Origin: Cliona cf. orientalis
Lineage: Eukaryota > Porifera > Demospongiae > Clionaida > Clionaidae
NCBI GenBank assembly: GCA_963930775.1
Contig: OZ005699.1
Location: 9,135,501-9,199,500, forward strand
DNA length: 64,000 bases
Direction of reading: 5' to 3'
Both the position numbers and the translations under genes were made by a program. Numbering within the stretch: position 1 is the first letter of the stretch; each line of letters begins with the position of its first letter. The notes under the pieces are model-generated. The model made no database searches, was not told the DNA's origin, and saw nothing but the letters and a program-made list of their open reading frames with translations. Below are positions 1-64,000 of the stretch, in pieces.

Positions 1-62
1 GAGAGTAAGGGAAGGGTGTTCATACAGGAGCTAGGTGACCATTAAAAAGGATTCTGTTTCAC

Positions 63-780
63 CTTATTCGGCAGTATCTTGTGTAGCTTGTAGCTATCAT
101 TTCTTAGAGCCACCCTACAGTTTGACTGCACTTCTGACATCTCAATATTCTTATCCAAGTCAACCACAAACTTGCCCTCAGGGTGAACCTGTAGTGCAGT
201 ACAGAAGGTTGAACAGTGCCATAAAAAATTGAGCCGAATTTGATCAAAATATAAAATTAAATATGTAATCCCTCAAAAAAATTGGAGGGGGGGGAGTAAA
301 TACATTCTCCTCCCTCCTTCCCTTTACCTTTACGAGGACCTTCTTTTTGTCCATTGGTTTGATGACCTCCCCAACGTGGGAGCCCTGTTCCTGGAGCAGC
401 TGCAGCTCCTCCCGTAACAGTCGAACCTTGGCATTCAGCTCATTCCTCTGCGCCTCAAGACGACGAACATTCTGAGTCTTCTCTGACAAAGACACCTGCA
501 TATAATTATTGGCTTGAGTATAAATGGGCTATTCCATTTAATGACGATACACCCCTGTTGAGGAAAAATCTAGGCATTTTGATAGTCCAGACATAATTTA
601 ACAGGCTAACTTAGGCCCCAATGGTTGTACAGCCAAATATTTCTAAATATTGCCCACTGTATAATTTTACACCACCAGTTTTTGACAAACCTGTAGCTCT
701 TCTATCTTATTGACGTAGTACTGCTGAATGCCTTCGTTGGTACCTGAACCATCTTTCCTCGCTTTAGTAATCTCAGTCAT
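63..780 (-). CDS. PSMC5: 26S proteasome regulatory ATPase subunit 8 (Rpt6), 5' part
   Basis: Rpt6 is one of six AAA+ ATPases in the 19S base that unfold and translocate substrates into the 20S proteasome. Three exons are visible: 691-780 (start ATG at 780), 328-495 and 63-188, each flanked by GT/AG and in phase (30, 56 and 42 codons). The product begins [12 protein letters not shown], continues with the coiled-coil stretch [20 protein letters not shown], and then reads [18 protein letters not shown], very close to animal PSMC5. This is the N-terminal helix plus the start of the OB-fold. The Walker A and B region lies beyond the left edge, so the gene is incomplete by position only. A same-strand PDIA5 gene ends 320 bp upstream. 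Family assignment is secure. Confidence 0.95.
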
Positions 781-1101
781 CGCGCAAAAACTGATTGACA
801 CCTGCGCGTGGACCTATACAGCTCAGCCAAATTGTCAATGGGTAAAGGTCGCTCATACCGCAAGTTAAGCACCATTTTGGTAATTTTACGCATGCGCAAT
901 AGGTGAATGATCCGATTCAGGTATCAAAAGGTCAAGGATGGAAATACTAAGAAATTTGCTATTAAATATGGCTGGTAGACAACCTGTAGCTATAATATAT
1001 ATGCCCATAACAATAACATATCTGTGTGCTTGTGTGCAAAGTCAAAGTTAAAAGTAGCTTGCTAGGTCAATGGATGAAAGAAAATCGATCACAATTTGCC
1101 A
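781..1101. other. Intergenic: PSMC5 promoter side and PDIA5 3' flank
   Basis: About 320 bp lie between the PSMC5 start codon and the PDIA5 stop, both on the minus strand. I see no ORF or RNA gene. The PSMC5 promoter and 5' UTR must be here. There is a GC-richer patch at 780-910 (cgcgcaaaa, gcgcgtgg, gcatgcgcaat) and no clear TATA box. Confidence 0.5.
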
Positions 1102-3300
1102 CTAAAGTTCATCTCGGAAGAAGAGCGTTGGGTTACTCATGACCTCTATGAACCCTTCCTCGTTCCTGGGCCCTCCATAGTGAGCACTCTTCTTTCCGTA
1201 GTTGAAATACTTGAACGTGGGGAAACCAGTGACTTCGTTCTGTTCACAGATCGACTGGAATTTGGTGCAATCGAGAGCAGCCAGAACAGTCTTTTTGTCT
1301 TCTTTGAAGTGTTCGGCTGCTCTTTGGTACTCTGGCTTTGCTGCCTTGCAATGGCCACACCAAGGGGCGTAGAACATCACCAGAACGTTACGCTTCTTCT
1401 TCAAGAATGGCTTGAACTCTTCATCAGTGAGGTGGTGGACCTGAAGAGAGGAAGGGGAGGGGGAGGAGGGAAAGAGAATGTGTCATTGGACATCTACAGA
1501 AGTTTTACTTTTTACTTATATAGACTAATGATACATTGTTTTTATCTATATTATATGCTATACAGTGGTACTGAGGAATTTTGGATCAGAATTTCCAGTG
1601 TTGTGACTGGTGTTTGTGGGCGGAATTGATTATTTAGGCAGCTCAACATCTGCTTGTAATGACCTCTACAAACTATTAAATGGAATTTCTAATTTAGAAT
1701 ACATTAAAGTGTCGTGTTGGCATTCTTACTAACCACAACAGTGCCACGTATGTATAACCACTGCCAGACTTAACATCCTCTCCTCTCTATTATTCTCTTG
1801 CTCTCATACATACACTTTCAAAACACTATACTGTGCTTTGCAAGTCAGTTGACCAGTGAAAGGGTAAATAGGCAGTGGCTCTCAATCACAAAGGCTTTCA
1901 GTTTATACACAGGTGTGCCATTCCCTAACTTTCTAGACAACTGACCTGCAAAGTACAGTAGTACACAGGACTCCACCCCCTCTTGTACAATATCATACTA
2001 TCCACCCACCCCATCCCTACACACCCCTCCTGGCTCCAACTCATAGACTACACTTCAAATATATTCATACACCCTTTCTTCTTCTCCTCACCTCACTCTC
2101 TATTTCTGCCCAGTCCTTCTCTGGGGGAGGTGGTGCTCTTGGCTCAGTCATGAAATCCACGATATCCGGAGCTGACCTCCCATAGCCATACTCGTACTTC
2201 ATCTCTCCCTCGCCGAAATACTTGATGGTTGGGAATCCCTTTACGTCGTATTTCTTACCGAGTTCAGCCTCCTTCGTGGCATCGACAGCTGCTAAAACTC
2301 CGTGTACTCCAGCGTCCTTCATCATTTTTGCCGCCTGCGTGTAGTCTGGCTTCATGGCTTTACAATGACCGCACCACGGTGCGTAAAACATCACCAAAAC
2401 GGAAGGATTTTCGGCGACAAACGGGTCGAAAGTGTCCGATGTTAAGTGCACGACATCACTCTTTACCTCGCTCCATGGCTGCTCTTCCTGTGTGGGCGGA
2501 GCTTCGGCGGGCGGCTTCGGGTCTTTGAGCCACTCCAAGATCCCATCCTTATCCCTCCCTCCACCATAGTCAAACTTTTTCTTCCCCTTTTCAAAATACA
2601 CGATCGTCGGGAATCCGGTAATATTGAACTCTTGTCGAATCCCGTACGCATCCGGCGAGTCTACGTCCATCCCTGCCAACACGAATCGACCTTTGACCTC
2701 TGTGGCTGCCTCGGCAAACTCTGGTTTCATCCTCTTGCAATGGCCGCACCACGGAGCATAGAAAAACACCAAGATTGGTCGTTTCTCCTTGGCTAGTAGC
2801 CGTTCAAAATCGCTTGGACCTTCTATGTGTCTCACGTTCGATGCAGTGGAGTCTTCGGACCATGGGGGATCAGCCGTTGGGTTCTCCATGAAACTATACA
2901 TGCTTTTCTCATTCAAGAGTCGATCGTAGTCCTTGTTAAACTTGCCGTCTTTGTAGTGTTTGAGGACGTAAGGGTTTGCCTTGATTTTTAGGTTCTTGCA
3001 GAACTTTTTCCCATCCTTGGTCGTACAGTCGACGTAGACTAGTGTGCCCTTTCCACGAATGCGATCCGCGACGCTGTCAAAGGTCGGCAAAAGACTAGCT
3101 ACGTGCTTTTCACCGCTCGTGAAGAGTGCCAGCACGTTGGTGCGTGTTTTGAGGAGCTTCTTCCATTCCTTCTGGTCGGAAATGGTCACGACTTGCTTCA
3201 AGTTGGCTGCTTCAGAGTTCAGGGGAAGGAGAGAGAGACACACCGCACACAAGAAGAGGAGGAGGGAGAGAAATGATGAGTCAGCAGTTTGCAGCCGCAT
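1102..3300 (-). CDS. PDIA5: Protein disulfide-isomerase A5-like, three CGHC thioredoxin domains
   Basis: An ER-lumenal thiol-disulfide oxidoreductase or isomerase. Coding exons are 2092-3300 and 1102-1440, joined in phase 0, giving 515 aa (family about 520). Order: signal peptide about 1-31 (hydrophobic core FLSLLLFLCAVCLSLLPL), a thioredoxin-like domain without CxxC at about 33-150, then three catalytic domains with YAPWCGHC at CGHC 185-188, 310-313 and 431-434, and the C-terminal ER-retrieval signal RDEL before the stop. The start at 3300 is chosen because it opens the signal peptide. An upstream in-frame ATG lies in the probable intron. A non-catalytic domain followed by three catalytic ones is the PDIA5 layout. 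All three active sites being CGHC is notable. The PTER cluster starts divergently about 420 bp upstream. Confidence 0.93.
1828..1960. repeat. Imperfect fold-back in the PDIA5 intron
   Basis: The single 651-bp coding intron of PDIA5 (1441-2091) contains arms ctttgcaagtcagttgac (about 1835) and its near reverse complement aactgacctgcaaag (about 1939), with weaker pairing outside and inside. It looks like a small decayed inverted-repeat element. I see nothing else in the intron. Confidence 0.45.
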
Positions 3301-3723
3301 GGCTGGAGTGTTTACAACTTCTTGTGTCCTGATAACTGAAAAGAAAATATTTGTTATCAAAGTAGTGTATTGTTACCAAAATATCATAAAATACTTGCAA
3401 ATTTACCAAAACCGTAGATATCTATGCTAAAACATGCACATCCACGAATAAACCGTTTATTAAAAACTCTTCTTTCGATCAGAGAATTCTGCAAGTTGAT
3501 CTTACCTCCGCGGCTGCTTCTACTCTCCTTTCAGCACAGCTAGCACCAGCAATAGCACAGAGCTTCCTGCTTTTGTCTGTGATGATTGTGTGTATACGTG
3601 TAGTGCTGGCGTTCAGCTGAAAATTTTAACCCCTTCACGCCTCAATACGTGCTATTCACAAGTTGCGTGGGCGTTGAATCTAGGCTGACAGTACAGTACA
3701 GAAAGCTTAGAATAGCTGCAGCT
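3301..3723. promoter_or_regulatory. PDIA5 5' UTR exons and divergent PDIA5/PTER promoter region
   Basis: On the minus strand an acceptor (cttttcag) precedes a 5' UTR piece at about 3301-3335, and a donor (gag/gtaag) ends an upstream non-coding exon at 3506. The interval 3507-3723 then separates the transcribed starts of PDIA5 (minus) and the first PTER gene (plus), a head-to-head arrangement that suggests a shared promoter. No TATA box was recognised. Confidence 0.5.
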
Positions 3724-5901
3724 ATGGCTGGAGATCTGAAGGGGAAGGCGCTAACAGGTCACTAATTATGAATAATTAGCGGAATTTACTGGTTATTTAA
3801 CTTCAAGATTGTGTACTGATCAAAATTAATATGCTGTGTATCGATTCATAATATATGGAAAGTGTATGTATGTGATCAAACATGTCAAAATTGAAACTTT
3901 TATTCAGTGCTGGGTGTGATTGATCCCTCTGAGCTAGGCCAGACCATGTCACATGACCACATTCTCGTCGATGGCTCGCAGTTCTACATTCCACCAGAGT
4001 ACAGGTCACATGACATGGAGGATCTGGACTTTGACCTTTGCCATCTCGGCAAAATCAGACAATATCCGTACGTCTATTGTATATATACAATAATGCACCT
4101 TCATTCCCAAGCTCTTTTCAATAACTAGAGCTCATAGAGCACGTACCCCGCGTGCCATGGCAATATCACCCATGGCCATGCCTCTTGTTAGAGACCTCTA
4201 TAAATTTCTTTGAAGTTTAATCTCTTGCTACTCATGAACTTTTTTGTTCCCTTCTGAGATCCATGATCACAAATGACATTAATTTTGTGCTAGAAGTATG
4301 CTGTAGAGCAGCTCGAGCATGCACAGTAGACTCCCTAGAGCAGCTTGAGCATGCACAATAGACTTCATGAGGTACTATATACTACCCTAGTAGGTGGGCG
4401 TGTCCGATATACTCGTACGATTTGTAGCTTCCCTGGATCTCTTGCTTGCTACTCATGAACTTTGTCGTTCCCTTCTGAGGTCCACGATCACAAATTTTGA
4501 GCTAGAAGTATGCTGTAGAGCCGCTCGAGCATGCGCAGTATACTCCCTGGAAATAGAGAGCAGCTCGAGCATGCGCAATAGACTTTAGGAGGTACTAGGT
4601 GGGCGTGTCCGAAGTAGGCGTGTCCGACATACTCGCACGATTTGTAGCTTCCCTGGGTATTGCCTAGTGTTAAGAATGAGACAGGAGGTATTTTTTCGCT
4701 GTCTTACATCATTTTGTCCTATTTATTGATCCTACTTTTGCCTAAATGTTGAGATTTGCCGATTTTTGTGCGGACAGACAACAGACAACAGACGACAGAT
4801 AAACCGATTGCTTTACCCCCTGCTGCGCATGCGCGCACGCGGGGTAATTAGCATGCGCGCACGCGGGGTAATTATTATTAAACAATGGTTATCAAAATCA
4901 TACAAAAATTTGATGAAGTTACATGTAAACTTTCTATCTGCTTTCTTATATCCTTCTGCAGATATGCTGTGAAGAAAAATCTTGCATTGAACTCGATCTC
5001 TGACGCTGTTTCTGAGCTGCAGCTGTTCCATGAAGCTGGAGGTGGTACCATATGTGATGTAACCACAGTGGGAATTCGATGCAAGCCTGAGGCACTGCCA
5101 CAGATTTCCCGGGAAAGTGGCGTCAACATCGTCATGGGAACGGGCTACTATGTTGGAAGCTACCTATCAGAGGATGTGAAATTAATGAGCACTCATGAGG
5201 TAAAAAAATGAATCACCTGAATCTTGCGTGATTAGGTGGGATATCTCTCTCTCTTTCTCATCCTTTCTCCAGTAGATGTCCGAAGTGATGGTGAGGGAGA
5301 TAGAGGTTGGTATTGATGGCAGCGGTGGTGTTCGTTGTGGGGTCATAGGTGAGATAGGATGCTCCTACCCTCTGATGGACGTGGAAAAGAAAGCTCTACA
5401 AGCAGCGGCCACCGCTCAGACAAAGACAGGTGATTTAATTTACACAATTTTGCAATTTTGGAGCAAATTTTTTTCCCTTCAGAAATAGTGATAATCGTGC
5501 AGCATTCTTGTTAATTCTCAGTTTAACCAATTCAATGCCAGTTTTTTTTGTTATTTAATTACTTTTTATCCTTTCATTCTCCTTTTATTCTACAATTGCA
5601 GGGGCCTCCCTTATCATTCATCCTGGTCGAGACGATCGAGCACCATTTGAGATCATCTCCATCTTGGAGTCTGCCGGTGCTAGCATTGACCGTACGGTGA
5701 TGTCTCACCTCGACAGGACCCTGCAGGACAAGGAGAGGCTACTGGAGTTTGCCAGAATGGGCTGTATCATGGAGTATGATCACTTTGGTAATGAAATTTC
5801 TCACTGTCAGGTAAGTCTCATTACTAATAGTATTTGAGTCTTCACTAATTTTGGAAATCGAACGTTTGATATTAAATTTTTCTCTCTATATACCTCCCTC
5901 C

Positions 5902-5982
<81 letters not shown>

Positions 5983-6300
5983 TACAGTACTGTCGTGAGA
6001 TTAACATGCCAACAGACGCTCAAAGAATTGAGCGAATCAATTATTTAGTGGATAACGGCTTCAGTGATAAGATTGTGGTTGGCCATGATGTACACACCAA
6101 GCATGTATTAGTAAGTACCCAAGAAGTCGAGCAAAATTATATAGTAATAATTATTTTGGTTGCAGGTGAAGTACGGGGGTCATGGATACGGCCATTTTCT
6201 GGAGCACGTGGCCCCCAAGATGATTGATAGGGGCATCCCCCCGGAGATTGTTCACAAATTCACTGTGGAGAACCCTCAAAAATGGCTAACATTTGTTTAG
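3724..6300 (+). CDS. PTER: Phosphotriesterase-related protein, tandem copy 1
   Basis: An amidohydrolase-superfamily metalloenzyme of the PTER family; mammalian PTER hydrolyses N-acetyltaurine to taurine and acetate. Seven exons: 3724-3757, 3908-4067, 4962-5199, 5276-5429, 5602-5810, 5988-6110, 6166-6300. All junctions are GT-AG and in phase, giving 350 aa (family about 349). Metal-site motifs: HxH at 27-29 (SHDH here, THEH in copies 2 and 3), GEIG around residue 170, IIHPGR (H202), SHLDR (H231) and GHDVH (Asp at about 299). The C-terminus reads NPQKWLTF. It is the most diverged of three adjacent paralogs, yet exons 3 and 4 are almost identical to copy 2, which suggests gene conversion. Intron 2 holds a transposon-like repeat and intron 5 a long CT tract. 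No in-frame stop was seen. Confidence 0.93.
4127..4872. mobile_element. Non-autonomous TIR element, family 1 copy A (PTER copy 1 intron 2)
   Basis: The element starts agagctcatagagc followed by taccccgcgtgc (4144-4155) and ends with the inverse gcacgcggggta (4835-4846, repeated to 4870). It contains a run of aca-gac triplets and the phrase ataaaccgattgctttaccc. The same start, phrase and end recur at 15715-16119, so this is an interspersed family. No coding capacity was seen. It inserts harmlessly in an intron. Confidence 0.6.
4221..4660. repeat. Two-copy tandem repeat of about 215 bp inside the element
   Basis: Two direct copies begin cttgctactcatgaactt (4225 and 4443). Both run through gctagaagtatgctgtagag, gcatgcrca motifs and gtgggcgtgtccga, and end gatttgtagcttccctgg. 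They differ by small indels. Confidence 0.7.
5903..5978 (+). repeat. (CT)n microsatellite acting as polypyrimidine tract
   Basis: About 76 bp of almost pure CT lies immediately before the exon 6 acceptor (cctacag, ending 5987) of PTER copy 1. Confidence 0.95.
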
Positions 6301-6350
6301 CAATTGTTACTGTACATTATAGCGCAATCTATTTTTATGAAATTAAAGTG

Positions 6351-6386
6351 GGTGTGGTTTCCGGGTAGCTCGGTGCTGACTCAGCT
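6351..6386 (+). promoter_or_regulatory. 36-bp block shared upstream of PTER copies 2 and 3
   Basis: The stretch starting ggtgtggtttccgggtagct is identical here and at 9017-9052. It ends about 30 and 11 nt before the respective start codons. It lies in the 5' UTR or core promoter and marks the duplicated unit. Copy 1 lacks it. Confidence 0.6.
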
Positions 6387-6415
6387 CACCCCAGCTTGCA
6401 TCATCTAGACATATC

Positions 6416-8608
6416 ATGGCTGCAGATTTGAAGGGAAAGGTTCTCACAGGTGAACAGCAATGCAACTTAACTTTACTGATGTATGAATTGATAATTTGAA
6501 AATCTGGAAAGAGGCTATATGCAAAAAAATGACTGCTTCTTTTTTCCATCTTTATGTCCCATATACTTCGATGAGTCGATCATGACATGCTCGTGAGTCA
6601 GTGTCTGGCCTAGAGAACTGGGGTCCACTGGACCCAGGACTGCAGGATCGATTGCATATATATGATATATATGCAATCGATCCTGCAGTCCTGGGTCCAG
6701 TGGACCCCAGTTCTCTAGGCCAGACACTGACTCACGAGCATGTCATGATCGACTCATCGAAGTATATCACTCCACCGGAGTATGGGTCGTGTGATACAGA
6801 GGAACTGGACTTTGACCTCTGCCATCTTGGGAAAATTAGACACTTTCCGTAAGCATAGATCCATTAATTAAGCTACCACAACATATGCAAACCTTTTGTG
6901 TGGATGGTATATCAGTGCCGATTTCAATCTCCCTCTCATACATATAATACACCAGATATGCACTGAAGAATAACCTTATACTTGACTCGATCTCTGACGC
7001 TGTTTCTGAGCTGCAGCTGTTCCATGAAGCTGGAGGCGGCACCATATGTGATGTCACCACAGTGGGAATTCGATGCAAGCCTGAGGCACTGCCACAGATT
7101 TCCCGGGAAAGTGGCATCAACATTGTCACGGGAACGGGCTATTACATCGACTCATTTCTGTCGGAAGATGTGAAATTGCTCAGCACCCACGAGGTGGAGA
7201 TAATACACTTCACACATACACACTCCCTTCTCCCCCTCCTTCCCTCGAGTTTTCTTTCTGTCCTCTCTCTCTTCACTATTAGATAAAAGGTATTGATCGA
7301 TCTACACTAGCTATTTATAAACATCTGCTTGTGATTTCCACATCTTAATACTCTATGGCGCCATATTTCTAGATGGCAGAGGTGATGGTGAGGGAGATAG
7401 AGGTTGGTATTGATGGCAGCGGTGGTGTTCGTTGTGGGGTCATAGGTGAGATAGGATGCTCCTACCCTCTGATGGACGTGGAAAAGAGAGCTCTACAAGC
7501 AGCAGCCACCGCTCAGACAAAGACAGGTGAGAAGGAGAGAGAGAGAGAAGGGCAGAGAGAAAGAAAGAGAGGAGTCTAGCTACTAATTTTCAACTTATTC
7601 TCTCAGGGGCACCCTTAATCATTCATCCTGGTCGTGACGATAGATCTCCTTTTGAGATCATCTCCATCTTGGAGTCTGCCGGCGCTAACATCGACCGTAC
7701 GGTGATGTCTCACCTAGACAGGACCCTGCAGGAAGGGACCAAGCTGTTGGAGTTTGCCAAGCTAGGCTGCATCATGGAGTACGACCTCTTTGGCATCGAG
7801 TGCTCACACTATCAGGTACATAATACTGTGAACAAAATTTAATTATTATTATGGTTGCATATTACTTCTTAGCAACCGCAAATCTGCTGGTTTTTCTGTG
7901 GGGTGTATGGATATTCTTGTGGTGCCATTAAATTTGATTTTTGACATAGTTTTGTGCATTCACTTGCATGGTCCTCAAGGCTAGGAACCTATACAATGCG
8001 GTTCTGCTATAATAGGTTTGCCTGAGCAGGCAATGGGGATTGATCAGATCAATATTCACCCTTTAGGTTTAGGACTGCTATAGTACTATACCACTGAATC
8101 TCATGCACACAGCTGAACCACAGTGCAGACATGCCAAGTGATGCCCAGAGGATCCAGCGAGTGAAGCTGCTGGTTGACAACGGCTACGCTGATAGAGTGG
8201 TCATAGCACAGGACATGCACCTCAAACACAGGCTGGTAAGAAGAATAATAATATTATTATTATGCTGAATAGCAAACTTCTTGATTGGGTGTTCATCATG
8301 ATATTGATAGCTGCGAGCTAGATCGTGTTACACCAATCTGGCATTATTTCTCTCAATGAAAAATAATTCATCTCTAAAAATTTTGGTGGGCATAAACTTA
8401 ATTTTGGTGAAATGGCATCCTGGAAGTCAGTTAATTAATAGGGTCTTCCTCATTCCCAATTATTATTACCCAGGTGAAGTACGGAGGTCATGGCTACGCC
8501 CACGTCCTGGAGAACATCGTCCCCAAGATGAAGGAGAGAGGGATTTCCCCTGAGAACATTCACAAGATACTCGTTGAAACCCCACAGAAGTGGCTCACGT
8601 TTATTTAG
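6416..8608 (+). CDS. PTER: Phosphotriesterase-related protein, tandem copy 2
   Basis: Same family, length (350 aa) and seven-exon layout as copy 1, with exon lengths identical throughout: 6416-6449, 6689-6848, 6956-7193, 7373-7526, 7607-7815, 8113-8235, 8474-8608. Metal-binding motifs are intact: THEH (H27, H29), GEIG (E170), IIHPGR (H202), SHLDR (H231) and AQDMH (D299). The start [11 protein letters not shown] matches copy 3. Intron 1 and the first 79 nt of exon 2 are spanned by a perfect inverted repeat with 103-bp arms (separate entry). This puts the 3' splice site inside a predicted RNA hairpin, so expression may be impaired even though the reading frame is complete. Relative to copy 3 it shares upstream and 3' flanking sequence, so the two arose by one duplication of about 2.6 kb. 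Confidence 0.92.
6561..6767. repeat. Perfect palindrome, 103-bp arms, one-base centre
   Basis: Bases 6561-6663 are the exact reverse complement of 6665-6767, with centre G at 6664. I checked this base by base. The right arm is the genuine PTER copy 2 sequence: 24 nt of intron 1 including the acceptor, plus 79 nt of exon 2. The left arm is an inverted copy placed just upstream. Copy 3 lacks the left arm: its intron runs from tttattaaatattatgtcc directly into atcctgcag, and copy 2 has the matching tttatgtcc just before the left arm. Confidence 0.97.
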
Positions 8609-9062
8609 ACAACGAACCATAAAAATTATAAAATTAATATTAGCTTCTATTTTTGATCGAATATGATTAAAAGTCATGCACTAGAACTACGTATACAGTA
8701 CATTGGTGAACAATGGCCACAGAGGAGGAACATCTATATACAGCCAGTAGAACACCATCAGTACACACAATCTAGTGAGTGCAGAGAGAGACGGGGTGGG
8801 GGTGACAGAACCATTATCTATTCCATGATTAAATTTTGTGTGGCATCAGTTAGCTGTATCATGCGATCACAGCACAACACATGCTGGCTCAGACAAGAGA
8901 TTGGGTTAAAAAACAGTCATTAATTTTGCCACCATGAGACACTATGTACTAGCATAGCAGTCAGTTTGTAAACATTACCCGTTACTATTATAGTGTTAAT
9001 TGTAGCAATTAAAATAGGTGTGGTTTCCGGGTAGCTCGGTGCTGACTCAGCTGTATCCTGAC
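8609..9062. other. Intergenic spacer between PTER copies 2 and 3
   Basis: AT-rich 3' flank of copy 2. The stretch at about 8764-8960 (containing acaatctagtgagtgc and gatcacagcacaacaca) has a diverged counterpart after copy 3 at about 11180-11460. The 36-bp pre-ATG block recurs at 9017-9052. No gene is seen. Confidence 0.7.
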
Positions 9063-10523
9063 ATGGCTGCAGATTTGAAGGGAAAGGTTCTCACAGGTGA
9101 ACAGCAATGCACGCAGTTGATACAGTGACTATTAAACTTTAATAAATTTACTGATCTATGAATTATTTCAAAATATTAAAATTATGTGGGAGAGGCTGTA
9201 TGCAATGATTGTGTCCATCTTTATTAAATATTATGTCCAATCCTGCAGTCCTTGGTCCAGTGGACCCCAGTGCTCTGGGCCAGACGCTGACTCACGAGCA
9301 TGTCATGATCGACACATCAAAATACTTCACCCCGCCATGTTACGGATCATGGGACATGGAGGATATGGACTTTGACCTCTGCAATCTTGGAAAAATCAGA
9401 CACTTCCCGTATGCGTAATGACTATAATTTTTTAGCAACCCTTTCCAAGAGCCACTCTGCTACAGATTTGCTGCTAAAAAGAATATTGTACTTGACTCGA
9501 TCTCTGACGCTGTTTCTGAGCTGCAGCTGTTCCATGAAGCTGGAGGTGGTACCATATGTGATGTGACCACAGTGGGAATTAGGAGCAACCCCGAGGCATT
9601 GCCGCAGATTTCCCGGGAAAGTGGCGTCAACATTGTCACAGGAACTGGTTATTACATCGACTCATTTCTATCAGAGGATACCAAACTTCTTAGTACACAC
9701 GAGGTGGAGATACCCTTCAACATATTCACTTGCATACATATTTATACACAGTCTTATCTCTGAACCTTTCAACAGTCATGCAAAATCATTGAAAGCTGTA
9801 TTATAGAATATTAATATGCACACACGAATACTACATCCAGATTGAAGAGAAATACATTGGTGTATGTATTTTATCTCCCTCTTGGTTTTTATATAGATGG
9901 CTGAGGTGATAGTGAGAGAGATAGAAGTCGGTATTGATGGCAGCGGTGGTGTTCGTTGTGGGGTCATAGGTGAGATAGGATGCTCCTATCCTCTGATGGA
10001 CGTGGAGAAGAAAGCTCTACAAGCAGCGGCCACCGCTCAGACAAAGACAGGTGAGAGAGAGAGAGAGAGAGAGAGAAAGGTGTCTAGCTATCAATTTGTT
10101 CCCTCAGGGGCCCCCCTTATCATTCATCCTGGTCGAGATGATAGGTCTCCATTTGAGATCATCCCCATTTTGGAGTCTGCTGGTGCCAACATCGACCGTA
10201 CAGTGATATCTCACCTCGACCGGACCCTGCAGGATAAGGCTAAACTACTGGAGTTTGCCAAGCTAGGCTGCATCATGGAGTACGACCTCTTTGGTATGGA
10301 GTGCTCTCACTATCAGGTGAGGTATATACTAGGAGGATGCCCCTGTGATTAAGACATGCACTTCAACATGATCACGGCCCCCTTAAGCTTCCCACCTATT
10401 CTTTGCATCTTCCATGTAGTGCGGGAAGAAAAACTGCGATTTTGACTTAAAACGTTTGCAAGTACTAAAATTAATTTGTGATTGTATGGTACAAGGTCGA
10501 CAATCATACTCTTATGTTCCCCC

Positions 10524-10554
<31 letters not shown>

Positions 10555-11044
10555 AGTTCAACCACAATTTGGACATGTTAAGTGATGCTCAACGAATTCA
10601 GCGGGTGAAACTGCTGATGGACGGTGGCTACGCTGATAGAGTGGTCGTTGCTCAGGATATACATCTAAAACATAGGCTGGTAAGAACAAGTACATCATTA
10701 TTATCAGTATATAATTATTTATCGTGCCAAGGTATAATACGGAATCAATCAATATTGTATTGTACACATGTAGACCACCGATTTGCAACTATAAATTTAT
10801 TAATTGCTACAGTCCCCCCCCCCCCCCCCCCCCCATGATATAAATTAGTAAGGACTCCTCACTTGTTTAATATAGGGTCTTCCTCGTTCCCAATAATATT
10901 ATTTCCCAGGTGAAGTACGGAGGTCATGGCTACGCCCACGTCCTGGAGAACATCGTCCCCAAGATGAAGGAGAGGGGGATTTCCCCTGAGAACATCCACA
11001 AGATACTCGTTGAAACCCCACGGAAATGGCTCGCGTTTATTTAG
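9063..11044 (+). CDS. PTER: Phosphotriesterase-related protein, tandem copy 3
   Basis: Seven exons identical in length to the other copies: 9063-9096, 9249-9408, 9466-9703, 9897-10050, 10108-10316, 10557-10679, 10910-11044, encoding 350 aa. Motifs THEH, GEIG, IIHPGR, SHLDR and AQDIH keep all predicted metal ligands. Protein and silent sites are close to copy 2, especially exons 3-5 and 7, indicating recent duplication or conversion. The polypyrimidine tract of exon 6 is an uninterrupted run of 30 C, and intron 6 has a 21-C run. The gene faces TRA2 tail to tail across about 1.6 kb. Substrate specificity of the three paralogs cannot be told apart from sequence. Copy 3 differs from copy 2 at scattered positions and shows no lost ligand. 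Confidence 0.93.
10525..10554 (+). repeat. C30 homopolymer at the exon 6 acceptor of PTER copy 3
   Basis: Thirty consecutive C directly precede the AG of the 3' splice site, so the run serves as the polypyrimidine tract. A C5-T lies just before it. Confidence 0.95.
10814..10834 (+). repeat. C21 homopolymer in PTER copy 3 intron 6
   Basis: Twenty-one consecutive C sit about 75 nt before the exon 7 acceptor. Confidence 0.95.
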
Positions 11045-12615
11045 ATAACTGAACGTAAAACTGGATTTAGCTTCTATTTTTTTTAATTGATGGTATTAAT
11101 TTTAAAATTAGATTAAAATAAAAATCAGTCAAAATACAGTATGTTGGTGAATGGTGACCTCTGTGAGGAATGTCTCATCCAGTACACATAATCTAGTGAG
11201 TGCATACGAGAAAGAGAGAGAGAGAGAGTGTGTAAATCTCAGGTTCCCCATTCATGCATATAAATTGTATCAAGCCAGGTTCAAGGCCAGCAGTGACTGA
11301 GACAACTGGACCATAATCTATTAATCTTCTGTTTTGTGGCATCAGTGAGCACTGTGTCATGTGATCACAGCACAACACAAGTTGGCTCAGACAAGAGGTG
11401 TCAGAAAAGAATTTTGGTTTAAAAACAATCATCACTTGCCACCATGAGATACGTACTACATAGGCAAAGTATATTATAGGCTGATTGCAAAAATCACCGG
11501 AACCCCCAAAAGTTCTCTCTTTAACTACTGACTACCCAAAACCAAATCTCTCTGTGTCTCCTTACCTCCATCACATCTTCTCTCTCGTCCATGTTAGCCC
11601 CCTCACTCTTGAGAGAAATTGCATGTTTGTTTTGCTGGAAAGTAAGGATTATGAACAATACACAACTACAGTACCCCACTCCACCTCCATGATCCTCAAG
11701 TAGGCTATCCTTTAATATTATAAAATTTTTTTGAATATTTATACTTTCCAAGATCTTATCAATAAAATAATAATGCATGGTTTTTGGTGCACAATAATTA
11801 TCGTACTGTGCATGTAGCCAAGCCCACTTCGGTCAGTACAGCATAACTTCTAGTCAAGACATTCATTTTTTCCTTTAAATAAGATAAGTTAACCCCTTGA
11901 CTACTATCTTCATGCTCTCAAATGCTACAGAATTCGTAAGTATAACCACATCGGCCAACATCCCTCCCCCCCCCCCCAAGTCAAGCAACTTCTCACCAGA
12001 GCAGTTTCTATCTTGGTAAATTCTCAGTGTTTTTCACCCTTCTATATTCTTATTCTTATCTTCGATTCAAGCTCATGCTCTTGATTCATTCTTGAAGCTT
12101 CTATTTCGTCTGCTTCATCCTAAAACATTACTTGATGCCCATTCTGAAACTTCATGATTTCATTCTTCATGTTTCTATTTTCTGGCCCCAATTCTGAAAC
12201 TTCATATTTTCATTCTTGAAGCTTCTATTTTCTGGCTTCGTCATAAAAACTTGAAACGCATTTCTGAAACTTCGTCTTGGAAGCTTCTTGGCTTCTGATT
12301 TCAAATTTTCAACACACATACTCTTAGCTGGGAGGGGTATGAAAGAGAACAGTATTACAGAGCGGCAAGTAGCCACATTCAAACAAAATATCAAAAAATG
12401 CCAACACCAATCAAAATGTTCAGGTTTTATTCTATGTACATACATAGCTCTAAATGCATGCTAAGGTGCTCAGCTTTATAAGGTATATATAGACACGAGG
12501 GGGCATAGGTATTAGTTTCGGTATATAGAGCAAGTCATAATGTTACATGTTACTATTTTTAGTACGTATAGAGTATGATGTAATGTAGTCCAGAGAGAAA
12601 TAGCAAGGACCCCTC
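11045..12615. other. Convergent intergenic region between PTER copy 3 and TRA2
   Basis: Holds the duplicated PTER 3' flank to about 11460, a C14 run at about 11966, and an irregular repeat at about 12085-12290 built from phrases such as cttgaagcttctattttctgg and attctgaaacttca. No convincing coding exon is seen. Small ORFs here have no family resemblance. Confidence 0.6.
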
Positions 12616-14922
12616 TCAGTAGCGACTGCCTCGGCTCGAACGACCTGAAAAAATGTAAAAAAAAAAAATTGTATTACGAATCTTTTCTTTGATCTTACCC
12701 TCTGAATCTCTCTCCCTCCAAGTCGTCTTCCTCTTACCTCTGTCATAGTAGTCGTCGTCGTCGTACCTCCCCCCTCCCCCTCCCCCTCCTCGGTCGTCGT
12801 AGGAGGAGCGGGTCGGTTTGCCCATGTAGACGCCGGGGGTTGGAGTGTGAGCCCGCTTGGTTATTGAGTAGTCCACTCTGATCTTACGACCGTCAAGCTC
12901 AAGACCATTGCAGCGCTCCTTCGCCTGTAAAAAAAACAGAAAATTTTATTTCAGAATTTTATGACAGGTAAGGGGGGAGGATGAAGTTTTAAGAAAGAAG
13001 GGGACATCCCGATAATTTGTAGATGGGGGCCTTGTAGATACAAACATGGTTGTAAGCAAACTATAATACACATGTATGGTAAACCACACACACCATATAA
13101 GGAGGTTAAGCCTTATCAGTTTTGTGGTATGTCATTTTCCCAATCCCCATTCCAATTCCAGCTACACATAAACTATCCAAGTCACTACGTACAATAGTAT
13201 ACCACCCTCCATGGAATCCTATGACTAAAATAATAACGTAATTTTTCCCAATACCCAATCCACCACATCATACTAATATTCACATCACACAAAAAAAACA
13301 ACAAACTAACGAATCGATGCTTTACAGTAGATTGGGCCACCACTATAATCTAAAGGAATTTCTCTTTTCACTTACATCGATGGCGTCGTCAGTATCTTCA
13401 TAGTAGATGAAAGCAAACCCCCTAGACCTCCCCGTCTGGTGATCGTAGACGACCTGGACTTGCTCGATTGGGCCATACTTTGAGAACATCTCCCTCACCT
13501 CCTTCTCCCCCGTGTACAGGCTCAGCCCAAACACACCGACCACTCGACACGGACTGGGGTTGAACTGAGAGTGAAGATCAAAGAATGAGATAATGCCAAC
13601 AGATATTGAAAGAGCTGGGTGCATGATGATGGTGAACTAATCACAGTTTTGATAGAATGTGGATGTGGTTGGTTGATTCTGAAAGTTGGCTTGAACAGAA
13701 TAGGCACGCAACACATACTAATGTCATGTGATTGCTGATTTGTTCGCGAATTCGCCCATGACTCCCTTCATTATCAGGCTATGTACCCTATGATCATCTA
13801 CACTCTTCCCATAACTGATAATTTGCCTACAAAAATTTTGGTTGCTAGGGAATTACACACAAAATAACACTCGGTATCTCTCACTCTGTTTCCCTGGTGC
13901 CTTCTCCTGTTAGACATTGGAGATCTGCTTCTATTCCTGCCTCTTCCATACTTCTTCCTGGCATAAGGAGAGTAGGAACGGCTCCTCGATCGAGAGTTCC
14001 GTCTATGCCGTCTAGAACGGGAATGGGATCTTGATCTGGAACGGGAATAGGACCTGGAGTATGAGCGCCTGCGTCCTCGTCGAGGTGGTGGACTGCGGCT
14101 TGGGCTGCGGGAGTAACCTTTGCCCCTTGGGGGAGGGGAACGGCTGTAGCTTCGACTACGAGGGGAGCGAGACCTACTAGGAGAACGAGAGACCGACCTG
14201 AGAGGGAGGGGGAGGAGAGAAAGAGAGGGTAAGAGGGAGGAGCAAAAATAGCATCAGTATGTGTACACATGATCTTCAGTTATACAAGTGTCAAATGTGT
14301 CACTGTTCACCTTGATCTGTAGGGTGAGCCACCATAGTCACCTCTGTCTGGACTCCTGCTCTGTTTTGGAGAGGGAGGGGGGGGAGGAAGAAAAGTTCAT
14401 ATACTCAAATCAAATTATACATACAGTACACTTAATTTCAAACATGGGCGGGCCACTCAGCTACTCATTTATGTACCCAGTACCCAGCCCCATCTTGTAA
14501 ATGGCCTTGTCCATTCTTTATAGTATCATAGTATCAAAGAGGTAGTCTGAATTTTTCAGATATGAACTGTCAGATTTATTCAGAGCAGAGGTGACACAAA
14601 CTAAAACAAAAATTTTTAATAATTTTGACACCTCCGTAAATCAGCTCATACTCTCTCTCCCTCCACACGCCTCATTTAATAATTGTCCATTTTATAATTA
14701 CATATAACGGACCCTCCGCTCTAGATATTTTATCTCAATCCTTCAAACAAGGTTCTACTATAAAACGGGCAAAAATGGAAAAGGGTGTTTTGGCCTCATA
14801 TCAATATTAAAAATCGCTAGCGTGTACGTACATTTTGTTGGTTAATGGTGTAATCAAACAACAGGTGTAGTTTTTACGTACACTGGACATCGACTTACCC
14901 CGTATCGACCTTCTCCCGACAT
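12616..14922 (-). CDS. TRA2: Transformer-2-type splicing factor (RS domain plus RRM)
   Basis: A sequence-specific nuclear splicing activator binding purine-rich exonic enhancers. Six exons: 14899-14922 (start MSGEGRYG), 14311-14360, 13885-14197, 13376-13564, 12738-12924, 12616-12644, all in phase, 263 aa (human TRA2B 288). Residues about 9-129 are an Arg/Ser domain with many RS, SR and SYSRS dipeptides. The RRM covers about 132-210, with RNP2-like VFGLSL and RNP1-like RGFAFIYY, then [16 protein letters not shown] and the Tra2 signature [13 protein letters not shown]. The C-terminus is a Gly/Asp/Tyr-rich tail ending RGSRY, so the second RS domain is much reduced. A second in-phase donor at 12699 would add 13 codons after residue 253. 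The Kelch/Death gene ends about 280 bp upstream on the same strand. Confidence 0.93.
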
Positions 14923-15204
14923 CACGACAACCTATTTTGACAGTGAAACGATTGTAAAATAACACTGGATGCTGTCCTTTTTAATACTCCGCCCACAAAT
15001 GCAACCGCGCATAGCCGCCATTTTTATTGAAGCACGTGCTTTTCACTGCGCATGCTCAGTACTCTTGTCTCTAGCCTCGCACCCGGTACCCAGGAATTCA
15101 GAGCTCGCAATGACCTAAAATATACATGACTTTTGTGTGTAATAAATATTGATGAAGAGAATATGAAAATAATTTCTGCTGGAATATCACTTGTCTGGCG
15201 TAGG

Positions 15205-18200
15205 CTAGTTTTGGTGTGGGGGGACATGATACTTGGTTCTCAGTTGATCTGCAAGGTTTTGATCTCCTAGCACTTCAACAGCCTCAGCAATGGCTGCCCA
15301 CGAGGGAGGAGGGGAAACTCTCGTCAGCCAGATCATCAGCATCTCACGAAGACAATCATCAGGTGCATGATTTTCAGCAGTCTTGATGGCATCCAGTCTC
15401 CCCGTATCTACGTCAAGGAGGACACCAATGTTCATCCATTTTGCAGCTTTGTTGTAGAGTTCCCTCAGGAGGTCTTTTAGCTTTGGTTTCTCTGCAAAGG
15501 TATATAGCAAAGTGGAATAGAACTAGAATGGAATTAGTAAGGTAGCTACAATGGTTTTATGGTCTTTTAGTTTCCACTCACTGAGTTTTGTATCCATCCC
15601 ATTGGCTGAAGACGGACCAGCTGTGGATGCACCCGGTTCAGATGCATCCAGTCTACTTCTCTTAATAGGAGGGGGATCTAGATGATCTGTATGATAGTGA
15701 TTACTGTATTAACTAGAGCTCTGTAGAGCACATACCCCGTGCGCTCTGTAGCCACTGTAGCGTAGTACTGCGACACTCTGCGGCATAGCTGTTTTATGAC
15801 CTGACGACCCTTTCCAACACTGAGCTTGAGCATGCGCAGTCGCATCAGCATGCTAAAGGAGTGGGTGTGGTTGACAAACCACAGGCATGTTGAACAACAG
15901 AAAATGCACTATTTGTAGCACTAGTAAGCCTTTTTGAGCAATTCGATGCATGTACAAACCAGTTTTTCGTCGATATCTATCGATTGGATGTGCATATAGC
16001 ACGCACAGACGCCTAGAACTCGAGATCTGGCGATTTTCGTGCCAACGACGACAACAACAACAACAACGACAGATGGATAAACCGATTGCTTTACCCCTTG
16101 CGCATGCACGTGGGGTAATAATACTGGTATTTATCACAGTGAGTATCATTTTAGTAGAATCTGATTGTAAGTTTGTCTGGCATACCTGCTGCAGATAAGT
16201 CTCCTAATGCCTCTGCAGGTTGTGAATTAGGATCTGGAAAACAAAAAAGGGGGTAAGAGAAAGCAGAATCCTGATTGCATGAGACTATCACAATGCCATG
16301 GTCGGTATAATAATTATTATTTTGCATACCTTCAGCAGGAAGATCAATGGTGAATACATCATGTGGATATTTAGCTCCTTCTAACTTGACTCGATGATTT
16401 AACAGCGGAATTTTCTTTCTCCTTCCCACCACTTGAGCCTTCAGCTGGCAGCATGGAGTCAACTTGCCCTCTCTGAAGTTGTCCACCTGCTTCTTGGTCA
16501 CCTGAGGTTGTAGCCAGTGAGGGAAGTTGGTTGCTATGCTGGGTGGATATGGTGTACACAAGAACTCACCACAGGGCGTCTCAGTGGTGTGATCTTCCAG
16601 CCCTGGATAGAGAGACCGTCTATGGGAATGTCCAGGGAGATGGCATCTGCCTCAAATTCTACTGGTTGGTGAGGGCCAACTAGAGCACCTTTCTTACTGT
16701 ATTTAATTTCTATGGCCTTGACACAGTAATGCATAATAATTATATACCTCAGCGCTAGCAGTACTGACTCACTGTTAAATGAGCATCTGTATTCCAGGAT
16801 ACTACAAAATCTATATCTTGTTTCCGACTTTTCTGAATCAAAGGCATGTAGAAAAGCCTTGAACAGTATTCCCTGTCGATGTCCTCTGACCCCTCTTGTC
16901 TTGCTCCCACTCCAGAGAAACTGTTCAGTTCAATGACTCCATAGGAGCTGTGGCTGGTGAAGTTACCCCCCGGTAGCTGTTTGAAGGTGTAGGGGAGCTG
17001 TTTCTGACTGCAAACAGCTCGAACAAAACTTAGATCAGTAATATTATCCGACTTGGCACAGTGTTGGATTTCCACTGTGATTGGTTTAGTGAACTTGCGC
17101 ACATCCTCACAGCGCAGCCAGAAGATGGCACTGACCAGATGGGAGTTCTCAGGGAACTCATACTGGCCAGCAAGAGAGGCCTTGATGTTGATGGTGCACT
17201 GCTCCATGCCTTCTGGCAGACAGCCCTTAGGGATGTTGAGCCTCAGGCCATAGCCAGGCCAAGTGATTTGCTGATTATGAGAAGAGTAGATCACTACAGT
17301 TATTTCTCCACACACTTCTACACCACGCAAGTTCCAGGTGGCTGTGGACATGTAGCTAGCTCCACAAACTATTGCAGTGATAGAATGAGATGACATACCA
17401 GTAGTGGGTTGAGCAGACGTTGTCTCAGCTTTGGTTACTGGGACAGCTTCTTCCTTGATCTCCTTCTTCACTGAATGGAGAGCATGTGGCTCTCCTTCAA
17501 GAGTAAGTGGTTCCTGTTTGGGCTCTGTCTTCATGCCAGGAAGGAGAGCAACTGGCTTCTCTTCATGTATGAACGGTTTAGTGTCTCTCTGATCATCTTC
17601 TACAAGCAAACACACACATTATGCATACACACACTGAACAAGCAGAGGCTATTGTCAGTACATGTACAATGGACATACCTTCCTTCTTGATTGGTATTTG
17701 TGATAAATCGTTAACTGTATGCTCAAGATCGTCAATCCTCTGCTGTTGTGTAGCCATTTGCTGCTTCAGTTGAAAAATCACATCATCTCTCAGGCGTATC
17801 TGCTCATCCACTTCTTCATCTCCTAGAACACAGCACACACTCACATGCAATGAGAGTAGCTACAGCTGACACTATCCCTCCAGCTCACCATGTGTTCCTC
17901 TAGTAGGGGAGAGCTCCTCTGTTGCTCCGGCACTGAGGTAAGTCTCCATCCTCTGAGCTAACTCATCCTGGTCGAGGAGACGAATGATCAGGAGAAGATT
18001 TCGCCACGATGGAGGTAACCATGGCTTGCCGCTTATCCAATAGTTTAACACTCCATTCAGATCTGCGTTAAAGAACAATGATAGACCAAGGATATGCTGA
18101 ATGTGGCGAGTGTGGTTGGTCAGTGTTGTCATCACTGGGATACCAGCAGTCGATTCCAGTGAAGACACAGCTCTCAGGGTAAATGGACTCTCCGGATCAA

Positions 18201-18291
18201 AAGATGTCACTGCAGTATGAATGAGTTAACCACACCCTTTATTACCTATAATAGAAGTACATGAGTATGTATAAAACTGTTATTATTTTTT

Positions 18292-18324
<33 letters not shown>

Positions 18325-19337
18325 GGGGGGGATGCTAGGACATGGATTATGAAGCTACTTAACAGTGTAATTCTAATACTTACATTTGAGTCTAGATTGG
18401 CATGCTATCTGTCTAGTCATAATCATCAACTCATTGGAAGAGACAAGTACAGCACAGGGAACAACAGTAAAAACAAAATTAATTGGCATTGATGGAGCAT
18501 CTGCCGTGTGTACCCAGGACTGGGTGTGGAAGGAGTAGACATAGAGAGATGTGATGGTGGTACCAGTTGATCTCACTTTTACTGCAACCAGCCTGTTTCC
18601 AAACACAGTAGGAAAGCACCATACACCAGGAGCATCGGTCAGTCTCTTCCATAGAGATGATGGCTGTGAGGTCTCACTGGGTTGACAGCTGGCTATGAGC
18701 GAGTCCAGGGAGGCAGAATAAACAATCCCTCCTCTTCCCATCACGTACCAGTAACCATTGAAGACAGTGGACCTTATGGCATTCAGCGTCTGAGGTGGTT
18801 GTTGTGCACTTGCCCAGTGATGACCATTGTACACATAAACATTGTTTGGATAATCACCAATCACCAGGAGATGGTCTCCATGACTCACAGCAGATACATT
18901 AGCATGTGGTGTTGGCATAGGAGGAAGAGTTTCCTGCCACTGACCATTTTCACTCAATGTCCACAGTTTATTAGTAGGTCGCCCCTCAACATTCTCACCA
19001 ACATACTCCCTCCCTCCGATTAGTACCAGCTGGGAGTGGTAGGTGGTGAGGCCAAAATTATAAACAGGAGTATCTAGCATAGTCCATATATCAGTAGCTG
19101 GGATATAGATATAGAGTCTGGCCTGATCTCTTATACTTTCTGATGTCTCTCCTCCCCCCACATAGACAGTGTCCTTCAGCCATACTGCATGGGCATAATC
19201 ACCAACATCCACAGGCGGTCCCCTACACTGCGTCCACTCCAGTGAAGCAAAAGGGTGGAGGATATCAACCTGGATAAGACTAACCACCTCAACGCTTAAA
19301 TCTTTAATATACCAGTTGATCTGCTTACTCTCTCCAT
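15205..19337 (-). CDS. Kelch / death-like / coiled-coil / ZU5-UPA / Death multidomain protein
   Basis: Ten-exon model, 987 aa: 19329-19337 (start, inferred), 18384-19287, 17889-18209, 17679-17822, 16773-17599, 16570-16716, 16330-16501, 16186-16233, 15582-15686, 15205-15491, all phases consistent. Residues 4-300 form a Kelch-like beta-propeller (blades with VYVGGGE, LVLIGGRE and LLVIGDYP). Residues 305-411 contain a helical segment resembling the second half of a death domain. A coiled coil covers 412-455 and a Lys/Glu-rich linker 460-555. ZU5 spans about 555-690 (YGLRLNIPKGCLPEGM) followed by a UPA-like region to about 840. A canonical Death domain is at 892-987 (LLDVDTGRLDAI, PPPSWAAIAEAVE, LGDQNLADQLR). 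ZU5 with Death is the UNC5/PIDD/ankyrin theme. The Kelch fusion is unusual. Probably a cytosolic adaptor; function unknown. The first exon and its 41-nt intron are the weakest part. Confidence 0.8.
15715..16119. mobile_element. Non-autonomous TIR element, family 1 copy B (intron of the Kelch/Death gene)
   Basis: Begins agagctctgtagagcacatacccc and ends gcatgcacgtggggta. It carries the same internal phrase ataaaccgattgctttaccc as the copy in the PTER intron, after a caacaacaacaacgaca run. It is about half the length of copy A, which has an internal tandem duplication. It lies wholly in the intron between the exons at 15582-15686 and 16186-16233. Confidence 0.6.
18294..18323 (+). repeat. G30 homopolymer in an intron of the Kelch/Death gene
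   Basis: Thirty G, then A and seven more G. On the sense (minus) strand this is a C run about 85 nt upstream of the acceptor of exon 3. Confidence 0.95.
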
Positions 19338-19449
19338 TGATCTCGAGCTGCGTTCAAATCTAGATATGGGCGTGGTCGTGGTTAAGTCCCAACAAAAGGG
19401 GTGGAGTCTGTGAACGGCATGTTTGGCAAAGATCGTCAGGGACAAAACC
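19338..19449. promoter_or_regulatory. Compact bidirectional promoter, Kelch/Death and TMTC genes
   Basis: Only 112 bp separate the proposed start codons of the minus-strand Kelch/Death gene and the plus-strand TMTC gene. It must hold both 5' UTRs or promoters unless one has distant non-coding exons. It is GC-richer than its surroundings (gggcgtggtcgtgg). No TATA box was seen. Confidence 0.5.
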
Positions 19450-22400
19450 ATGCTGAACTTCTCTGCCGTCTTTCTCCTCTCCCTCGCCTGCTACCTGAAC
19501 AGCCTGAGTGGGGAGCTAGTCCACGATGACATCTTTGCCGTGCGCGACAACCAAGACCTGCGCTCGTCCACGCCCATCGTGCAGCTGCTCCGTGACGATT
19601 TTTGGGGCGAGCCGATGAGTAGCGCCGTCAGCCACAAGTCGTACAGACCTCTTACAGTGCTCACATTCAGGATGAACTACGCTCTCCACGAGCTGCAGCC
19701 CTGGGGCTATCACGTGGTCAACGTCCTGCTGCACGGATTATCTACGATTCTGTTTGGCATAATGTGTCGTAAGGTGGTGTGGCCGTGGAGAGATTGTGGG
19801 CGGGGCTCGAGGGAGGGGCTTATCTTCACTGCCATGATGCTGTTTGCAAGTCATCCTGTGCATACTGAAGCTGTGAGTGACACTTGATAAGCTGAAAGAA
19901 AAACATAACTGACAAAAAGCATACCCTAATGCACATGTTACTCCTCAAAAATAATTATGTATAGATGACTGGTCAGGGGATTTCCCCTAGATCTGATTTG
20001 GATTTGCTTGCTCTTCCTTTTAGGTGACTGGCATTGTAGGCAGAGCAGATCTCTTATCGTGTGTGCTCTTTCTCCTCTCTCTCCTTTTCTTTCACTTCAG
20101 TGCAGCAGCTACAAATATCAGTACATCTAACTCCATGATTACTAAGGTAAGGACAGTACTGATTAAAATTTATGAAACGTTGGGAATGGAGCCTCAGAAT
20201 GAAGCCAATTGTCCTCCTAAATGTAGAGGTCCTCTTTTTTTTTCAAAATTCATGCCATTTGTACCAATACTTTATCAATGTCCTAGGGGATCGATCAATA
20301 ATATTAATTTTAGTGAGCCTGGATACAAGGCTAGCTATATAGCATTGGGGATCATGGAATTGCTGGGGTATCTCTTGCATTGTTGCATCTTCTTGCAGTT
20401 GTTCTTTTCGTTACTGTGTGGAGCAGCTGCCATGCTGTGTAAGGAACATGGAGCCACTGTGCTAGGGGTGTGCATGCTGTACGACATACTCATTCTCAAC
20501 AGGGATAACATAATAAGGTACAAAGAATATCCAAATCAGATCATGTTCTGCACAGTAATACTCAGCAATATTTTCTTTGTGTGTGTGTGGTTAACCAACG
20601 GTATGTTGCATCATAGAAAATAATGTAATTCCAATAATTATTCCTCGTAGTTGCTTCAAACTATAATTTTCATTGATGAGTGATATGTTTCATGTACAAA
20701 GTATTTATATTTTTGTGCAGGTGTATGAAGGCTAGAGACTGGTTCTCTCCCTCCCTTCGTCCTCTCTACTTGAGAAGCTTTCTCCTCCTTGTCACCACAT
20801 CCCTCCTGCTAGCATTCCGTGTCTGGCTACTCCACGGACATCTACCTCACTTCTCAGCTCAAGATAACCCCGCTTCGTTTGCCGAGAGCCTCACTACTAG
20901 AGTACTCACCTATGCTTACCTCTACTTCTTCAATGCAAAGTAAATCAGTAGGATTATAAAGTAATTTGGAACCCTATGGGGATACCCCTGTAATGTTTTT
21001 AAATCAATATGGTATAAGATTCCAGCTTGCTAGGTATAGAATTCCCCCTTGACCATAGTGGCATGCAATAGTAGGTAAGGGGTCGTTTCAAGCAGTGCTG
21101 TTTTAGGTAAAGATCATCATTAAATTTTTTCATTTCATGCATGTGTGCAGGTTATTGGTGTTTCCATCAACTTTATGTTATGACTGGCAAATGGGAAGCA
21201 TACCATTGGTCGAAACATTCTTTGATTTACGAAATCTTGGCACTCTTGCTTTCTTTGTCTTTCTCCTCTCCCTCTCTCTCGCCTCATTGATTGGGCGGAG
21301 CTCTCCGAAAGGTCATCATAGGGTCACCCTGCTTGGTCTAAGTTTTCTGGTCGTCCCGTTCCTCCCAGCCTCAAACCTCTTCCTGAGGGTTGGCTTTGTC
21401 GTGGCAGAGAGAATCCTCTACATACCAAGGTATACATACATGTATAAATCTATTATACCAGGAGTACATTACAATAATTGTAATGTACTCCTGATAATAC
21501 ATATAGCTCATAATTATTATACCGGTACACGACTGTATATATGTCATCAAGGTTAGCTCCATTGAGCACATTAATTTAATTTTTGACAACCATGTGATAA
21601 CTTTGTCAGATTAATTACTCTGCTCTATGTTCCCCCCTCCCCCTCACCCCATCAACTATTACTCCAGTCTAGGTTACTGCATCTTGGTTGCTCAAGGTAT
21701 CCACACTCTCTCACAGAAGCTCAGTGCCAAGTCCACCTCTCGTCAGCGCCACATCGCTATCTCTCTCACTCTCCTTCTTGTAGCTGTGTTCTCCCTCAAG
21801 ACTGTAGATAGGAATCGAGTATGGGAAACCAGAGAATCACTGTTTAAGTAAGTCCCATTCTCATGTCACATTCTTACTTTTACTCTACTCCTTAGCAGTA
21901 ATTTATACCTCTCACTGGAAAAATATTTCATGTACTCTTTTCATAAAAATAGTTACAGCTTGCTGCATCTTCTATGGGAATATTTTTTCTACAAAATTTA
22001 ATAATAATTGGCAAAAATTAGTGAAAACATTTTTGCCTTGCTATACAAATTATTTGACATTAATTTTTATATTGAAAGCTCCCAATGTAATGATCAATTC
22101 TTCTGATTTCAGATCGGGTCTCTCTACTGTACCAGGCAACGCTAAAGTTCACTACAACTATGCCAACTTCCTCAAAGACTCCGACCGAACCCAAGAAGCT
22201 GTCCACCATTATCAAGTGTCTCTTCGGCTAGCTCCAGACCACGCCGTCTCTCATAACAACCTCGGCACCTTGCTTGAAGGAAGGGAGGCAGAGCTTCACT
22301 TCAGAGAGGCTGTGAAACACAACCCTCAACACTACAAGGCCTTCTACAACTTGGCAAGAAATCTAGAGTATGTTCATTTATACCATAGATCACAGATCTT

Positions 22401-25400
22401 AATCTGGAAAATATCGCTGCATGTATTCAATTTTCATGGCTGACAACCCTTGCATAGTAGTCCCAAATTTATTTACGCTTCGCACTAATAATAGAAATTT
22501 GTGAACTTCCTGATCTGTGGTACCTGTGTACATGCATGCATGGATACCACTTAGTCTATAGGACTGCTGATGATGACCTGACATGGTCAATGATGCAATG
22601 ATTGATCGAATCCTCTAAAATTTGTGGTTTTGTATCTGGGAATACAGGATGCAGAGTACTGATTGAAGAGCTGTATAAATTTCAAGGGGTATGATTACAG
22701 AGGAGGGAGGGAAATTTATGCTCGAGTTTTATTGAATCAAAACCACTGTTTCTCAATATTTTTATTATGCGCTAAAGGTTAATTAAATCAAGATATCTGT
22801 TTCTCAATATTTATATGCTAAAGATTAATCAAATCAAGACATCTGTTTCCCAACATTTGTGTGATTACTTCATATATTAGCTTGTGTGCATTCTTGCAAT
22901 TCACAAATGAGCCAATACCCAAGACATCCTCATGATAATTGCGATAATTATATTTAAAACTAGAAACAATCACTATAATACATTATACTTACCGTAATGA
23001 GATCTTTGTTGAATGGAGTTGAGTAACAGGTTTTGGTATGTGTATATTTAGACAACAAATATTGCTACGTAGATGAGTCATACGTTACGCGTAAAGTTGG
23101 TCAGTATACACATCTCTTGCCTGAGGCTCATTAGTCTGGCAATGTGATGCTGTTTGGCCAACACGAGCCAATTATGATTGTTACTCGAGCAGTTGACAAA
23201 GAGAGCACAAACAAACCGTAAGCTTTTTGCCCACAATTGAGACATGTACCCATGACATAATAATAATACTGTAATATGTGACATCACGCCATATTGTACT
23301 CTCGTGATAATTGGAGTGTGAAGAATGGGGTATAATTGCATTAACGCTGCTTCTTTGATGTGTCTCTTTGCTTGCTTTCTGGCACACAGAAACCCTCCTT
23401 TGAGGCTCTTGTGCTCGTGTTGGGGCGGGTCACATAGTTACATCGCTACGACAGTAATCGCCCTGTAAACAGCATTTGGATGACCCCCTAAACATAAGGC
23501 AAACGTGAGATGAATGAGCTTACGTGAGTGTGTGATAGAAATTTGTTTTTTAGTTCAACTTTCTTTTGGACAGGCTTGCTCAATTCTCATTCACAGAAAC
23601 GCATGACAGCCTTTGTAAACATGACAGTCAAGCATGAATGAGCTGTGCCATAAGAAGCGTGGGATATAAATGAAATGTGATTTTTAGTTCAGGTCTTGCT
23701 CAACTTCTATTCACAGAAAGTTTATGTTGTAAGTATGTCTCTTCCTCTGTCTTCCCCCCTTGCTTTTCATTTGATGTTTGGAAACTCTCCCTCCTCCCAC
23801 TCATCCAGACGGGATGTTCCAATTTGTAGCCTTGGGGTTAGATCATTTGTATAGATCCTTTAAAAGCCGATTTTCTATTGGAAGTTTGACGGTAATTTGT
23901 AGTGGGTTTGTATACATACAATCTTTGCACAATGGACATGCTTGATTTCCAAATTCAGCTCCTTAAGCATTGTATATGACCCCTTTAGGCAAATTAATTT
24001 ATTGGCTTGCAGTATTTTCACAATCTTTTCTGTACACAACTGATCACGCATGTCCGTCTTGCAATAATCCCCTATTTCTTATGATGTACGTGATATTATG
24101 TTAGATAAAACGGATGTTACTGCAGTATAAACAAGTATGGATTCCTTCATTCTGTGTAAATTATGAGCAATTTGTTCAGCAAATGTCTCAATAAACAGCT
24201 AGTGGTTACCTTAATCCAATAAACAGCCAGATAATTATTATTTGTTCTCACTGATACCCCTGATCTGTGGTGTAGCTTTGTGAGATCGTTAATCTTTGGG
24301 CATGACTCAGCTACCTACGTATATAGCTAGTCTAAGAAAGCTTACCTCATGACTCCCTCCCTTTCGACTTATACGGATCGAACTCACCTCTTCTTCTCCC
24401 CCTCTTTCCCTCACACCCTCCGTTTGATATACGCCCTCGAGCACTGTCTGGCGCCTATGTACTTAAGTGTAGTGTATGTCTGTCTGCTTGTTTCTCTCAC
24501 AGTGTATCGACGATATGCCTATTAAGCTCAATTTTGGGTGGTTGTACTTGTGATATTTTCTATCGTATTACATAACGAAGCGAGATGATAATTGATATTC
24601 TTGCTAATATTACCAGCCAAGGTCTATAGGCTTTGTACGCTGAACCACATGATGTAACGTGGGTAGACCTATAACTCCTCTGCTAACACATGTCTATGAC
24701 GGTGAATTTTGTGTGCATGCAAGAGAGAGAGGGGGGAGAGAGAGAGAGAAATTTGGAGTAAACACACAGCTGCACTCTGATATATGTATCATTCACTTAC
24801 AGCAACTATGCATTAGCCAGAGCACTGTGTAAACACATCCCATGAGCTAGGTGACACCTCACTGTGTGGTCTACTAACTAGGCTAACTGAATAATCTAAT
24901 AATTCTCCTTCATTCAGAAATCAAGGAAGGACTAAAGAAGCTGAGGCAGCTTTTCGAAGCAGTATCGAGTAAGCAAAAAAATCCAAATATTAAATTATCT
25001 GTAATTTACACATACATATTATCTTCTGTGTATAAAAATAACATTATATACACAACTCACTCATTCTCCAAAAGGATCAGGCCAGACTATGAGGACGCTC
25101 TGATGGGCGTGGGCAGTCTTCTTGGTGACACCGGGAGGATGGAAGAGGGCTTGCAGTTTATGGAGAAAGCCGTAGAGGTCTCGGGGGGAAACCCCAACGT
25201 TTACAACAATCTGGGTGCTTACCTGCTCAGATTAGGTGACTCTACCGTACGGGGTAGACTGGGTGCTGCTGAGAAAATTGTAGCAAAGTCATTTCTTTTT
25301 TCACTGTCAGCTGTTGTATTCTACGTACCCTGGGTGCCGGCTGCACATGCACAGCTGTGCTGATTCGTGGCATGTGATATGCATGTGGTCAAGGCTGATT

Positions 25401-26524
25401 AATCAATTATTAATAGTGTGAATAGGACTGTCAGTGATCGTGAACAGGTGACAGTGTTTATTTAATTGTTATGGAATTTTTGTAGTAGAGTATTACTTTT
25501 GTTCCATGCTGCTCACAAGAGTATTCAACAGTGTTATCCAGCCATAGGTAATAATGATCCAGCTGACCTCTGAATGAATGAAACCTGATAGAATGCTGTA
25601 TGATAGGCCATATATTATATTAATGTTAGTGATTGCCAATAATAATTATAGTAACTATCCAACTACTTGAATTTCTCTCTCTCCCTCTCCCTTTCTCCCT
25701 CTCTCTTCTCCCTCCCTCTCTCTCTGTCACAGATCGCAGTGCTGATGCTATAGCTGCCTATGAGAAGGCTCTCTCTCTGGATCCGAGGCACACCACAGCC
25801 ATGACTAGTCTGGCCAGGGTCTACAGAAGCATTGGAGAGAATAAGAAAGCAGAGGAACTCTTCAAAAGGTTATTAACTAAAATGCTAAAATTAATGTCCA
25901 AAAATTGAAAATTCCTAGTGCTATACATGTAATTTCAGATCAGTGCAATGCTGACTGAAATTTGTTATATATGTACGTATGTGTACATCAGTGCTGCCAG
26001 TATCTCTTAAGATTATGCCTTACATTCTCAATCTCAAAATCCAGATAATATTATTGGGATAAAATTGGAGTTTTTGGCAGCACTAGACTGGTACTAGCTG
26101 GTTACAAGTACATAAGACTGCATTCACTGTACCATAATATTTGCGACAGAGCCGTACTGTCCATTGGTGGTGCTGATGATTGTATACAATTACATCGTCC
26201 CTTAGTCATGATTACGTACATGTAACCAGCTGATATCAGATCAGGGATGGTATTTCATTGATATTCAATTATCTCTCGGTGCTTTAGCTGGTCAGCAATC
26301 TTATACATCTCAGGAATGCAAGGAATTGTACATCAATGTAATGGCTGACACAAATCGACGACTGAGAAGATGGACCTATTTGGTAGCGACTCAGCTGCTG
26401 TCCCACCCTTCCCCTCCCTCCCTCTTCCCACCTTCTCTCTCCCTCTCTCCTCCTCCCTCCCTCCCTCCCTCAAGCTCCCTCTCTCCCCACTCTCTCTCTC
26501 TCTCTCCTACACTCCTTCTCTCGG

Positions 26525-26613
<89 letters not shown>

Positions 26614-27809
26614 TCCCCCCATCTTCAAAGAATTCTTGTGATCATGATATCCACGAGATAGTCAACCTTCTTGCGTGCGTTCCCACTACCCACTCTGTCA
26701 CATCAACAGTGAAACACTGCTGCGATCGATTGGACACAGTTATGGTAATTCCCCGGGCAGACATTAAGTTTATTAATCTGTCATCCATCAAGAAGGAAAC
26801 ACTATATAAACTAACCGGTCTGCTTTTGATTACATGCCTTGCTAATAATTCACCGGTATGCCAAGAGCAGGAATATTATGTTACCGAAGTTATACTGGAG
26901 TTAATGAGCCTGCGGTAATTGTAAAAATTAACGTAGGCACGCTCGATCGTACCGGACTGTAGTACTAAACTGCGAGTGCAGCACACTCACAACGACACAC
27001 AGACTCACACGCAAACACGCACACATACACTGATGTACACGTGCATGTGCCACCGTACATGCATGTACATGTACATGTACATGTACATGTACGTACATGT
27101 ATACAGTGTGTTCATGCCATTCATGTTCATACCCACAGTAATACAGTAGGCGACTGTCCATGTACATACACAATGATCATATCCCATACAGGTCACACTC
27201 TCTCCAGCCCGACGCCAGCACCCTTCACCACCTAGCCTCCCTCTATCACAACACAGGCAGGATTTCTGACGCCAGGAAGACATTCACAGAAGCTCTGAGG
27301 CTTGAGCCTCTCAGAACAGAATCAGCTTGTGCTCTGGTAAGCAAGAAGAATCATTTACTGTTACAGTATAATTATTATAGCCTCTGATTTTCAAGATTAG
27401 AAGCTAGCTCGAAAGTGAAGATTTTATTGGTGAAATCGTAGCACAATTTGGCCAGATATATATATAGGCACAAAATATAATATTACCCCTTAGGCTTTGG
27501 ATGATGGCTGCATGTGCATGATTACAGGGTTCTACCCACATGATTTACATTGTATAGAGGGTGGTTATTTTGGGTTGGGAAAGGGCTTGGAGGTGAACAC
27601 AGAATCATAGCTGTGTGCTAATTATCCTGATTCTGTTGACATCCGTGACGGATTCTAATGGCTGATGCTTATCCAATTTGGGGGAGGGGCTGGTCTAGCT
27701 CTAGTTCCAGTTTCAAGGCCATCCACGCCATTTGCATGCCTACATGCATGTATGCATCCGTATTGAAGCTAAACAGTTAGATACTTATAGGGTCAGGCAC
27801 ACACACGCA

Positions 27810-27849
<40 letters not shown>

Positions 27850-30800
27850 CGAAAGCTTTATTGCGGACATGAATGCATGCGTACACAAACAGAATAATTA
27901 ATGTCAGATGTGGTGTAAGTCACACTTGGATGTAGGATCACACACTCTTTGCATGACATGACTCGCCATCAGCTGACTTGGTAGGGGCGGTCCTATGCAC
28001 TCCTTACAATTGGGAAGACTAAACTCTCTCCCCTCTCAAGCTCGGTCAAGACAAAACTAAAAGTCGCTTGGAGGTTTGCTCCACCGTTTGATGTAATTCC
28101 CAACCATGACTGGATTTGCCTTATACGTGTTAGTCAGGAGGTGTGATGGAGGAAGTAATGGAATGGGTTCTGTTTTAGAGCTGATTATGGAAGGTGGCCC
28201 TTCTCATTTTGGAATTTGGGAATTTGATACAAGTACTTGTCTGGATTCCATTCTAATCTGATATTAAGTTTTAGTGTAGTGGGCTTACAGAAATCGGTAT
28301 CTACAGTGTATGGATAGTAATATAATCGCCGATTCGAGCATAGTTTTTGATAATTATCAACCAACACCATAATTACATAAAAAGAGTCTCTACCAAGAAA
28401 CAAGTATTTCTCTCATTGGTACTGGTCGTCTTCTAGCATACATGTATGACGATGTAAAGTGATATATAGCTAGAATCCGATACTTATGAACAACTAATAT
28501 TATTTTCTGTACAGGCACAGACTCTTTCGTTGATGGAGCAGTTTAGTGAAGCTGCCACAGTTTTGGAAGAAACGATTAAACTCTTCAAAGACAGTTCAGC
28601 CACCCCGGGACCTTGTGTTCACCTCAATCTAGCCAGCACTTACCTTCATCTCAAGGATTCCAAGAAGGTAAAATGGTGATTAACTGATTAACTGCCTTGT
28701 TAAAAGATCAATCACTAGATATCGCTAGACGCACTCAAAATGACATCTTTGCATCAATTAACTAGTGCAGTCATAGTATTTTTGTATTGAGTTGGTATTT
28801 CAGTCCCAAAACGAATAATTTGCTAGTCTGGGTCCGGGGATAATTATAGGTAAGTAGAATTCAATTTAATGCTCATGAAGGGTACTAGACTACTAAATCG
28901 CCAGATTTAATTCCACGCCAGATTTCGGCTATAATTACAGCATTAGCATTATTCCGACGTTGTAATTTGTCGGCCCACCCTACTAATTAGAGGTGTAGCA
29001 TGGTCAAATATGGAATGCTTGTAATGAATTACATCTCTTTGGCGGACACACATAACCAATTGACCCTTCCCTATAGGAGCGGCTAATTGAATTTACAAAG
29101 TGGTAAAATGTCTAATTAATCTAAAGCCCGGCGTTTGCGTGGACCATGGATTTGTAGATTGCGAGATAATTGACCAATCATGATCATTAAATTTTACGGT
29201 ACAAATTGCGGACGGTTGCACCATATTACTCACAATGACGTAATCGTTACATTTGGTATGCATGGTAGTGATGAAACAGTAATTGGAGAGATTTGACAGC
29301 TGCTAGCTAATAATAAGTTAGTTTATTTGCTACTGATGTTCGACTTGTCCTTCCTGTGCTCTCTATTACTTAGTAAATTTTATTCCCGTTTATTTTTTTG
29401 TTATGATAATGCCGATTCGATTCGTAGCATTAATTACATGGTAATTAGCGTGCTAATCAAGGAGTAAGAGCGTTTATTGTTCAATAAGAAAGTCGTATGC
29501 TTTTGAGCAATCACAATCAGATTTTGAACGGCTGGTAAAGTTAATACCGATTGTGTGGGTACCTGGATTGCTCTATACTGACACAGCATAGTTCATTTCA
29601 ATTTTTTTGTAGTAGACTATGGAGTCAGAAGTGTTTATTTTTCGTTAATATACTATAAAAGAGGCGTAGGCTTTGAGCAATCAGGCTCCAAGAAATGAAA
29701 CTATAACCAATTATGGGTACTTGCATCAGTCTTTAATTGAAACATTCCTTGTTATTGAATACCGAACGTCTGGTTATTAGTAGTAATAATGTATTTATTA
29801 TTCATAGCTCGAGGCTAATTTGCAATTAGTGGAGGGTCTAGCTCTCAGCCACTCCTGCATGTCATTGGGTAGAATCAAAAGCCATAGAAGTATTACATGT
29901 AAAGAGCTGATACAAGCACTAGTATCCTAATGTAACCAAAATTGCTCCACGGGGTTTCAAATTATTTTTGTAATTTTTGTGGGGAAATTTTGCTATCGTT
30001 ATTATATAGCGATGTTAAGATTTAAGTATAGGTAGCCAGTAGCGTAATATTAATCCATATGAACTGTGACAAAAGCTTCATTGTTGATAATATTGTTGGT
30101 AATGATCTAGATAGGTTGCATGGTTATAGGGCAAGGTGCATATCCTGGGCAGCTGTCCAGTTGCTATGGTACTACGTGATAGGGTACTAAACGATTGTTA
30201 AAAAAATGCAATGGGGTTGGATTACACAATTTATCTAAACACTGTTATGCACTATTACCTAACCCGTGCCGGCAGCTAACTCACATGTGGCCGCCTTTTA
30301 AGTCAGAATTATTTCGTTTAAGTTACAATTATTTTGTCGTCATAGTTGTGGCAGCTGTCGTCACATGACAACACAAATTTACAATTTACTGTAACAACAT
30401 TTGTAGGTGTTGGAGTATTCAGAAAGAGCTGTGGAGTTGAGTAGTTCTGATGAAGCAAAGTCAGACGCTTATCATCTACAGGGAGGGATCCTCAAGGATC
30501 TTGGCAGAATGGAAGAGGCCGAAAGAGTAAGTCCCAAGTAATTATGCTACATGCATGTCTCCTCGACCCTTTCTGATTCTCGATCCCCTCTCCCATTTTC
30601 CCTAGCTCCTTGCTTCCCCCATCCCCCCAGTCAGCTTGTGAGTACCATATCTCTGCATGCATGTACTAACTAGCCAGAGTAAGTCCCAAGTAATTAATGA
30701 TAAACTGATACGGTATCCCTAGATCCTTCTTATCTTCTCTCCGATTTTACTCCTCCCCCCCCGTTTGTGAGCACCATAAGTAACAAAATGCATATCTGTG

Positions 30801-33800
30801 TTTATTATTAACATTACTGCTGTCTCATGGGAATGAAATGTACTTTAAATTACCCCTCATGGTGGGCTAAAATTAGCTTAATGAATCACCTTAACCTGAA
30901 AGAATTTGATTGTCCTTTTGAAGTTAGCTGGAGGGCTCCAGTCAGTTCCCATACACCTAATGCAGCAGCTGATGGCATATGTACGTGACAAGCTTACACA
31001 TGTACATGCATGTACATGTACCTCGGTTACATGCATGTACATGTACACTGGTTGTGACGTCACCTGTTGTTGTATTAATTTTCAGTCATTTTGCTTTGAT
31101 CATAATTACCGGGGAATGTATACTCATCGACCTACAGAGTAGCTCATAATCAACTGGTAAAATCAATCCTGGAAGAATGCCTATCATTGCAGAGTTGGAT
31201 GTTTTTCCCTCAAAAGTACACATTGTCAGTCACTGCTGCCATATATGGCTGGATTCACCAAAAAAATCACAAATTCATTGCATCACTGCATGAATCTGCA
31301 TGGAAGAATGCCCATCAAGCAGACATGGTTACCATGACTATATATACACAGCAACTTGTAGGGGATGGTTAGTCTATTGACGTCACTGTTAATCGCATTA
31401 AGCACTGAGTTTCCACATGCAAAGACATGCTATTTGCCTCCCTCACTCCTACTAAACCGTCAACTTTGTCATGCCCGGCATAATGTGCTGCTATAATAAT
31501 ATTATAGCACATATAATATATTTAATAAGTTAAGTGGGAGGGAGAGTGGATATTGTTTTTGCTACATCCAAATGCCATAATCTGCTGAGCGTGCAGAAAT
31601 GGTGCCACAGAATGGCTTTAAGTAGGCAAGACATGCAGCCACGTTAAATAAATTAGTCGACTTAATTCCACTAACCAGTCACGATCGGCTAGCAAATTTT
31701 GTGCGTAAATGCGCATATCTGCTGAATATAGCCATTAGCAGCGGTCACGACTACGGCTTCGTGGATCTTTAGGATGCTTCTTGCACGGTAAACAACCCCA
31801 ACTTGAACAGTTTCTTCAAATTGACATCCCAGTTTGGTGTACGTGTGCTGTGCATGCATAGGCTACAGTAACTGTAGGTACTGCTGTGTGTTATATTAGT
31901 AACTATAATATTATTGTGGAGCTTCTTGTTTTAATTAGAATAATTATATGTGTTCCTTGACTGATGACATTAATTAAGCTAGTAAGTGGAGGAGGGTAGC
32001 AAAGGCATGCCTCTTCTTCCCTCTCTCTCCCTCTCTCTTCCGCTCACTCACTCACTAATTGACAGACTCTCTCCCTCTCTTAGACTACCAAATAAAGTAA
32101 TGGCTGGCTATAGCTAGCTTGATCGATACGTGATCTACACCCCACAGTGCTGTAGTAATATTATTATATCTAGTACTTGAAGCACTGTGCACCTACCTAA
32201 TAGTGGGTGGAGATCACATATCAATCGAGCTAGCTATAGCCATTTACTCTATTTGGTAGTTTAAGAGAGGCAGAGAATAGAAATGTCTTCACTCTCATAC
32301 ATACAGACTAGCTTGCATAGTAAAGATGCAGTTTTTCTTGGCAGGAGCGATTTGGGGTGTATCATAAGTATGGCTTGAGATTGCCCAAATGTTTATAGTT
32401 ATTATGTAAGTGTGGCAGGAGCCACTGAGCTTTCCCTCTCCCCCTCCTCCAGTGTCGATTGGTGGGGATTGGATTGTAGTTGGGAAATGCCTCTGAAAGG
32501 CGATATCGAGGTACAGCAGACACTCATACTCGTAGGTGGCATGCAGGTAACAATGTACGTACATGTACATGTACATTAATTGCTGTGTGCATCTATGGGA
32601 CAGTGATATTTCAGCTATGCAATTAGTACAATTAATGATTTATTCCTGTAACAGCCAATCTTGGGGATTTAATATACACCAGATCCAGAGCTCCTAGTTC
32701 ATACCGTAGCAAAATTAATAATAACTATGAAATCCGTAATAATAATATTATTTGATTCGACTAACTGAAATTTATATTTTAATTAGTGGTCGTGGCACAT
32801 TAAATTGATGATATTCCCTTAGACAGCCAATTGCTATGCATAATAATAATATAATAATATACTAGTAATATATTATGTTAAGCATGCCGATAATTATCGA
32901 AATTCAATACTGCTCAGCTAGAGTGGTATGTGAAGCATGTGCCCCAACATCTGACCATTGCCTGGACGAAATACCACGGGTCATACCGTGACTGAAGATA
33001 TGACGTGAATGACTGCATGCATGAGCTTAATTGCTCTATATTAATCACGCCTCATTAGAGCTCTGCTATATACTATAGCTATCATTGGAGCCAACCGTGT
33101 TAAAATTAAATTTTCTTTCCGATTAATTAGCATAATATCGAACATACCCACGTGCTGGATGGTTCTAAGTCTCCTAGGCAACCGCACATTAGCACGCATG
33201 ATCGAAACCACCATGCCATAATATTATTATTATAAAGCTGTCGGCCCCACTCATGCTCAGTCATGGGTGAACTATGTTGTTCGCAGCAAAGTTGTTCCTG
33301 GAAAATCTTTTTCTTAGTTATCAGCTGATTATGCTCGGAATGAGAGGGAGGCAGTTGCCCTCTGCATAAATAATTATGTGGGATGGCGAACATTTTGCAT
33401 AAAGAATTAATAGAACGTCAAACATTTGATGGCATTTTGTACCAATACGATGGTCGATTAAAAAAAGTAATGTCTGAGTGAGTGTTTGCAGCTAAAGAAC
33501 GCATTTTCCGTGAGTTTCGTTGATGAGAAAATGTAGGAGGAGTGTTCCGTATAACTCTCCTCTCCTGATTTAATTGGTTACAGGTGCTCACTCATAATAT
33601 AATAATATAATAATCTTGTTGACAAAGAATCTTGACATTTGAACTCATTAAAATTTAATTCATAATATCGATGTGCAGTTAAGTACTGTAAGGATCTACT
33701 GTAATTATGCACGGTATGCTACCTCATCCCCAGACCCTCCCTAACTTTTGGTATTGCACGCTAAAATATATTAATAGTACGTGGTCTAGGATCAAGGACA

Positions 33801-34875
33801 AAAATTACTATGGTTGGTGGTGCTCGTGACATGGGCGATGTGATAAATGAGATTGAAAAATTTGCAGATCGGAACACATGACCACAATTATAACATTCCT
33901 CCACGAAATTAACAATAATTAAGGCTGTAAGTATGGTACAATATTATTATAGTCCTGGAAAATGGGCTTAAAATTGGTTTTAGTACCAGCACATGCTTTA
34001 AAAATGTAATTATTTTATGTCTCGTCCAGCACCATGGCAACAGTCGAGTTATGGTATGAGTTCCTGCAAATTCCGGTAGCCACGTGCCCGCATATTTAAT
34101 TAGGGATGACATCATTATTGAATTATCGATCATGACTGACATGAACTGAAGCACTTTTGAATGCATTTGCAGGGTTCCAGTCTACCAGTTAATAAGGTCG
34201 ATATCCGTTAGGTATATGGCTTCACTCTGCATAAATTAATTAATAAATCTCGATCCGTGATCGTCCTCGATATGGTTTTTTTATATTTCCAACATGTATC
34301 GTCTAACTTAACAATCCTCGTTAATCTGATTAATTAAATTTAATTGCTGTGTGTGGTTTCCTGTCATTGAATTATTGATTAACTGGTCTAAAATTAATAA
34401 TAATACTGTGCTCTTTTCCTCTTCCCCTCCCTCTCCCTCACTCTGTCTCTCTCTCACTCTCTCTCTCTTTCTCTCCCTCTCTCCCTCCCTCTCTCTCCTT
34501 CCCCCCTCCCTCTCTCTCTCTCTCTCTCTCACTCCCTCTTTCTCTCCCTCTCCCCCTCTCCCTCCCTCCCTCCCTCATAGAGCTACAGAAACGCTGTCTC
34601 CTTAAATCCACAGAAGGCCACATCGAGGATGAACCTAGGAGCTATGCTGCACATTAAAGTGAGTGTGGATTCTAAGAAAAAAAGAACTAAATTAAATCAG
34701 AAAAGACCTGTGATGATTAAATTTTGTTTCTTCCACTCAACAGAAAGACTACGTAGGAGCAAGGCGTGAATATGAAAGTGCTCTGAAGCTCGATCCAACA
34801 AATGAGCTGATTTTGGAAAATTTGAAGAAATTGGAGCGACTTGAACGATCAAAAGCATCAAAAATCTCCAGATAA
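19450..34875 (+). CDS. TMTC-family O-mannosyltransferase (transmembrane and TPR protein)
   Basis: TMTC proteins are ER membrane GT-C O-mannosyltransferases; in vertebrates they modify cadherins. Fifteen in-phase exons: 19450-19872, 20024-20146, 20399-20517, 20721-20939, 21151-21429, 21668-21847, 22113-22367, 24918-24968, 25075-25235, 25733-25868, 27192-27336, 28515-28667, 30407-30526, 34581-34658, 34744-34875, giving 857 aa. The N-terminal half is multi-pass, with LVHDDIFAVRDN after helix 1 (the acidic GT-C pair), HPVHTEAVTGIVGRADLL, CKEHG, DNPASFAESLTTR, YDWQMGSIPLVE and AERILYIPSLGYC. From about residue 450 the C-terminal half is a chain of TPRs (KVHYNYANFLKD, AVSHNNLGTLL, PNVYNNLGAYLLRLG). 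I did not assign the TMTC1-4 subtype. The start at 19450 is the first ATG with a signal-anchor helix. Exons 1-7 are compact; later introns reach 4 kb. Confidence 0.93.
21459..21493. repeat. Perfect 35-bp palindrome in TMTC intron 5
   Basis: Arms of 17 bp (caggagtacattacaat and its exact reverse complement) around one central A, 30 nt after the exon 5 donor. Confidence 0.9.
22368..24917 (+). other. TMTC intron 7 (2.55 kb)
   Basis: AT-rich, with no coding exon or RNA gene recognised. It holds a weak direct repeat of about 130 bp (about 23510-23605 and 23635-23725, both ending in a cttgctcaa-ttcacagaaa phrase), paired a-t-rich repeats near 22740-22860, and a GA-rich patch at 24721-24749. Confidence 0.5.
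25869..28514 (+). other. TMTC introns 10 and 11 with microsatellites
   Basis: Flanking exon 11 (27192-27336): a long pyrimidine region from 26400 ending in pure (CT)n at 26524-26607, a (GTACAT)n tract at about 27055-27100, and (CA)n at 27811-27844. The long ORFs across the CT tract are low-complexity artefacts. No gene was seen. Confidence 0.7.
32075..32269. mobile_element. Fold-back (MITE-like) element in TMTC intron 13
   Basis: The two halves are inverted copies. Left ctctcttagactaccaaata...ggctatagctagc pairs with right gctagctatagcc...tatttggtagtttaagagag over about 70 bp at roughly 85 percent. The ends ctctctta/taagagag are inverted, and pairing continues inward to cagtgct/agcactg. About 195 bp, non-coding. 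Confidence 0.75.
34430..34579 (+). repeat. CT-rich tract forming the exon 14 acceptor of TMTC
   Basis: About 150 bp of ct/ccct repeats runs directly into the acceptor ctccctcatag. Confidence 0.9.
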
Positions 34876-34947
34876 AAAGTTTTAGTAGATGCTTTATAAC
34901 AGCTTTTTGATAGGCAAAATTATCACTTATATGTTCTTTTTTAAGGT

Positions 34948-34979
<32 letters not shown>

Positions 34980-35753
34980 GATGATGACATTATTAAATAA
35001 TTTTTGTACGATTTCATTTTCGAAATGCATTAGATTTTAATATTGGAGAGACCTTTATTATTTGCATGCACACCACTAGGTGGGTTGCCTGGGCATGAAG
35101 CATTTACTAGCCAGCTCTATAAATATACATGTATCAGAGTCATGCATGATGGCATGTGCTAATTCTAATTAGGGTCTTCTAGGATCACCTTGCTCAAGGG
35201 GATTATCTTGCTAATCTCGCCGCCCTTTTACTCCGGAGCCCGCTAGAGGTCAGCCGTGATCGTGACTGAAAGTGTATATACGTGAGCGTCACACTCTTCA
35301 GCTCTTCAATAATAATGGTTATCATGATTATTATAAATGATTTTGTAGTGCGCGCGCATCCGGCCGGATAACGTGCGCGCAAGATTGTCACGCACGCAAT
35401 ATTAATGATCTGGCTAGGCTCGAGCTTGTGTCAAGTGATTGGATTACAGCGACTAGTACTAAGAATGGACTACTCGTGCAGGAAGTCATACTTCTACTTG
35501 CAAATTGGATGTAGCGACATGCTCCTCTATAAAACTCAGCGTCCAGGCTTTCTCGATTGCATGCTGTACAGCTCTGCGCGAGTCTCGACACAAGATCGTG
35601 AGCTAGGATCGAGCCAGCGCTGGAAATTCGACCACATCCAAAAAGCGGTGTCGTAGCTCCATCTTCTCTTCGCAATATCATCACGATTGTGCAATTCAGG
35701 CACGTGCTAACGATCAGTCAGTGTTATTTGTGTGGAAGGACGTACAGTGAGAA
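34876..35753. other. Intergenic: TMTC 3' flank and promoter of the secreted orphan
   Basis: Contains a G31 run (34948-34978) 72 bp after the TMTC stop and a GC-rich patch with ccggccgg near 35362. ORFs on both strands at 35390-35680 overlap antisense and match nothing I know. The start region probably holds the 5' UTR of the next gene. Confidence 0.5.
34948..34978 (+). repeat. G31 homopolymer downstream of TMTC
   Basis: Thirty-one consecutive G, 72 bp past the stop codon and probably in the 3' UTR or flank. Confidence 0.95.
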
Positions 35754-38700
35754 ATGGAAATGCATGGTCAACGACTGTTCCTTGGACTGCTGATTCTGTG
35801 GGGCCTGTGCGGTGAACTCTGCTACTCTCACGCTAACCAGGAGAACGGACACGAGGGTAAGTCGCCATGCATGCATGCAGCTGCAGATAATTTGACCGCA
35901 ATAATATTGTTTACGTACAATCTGTTGTTTACGGTGAAATTAATTGTACCAATGAACTTGTACCTGTGTAAACATGTTGGAAGATGTGTAGGAATGTATC
36001 TCCACATTAAGAAATTGCAAGGCCCATGGATTTTGCACAAATTCTGTCAAATTTCCACTGACTAGTTTAGTCTATGCACATCCACATTAAACCACTTGGC
36101 ATAATTTAATTAAATTTGAGTTTGAACTTTCAATGCAAATTTGCTTTGCTGTTGGCGCAACAAATCATTAGAAATAAAGTGAATCCCGCTAGTGAGAGTT
36201 TGTTATCAATCACCAAAACTGCCACATTCCTAGACAGCAGAGACAGGGCGCACTGCAGGTATTTGAATCATCTTTCAAAACTTACCTTTGATGGGTCTCC
36301 TTTGATCTAAGTGCAATAATTATACCCCATCGCTACTGATTCTTGAGGCCATCCATGGTAATAATTTAGCTTTGTATTCCATGACTGAATGCTGTAAATG
36401 CTCTAATTACATAGTGCCATTATCTAATAATGCTTCGCCCAGCCAAAATAATCATGGGGGTTTTTCTAAAAAAATCCCATGGAAAATCCCAACAAGTGTC
36501 AAACATGTATGTATAATAGTTTTATAAGTGAAAATTTCAACATTGCTTCTTTAATTGGAGCAGTTTAGCAGTCTAGAAGCACATGATCATGCATACATGT
36601 GACACTTAATCAATTCTTTTGAATTTACACAATATTCGAGAAATGTGACTAGTATGCATCTGTTCTGCTATTGTTACTGTGCCATAATTATTATACTCTA
36701 TGTTGCTACTATCTGGCAGCTGGCTTGAGACTAACCTGGAATGTGCACGTGGTAATAAATATTTAACACTTTTAAAAAAAATAAGTCGATTTGTAGAAAA
36801 TTACAGCTATTGGATGCTTTCGAAGCTGCAGGAAAATCTAATAAATACAGAGAATGTAATTTTAGTTGACAGGTGCTACTGACAGTGATTTAATTAGATT
36901 ACAATGCACGCACTTCATTGGGAGATTTAACGTGTGATATGTCAGGAAATATGTCAGGCAGCTTGTGGAAAAGATGTTGATTAATTTAAATATTAGGTCA
37001 ACGAATTCCCAGAAAATAGGACACTTTGTTAAATAATTCTTTTAAATTCTCGTTAACTGTCAGGTTATTAGTGTTAATAAATTCTACATGCTGCTATTTA
37101 CAGTGTTCAAGCAAGTTGATAACACATTGCTCGAATGATTGCGATAATTCTTTTGAACGTGACAGATCCTTTCCAAAGCATGTAGATCGCTAAATTCTTT
37201 CTCACGAGGACATTTGTCATGTTACCAAGTTTGCTGGAATTGTGATCGAATTCTATCGTGCCGTCTGTGTAATATGCATTCCAATAGATCGGCTAAAATT
37301 TAAGAAGATTCCTTCAGCATTAGCTACACATCTCACCGCAACCAAAAATAATAAATTATTACCGGAATTGCCTACCCTTAGCTAATCTTTCCTTCCTTTT
37401 CCAAATCATAAACAATTACTGTTGCATTCTCCAGCTATACTTCAACCTTTCACTGTCCCCAGATAACAATGGTTATTACTGTGAGCACTTAGTCATAACA
37501 TTACAGCTTTCCACGAAACTGTTTACCTTGGAGCTTAAGTTTCCACGAATCCATTTTTACCTGATTGCTCATGCAGTGTCTTCCCTAGGCAATTTTTCAA
37601 TAATATGTGTTACACTGCCTCAAGTGATTATGATAATTATTTTGAATGCTCAATCATGGTGCTATTATGAAGTTACCAACTTACTTCAAAATTCTTATAA
37701 ATTATTGTTGATTCACCTTAAATAAAGCAGACTTGGCTGGAGTGTGATCAGTGGAGCAAAAAAAAAAAAATACACTTGCTCAGTCTCTCAAAATTAGACT
37801 TTGTGGCTAGTGGTGTCTTTTGATTCTCCCGTTGCTCGCTTCTGAAGTCTCCCCTACAGAGGGAAGGTGTGGGCTAAACAAACCTGCGTCTTGGGTCATG
37901 GGCAGTCACCAAACTCCTGACTCTTGTGGGGAGCTCTAGCAAGTCTTGAGGCATCTCCTACATGCATGTATATAAGCCTCCTCAAGCTATGTAGAAGAAA
38001 GGTCCTGTGGAGTGATAATCGAATTAAAATATTTAAGCGTTGGTAATGTGATCCTTTGGATAGTCGATCGCTGTGGGCTGGGCATGGATCTTTGACACCA
38101 GATAGGCCCATGCTGTCTGTTTCAAGTGGAGGTCTCTCAAGACACAACATTGGTAATCGAGTTTGGTTAATGTGGTCTGCCGATGAACCTTTGACACTTA
38201 CGCTTGTACCTAGCTGGGACATATGCAAGACTATTATAGTCTCTGGGTCTGAAGCTGTAGGATCTATAATATATGCATGCATGCTGTCCTGACTAGCTAT
38301 AGAAATTTTAGCTAAGATATGATTGTGCTAGAATAGCAATAATAGGAGTTCTTGGCGGATGTTTTGGTAACAGTATCTGATTGGCAATTGCGCTTTATTT
38401 CTCTATATTGTAGCCATGTACAGTAAATCTCAATAATTATTTCCATATCAACAGAGCCAGCAATAATATCGGTAGGCATAGCAAAATGAAAAAGCGCAGC
38501 TGTGCTATATATATGCATTGTAATAGCTATAATCACAGGCAAATAAACTGCTCCAGCCAATAAAGTTGCAGTAGTGATATATTAATTTCGTTTACATAGC
38601 TACTGGTATAATGTGTGGATTGGATTCTATTTCACTACTGCTCGTTATGGGTAATTGCCAACATCACGGCATTATTTCGTACTGCATATTGCCTTAGGGC

Positions 38701-41700
38701 GTCAATTGTTTCTCGACGCCAACAGCAATGGGCGTCTATGTGAAACTGAATCACTCTTCGCCAAAAATATGCACGTAACCGGTGCTAAATTAGGAAGGAG
38801 TGTGCGCATAATTACTCAAAGGATGCAACGTTTGCTGCTGGCACCCTTTGATGACACAATTCTTTCCCAGAAAGTGTGTAAGTTGCCCAATATATAAAAA
38901 TATTAGTGAAATCAACCTACACCATACAAGAGCTACTAGCTTGTAAAAGAGCTTGTACAGTGTAGCTTATGGCTTGTAGCTTAGCTTGTTGGTCTGTAGC
39001 TCAGCTTGTTAGCTTGTAGCTTAGCTTGTTGGCTTGTAGCTGGCTTGTAGCTAGCTTGTATGTTGTGCATTCCAAGAGCTAATAATAAGATTATTATCTT
39101 GCTGGTATATAGGAGCCTTGGGTGTGTATTTTATGCCTTGGGTGCACATGCCTCCTAGACAATTATTTGAATTTTTGGTGCACATGTTCTGTGTTAGTGT
39201 GTGACTTCATTTCTCAATGGTGTGTGTGATCTGGTGTACTTTTCCTTGTAATTCTTTGATATTCAAAAAGGTTCAACATTCTATACAGGGATCCACCTAT
39301 ACCAGTAATAATGATTAATTAAAGCCTGCAGAATTTCTATTTTTATTCCTTTGCTGTACCTATACTACTAACTGCCATGTATAGCTAGACTAGCTGGTGT
39401 AGAGCCAGACATTTAAAATTTAAATCTTTCCCTAGTCTGTGTGTCTGTTAGGCTGACCTTATCTTTCTTGTAAACAGAGGCACACTAGTACTCATGTGCA
39501 CACTCTCTTTAACCTTTTATAGAATAATCATTATTAATACTACTGTTGTTGTACAGGAGATCTATATACAGGGCATATTTCATGGCAGACAATCTATGTG
39601 AATTAATTGAATTAATGGTTGCTGGTTAGGTCTTACTGATGCTGCATGCCTGCTGAGGTGTATCCTCCAAAAAAGAAATTTTGTTTTATCTGCACCAGTT
39701 GGGGAAACTTTGTTGCCCACATAAGTGATCATTAAATTAATTAGTGGTTGAAGGGTAATAATAATTAGATTTTCTGTTAAGTTCAGAAGGTCCTTGTTTG
39801 TTAGTGTGTTTGTGTAGAAGGGAGAAAGAGAGTAAGAGAGGGAGGGAAGGAGAGAGAGAGAGAGGAAGGGAGAGAGAGAGAGAGGAAGGGAGGGAGAGAG
39901 AGAGAGAGAGAGGAAGGGAGGGAGAGAGAGAGAGAGAGAGGAAGGGAGGGAGGGAAGGAGAGAGAGAGAGAGAGAGAAAGAAGATAGACTTGGAGCTCAC
40001 TTTCTAATACAGGAAGGTGGCACCTGCAATGCATACATGTCCGTCAGTACAGTGGTCATAGTTAAGTTATTGGCATTTCCATAACAGCAACAATAATAAT
40101 AATATTATTATTATGTGCACACACACTCTCACTCTGAGCAGATGTTGGACTCACAGAGACTGATGTAATGGAGAGTGTCAGATCGTCCATGGACGGTAAG
40201 GACATTATGATTATAATTCACTTTCAGCAACAGAAATCATTTTTGTACTCCGTGTGTGTGTTAATGAAGATCAAAGAGAGATGAGCTTTGGTCTGTGCAT
40301 TCTTGTCCAAACATTGAAGGAATACCAGTAACCCGATAGCATACCAGCTAACCACGCATCATCAATGTGATAAATTAGACTATAATGTTGCAGACTGCTT
40401 GATCAGAATGGTCATCCTGTCGGTCATTCAGCTGACACTATTGTAATAATAATGAAAGTTCAGTGGGATGAATGATCCATGATCACAGAGTAGAGGGGAC
40501 CATCCCAGTTACCTCACTATACATTATTGGATTGTTTGGCAAAGGGCTACACATCTATAGCTACCTATCTACCCTAATGCTATGATTTGGAGGGGGAGGG
40601 TGGGTACATCCAGTTGGTGGGGGGTATATTGATTTATTGCCTTAATTATTGGCCTTATCCAGAGCTTGACCAAGTAGGTGGCAAATTTTGATAGGATTGA
40701 GAAATACAAGACTGATCCATGATCAAAGAGTTGTTACACATAATTATCGTAATAGCCCAGAGAGTTGGCTGAATTACATAGATATTTTTGCATGCATGGA
40801 AAGTCATGTGGGGTTCAAAGTAGCTTGTTATCACCAGATAAATCTGCCACCATACTCACGACTCATACCTGCATCAATATTGTGCAGTTAACTAACTTTT
40901 ATGACACTAAAATAACTAGTCGTAATAGTCGGCACAGTCAGAAAGATAGTCCACTTTTTTGTATCCTTCTGCTCTCATAAAGTCAGAAAGATCATCCACC
41001 CTAACTTTCCTCTTCTTTCCCTTCTCCACCTTCCCAGGTCGTCCCACTGTTCTTCGCGACCTCCATGGTTACGTCGGTGTCGGCTGCTGCGAATCCAACA
41101 ACCAATCACGGATCACCCCCTCCCCGAACAATTACTGGAGGATTCTCTGTCCATCGACCTACCAAGTGTTTGTCGTTCTGATGGGCGTGCACGTCGCACC
41201 AAAGTCCTATCTTCAGGTCAAGCACACAAAGTTTGAAGGGTGCTCGGATGAGTTTTTCATGAGGCACTTCCACAAAAAGTCGATTCAAATGGCTTTAGTG
41301 AGCAACAGCGCTCTGATGTCGGCTTTCAAGATGGCCTATGTTTGTATTGGTAGGTCAAATAATATTTAAAATTAATAGTTATTGAAGTTCGGATCAGGAA
41401 TAATGTTACTATTGTGTTTACTGGTCAGTCAAGAATGATTAAAATTCCATGGCATATTCCAATCATACCATAGATGGTTGCTATGGAAACATGGCACCGT
41501 TATTATACTAATCAATAGTTATTAAATTAGTAGGCATCCATATATAGACCCACTGAAGCATCTGAAGACCATAATTAGTATAAATGTGTCTAGTCCCACA
41601 GCCTATGTAAACTTTCCCCCATGCAAGACTGAAACTGGATAATGTATAATATAGTTTAGTTAATAACTAACTGTCTGGCACAATAATTATTATTAATTAG

Positions 41701-42923
41701 ATTGCTACTAAGTAGCACACTTGACTATTAAGCTATTCCCTGTTTCCATACTTTAGCAATTATTAATACAATAACTCGGGCTTAACCTAATAAATTATAT
41801 TAACAGTAGCCAATTCAAACTGTACTAGAGCACCAAAGATCCTTCATCCCATAACACATTAGTAATCCAGCTGGAAGAGAGAGATAAAAAAAAAAAAACG
41901 AACGGGGATGGATTCCTCCTGCTTGAGCTATATACAATCGCGGATACCCTGAGGCTATTTCATACCCTATTATAGGCTACCATCGTGCATGCATGCACAG
42001 CTGATCGAAGTACATAGCCCTACGCAAACAAGCATGCATGCGTGCTTAGCTACATGCGTGCTTGGCAAAGGTATTGTGCTATTGTGCTAGACTTGGCGTC
42101 TGGGGTTGACAGGTGGCAGGGATGTGGGAGGATGGAGTTTCACAATCCCTGTCACCAATCAACCAAAATGATGCACCAATTCACACAAAAATCCGACCAC
42201 CTTTTATTGTGTGTAATGCGATCAAGCCTGCAGCTAGGCTACAATCTTTCCCCTTGGGCTACAACAACAATATTATTATACATAATATACTTTTACATGT
42301 GATCTCATCTGCTTTAACAGGAAAAATTAAATGCCTAGAGTATAGTAAGATATTATGATAGTGGAGGCTTGGTCGAAATTAATACATTATGATGAATTGG
42401 TAGGCCATATTGACAAGCTCTTTGTACGTGCTGTAAGTCTGTGCACCTGGCAATATTGTTATATCAGAGTTCTCTTTGCCCTGCATGATTCAGCTAGCTA
42501 GCTATAGCTAGGACTAGGCACGTACTGGCCATGCCATGGGATACCATTCCTCTCTCTCTGCTGCTTGGAGTTGATTGCCAGTAAGAAGATAGCATTGTTA
42601 CACCTCTCTAAGATTTACTAGTTGCACCTGTGCCTGTACATGATCTCAACCATCCTATAGTAGAGCACGACATTAATTTTACCAATCTGGCCCATTCCCA
42701 GATTCAATACTGCATGCAAAATTGAAATCTGCAGGCCAGGAGAGAGTGGGCCTGTCTGTAAAACATGGAAGATAGGATGTGTGTACATTATTGCAGCAAC
42801 AATCAATGCTTACATGTGTATCCCGCATGATCGAGTTAGTATGACATTGTGTATGGATGATAATAGTTATTAAATTTTAAAACCATGGTGTATGTTGCCT
42901 GCATGCCAGAGTTGATGCTTTAT

Positions 42924-42958
<35 letters not shown>

Positions 42959-43131
42959 GGTGAGAGGTGGGTAGATGTTGTGGTGGCTGGGTGCCTAGCT
43001 AATCGTCAAGTGTGATGTAACCAATGATAGAAAATCAAATTCTTATCTACATAGCATTGTACCATCATGTAATACACTATGGGAACGCAATGCTTGGTAT
43101 GTCACATGACCTCCAATGCAATATCATCTAT

Positions 43132-43169
<38 letters not shown>

Positions 43170-43477
43170 ACACGTACACATACTCATTCCATTCCATCTC
43201 CATAGCGATGGACAAACACCAGATTGCCTCCAATACTCTGGAGAGTCGAACAGCTCTGGACTACTTCGCAGAGAACGAAGATTCTCTGGATCTCTTTCTT
43301 CGATTTCTCAATGATCCAGGAATGATACTCGAACATGGGGAGGAGATTGGGAAGATACTTGAACTGTCCAGTAAGGACAAAGCGACCAGTGAGGAAGGGG
43401 ATGCTGTGACGGAGGCATCATCCGGTGATCATGATAATTTATCGAGCGAGAATTTGACAAAAGGAGATTTAGACTAG
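35754..43477 (+). CDS. Orphan secreted protein, 306 aa, five exons
   Basis: Not recognised. Exons 35754-35856, 38698-38877, 40142-40195, 41038-41349 and 43206-43477 all join in phase 1, which supports one gene. The N-terminus MEMHGQRLFLGLLILWGLCG is a signal peptide. The middle has one Cys-containing module in exon 4 with RDLHGYVGVGCCES, ITPSPNNYWRILCPSTYQVF and KHTKFEGCSDEFFMRHFHKK (five cysteines, aromatic-rich, possibly a disulfide domain). The C-terminus is acidic and helical (TALDYFAENEDSLDLFLRFL). No membrane helix follows the signal, so export is expected. Introns are long (0.8-2.8 kb). A cytokine or cystine-knot-like ligand is conceivable but not shown. Exon 2 could extend through an alternative donor (gtgtgtaagt). 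Confidence 0.65.
35857..38697 (+). other. Intron 1 of the secreted orphan (2.8 kb)
   Basis: AT-rich with short open frames only. An A13 run lies near 37760. A less AT-rich block at 37780-38290 has overlapping ORFs on both strands and could be an old mobile-element remnant, but I cannot identify it. Confidence 0.4.
38938..39063. repeat. agcttgttggcttgtagctt minisatellite
   Basis: About five irregular copies of a 20-24 bp unit built from agcttg and gtagct. Confidence 0.75.
39818..39980. repeat. GA-rich simple repeat
   Basis: About 160 bp of gagagag and gggagggaag units. The translated ORFs on both strands here are artefacts. Confidence 0.9.
41350..43205 (+). other. Intron 4 of the secreted orphan
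   Basis: Nearly 1.9 kb, AT-rich, with (TG)16 at 42926-42957 and (CA)15 at 43132-43161. The latter lies shortly before the exon 5 acceptor. Nothing coding was seen. Confidence 0.5.
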
Positions 43478-43897
43478 CTCTATAGATGGCCACATTTCAC
43501 TCACTTCACAGATGCTAATCCAATAATAATGACTTGCATTTAATTAATAATTTTGTCTTCACTTGTCACAAATTTATTCAAGAGATTTATATACTATTAT
43601 CAACTATAATTATCCCTTATTGATCAATCAATTATTAATAATAATATTATTATGTTTTGTGCATTATACAACTTTTACTGATAATATTATATTTTCTACT
43701 CATTTACCCTCCACTATTAGTACATGATAATTCAATTGTTCTTTTGTGTATATTTTAGTATTATCATAAGTTGATATTAACATACTGAATTTACTTAATA
43801 TCATCTGGTTAGAAGTGCGGGGTCAAAGGTTGAGGGGGCGAGCTCCACCTCCGAGTCCAACGTGGTGGATTCTCCTCCAGATTGTGAGTTAGATAAA
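43478..43897. other. Short intergenic spacer
   Basis: Very AT-rich spacer between the secreted orphan and the PHD gene. The last 95 bp are GC-richer and open in frame with the PHD ORF from a TAA, so they are probably 5' UTR. Confidence 0.5.
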
Positions 43898-45753
43898 ATG
43901 GCGAGTGAAGATACAGACGGTACAAAATCTTCAGTTGCAGTTCCAGGTTCTACCGAGGGCTTGGATATTACTGTTGAAGGGTGCTCTCCCGACTTCGACA
44001 ACTTCAAATTGCTTGACAGCGTTAATCAGGTAAGGCGTACAAACTTTTGATCGCGGACCCGTTTTGTGAAATTATTCACTGTCGAAATATCACAATCGTC
44101 GGGGGGAGAGGAAGAGGGGGCTTTGCTATAGATCAAGATATGGTATATATTGCTACTAGGTAGCCATGCATCGCCCTCCATAAATACATAATTTTTGCAT
44201 TAAATTTAATTTTTTAATAATAAATCTAAATACAGCATCCGTTCTTGATTACAGCAATCGTCATATGATTTTCTAATTATGACAGGTCTATGCTACTATC
44301 TATCACTTGGTTTGACAGCATGAAAGGACAAAATACAGATCGATCGGTCTCATGGATCGGTGATTTTAATTTGGGGCGGGGTTTCCACATCTGGGGCATC
44401 ACTATTATTATTATAGCTCTCATGAGCTCATTGGAGGAAATTAATGCATAAAATACGTATCCCCATATCCGTGCAGTACAATGCAGTATGGCATGATAAT
44501 ATATACTTATTGCCATGAGAACGACGATACCGGGAAATATCACAAGTTCATTGCCGCGTATTGTTACGAGTGCGAAGCACGAGTAACAATGCAAAAGGCG
44601 ATGAATGAGTGGTATTTCCGAGGTAAAAAAATGGGTAGCTAATTCATCCAAAACCTTACAGAGATTACATGTACTTACTAATCTTGAATAATATTATGCC
44701 ATACTGCATATTGTTGCGATGGCATGTATACGTAGGGATTTACCGTGAATGTCATGAGTTCATTGCCCCACAACTACAGTTGTAGCTATATTGTGGAGTG
44801 CACAATGAACAACCATTGTATTTTAATGATAATATTATTATTATGAAAATAATCATTTCAGAGTTTCAAGAAGAACCCAGTCTTGAGGACTTCTCTGGAC
44901 GAGTTGGTACGCCCAGATTCATCCATAGTAATTGCTATCAATCCATCAAAGAAACTCTCTTGGAAAAAAAACCCCAAGACTGTAGCAGTGATTATCACTG
45001 TAAACTTAGCTGGTCACGGTGATGGTAAACTGTTTACTGACCCACTTCTGAATCTTGAACAATCTATTGTCGATGGTGTGGAAACCTACATTGCAAATAG
45101 CAGAAAGTTGATTCTGGCACAATTCACCGATTCAGAAAAGGCTAACATCACTGAAATAAGGTAAGTTCTTTATATGTAACTCTGTAGCAATCCCCATGTA
45201 CAGTAATTTATTTTAGATAAAAAATTAACCAACATGCACCCATGCCAACAGAATCGAGATTAATATCAAGGATGGGGGATCTGAGCATCATTCCATGCGA
45301 AAGATTAACCTCAAAACTGACAAACCTCAAGATGATTGGAGAAAATATGGTATGCATGATCAGAATAAATACACGTTTACCCCTATAATTAGGCTATCGG
45401 GACCCGATGAATGGATTCCTATAGCTAACCTCGTCCCCTTATTTTTCGTGTAAAATTAAAGTAGAGTAGAATTATTAATGTTTAATAATCATGGTCTTGA
45501 TGCAGTCATAGCTGTTTGTGGGTCTTGCGGCGGTGATATGATAAGTGGACAGTCTCGGATCATCTGTGGAGGATGCAGCACAGACTTTCACTGGACCTGT
45601 ATTATGGAGGAGATCTCCGCAGAGACCGGCAGATCCGGATCCAAGGATCAGTGGCTCTGTAGCAGCTGTAGCCGTGGCTCAGGCACCGAGCCTCCGAAGA
45701 AACCGGGCACTGATACTAAAAAGAGAAAGAAAAAGAGAGCAAAGAAGCATTAA
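43898..45753 (+). CDS. PHD zinc-finger protein, 258 aa
   Basis: Four exons: 43898-44029, 44862-45160, 45252-45349, 45506-45753, all in phase. The start is aaaATGG, the first ATG after an in-frame TAA and a strong Kozak match. The N-terminal 175 residues (acidic start, then VAVIITVNLAGHGDGK and EINIKDGGSEHH) match no domain I know. Residues about 181-231 form a PHD finger with the Cys4-His-Cys3 order CGSC, ICGGC, FHWTC, WLCSSC, which in this family binds histone H3 tails. The tail is a basic KKRKKKRAKK nuclear-localisation-like stretch. A nuclear chromatin-reader role is likely. Whether the finger binds methylated or unmodified H3K4 cannot be read with confidence. Confidence 0.75.
44531..44620. 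mobile_element. Small fold-back element in PHD gene intron 1
   Basis: cgggaaatatcac...ttgttacgag pairs with gagtaacaat...gtggtatttccg around a tgcgaagca loop. The phrase gaagcacgag also occurs in the loop of the hairpin at 47854-47978, suggesting related families. The rest of the intron (44030-44861) is featureless AT-rich DNA. Confidence 0.55.
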
Positions 45754-46129
45754 AGACTCAATAATAGGAAAGCACTTTTGCCTGTTGTGTTTTTGCTACT
45801 CAAATTTTTATTATAGCCATAGAAAGAATTTGGAAAAATTAAAAACTGTCACTCATGATCAGCATGATAGCTAATACAAAATTTCACGAGAATTTAATGT
45901 TCATGATAAATGGAACGGTATAATATAGCTACCCTGTACTGGTCTGTATCCCGTAATATTTTTATTAATACATTGGGAACTTCTGCGACAGCAACGTCAA
46001 TGTAGTTGAACTTATGCGTTTGACGACCATTTCCACCAGCATTTGCCGACCATTTCTAGCCACCTGCCCGCAACCACGGGACTCACCGCGGTGGCATCTA
46101 TGGTGGCATAGACTAGATGCAAGCACAAA
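45754..46129. other. Intergenic spacer before the CARD-like gene
   Basis: Three hundred and seventy-six bp: AT-rich 3' flank of the PHD gene, then a GC-richer stretch at 46010-46129 likely to be the promoter and 5' UTR of the next gene. No ORF is supported. Confidence 0.5.
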
Positions 46130-47385
46130 ATGGCTGAATCGACGTCTTCTTCCTCCAACTCTGATCGTCATGCTCGTATTCAGAAGTCAGTGTTGGCATC
46201 TAAACACCAGGAGCTGAGAGAGAAGATGAATTTTCACTCCATCTACCCTCATTTGAACACCCATGGCCTCGTTCCCTCCACCCTGGACCAGGTCAGTCTA
46301 GGTACAAAGTCATGCCTAATTTCTACGGTAATGAAGATATTAACGTTAGTAGATATTAATGGGATCTGATGCCATGGAAGTGTCAGGTGGGATATGATTT
46401 ATAGTACTATACGAAGTGCCGCTGAGACGTGATCAGCAAAAACTATTAAAAGGGGTTATAATATGCATCCTGGTAGAGTATGCGCCGTGCATGTGGCCAC
46501 CGACTGTCAGTCATGATGATGATACTAATACACTCACACGGCAGGTTGAACTTGTTGATGAGCTAGGTACTTCGCAGAGGAAGATAGACAAGGTGCTCGC
46601 ACACATGCCAGAGTGTGGCAATCCAGATTACCTGAACGAGTTTGTCGTCTGCCTGAAAGTGAGCAACTATGGAACTGGTGATGCACATAATGAGCTTGCT
46701 GAAACTATCGAGAAGGCATATAAGTCTGAGATGGAAAGATCAGTATCTCCTGAAATAGGTATATAGCTAAGCAAGGGTTTTAATATAAACTCCTTGGTAC
46801 AAGCCTAGTAGTCATGTCTTTTGTACCCCTGAATCCCAAGCCTATTAATAAAGGGGAAACCATCCCTAGCCCTGGGCCAATTCTTTTGTAACCTTGCATG
46901 TATACTGGTTATTAGTCTTGGGTCATGGGGTACTGTCATTAATTTGTTATGCAGTTGGAGTGTCTGTTACTGTCAGTATGCACGGAGGGAGCAGATCTCA
47001 TCACCTGTTCACTGGCAGTAAGTTATTAGCTACTGGATTCATAAAGTTAATACAGTAACTGATGTTACAGTATTATGTGTTCTCTTAACAAGTTTCCACA
47101 TGCAACGGATGCATATAACAGTTGACAATAAACTATTTGTCAGTTTGCATGCTGGTCACTGCAGATTCATTTAGTGTCTATATAAGGCTTGATCCACTTT
47201 GTCCTCCAATGTTTGAGGTTGTGTCATGTGATAATGCTACCGTAGTAGGAATTGGCAGTGTGATAGGGACACTGTTGCATGTGTGCATGTGGAGTGCCCT
47301 TTCTGCACACATGATATCATATAAGATAGGTAAAGGGCGATGTCAGCTACTTTGTGGCACTCTGTGCCAGAGGCCAGAGTTCTAG
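46130..47385 (+). CDS. CARD-like protein with a membrane helix, 219 aa
   Basis: Four exons: 46130-46291, 46545-46758, 46955-47017, 47165-47385, all in phase, with start context aaaATGG. Residues about 20-110 resemble a CARD: a six-helix death-fold pattern with LREKMNFHSIYPHLNTHGLV, LVDELGTSQRKIDKVLAHMP, DYLNEFVVCLKVS and a closing AHNELAETIE. Residues 125-170 are an ordinary linker (VGVSVTVSMHGG, YIRLDPLCPPMFEVV). About 171-197 is a hydrophobic helix (ATVVGIGSVIGTLLHVCMW) followed by YKIGKGR. CARDs recruit caspases or adaptors by homotypic binding. A donor (atag/gtaaag at 47333) allows an alternative 3' end spliced onto 50181 across the transposon. The CARD call rests on pattern only. Confidence 0.6.
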
Positions 47386-47853
47386 GTTAATTATTGCAAC
47401 TGCAGGTAGCTGAAACCACCCTTTACCCGTTCTGGAACATTCTATTGAGCATGCGCATTTATGGCAGCATATGGCTAAATCAATCAACTGTCCCAAAAAC
47501 TCGTTAACTTGCTCGTAGCTCCCCTCGCAACATTTGAGAGCGCAAGAAGCCAAAGTCAGAATCTACTACCTCCGTGATGACCACTAGGACGACAACTTCT
47601 TACGAATCAAGCTGCTTGCCTAACTGCAGGCCACTGAATGTAAGTTCCCATTTGTTGCTTGATTATGTACAATCCGTCTAAGAAGCTAGTGTTCCCGCCT
47701 GTAGTTAGTGCCTAGGCTGGCACTCACAAAGATCACCTTTGTGTAGCCTCTAGTTCCGCATGGCCCGAGATATTGCCTCTTGTGTTGCGGGGTCAATTGG
47801 CTTCCGCTGACCCTCCGTGACGGACGGACGGACAGACGGACGGACAACTATGT
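47386..47853. other. Intergenic, repeat-rich
   Basis: Non-coding. Its right end is a GACG/GACA tetranucleotide tract (47818-47847) directly abutting the hairpin element. Confidence 0.5.
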
Positions 47854-47978
47854 AATAGTTATATCACGGGCGCGAGGGATGTATGGCATTTATTGCACCG
47901 AAGCACGAGGGCGCGAAGCGGCCCGAGGGCCGAGTGCAATAAATGCCATACATCCCGAGTGCACGTGATATAACTATT
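47854..47978. mobile_element. Hairpin MITE beside the Crypton element
   Basis: Arms of about 47 bp. The left begins aatagttatatcacg and continues gggatgtatggcatttattg. The right is its inverse with five or six mismatches and ends cgtgatataactatt. The GC-rich loop reads gaagcacgagggcgcgaag. Its ends, ttatatcacg, resemble the adjacent transposon ends ttatatcccg. Confidence 0.8.
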
Positions 47979-48073
47979 TTATATCCCGAGGCACAATCAC
48001 CATAGATACAAGTCTATCCTAGTTGTTGCTACGTGCTTATACGCTTAGCAACAGTCAAAGATTTCTAAACCGA

Positions 48074-49738
48074 ATGGCTAAGCTTGGCCTTGACTACACT
48101 GTCGTTTCTCCGTCACTTCTTGAAAACTCAACCATTCGTCGTACCTCGTCTTGCTTTAGTCTAGGAATTATGGAGGAGTTTACTGAAGCGTACATTCAGT
48201 CTCTTGAGCAAAATTTGGACGAAGCGTGTAAGAAACTTCACCACCACGACGATTCGATCAACCGTTCGAGCGCCACACCCGTTCACCCGACACGCAAGAC
48301 CCGCCCAGACCCCTCCTCCAAGTTCAGCACACTCCAGCCCCACCCTCAAGCGAGCTCCTCCCTCCCCCAAGAACCACCTGCTAAAAAGAGTCGTTTCTCT
48401 AAACTTTCAAAGGAGGAATTAGATGACTTGTCAAAACCCAATATACCCAAAAATACTGAAGTATCAACAAAATGGGCTGTGGAGAACTTTAGGTCTTGGA
48501 TGGAAGAGAGAAACCAATGTAGTGAAGAAAAATGTCCAGAGACGCTCTTGGAGGACATGGCACCTTGCGACTTAAACAAATGGCTTTCCATTTATGTTGC
48601 TGAAACTAGAAAAGTCAATGGAGAATTGTATCCACCGACAACAATTCATCAACTTCTAGCTGGTATTCAACGTCATATGCGAGCCATAGACCAGGAAAAT
48701 GCACCCAACATTTTTGCCAAAAATGATCCTGCATTTTACACGTTGCATCAGACAATGGACTCTGTCTATAAAAAACTCAGGTCCAGTGGCGTTGGTGCTC
48801 AAAAGCAACCCACGGAAACTTTTTCTAAGGAGGAGGAGAATACACTCTGGGAGAGTGGTGTGCTCGGTACAGATAATCCTAAAAGTCTCTTGCGTGCTGT
48901 ATTTTTTGGAAATGGGAAAAACTTCTGCTTGAGAGGTGGTAGTGAACACAGGGATCTCAGATTATCTCAAATTCAGCAGACTGAGAATGGGTATAAGTAT
49001 ACTGAAAATTCATCGAAAAACCGCTCCGGTGGTCTCGCTCAGTTACACCTCAAGAACAAATGTGTTGAGATATACAGAAATCCTGAAGCTGGAGATCGTT
49101 GCCACTGTAGAATATTAGACTTGTACATCAGCAAACTGCCTTCTGAGGCCAAGGATAAAGATTTATTTTATGTACGTCCCATGGAAAAAACAAATAGTAG
49201 CACACCCACATACGAGAGATCTGTGTGGTACTATAGCATTCCAGTCGGTCGCAATAAGCTTGCACAAATGGTGCCAGAAATTTGCAAGCTTGCAAATATC
49301 TCGGGTCACAAGACAAACCATAGCCTACGGGCTACTGGTGCTACTGAACTATATGAAGCAGAGGTGCCAGAAAAAATCATTCAAGAAAGAACTGGTCATC
49401 GTTCACTCGAGTGTTTACGGACATATGAACGTACAAGTGACAAACAGCACCAAGCAGTTTCCAATATCCTATCGTCTACCTCGCAATCATCTTATCACGC
49501 ACAAATAGCCAAGTTGGATCCCAGTAATCATCAGCTATCTACTCAGACTACTCCTACACCTGGCCAATTATCTAATATGAGCTTTGCAAAATGCCAGGTC
49601 AACATTAACATTAATCATGGACCATCAGCACCAGTAACGTTTACAACCACCACCTCTCCTGTGTCCAGGTCATCTACTTCAGATATGGGCATGCCAAGCG
49701 AGGACGAGCTTCTTCAGTTTTTAAAGGACCTGCAGTAA
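48074..49738 (+). CDS. Crypton-type tyrosine recombinase (DUF3504-like), 554 aa
   Basis: A single uninterrupted ORF. The start is placed at the ATG of MAKLGLDYT; a later ATG at 48170 (MEEFTEAYIQ) is possible. The N-terminal 110 residues are Ser/Pro-rich. A SAM-like core-binding region follows at about 130-260 (TKWAVENFRSWMEERN, TIHQLLAGIQRHMR). The catalytic domain has the first Arg in FCLRGGSEHRDLRLSQI, then HSLRATGATELYE and ERTGHRSLECLRTYER, supplying the H-x-x-R, the His and the Tyr nucleophile of tyrosine recombinases. This arrangement is that of Crypton elements and their domesticated relatives (ZMYM, QRICH1, KCTD1 types). No disabling mutation is visible, so the copy could be active or recently inserted. 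Confidence 0.88.
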   Translation: MAKLGLDYTVVSPSLLENSTIRRTSSCFSLGIMEEFTEAYIQSLEQNLDEACKKLHHHDDSINRSSATPVHPTRKTRPDPSSKFSTLQPHPQASSSLPQEPPAKKSRFSKLSKEELDDLSKPNIPKNTEVSTKWAVENFRSWMEERNQCSEEKCPETLLEDMAPCDLNKWLSIYVAETRKVNGELYPPTTIHQLLAGIQRHMRAIDQENAPNIFAKNDPAFYTLHQTMDSVYKKLRSSGVGAQKQPTETFSKEEENTLWESGVLGTDNPKSLLRAVFFGNGKNFCLRGGSEHRDLRLSQIQQTENGYKYTENSSKNRSGGLAQLHLKNKCVEIYRNPEAGDRCHCRILDLYISKLPSEAKDKDLFYVRPMEKTNSSTPTYERSVWYYSIPVGRNKLAQMVPEICKLANISGHKTNHSLRATGATELYEAEVPEKIIQERTGHRSLECLRTYERTSDKQHQAVSNILSSTSQSSYHAQIAKLDPSNHQLSTQTTPTPGQLSNMSFAKCQVNININHGPSAPVTFTTTTSPVSRSSTSDMGMPSEDELLQFLKDLQ

Positions 49739-50218
49739 CTAGACTATGTTAGTCACAGTTAGCTACTTATAATATTATACTCTCATTTAGCAGATCTATT
49801 TTTATCATGTGCAAACATGCTTTGACATCATCATAATAATAACTTGCCTGAAGGATTTGTGGTTGGTGCAATATGAGTTCGTGGTTAGTGCAATATGAGT
49901 TCGTGGTTAGTGCAATATGGTTGTGGTTAGTGCAATATGAGTTTGTGGTTAGTGCAATATGGTATATATTTTACATAGCAACAACATAGTAACGGGATAT
50001 AAAATTTTAATATATGATATGCATGTGTGGCCTTATAGAGCCAGTCCAGTATGCAATGAAAACCTAGCTGTATACCTATATCAATCATGCAATACTGTAA
50101 CCTTTCCTTAATATTGTGTCCTTGGTAATACTGTTATTTTAAATAAACTGTCTTGATTAAATTTTATTATGTGATTATAGTAGTATCAAGGGCTAACGGA
50201 GTAGTATTCACCAAATGT
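49739..50218. other. Right end of the transposon and flank
   Basis: Apart from the subterminal repeats and terminal motif, this holds AT-rich flank (50005-50180) ending in a possible acceptor gattatag at 50173-50180, in frame with the next gene. Confidence 0.5.
49856..49962 (+). repeat. Subterminal 22-bp tandem repeats of the Crypton element
   Basis: Five imperfect copies of gtggttagtgcaatatgagt, suitable as recombinase-binding sites near the right end. Confidence 0.85.
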
Positions 50219-51269
50219 ATGTTCAATCATGTAGCTCCTGGAAAAGTGCTGTCCTCGAAGAACCTTAAGAGATGTGTCTGCTACTGTGCTCCCATCTCTA
50301 CTATGGTTTTCGTTGCAATACTGACTATCATTATCTTTTTGAATGTCCCTCATCTCTCAAATACCATGTACACTCCCAACATCACTGCGTCAGAAAATGT
50401 CATCGAAGTCGAGTTTGAATCTGAGGCAGCCTTTTGGATTGCCGAAGCTAACATCTCAGTCTACGATTGTAACAGCAGCGTGATCGTAGTTCAAGAAAAG
50501 ACTTGCAGTAGTCTTCCAACTACGGAAAGAAATGGCAGTGCACGCGATATACGAATGCGTCAATCTCCAGTATATTTCCTGGAGGGCTCACATGTGAATC
50601 TATCGGTTATCACCAATCAGAATCCGAACACTAGTATATGGATACTTAACACAAAGGACTACCTTGGGAGTAAAAATGGATCAAGTATCAAAGAAGAGTG
50701 TGATCCTCTGCATGAGTGTGACAGTCCTAGCCGTGACAGTGAATCATGCTGTTACCACATCCAAGATTATGCTGGAGGCAACATTCTGCATCGGGTCACG
50801 AAATCTGACTTTTATTTAGCCATACCTTAATTGGCCTTATAGACGTACATTTGATGTCTTCTACACTGCAGTAGTCTATGACCTTGATGCCATCAGCCGC
50901 CTTCCCGGTGCAAAGGTGTTCCCACGTACTGCCAAGATATCAGACTGGTTTGACTTCCAATCGACAAAGTGTATCTTGCTAAACACCACCTGCTCCATCA
51001 CTATTAGTGGCTTTAAGCCAATAGCTCTCTCCAATGTGTCTAGGCGAATGGACATACTAGTTCTTGCACTGATACTAGAGTTTGTGGTATCAGTAGTTTG
51101 TGCAGGAATGGCTCTCCTGTGTAAGCTTACATTGTTGAATGGCAGACGGTGCCGTGCCAAGAGGTCAACTGCTACTTATGAAGAATTCGAACCCTCTGAT
51201 GCAACTGCTTTGATAGAATCAACTTCATACCCTCATGGTCGGGTGTACAATGTCACGATATCGACATGA
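50219..51269 (+). pseudogene. Two-helix membrane glycoprotein with one frame break
   Basis: Not recognised. The first frame (50219-50827) gives a short Cys-rich start (CVCYCAPIS), a membrane helix (TMVFVAILTIIIFLNV) and an ectodomain with several N-x-S/T sites and Cys (ECDPLHECDSPSRDSESCC). It stops after SDFYLAIP. The frame that follows (LNWPYRRTFDVFYTAVVYDLD, to 51269) continues sensibly and contains a second helix (DILVLALILEFVVSVVCAGM) and a cytosolic tail with YEEF. The break is a small indel near 50820-50835, so this is a recent pseudogene, a variant allele or a sequence error. A degenerate copy of its 3' end exists at 58565-58810. The upstream in-frame codons could be an exon of the CARD-like gene. 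Confidence 0.55.
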
Positions 51270-53329
51270 AGTACAAGGAGCACATATCAGATATGCGGTG
51301 CTATATTGAGAGCAAGCTTTGGAATTAAAAATTCGTATAAGAATTATTTATAATTATGTAACTCGACCACAAATCAAGCTAACATTATTAATGAAAGTAT
51401 TATTATTTGTATTTTAAGTATTTTAATAATAATAATATTATTATTCACTCAAAAATTTTCTCCCCTATTATATATAATTACATGCACTCTTCACTGGCCT
51501 CCCTATAGTTCAGTGGGCCATGGCCTCACAAACCTTTGACCCTAGCCCTGCCCCCTATAATATTATTATCATGAGGGCAAAGTGCACAGTGGGTGGAGTC
51601 TGGAGCAATGACATCATTCCAAGGCATCAGTTCTAGTTGCCATAGGCATATGCACACAGTAGGCATGGCCCTGATATGGAGTCCAGTGGGTTCAATTATA
51701 TATCAGCTGGAGGAACTCATGAACAAAGGAGGTCAGAAACACAAAATTTAAAATAATTGCATGTACACCTATAGCTTGCTAGTTTCATTCATATCATATC
51801 AAACATGCACCATACCCGGTATATTTTGGCATTTTTGCCTCCTGCTTATCATTGTACAAAATTTTAAAGTTATGAATTAAAGCATGGAGCAATCTTCATC
51901 CAATGCTTGAGAATTCAGCATGTAATGTCAGCAAGGATCCATTTAGCTATTAGAAAGCAATCCGATCATTTTGGGACTTTTTGTATGACTGGCATATGAT
52001 TGTAGCTTGTCTGCATAAAGAAAATTGTGTGTACAATGTCATGTGTACTCTGCTGTAATCTGCTCTATGTTTGTGGCTACGTATACACTACTGATACATG
52101 TAGCTACACTGACAGCCGCATTCGTAGAAAGCAGATACCATAGCTACCACCATCTTCCTCAAATTGTGTACATAGTCTCCCCGGCTTGCTTGTTGTGTGC
52201 ATCAAGAAATGTGTACTCTACTGTAATCTGTTCTTTGTTTGTGGCAATACACTGCTGATGCATGTATACTGACAGCTGCATTCGTAGAAACCAAGTTGGA
52301 CATTATCATGATAAAAATTGATCATGCTACCATCTGGTCTCTTTCTCATGATCATAGTAGGTCACATAATGTATTATACGTAGCCAATTTTCTCCAGTGA
52401 AATGATGTATACATTTGCCTTTCATACTATAATATAGGTACACCCTCTCATTTCCTCTCTCCCTCCCTTTCTTCTGCTGTTGTCACTATTATAGCAGTGA
52501 TATCGATAGTCCAGCATCCAATGGCTGTGACCGGCCACAATGGGTCCTTGGAGATGATGCTCCATCGAAGGCTGGTGAAGAAGATGGACATCAGAGGAGA
52601 CGATATAGCACAGTAACGAGTTCAATGATTCAGTGCTCATAGGAGGACTTATGGACAAGGTGGATGGAGCTAAATGAAGTGGGAAGGGTCTCTATGAATT
52701 TTACATGTGTCCTTATAGAGGGGTTCCCACTACATGTAGCTAGTTGTTATAGCTAGTTCTCCACTGTAGTATGAAATAACCGTGATCATGCTATGCATAG
52801 TATCTAGGGACCACCAATATACAATACAGTAACTGTAAATTACTTATCCTGGCCGGTATAATGTAATGCTAATTCGCAAAATTTTCATTGTTAAATAGTT
52901 TTTGTTTTGCACAAATGTTTTACATGAAATAGTTAACCTATACAGCAAATATAGTAGCAATCCATACAACTGATCTATAATATTATCATGATAACTATGA
53001 TGTCACTAGGTTTCCTAGAAGTCATGTAGACAGGTTCAGCTAGTGAGGCTGTACGTGTGGCTATTTAAGTGCCTCACAGATCATTCAACTTAGGACTCAG
53101 TGAAGATTTGACTAATTTTATGAGAGCCTACTTCAAGATAAACCATCAGATTCAGCTAAAGCTACCGTGGACACTCCTCAACAGTGACATATTATAGCTA
53201 AATAGTAGGTTTGAGCAATACAGAGAAGATAGCTACTGGCTAAAGTAGCTACCTTGGCATGACATCATCTAAAACTCAGCTCACTGATTCAGAATAAGTC
53301 TAGTACTGTTTACCTTAGCTATTGGTGCA
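51270..53329. other. Non-coding part of duplication unit A
   Basis: Matches about 59390-61449 closely (for example gcaaagtgcacagtgggtgg at 51578 and its near-identical partner near 59734). It holds two diverged direct repeats of about 95 bp (52027-52130 and 52196-52292, with gtgtactctrctgtaatctg), an exon relic, and a TATA-like tatttaag near 53064 that is conserved in unit B. Confidence 0.7.
52495..52650 (+). pseudogene. Alpha-mannosidase (GH38)-like exon relic, unit A
   Basis: After a pyrimidine-rich acceptor (ttgtcactattatag) the sequence reads VQHPMAVTGHNGSLEMMLHR then RLVKKMDIRGDD before a stop. NGSLEMMLHRRL followed by an RG-containing loop is what the C-terminal region of family 38 mannosidases looks like. 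No other mannosidase exon is nearby, so it is a stranded fragment. Identification is from recalled motif only. Confidence 0.45.
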
Positions 53330-56300
53330 ATGAGTAGCCATCGTTTTGCTCTCACTCTGCATCTGTTACTGTTCCTCTTGGTGTACGCTGACTCAGCAAA
53401 AAGCCAGCAGGCACACTACTACATCACACCCTCACTGAGTGTTGTCTGTCCTGGAGATCCCTGCCTTACTCTACCACAGTTGGCTGCTAATTCCAATAGC
53501 TACCTCCGCAATGAAAAAAACATATCTCTCTCTTTTCTGCCAGGATATCACAGTCTTGATGGAGAGCTCTCCCTGTCTCATGCAAACAATTTCTCAATGA
53601 CAAACGTCATAGGAGGCAATGGAATTGTGTTTGTAGAATGTGGCAGTCAGTCAGGAAGGTTCAATATCAGTGAGACAGCATTTGCTATGATAAAGGATCT
53701 GCACTTTATTGGCTGTGGAGGTAACAGAGTTAGCCAAGCAGGGCAATTTATAGTTGAAGACACCATCTTTGAGGGTGTGGAAGGCAGAGGTAGAGCACTA
53801 GTGCTGAATGAAGTGACTGATGTTAGTATTGCAAGAAGTTCATTCCTTTCCAATACACAAGGTAGCACATTTGATTCAAACTTTAGACTTGAAGATCTAC
53901 TGAATTATCTCTATCTAAATCGAAATTCATCGCTTGCAGTTGGTGGTGCAGTGTACACAGCCTTCAGCAATGTTTTAATTGTCAGCAGCAAGTTCACAGA
54001 CAACAGAGCCGAGGTAGGAGGAGCACTGTTTGCCCATAATAGCAGTCTCCATGTTATTGGAAGCACTTACAGCTACAATAAAGCTAGTTGTGCTGGGATC
54101 ATGACCACATTGGGATCCTCAATCAGTATCAAAAATTGTAATTTTATTGGAAATGCAGCCATGATCGATGGTGGAGTAATGATAGCATATAGAGACTTAT
54201 TCAATATCCATGGTACCACTTTTACTAACAATAGTGCTGGTCGTGGGGCAGGAGTAATACTGACATATGACTCAATGTTCAGTACCACAGATACCATTTT
54301 TAGTGACAATACAGCTAAAATATACGGTGGAGTAATTCACGCAAATAATGGCTCATTCACTATTACCAGCAGTACTTTTGCAAATAACAATGCAGCTAAT
54401 CTTGGTGGTATCATGATCATATTTAATTCATCACTATTTAATATCACCAGCAGTACTTTTATTAACAACAGTGCAGCTAAAAGTGCCGGTGTCATGTACA
54501 TACGAAATTCATCATTAAGTATTATCAACAGTACTTTTACTAACAACAGTGCAGCTTATAGTGGTGGTGTCATGATCATATTTGATTCGTCACTATTTAA
54601 TATCACCAGCAGTACTTTTATTAGCAACAGTGTAGCTGATAGTGGCGGTGTCATATACATACGAAATTCATCATTAAGTATTATCAACAGTACTTTTACT
54701 AACAACAGTGCAGCTGATAGTGGTGGTATCATGTACACAGGACATTATTCATCATTTAATAGTAGTTTTGCTAACAACCGTGCAGCAAATTGTGGTGGTG
54801 TCATTTATACACGTAATTCGTCATTTACTATCACCAGCAGTACTTTTACTAGCAACACTGCGGCTGATCTTGGTGGTGTCATGGAAACATTTGATTCGTC
54901 ATTTAATATCACCAGCAGTACTTTTACTAACAACACTGCAGCTGATGGTGGTGGTGTCATGGAAACATCTAATTCGTCATTTAATATTATCAGCAGTACT
55001 TTTACTAACAATAGTGCAGCTGATAATGCCGGTGTCATGTACACAGGACATAATTCATCATTAAATATTATCAACAGTACCTTTACTAACAACAGTGCAG
55101 CTTATGATGGTGGTGTCATAGTCTCCTTTATGTCATTATTTAATATCACCAGCAGTACTTTTACTAACAACAGTGCAGGTGACTATGGTGGTGTCATATA
55201 TGCACTCGCTTCATTGCTTAACATTGGTGATAGCAGTTTTTATGCTAACACAGCTATCAGCTATGGAGGAATAATAGTCACTATAAAAAGCTCTACACAT
55301 GTTACTAATGGTACATTTGACTATAACTCAGGATCACTCTACATTTTCTACAGCAACCTCACTTTCAGTGGCTATACAAGATTAGAGAACAGTACAGTAC
55401 AATCAAATGGTGCAAGAGAAGAAGGAGGGGTAATCACTAGTTTTCTGTCGACTGTGATCTTCACTGGAGTAAGCGTTTTATCAAACAACCAAGCAAGGTG
55501 TGGTGGAGCAATATTGGCCACTGAGAGTAAAATCATGGTTTATGATGAAATAACAATAGCCAATAACACAGCCACAGTCAGCAGTGGAGGTGGTATTTCT
55601 CTCAGACAAAGTGATCTTATAGTTAGGGGAAACTGTAACATCTCTGACAATGATGCTGTGATGGGTGGAGGAATCCATGCCATTAGTTCAACTATAGCTG
55701 TATATCAACCACGGACTCTTCAATTTATCAACAACCGAGCAAAAAATGGAAGCGGACTTTATTTAGAAGTTAATGCAAAATTGTATGTAGTAAAAGATAT
55801 ACAGCAGAGAAATGTCCATTATGGACACCTACTTATACTATTCAAAGCTAACCATGCCAACTATGGAGGAGCCATATATGTGGCAGACAATACCAATGCT
55901 GGTGCTTGCTCACCTGACCATGAATGCTTTATCCAAATACTTGGACTGCATCAAAATTTTAGTTCATTATTTATTTTTCATGATGCAGTAATACACATAC
56001 TTGAATTTTCTGGTAACACTGCAAGTGAGCAAGGAGTCAACATCTTTGGAGGACTACTAGATAGATGCATCCCAAGTTCATTTGCTGAAGTGTCATGGAA
56101 ATTAGAGACACCATCATACTACAGTGGTGTCAGTTACCTTGAAGACATCACCAATAATATAACTGCTACAGCATTAGATACCATATCCTCTCTACCTGTT
56201 CGAATTTGTTTTTGTAAGAGTGAGAGTGAGCCAGACTGCGGCTACCAGCCACCAACCATCAAAGTCAAGAAAGGAGAAGCTTTCACTGTACCACTTGTTG

Positions 56301-58105
56301 CAGTGGATCAAGTCAATCATTCTGTAGATGCAAACATTATCAGTTCTCTATCATTTCAAGATGGTGGTTTTAGTGAAGGACAGCAAACTCAGAGGGTAGA
56401 GAAAAACTGTAGCAATGTAACATTCAATGTGTTCTCTGCTCATAACTCAGAAAGAATAAACCTCTTTGCCGATGGTCCTTGTGGAAGCTCCACACTTTCC
56501 ACACGACAACTTTATATCCATTTCAGTGACTGCACTTGCCCAGTTGGTTTTGAGTCTTCTAAATCTGATACAAGGTGCCAATGCTTTTGTGATACACAAT
56601 TGTATCCCCACATCATTAACTGTGATCCAGTAGCTGAATCTCTTATGAGAGTGAACACTAACTCATGGATAACTCACATCAATGACACTGATCCACCTGG
56701 CTATGTCATTCATCCCAACTGTCCTTTGGACTACTGCCGACCTCCAACTGAAAATGTGAGCATGAATCTCAACCTTCCTGATGGATCAGATGCACAGTGT
56801 GCTTACAATCGTACTGGAATTTTATGTGGAGGTTGTCAGGAACACCTCAGCCTCTCCCTGGGTAGTTCACGTTGCTTATCTTGTCACAGTTACTGGCCTG
56901 CAGTGCTTGTTTTAATTCTCCTAGTTGCCATCATAGCAGGAATCTTGCTGGTGACTGCACTATTAGTCCTCAACATGACAGTGGCTGTTGGACTCATTAA
57001 TGACTTTATCTTTTATGCTAACATCGTAGCAGCTAACAATGCCGTCTTCTTTCCATCGTCAGAGCCTAGCTTTCCCACTGTGTTTGTAGCTTGGCTTAAT
57101 ATGGACATAGGAATTGATGTCTGTTTCTTTAACGGTCTTGATACATATATCAAAACCTGGCTTCAACTGGCTTTTCCAGTGTACATTATCTCTCTAGTGA
57201 TTATCATGATCATAGTCAGTGAGTACTCCCCTCGATTTGCTGGACTAATTGGAAAGAGAGACCCAATTGCAACTCTAGCTACACTAATCCTGCCGTCTTA
57301 TGCCAAACTCCTCTCAGTGACTATCACAGCTTTATCGTTTGCTGTCCTTGAATATCCTGATGGCTCACGAGAGACTGTATGGCTTCCTGATGGAAATGTG
57401 CCATACTTTCAAGGGAAACACGTAGCTCTTGTCCTCGTTGCCCTGTTGATTATTCTAGTTGGTGTCCCCTACACAATTCTTCTCTTTCTCTGGCAGTGGC
57501 TTGTTCGTGCTCCAGAGTGGAAGGTTTTCAATTGGACAAGGAACACTAAGCTCAATGCCTTTATCTCTGTCTACCATGCTCCATACAACAGAAAGTATCG
57601 CTACTGGACTGGATTGCTACTGCTCGTGAGGGTGATCTTGTACATCATTGCTTCAGTCACTGTATCCAGAGATCCTCAAACTTCACTCTTAACAACTAGC
57701 ATCTTAGTTGGAAGCCTCTTTCTTATTAAAGAGATTACTGGAGCGAGGGTGTACAAAAAATCATTCTTGAACATCATAGAGACAGGGCTCTACTTCAATC
57801 TTCTTGCATTGTCTGCATTTAGTTTTTACCACTTCAAAATTGACATTGGGAAACAGACAGCTGTGGCCTACACCTCTACCATCATGACCTTCATCCTTCT
57901 GATTGGAGTAATTATCTATCACGTGTATTTGCTGGTTAGAAAGGATCAGCCCTGGCTGGGAGATCTAGAGGAGTTGAATGAGTATCTCCTGGCTCCAGTT
58001 CAACCTGTTACAAATACAGTGACTCACTCTAGTGTTGAAATCCCCCAGGATCGAGATCAGTCTCCACCACCAGCTGAGATAAACAATAATCAGAGAAATT
58101 ATTAG
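53330..58105 (+). CDS. Giant intronless beta-helix / multi-pass membrane protein, copy A (1,591 aa)
   Basis: One uninterrupted ORF. Order: signal peptide 1-25; N-terminal cap to about 180; a right-handed beta-helix of polymorphic-outer-membrane-protein (Chlam_PMP-like) repeats to about 870, densest at about 250-640 where 23-26 aa rungs of the form SSFNITSSTFTNNSAADGGG repeat; a region at about 900-1060; a Cys-rich membrane-proximal module at about 1060-1185 (CTCPVGFES, CPLDYC, GILCGGCQEHLSLSLGSSRC); then seven to eight hydrophobic helices from about 1187 to 1540 and a cytosolic tail (WLGDLEELNEYLLAP). Most rungs add N-x-S/T sites. The architecture suggests a cell-surface receptor or adhesion protein. 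I know related unnamed families from early-branching animals. No enzymatic motif is seen. The start lies in atgagtagcc, conserved in copy B. Confidence 0.88.
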   Translation: MSSHRFALTLHLLLFLLVYADSAKSQQAHYYITPSLSVVCPGDPCLTLPQLAANSNSYLRNEKNISLSFLPGYHSLDGELSLSHANNFSMTNVIGGNGIVFVECGSQSGRFNISETAFAMIKDLHFIGCGGNRVSQAGQFIVEDTIFEGVEGRGRALVLNEVTDVSIARSSFLSNTQGSTFDSNFRLEDLLNYLYLNRNSSLAVGGAVYTAFSNVLIVSSKFTDNRAEVGGALFAHNSSLHVIGSTYSYNKASCAGIMTTLGSSISIKNCNFIGNAAMIDGGVMIAYRDLFNIHGTTFTNNSAGRGAGVILTYDSMFSTTDTIFSDNTAKIYGGVIHANNGSFTITSSTFANNNAANLGGIMIIFNSSLFNITSSTFINNSAAKSAGVMYIRNSSLSIINSTFTNNSAAYSGGVMIIFDSSLFNITSSTFISNSVADSGGVIYIRNSSLSIINSTFTNNSAADSGGIMYTGHYSSFNSSFANNRAANCGGVIYTRNSSFTITSSTFTSNTAADLGGVMETFDSSFNITSSTFTNNTAADGGGVMETSNSSFNIISSTFTNNSAADNAGVMYTGHNSSLNIINSTFTNNSAAYDGGVIVSFMSLFNITSSTFTNNSAGDYGGVIYALASLLNIGDSSFYANTAISYGGIIVTIKSSTHVTNGTFDYNSGSLYIFYSNLTFSGYTRLENSTVQSNGAREEGGVITSFLSTVIFTGVSVLSNNQARCGGAILATESKIMVYDEITIANNTATVSSGGGISLRQSDLIVRGNCNISDNDAVMGGGIHAISSTIAVYQPRTLQFINNRAKNGSGLYLEVNAKLYVVKDIQQRNVHYGHLLILFKANHANYGGAIYVADNTNAGACSPDHECFIQILGLHQNFSSLFIFHDAVIHILEFSGNTASEQGVNIFGGLLDRCIPSSFAEVSWKLETPSYYSGVSYLEDITNNITATALDTISSLPVRICFCKSESEPDCGYQPPTIKVKKGEAFTVPLVAVDQVNHSVDANIISSLSFQDGGFSEGQQTQRVEKNCSNVTFNVFSAHNSERINLFADGPCGSSTLSTRQLYIHFSDCTCPVGFESSKSDTRCQCFCDTQLYPHIINCDPVAESLMRVNTNSWITHINDTDPPGYVIHPNCPLDYCRPPTENVSMNLNLPDGSDAQCAYNRTGILCGGCQEHLSLSLGSSRCLSCHSYWPAVLVLILLVAIIAGILLVTALLVLNMTVAVGLINDFIFYANIVAANNAVFFPSSEPSFPTVFVAWLNMDIGIDVCFFNGLDTYIKTWLQLAFPVYIISLVIIMIIVSEYSPRFAGLIGKRDPIATLATLILPSYAKLLSVTITALSFAVLEYPDGSRETVWLPDGNVPYFQGKHVALVLVALLIILVGVPYTILLFLWQWLVRAPEWKVFNWTRNTKLNAFISVYHAPYNRKYRYWTGLLLLVRVILYIIASVTVSRDPQTSLLTTSILVGSLFLIKEITGARVYKKSFLNIIETGLYFNLLALSAFSFYHFKIDIGKQTAVAYTSTIMTFILLIGVIIYHVYLLVRKDQPWLGDLEELNEYLLAPVQPVTNTVTHSSVEIPQDRDQSPPPAEINNNQRNY
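54340..55230 (+). repeat. In-frame 69-78 bp rung repeats of copy A
   Basis: About a dozen tandem units sharing atcaccagcagtacttttac and taacaacagtgcagctga, all multiples of three and encoding beta-helix turns. The antisense ORFs listed by translation are shadows of these repeats. Confidence 0.9.
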
Positions 58106-58564
58106 CATATTATATTATAGTAACGCCTGTATACTCAGTTACTTCAGTCTTAAGCCGATAACTGTTTTTAAGGAATTCTGAACACAATGCACTTGAGATA
58201 CTTATTATTATGCTGATTTGTTTTTTGTAATAATATTATTAGCTATAGTGTATACTATTCTTATACAATAGCTGCTAGTATCAGCTCAACTAAGTTTTAC
58301 GTGTGTGTCCCCTCCATAACATTTTGATTATGAGTTGTGATAGTAGAGATTCTGAAATTGGACGTTTTAATAAGGGATTAATGATTCAGAATGAAATTTG
58401 TGAAGAAAAAATTCAATGCGATCTATAATGTCAGTGATAGCTATAGTTCTATACATATGCATGTACAAGGGACTTCAGTTTAATAACAGCAATGAGTCCA
58501 TCAAAGATTTATCCTACACATTGGCTGCACTGCATGATACTACAGTCTGCGATAAATTAAATCA
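58106..58564. other. 3' flank of copy A
   Basis: AT-rich, with no gene. Small ORFs near 58416-58600 run into the relic that follows. Confidence 0.5.
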
Positions 58565-58810
58565 TATTAGTTGTTATTTTTGGACTGGCTCTACTGTGTA
58601 AGCTTATGTTGTAGACAGTGCCATGCTAAGAGATCAACTGCTACTTATGAAGAATTGGAATTCCCCCTCTGATGCAACTGCAAAGCAAACTTTGATAGAA
58701 TCAACTTCATACCGTAATCAGGGTACAATATCACGATATCGACAAGAACATTTCGAAGTACAAGGAGCACATAGCAGATATGGTGCTGCATTGAGAGCAA
58801 GCCTGAATAG
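58565..58810 (+). pseudogene. Relic of the two-helix membrane gene, unit B
   Basis: Matches 51085-51310: tgtgtaagctta, gagatcaactgctacttatgaagaatt, gatagaatcaacttcatacc and tacaaggagcacat all recur. An in-frame TAG follows the helix (LALLCKLML) and indels break the tail. The upstream part is missing. Confidence 0.75.
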
Positions 58811-58922
58811 GAAGGAAAACTTGTAGATATCACTAGGATTTCATTCATGTAGGAAATATATAGCTAAATTTTCTACACATTTCATTTGTTTTACAAAAAC
58901 TCTGCCCTATCCTCTACCAAAT

Positions 58923-59349
58923 ATATGTGATAGGATCTGAGAAAAGGGGTAATTTCGCGCAAAACGCTAAATTTTGACATTTTTCAAGTTGCCACCACTC
59001 AAAGGTACCAAGAGCCATAGGCTTTATTCTTGGTTTATAAGCACCCCAGCCCTTCTACTAAAGAAATCCAACGTTAGAAAGCCTAGCTATGTTCTTACCT
59101 GAATTGGTGGAGCTCCAAAGTGAGGTATAAAACGGCCGATTTTCGACCGCGTGCAATACGGGCGATCGCCACGCCCACACCGGAAGTGGGCGGGGCGCGA
59201 AATTTTCAGTGAGTGTAGAGCAATGACGGGAGAATCATTGCACCAGGTTTGAAGATTGTAGCTACTACAGCCTTGAAGATATGCGCGATTTAAAACGAAA
59301 ATTCGGCCTGCGCGCGAAATTACCCCTTTTCTCAGATCCTATCACATAT
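58923..59349. mobile_element. MITE with perfect 38-bp terminal inverted repeats
   Basis: 58923-58960 (atatgtgataggatctgaga and onward to cgcgc) is the exact reverse complement of 59312-59349. The 350-bp interior is GC-richer (gggcgatcgccacgcccaca) and non-coding. It interrupts sequence that is continuous in unit A, so it inserted after the duplication or only in this copy. Confidence 0.92.
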
Positions 59350-60618
59350 GTCGGAAAGCTCATGTTTTGGTAAGCACGACATAAAGGAAATCTTACTTTT
59401 GGTCCACCACATATCAAGCTAATATTAAAATTAATGATGCTTATGAAAGTGTTATTATTAGTTGCTATATAATTCACTCAAATTTTGTTTATTTTCTTTG
59501 ACTACTGATGTGGTGCCGTCATGTCGAGTATACAGGGACTGGGACCGCAAAGGGTTCTCGTCTGTATAGTATAAATTCAGCTAACTATTATGTCAATTCC
59601 CTACCGTGCACATACTAGGGCATAATCTAATTGTAGTGTTATCGAACAATCAGGAGGTGATGAAATGTATAATTCATTGCAGCACTGGCCCTCTTGAAGC
59701 TTACATCATCACCATAGCATATTATCATGAGGGCAAAGTTCACAGTGGGTGGAGTCTGGAACAATGACATCATTAATATTCTTACTATGCACATGGCAAA
59801 AGTGTCTTCAGGCACACAGTATATCTATGCGCGCAGTAGGTATGGCCTGGTATGGAGCCATGTACTCCCTGGTAACCCTATAGCTATAGTTTCATTCATA
59901 TCTTACCAAAGTGCCCTCATAGGTAGCTATATTTTGGCATTTTGCCACCTGCTTATCATAATTGTACAACGTTATGAATTAGAGCATGGAGCAATCTTCA
60001 TCATGATGGTGAAATCTAATACTTGAAATAAGCATCCAACTGCAGCAAGGATCGATCTAGCTATTAGAAAAGCAACCTGATCATTTTGGGACTTTTTGTA
60101 TGACATTGTAGCTTATTGTCTGCATAAAGAAATGTGTACAATGTCATGTCTGTGTACTCTACTGTAATCTGCTCTATGTTTGTGGCTGCACTACTGATAC
60201 ATGTAGCTACACTGACAGCCGCATTCATAGAAAGCATGAATTTATCATGATAAAGATACCATACCACCATCTTCCTCAAATTGTGTACATAGCCTCCCCA
60301 GCTTGCTTGTTGTGTGCATCAAGAAATGTGTACTCTACTGTAATCTATTCTTTGTTTGTGGCAATACACTGCTGATGCATGTATACTGACAGCTGCATTC
60401 ATAGAAACCAATTTGGACGTTATCATGATAAAAATTGATCTAGTTTCATGCTACCATCTGGTCGCTTTTCTCATGATCATATATAGCAGGTCACATAATA
60501 TAGCCAAGTTAGGAATTATTCTCCAATGAAATATTAAAGTTTGCCTTTCATACTATAGTATAGGTACACCCCTCATTTTCCCTCACCCTCCCATTCTCTG
60601 CTGTTGTCACTATTATAG
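59350..60618. other. Non-coding part of duplication unit B
   Basis: Counterpart of about 51350-52494 with many small indels, including both 95-bp direct repeats (about 60128-60240 and 60318-60410). No gene is seen. Confidence 0.7.
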
Positions 60619-60785
60619 CAGTGATATTGATAGTCCAGCGTCCAATGGCTGTGACCGGCCGCAATGGGTCCTTGGAGATGATGCTCAATCGAAGTCTGGG
60701 GAAGAAGATTGGACATCAGAGGAGACGATATAGCACAGTTCTCAATGATTCAGTGCTCATAGGAGGACTTATGGACAAGGTGGGT
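60619..60785 (+). pseudogene. Alpha-mannosidase (GH38)-like exon relic, unit B
   Basis: Second copy of the unit A relic: VQRPMAVTGRNGSLEMMLNR, then frame-shifted by one base near 60708. The following tail (LNDSVLIGGLMDK) reads well in another frame and extends the mannosidase-like similarity. Clearly non-functional. Confidence 0.45.
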
Positions 60786-61449
60786 GGAGCAAAATGAAGT
60801 AGGAAGGGTCTCTATGAATTTTACGTATGTCCTTATGGAGGGGTTCCCACTATATGTAACTAGTTGTTATAGCTACTTCTCCACTGTAGTATGAAATAAC
60901 CGTGATCATGCTATGCATAGTATCTAGGGACCACCAATATACAATTATACTGTAAATTACTTATCCAGGATATAATGTAATGCTAATTCGCAAAATTTTC
61001 ATTGTTAAAAAATTTTCATTTTGCATAATATGAAATAGTTAACCTATACAAATTTATACAGCGAATATAGTAACAATCCATACAACTGATCCATATATAT
61101 ATCATGCGTGATAGCTAGCTATGATGTCACTAGGTTTCCTAGAAGTCATGTAGACAGGTTCAGCTAGTGAGGCTGTGTGGCTATTTAAGTGCCTCACAGA
61201 TCATTTAGCCCTCTAGGACTCAGTGAAGATTTGACTAATTTTGTGAGAGCCTACTTCAAGATAAGCCATCAGATTCAGCTAAAGCTTAATGTGGACACTC
61301 CTCAACAGTGACACATTATAGCTAAATAGTAGGTTTGCAAGAGTAACACAGAGAAGATACTGGCTAAAGTAGCTACATGACATCATTTAAAACTCTGCTC
61401 ACTGATTCAGAATAAGTCTATAGCAATGTTTAATTTAGCCATTGGAACA
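60786..61449. promoter_or_regulatory. Promoter and 5' region of giant gene copy B
   Basis: Nearly collinear with 52660-53329. ggctatttaagtgcctcaca (TATA-like) is conserved in both units about 260 bp before the ATG. The flanking tagacaggttcagctagtgagg block is conserved too, so both copies probably keep the same core promoter. Confidence 0.5.
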
Positions 61450-64000
61450 ATGAGCAGCCATCGTTTTGCTCTCACTCTGTTCCTCTTGGTGTATGCTGAC
61501 TCAGCAAACGGCCAGCAGGTGCACTACTACATCACACCCTCACTGAGTGTTGATTGTCCTGGAGATTCCTGCCTTACTCTACCACAGTTGGCTGCTAATT
61601 CCACCAGCTACCTCGGCAGTGAAACTAACATATCTCTCTCCTTTCTGCCAGGAAGTCACAGTCTTGATGGAGAGCTCTCTCAGTCTAATGCAGACAACTT
61701 CTCAATGATGAAGGTCATAGAGGGAAATGGAATTGTATTTGTAGTATGTGGCAATCGGTCAGGAATGTTCAATATCAGTGAGACAACATTTGCTATGATA
61801 AAGGATCTGCACTTTGTTGGCTGTGGAGGTAGCAGAGTTAGCCATGTGGAGCAGTTTATAGTTGAAGACACCATCTTTGAGGGTGTGGAAGGCAGAGGTA
61901 GAGCACTAGTGCTGAATAAAGTGATTGATGCTAGCATTGCAAGAAGTTCATTCCTTTCCAATACACACGGTAGCACATTTGATTCAAACTTTAGAAGGCT
62001 TGAAGATCTACTGAGCTATGTCTATCTAAATCAAAATTCATCGCTTGCAGTTGGTGGTGCAGTGTACACAGCCTTCAGCAATGTTTTAATTGTCAGCAGC
62101 AAGTTCACAGACAATGGAGCCGAGATAGGAGGAGCACTGTTTGCCCATAATAGCAGTCTCCATGTTATTGGAAGCACTTACAGCTACAATAAAGCTAGTT
62201 TTGCTGGGGTCATGACCACGTTGGGATCCTCAATCAACATCAAAAATTGCAATTTTATTGGAAATGCAGCCAAGATGCATGGTGGAGTGATGATAGCATA
62301 TAGAGACTCATTCAGTATCAATGGTACCACTTTTGCTAACAATAGTGTTGGTCGTAGTGCAGGAGTAATACTGACATATGACTCAATGTTCAGTACCACA
62401 GATAGCATTTTTAGTGATAATACAGCTAAAAGAGACGGTGGAGTAATTCGTGCAATTAATGGCTCATTCAATATCACCAGCAGTGCTTTTACTAACAACA
62501 GTGCAGCTGATAGTGGTGTCATGATCACATCTTATTCATCATTTAATATTATCAGCAGTACTTTTACTAACAACAGTGCAGCTTCTCTTGGTGGTGTCAT
62601 GTACACATATGATTCATCATTTAATATTATCAGCAGTACTTTTACTAACAATAGTGCAGCTGATAGTGGTGTCATGATCACATCTTATTCATCATTTAAT
62701 ATTATCAGCAGTACTTTTACTAACAACAGTGCAGCTTCTCTTGGTGGTGTCATGCACACATCTGATTCGTCATTTAATATTACCAGCAGTACTTTTACTA
62801 ACAGTGCAGCTAGATGTGGTGGTGTCATGTACACATTTCATTCATCATTTAATATTATCAGCAGTACTTTTACTAACAACAGTGCAGGTGATAGTGGTGG
62901 TATCATGCACACATTTGATTCATCATTTAATATTACCAGCAGTACTTTTACTAACAACAGTGCAGGTGTTTGTGGTGTTGCGTATGCAACCACTTCATCA
63001 TTTAACATTATTGGAAGTAGTTTTTTTGCCAACAGATATGGAGAAATAATGACAACTATAGAAAGCTCTATACATATTACTAATGGTACATTTGATTATA
63101 ATTCAGGATCACTTTACATGTTCAACAGCAACCTCACTTTCAGTGGCTACACAAGATTTGAAAACTGTGCAAAAAAGTCAAACGAAACTTCAGGTGCTCG
63201 AGAAGGAGGTGCAATCACAAGTTTCCAGTCGACTGTGATCTTCACTGGAGTAAGCAGTTTATCAAACAACCAAGCAAGGGATGGTGGAGCAATATTAGCC
63301 ACCGAGAGTAAAATCATAATATATGGTGAAATAATAATAGCCAACAACATAGCCACAGTCAGCAGTGGAGGTGGGATTTCTCTCCAAAAAAGTGATCTTG
63401 ACATCAGGGGAGACTGTATCATCTCTGGCAATGTTGCTGTGAGGGGTGGAGGAATCCATGCCACTAGTTCAACAATTGCTGTATATCAATCATGGACTCT
63501 TCAGTTCATCAACAACAGAGCAGACAATGGAAGTGGACTTTATTTAGAAGTTAATGCAAAATTGTATGCACTATTTATAAAACGTAATATACAGCATCTA
63601 GATCCACTAATAGTATTCCGAGCTAACCATGCCAACTATGGAGGAGCCATATATATGGCAGACAATACCAATGCTGGTGCTTGCTCACCCGACAATGAAT
63701 GCTTTATTCAAACACTTGCACTTTATCAAGTTTATGAAAGCGAGGTAATACACATATTACTCGAATTCTCTGGCAACACTGCAAGTGATTCAGAAGGAGC
63801 CAACATCTTTGGAGGACTACTGGACAGATGCATCCCAAGTCCATTTGCTCACGTGTCATGGAAACTAGAGAGATCATCATACTACAGTGGTGTCAGTTAC
63901 CTTGAAGACATCACCAATAATATAACTGCTACAGCATTAGATACCATATCCTCTCTACCCGTTCGAATTTGTTTTTGTAAGAGTGAGAGTGAGCCAGACT
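61450..64000 (+). CDS. Giant beta-helix / membrane protein, copy B (5' part, runs off the window)
   Basis: Open from ATG 61450 to the last base (850 codons plus one base); I read it through and found no stop. The signal peptide is four residues shorter than in copy A (MSSHRFALTLFLLVYADSA). The beta-helix region has fewer rungs: the distance from ATG to the shared CKSESEPD motif is 357 bp (119 codons) shorter than in copy A, with the frame kept. Within it, a two-rung block of 153 bp starting at 62506 is repeated almost identically from 62659. The Cys-rich and membrane parts should lie beyond the right edge. It is a tandem paralog of copy A, expected to be a surface protein of the same type. 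Confidence 0.85.
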   Translation, partial: MSSHRFALTLFLLVYADSANGQQVHYYITPSLSVDCPGDSCLTLPQLAANSTSYLGSETNISLSFLPGSHSLDGELSQSNADNFSMMKVIEGNGIVFVVCGNRSGMFNISETTFAMIKDLHFVGCGGSRVSHVEQFIVEDTIFEGVEGRGRALVLNKVIDASIARSSFLSNTHGSTFDSNFRRLEDLLSYVYLNQNSSLAVGGAVYTAFSNVLIVSSKFTDNGAEIGGALFAHNSSLHVIGSTYSYNKASFAGVMTTLGSSINIKNCNFIGNAAKMHGGVMIAYRDSFSINGTTFANNSVGRSAGVILTYDSMFSTTDSIFSDNTAKRDGGVIRAINGSFNITSSAFTNNSAADSGVMITSYSSFNIISSTFTNNSAASLGGVMYTYDSSFNIISSTFTNNSAADSGVMITSYSSFNIISSTFTNNSAASLGGVMHTSDSSFNITSSTFTNSAARCGGVMYTFHSSFNIISSTFTNNSAGDSGGIMHTFDSSFNITSSTFTNNSAGVCGVAYATTSSFNIIGSSFFANRYGEIMTTIESSIHITNGTFDYNSGSLYMFNSNLTFSGYTRFENCAKKSNETSGAREGGAITSFQSTVIFTGVSSLSNNQARDGGAILATESKIIIYGEIIIANNIATVSSGGGISLQKSDLDIRGDCIISGNVAVRGGGIHATSSTIAVYQSWTLQFINNRADNGSGLYLEVNAKLYALFIKRNIQHLDPLIVFRANHANYGGAIYMADNTNAGACSPDNECFIQTLALYQVYESEVIHILLEFSGNTASDSEGANIFGGLLDRCIPSPFAHVSWKLERSSYYSGVSYLEDITNNITATALDTISSLPVRICFCKSESEPD

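Follow-up and report, generated by a model that had tools for sequence, protein, structure and literature searches.

Three tandem PTER genes lie on the forward strand of the window analyzed here, a 64,000-nt stretch of the genome of the sponge Cliona cf. orientalis. We built all three gene models by hand, and each contains seven exons separated by GT-AG introns. Copy 1 (3724–6300) and copy 3 (9063–11044) are intact 350-codon models, and the middle gene, copy 2 (6416–8608), also comprises 350 codons without an internal stop, with coding exons at 6416–6449, 6689–6848, 6956–7193, 7373–7526, 7607–7815, 8113–8235, and 8474–8608. The copy 2 protein matches the Pfam PTE family (PF02126) with an E value of 3.9e-87, its residues 16 to 348 covering positions 1–298 of the 298-position profile, and its best match among solved structures is a phosphotriesterase-related protein (9efa), aligned over residues 2 to 350. 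Among the matches listed, many homologs of copy 2 are annotated as N-acetyltaurine hydrolase. By sequence, copy 2 is thus a member of the PTER/N-acetyltaurine hydrolase family, with a predicted enzyme activity. Within the best 120 of 3,295 protein matches, the highest identity is to the sponge Geodia barretti (56% over the full length), and the top score belongs to a 559-aa protein filed as Blattella germanica (40%). All 24 of the PTE matches listed for the genome are found either at the PTER trio or on contig C17. Copies 2 and 3 are the closest pair of the trio, with a CDS identity of 87.5%, a dS of 0.453, and a dN/dS of 0.134.

Elsewhere in the window, a 571-aa open frame at 48023–49738 has matches to DUF3504, QRICH1, and Phage_integrase, and we take it to resemble a Crypton-type tyrosine recombinase. 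A 1605-aa open frame at 53288–58105 contains tandem units of 78 nt and matches the Chlam_PMP repeat; a similar unit makes up another array at 62464–62978.

Anatomy and uniqueness of the palindrome

The boundary between intron 1 and exon 2 of copy 2 is occupied by a perfect palindrome. Its right arm (6665–6767, forward strand), the source copy, consists of the final 24 nt of intron 1 and the initial 79 nt of exon 2 (6689–6767), and the acceptor AG of exon 2 (6687–6688) is located within the stem. The left arm (6561–6663), inserted in intron 1, is the reverse complement of the right arm at 103 of 103 positions. A single base, G6664, separates the two arms, within TGCATATATAT-G-ATATATATGCA. The anatomy described in the initial annotation, in which exactly complementary 103-nt arms flank a one-base center and span the 3′ splice site together with 79 nt of exon 2, was confirmed with no mismatch. 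The right arm encodes the sequence THEH, which we take to be the HxH metal-ligand motif of the PTE family.

No comparable structure was found in the remainder of the window, where the runner-up perfect palindrome has 17-nt arms and a scan allowing up to 100 nt between arms detected no second inverted repeat. We extended the comparison to a genome sample of 284 kb in 23 stretches, made up of the window and 22 further 10-kb stretches. When spacers are limited to 8 nt, the next perfect inverted repeats in this sample have arms of 45, 25, 22, and 21 nt; the first three of these have matches in other sampled stretches, and the 21-nt repeat (in stretch L015) matched only itself among the sampled stretches. 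Arms longer than 30 nt with a spacer of up to 8 nt occur twice in the 284 kb, once as the PTER palindrome and once in a MITE-like repeat in stretch L017. A 254-kb scan with spacers of up to 100 nt and mismatches allowed recovered a 91-nt inverted repeat in L017, which overlaps the 45-nt one, and six weaker inverted repeats with scores of 20–28, all outside the window. When the whole assembly (216.8 Mb in 149 contigs) was searched at the DNA level, the palindrome was found once, together with the copy 3 exon, among the best candidates, which were the ones scored.

The L017 repeat (8105–8318) is palindromic, with perfect 91-nt arms and an overlapping 45-nt palindrome, and a 66-nt relative that is 92% identical to it lies in the window at 8302–8367, in intron 6 of copy 2. 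Although this MITE-like element resembles the PTER palindrome in having perfect inverted arms, it has this relative elsewhere, whereas the PTER palindrome is made of single-copy gene sequence. A perfect palindrome with 25-nt arms was observed at 6874–6923 of L003, and half of it recurs in a second sampled stretch, L022 (2345–2372); it perhaps represents another small palindromic repeat family.

Two further origins were considered and rejected. Chance pairing would have a probability of ≈4^-103 per position, a value obtained by arithmetic rather than from DNA shuffles. A transposon or MITE origin is contradicted by the single copy found (among the best candidates) and by the lack of a target-site duplication beyond 1 nt. 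Compared by eye, the flanks (...GTCCC on the left and CACTC... on the right) have no direct repeat longer than 1 nt in common.

Paralog comparison, age, and origin of the inserted arm

Copies 1 and 3 match the palindromic exon in a single orientation only. The initial annotation had described the paralog 2.6 kb away as lacking the inverted arm and had dated the palindrome after the duplication. Exon 2 of copy 3 begins 2,560 nt downstream of exon 2 of copy 2, and both alignment and the inverted-repeat scan find that copy 3, and likewise copy 1, is without the inverted arm, which supports an origin after the paralogs split. The right arm runs on into the remainder of copy 2, and 70 of its 79 exon nt are identical in copy 3. 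At all nine of the sites within these 79 nt at which copies 2 and 3 differ, the left arm has the copy 2 state, which indicates that copy 2 itself was the template. When the left arm and the center are removed, the start and end of intron 1 align with copy 3 and the middle is diverged; close to the junction, copy 2 has 15 bases that lack a counterpart in copy 3. Both flanks of the palindrome are colinear with the gene, the left flank being intron, as judged against copy 3 only. Before the event, the ATATATATGCAATCG stretch would have come immediately after the intron flank. Most simply, the left arm is an insertion that postdates the split between copies 2 and 3; precise loss of the arm from both other copies would be a less simple account.

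With copy 1 as a distant outgroup, three of the nine exon differences are assigned to copy 2 and four to copy 3, and two are unassigned. Two of the three copy 2-derived bases, 6765 and 6766, occupy the third- and second-to-last positions of the arm, within its terminal TATAT. Correction at the hairpin end may have introduced these bases from the intron side, one of them turning the F of copy 3 into I. Alternatively, the two changes may predate the event and have provided the match.

The absence of any difference between the arms limits μt to ≤0.0195 (95%, with exon constraint allowed for), against a μT of 0.2265 for the split between copies 2 and 3. On the assumption that no conversion has occurred between the arms, which would void the bound, the palindrome is at most ≈8.6% (about 9%) as old as the split. 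The branch to copy 2 carries 20 nonsynonymous and 33 synonymous changes and that to copy 3 carries 23 and 40, counts that exclude 16 three-state sites and use copy 1 as a distant outgroup. By these sequence counts, amino-acid changes are not in excess in copy 2, which looks to have been constrained until recently. The idea of an old, selected hairpin found no support, and perfect arms can reveal no compensatory change.

A reverse-complement copy placed beside its source, between colinear flanks, is the pattern left by a template switch or by the fold-back of a broken end. The fold-back origin that the initial annotation had mentioned is supported by the position of the reverse copy, by the flanks, and by the paralogs without the arm, whereas the steps of the mechanism are a reconstruction. 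A nascent or resected strand would have turned back on itself at an ATATAT-rich site immediately upstream of the acceptor of exon 2; alternatively, the polymerase would have jumped to the complementary strand. Approximately 100 nt would then have been copied in reverse, after which synthesis would have rejoined the intron, possibly by way of a 5-nt ATATA match. The expected product, consisting of the left flank, the reverse copy, and the source, is a perfect palindrome with 103-bp arms. The ATATA at the start of the left arm (6561–6565) is also found at the start of the right arm (6665–6669) and is a candidate for the microhomology at the return point; such sharing has a probability of ≈0.1% by base composition, at a site that is AT-rich and for a match noticed post hoc.

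Predicted hairpin and splicing of copy 2

Folded alone as RNA, the palindrome is predicted to form a helix of 103 bp with an energy of −212.8 kcal/mol, a very stable predicted hairpin that supports the acceptor-containing duplex proposed in the initial annotation. In a 440-nt context, the predicted fold reaches −261.5 compared with −118.4 for shuffled sequences (sd 5.9, n = 100; z = −24.2). The full stem is also predicted for single-stranded DNA. The accompanying claim that the duplex hides the acceptor is a fold prediction and is weaker than the annotation put it. For the 15 nt ending in the AG, the predicted probability of being unpaired is 0.000 in copy 2, as compared with 0.345 in the empty-site view of the same gene, 0.146 in copy 3, and 0.443 in copy 1. 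For the AG itself, however, the palindrome-free controls also give low values (0.035 in copy 1, 0.014 in copy 3, and 0.051 in the empty-site view). The AG is therefore mostly paired without the palindrome as well and does not discriminate by itself. What sets copy 2 apart in these models is how strong its helix is, together with the pairing of the 15-nt stretch ending in the AG. Structures that mask splicing signals are reported to hinder the use of those signals (PMC11802352, PMC4615370).

The richest pyrimidine tract of intron 1 (6537–6560; 21 of 24 nt) directly abuts the left junction of the palindrome. As assembled, the distance from tract to acceptor is 128 nt, as opposed to 24 nt when the left arm and center are removed, and seven AGs, starting at 6574, 6596, 6600, 6612, 6614, 6636, and 6644, have been added between the two. 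The displacement of the tract and these added AGs, which the initial annotation does not mention, should harm splicing even without folding. Given the predicted hairpin together with a tract 128 nt away and seven intervening AGs, normal splicing of exon 1 to exon 2 has probably been lost in copy 2, and we expect this copy to be a null or weak allele. Translation of the models shows that skipping of exon 2 or retention of intron 1 leads to early stops. Three of the left-arm AGs, at 6600, 6612, and 6636, share the reading frame of exon 2 with no stop across the palindrome, and their use would give frames of 367–379 residues.

Overall, we consider it likely that a single recent fold-back (short-range template-switch) mutation struck copy 2, that canonical exon 1–2 splicing was probably lost as a result, and that copy 2 now represents a null or weak allele of very recent origin, with a reading frame that has stayed intact so far. 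A variant compatible with this interpretation replaces the switch at a fork with a double-strand break, followed by fold-back, copying, and capture of the end by end joining. We regard this route as possible, if short of an even chance. Fold-back inversions at yeast breaks are reported to range from 2 to about 150 bp, with 0–5 bp of microhomology at the captured end, but most of them are under 14 bp (PMC11724301). In yeast with working Mre11/Sae2, the median loop of fold-back hairpins is reported as 36 nt (PMC7467729), which makes a 1-nt center atypical of an intrastrand fold-back. The final sequence is identical for the break and fork routes and cannot separate them. An assembly or library artifact, in which a polymerase fold-back or a chimera from amplification or sequencing was retained in the consensus, appears improbable. 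Amplification of a library commonly produces inverted chimeric reads, and a tardigrade MDA study describes them as often exceeding one third of mitochondrial reads (PMC13265396); moreover, the 284-kb sample holds no other palindrome of such length outside repeats. A chimeric read, however, would retrace its own path without returning, whereas here the left flank is intron, so that a second switch would be needed. The contigs, of which 19 of the 20 checked are 7.2–37.5 Mb long (the other is 12 kb), are likewise not suggestive of heavily amplified input. The chimeric reads that the initial annotation had raised as an artifact source therefore fit poorly with flanks that are colinear with the gene on both sides, and a simple chimera becomes less likely. 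The splicing outcome could also differ from simple loss. If the stem looped out, the tract would come to lie 13 nt from the first AG beyond the hairpin (6779–6780) and 32 nt from the second (6798–6799), and in yeast, hairpins are reported to reduce the effective spacing between the branch point and the 3′ splice site and to be able to occlude cryptic sites (PMC12350175). Use of the second AG, which is in frame, would yield a shortened copy 2 protein of 313 aa, but this product would lack residues 12–48, including the HxH motif, and its activity is thus unlikely; the nearer AG would shift the frame, with a stop after 15 residues. We judge such a hairpin-skipping splice switch unlikely.

The perfect 103-bp stem of exon sequence beside the paralog copy 3 also invites a reading in which it already works, or is starting to work, as a functional hpRNA/siRNA or edited-dsRNA locus that represses copies 2 and 3. 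Of the 83 21-mers of the right arm, 57 pair with copy 3 at two or fewer mismatches (7 exactly and 29 with one mismatch), whereas all 83 have at least five mismatches to copy 1, which would hardly be a target. The initial annotation had envisaged small RNAs directed against the paralogs; judged by 21-mer complementarity, such RNAs could act on copies 2 and 3 but hardly on copy 1. Complementarity of a long stem to a separate gene, as expected of an hpRNA or endo-siRNA locus, is present with respect to copy 3 and absent with respect to copy 1. RNase III matches occur in the genome at three loci, with two in a tandem pair within one open frame on C16, three on C9, and one on C18. The Drosophila simulans hpRNA hp58 is reported to bear an inverted exon 2 fragment of the adjacent gene (PMC10317233), and endo-siRNA clusters are described in the sponge Amphimedon, although the unique endo-siRNAs there are, according to the authors, mostly of cis-NAT and not of hairpin origin (PMC6211395). 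The stem in copy 2 carries no sign of selection, youth being sufficient to account for perfect arms, and Rfam, microRNA families included, gave no match at the gathering score over positions 3500–11300. We therefore find a functional role of this kind very unlikely. It is more doubtful still that one fold-back both silenced copy 2 and turned its pre-mRNA into a dsRNA that silences or edits copies 2 and 3, with a protein gene becoming a hairpin-RNA gene; were this so, a new regulator would have been born in place, in a single step, within a tandem array.

Significance and relation to known systems

The class of mutation to which we assign the PTER palindrome is known. Among mutations inside genes, what appears to be a real palindrome in copy 2 stands out as unusually long, clean, young, and well placed. 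Decay and selection should keep long perfect palindromes rare in coding genes. Perfect inverted repeats have been surveyed, with a low density reported for eukaryotic exons and coding sequence and with arms of 140 bp in the longest human case (PMC13155455). Among the matches listed in a nonexhaustive search of the literature on fold-back and sponge palindromes, template-switch hairpins, and inverted duplications, no title concerned the PTER palindrome locus. With a fresh event, an intact frame, and two unmutated paralogs as internal controls, copy 2 lends itself to testing how a single error of replication or repair can remove a splice site and whether a new dsRNA is noticed by RNAi or editing before decay of the gene.

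The hpRNAs of Drosophila provide one point of comparison. In hp58 and other young hpRNA loci, an inverted exon fragment, from exon 2 in the case of hp58, is described next to a homologous gene, as is the case here. Unlike the PTER hairpin, however, which sits inside a gene and is known from DNA alone, hp58 is a separate hpRNA locus reported to respond to the loss of dcr-2 (PMC10317233).

Another likeness is found in the four-point template-switch model of Löytynoja and Goldman, in which one event sets a reverse copy beside its source and produces a perfect hairpin, as observed in copy 2 (PMC7954356, PMC8794818). In a great-ape survey, the majority patterns of such switching, 1-4-3-2 and 3-2-1-4, are reported to yield single inverted repeats (PMC7954356), and single events are said to be able to create perfect RNA hairpin stems (PMC8794818). 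Read from left to right, the PTER palindrome would correspond, by our own assignment, to the order 1-4-3-2. It differs from the published cases in that its 103-nt arms and 1-nt center lie across an acceptor and a coding exon, and in that the ancestral state is judged from a paralog. The fold-backs and templated inverted insertions described in yeast are likewise inverted duplications made locally, and the length of the PTER arms falls within their reported range; the short microhomology at their junctions has a candidate counterpart here in ATATA. Most of the yeast insertions are far shorter than the PTER arms (PMC11724301, PMC7467729). Hairpins with short loops are reported in yeast mainly for mre11 or sae2 mutants (PMC7467729), whereas the center of the PTER palindrome is 1 nt.
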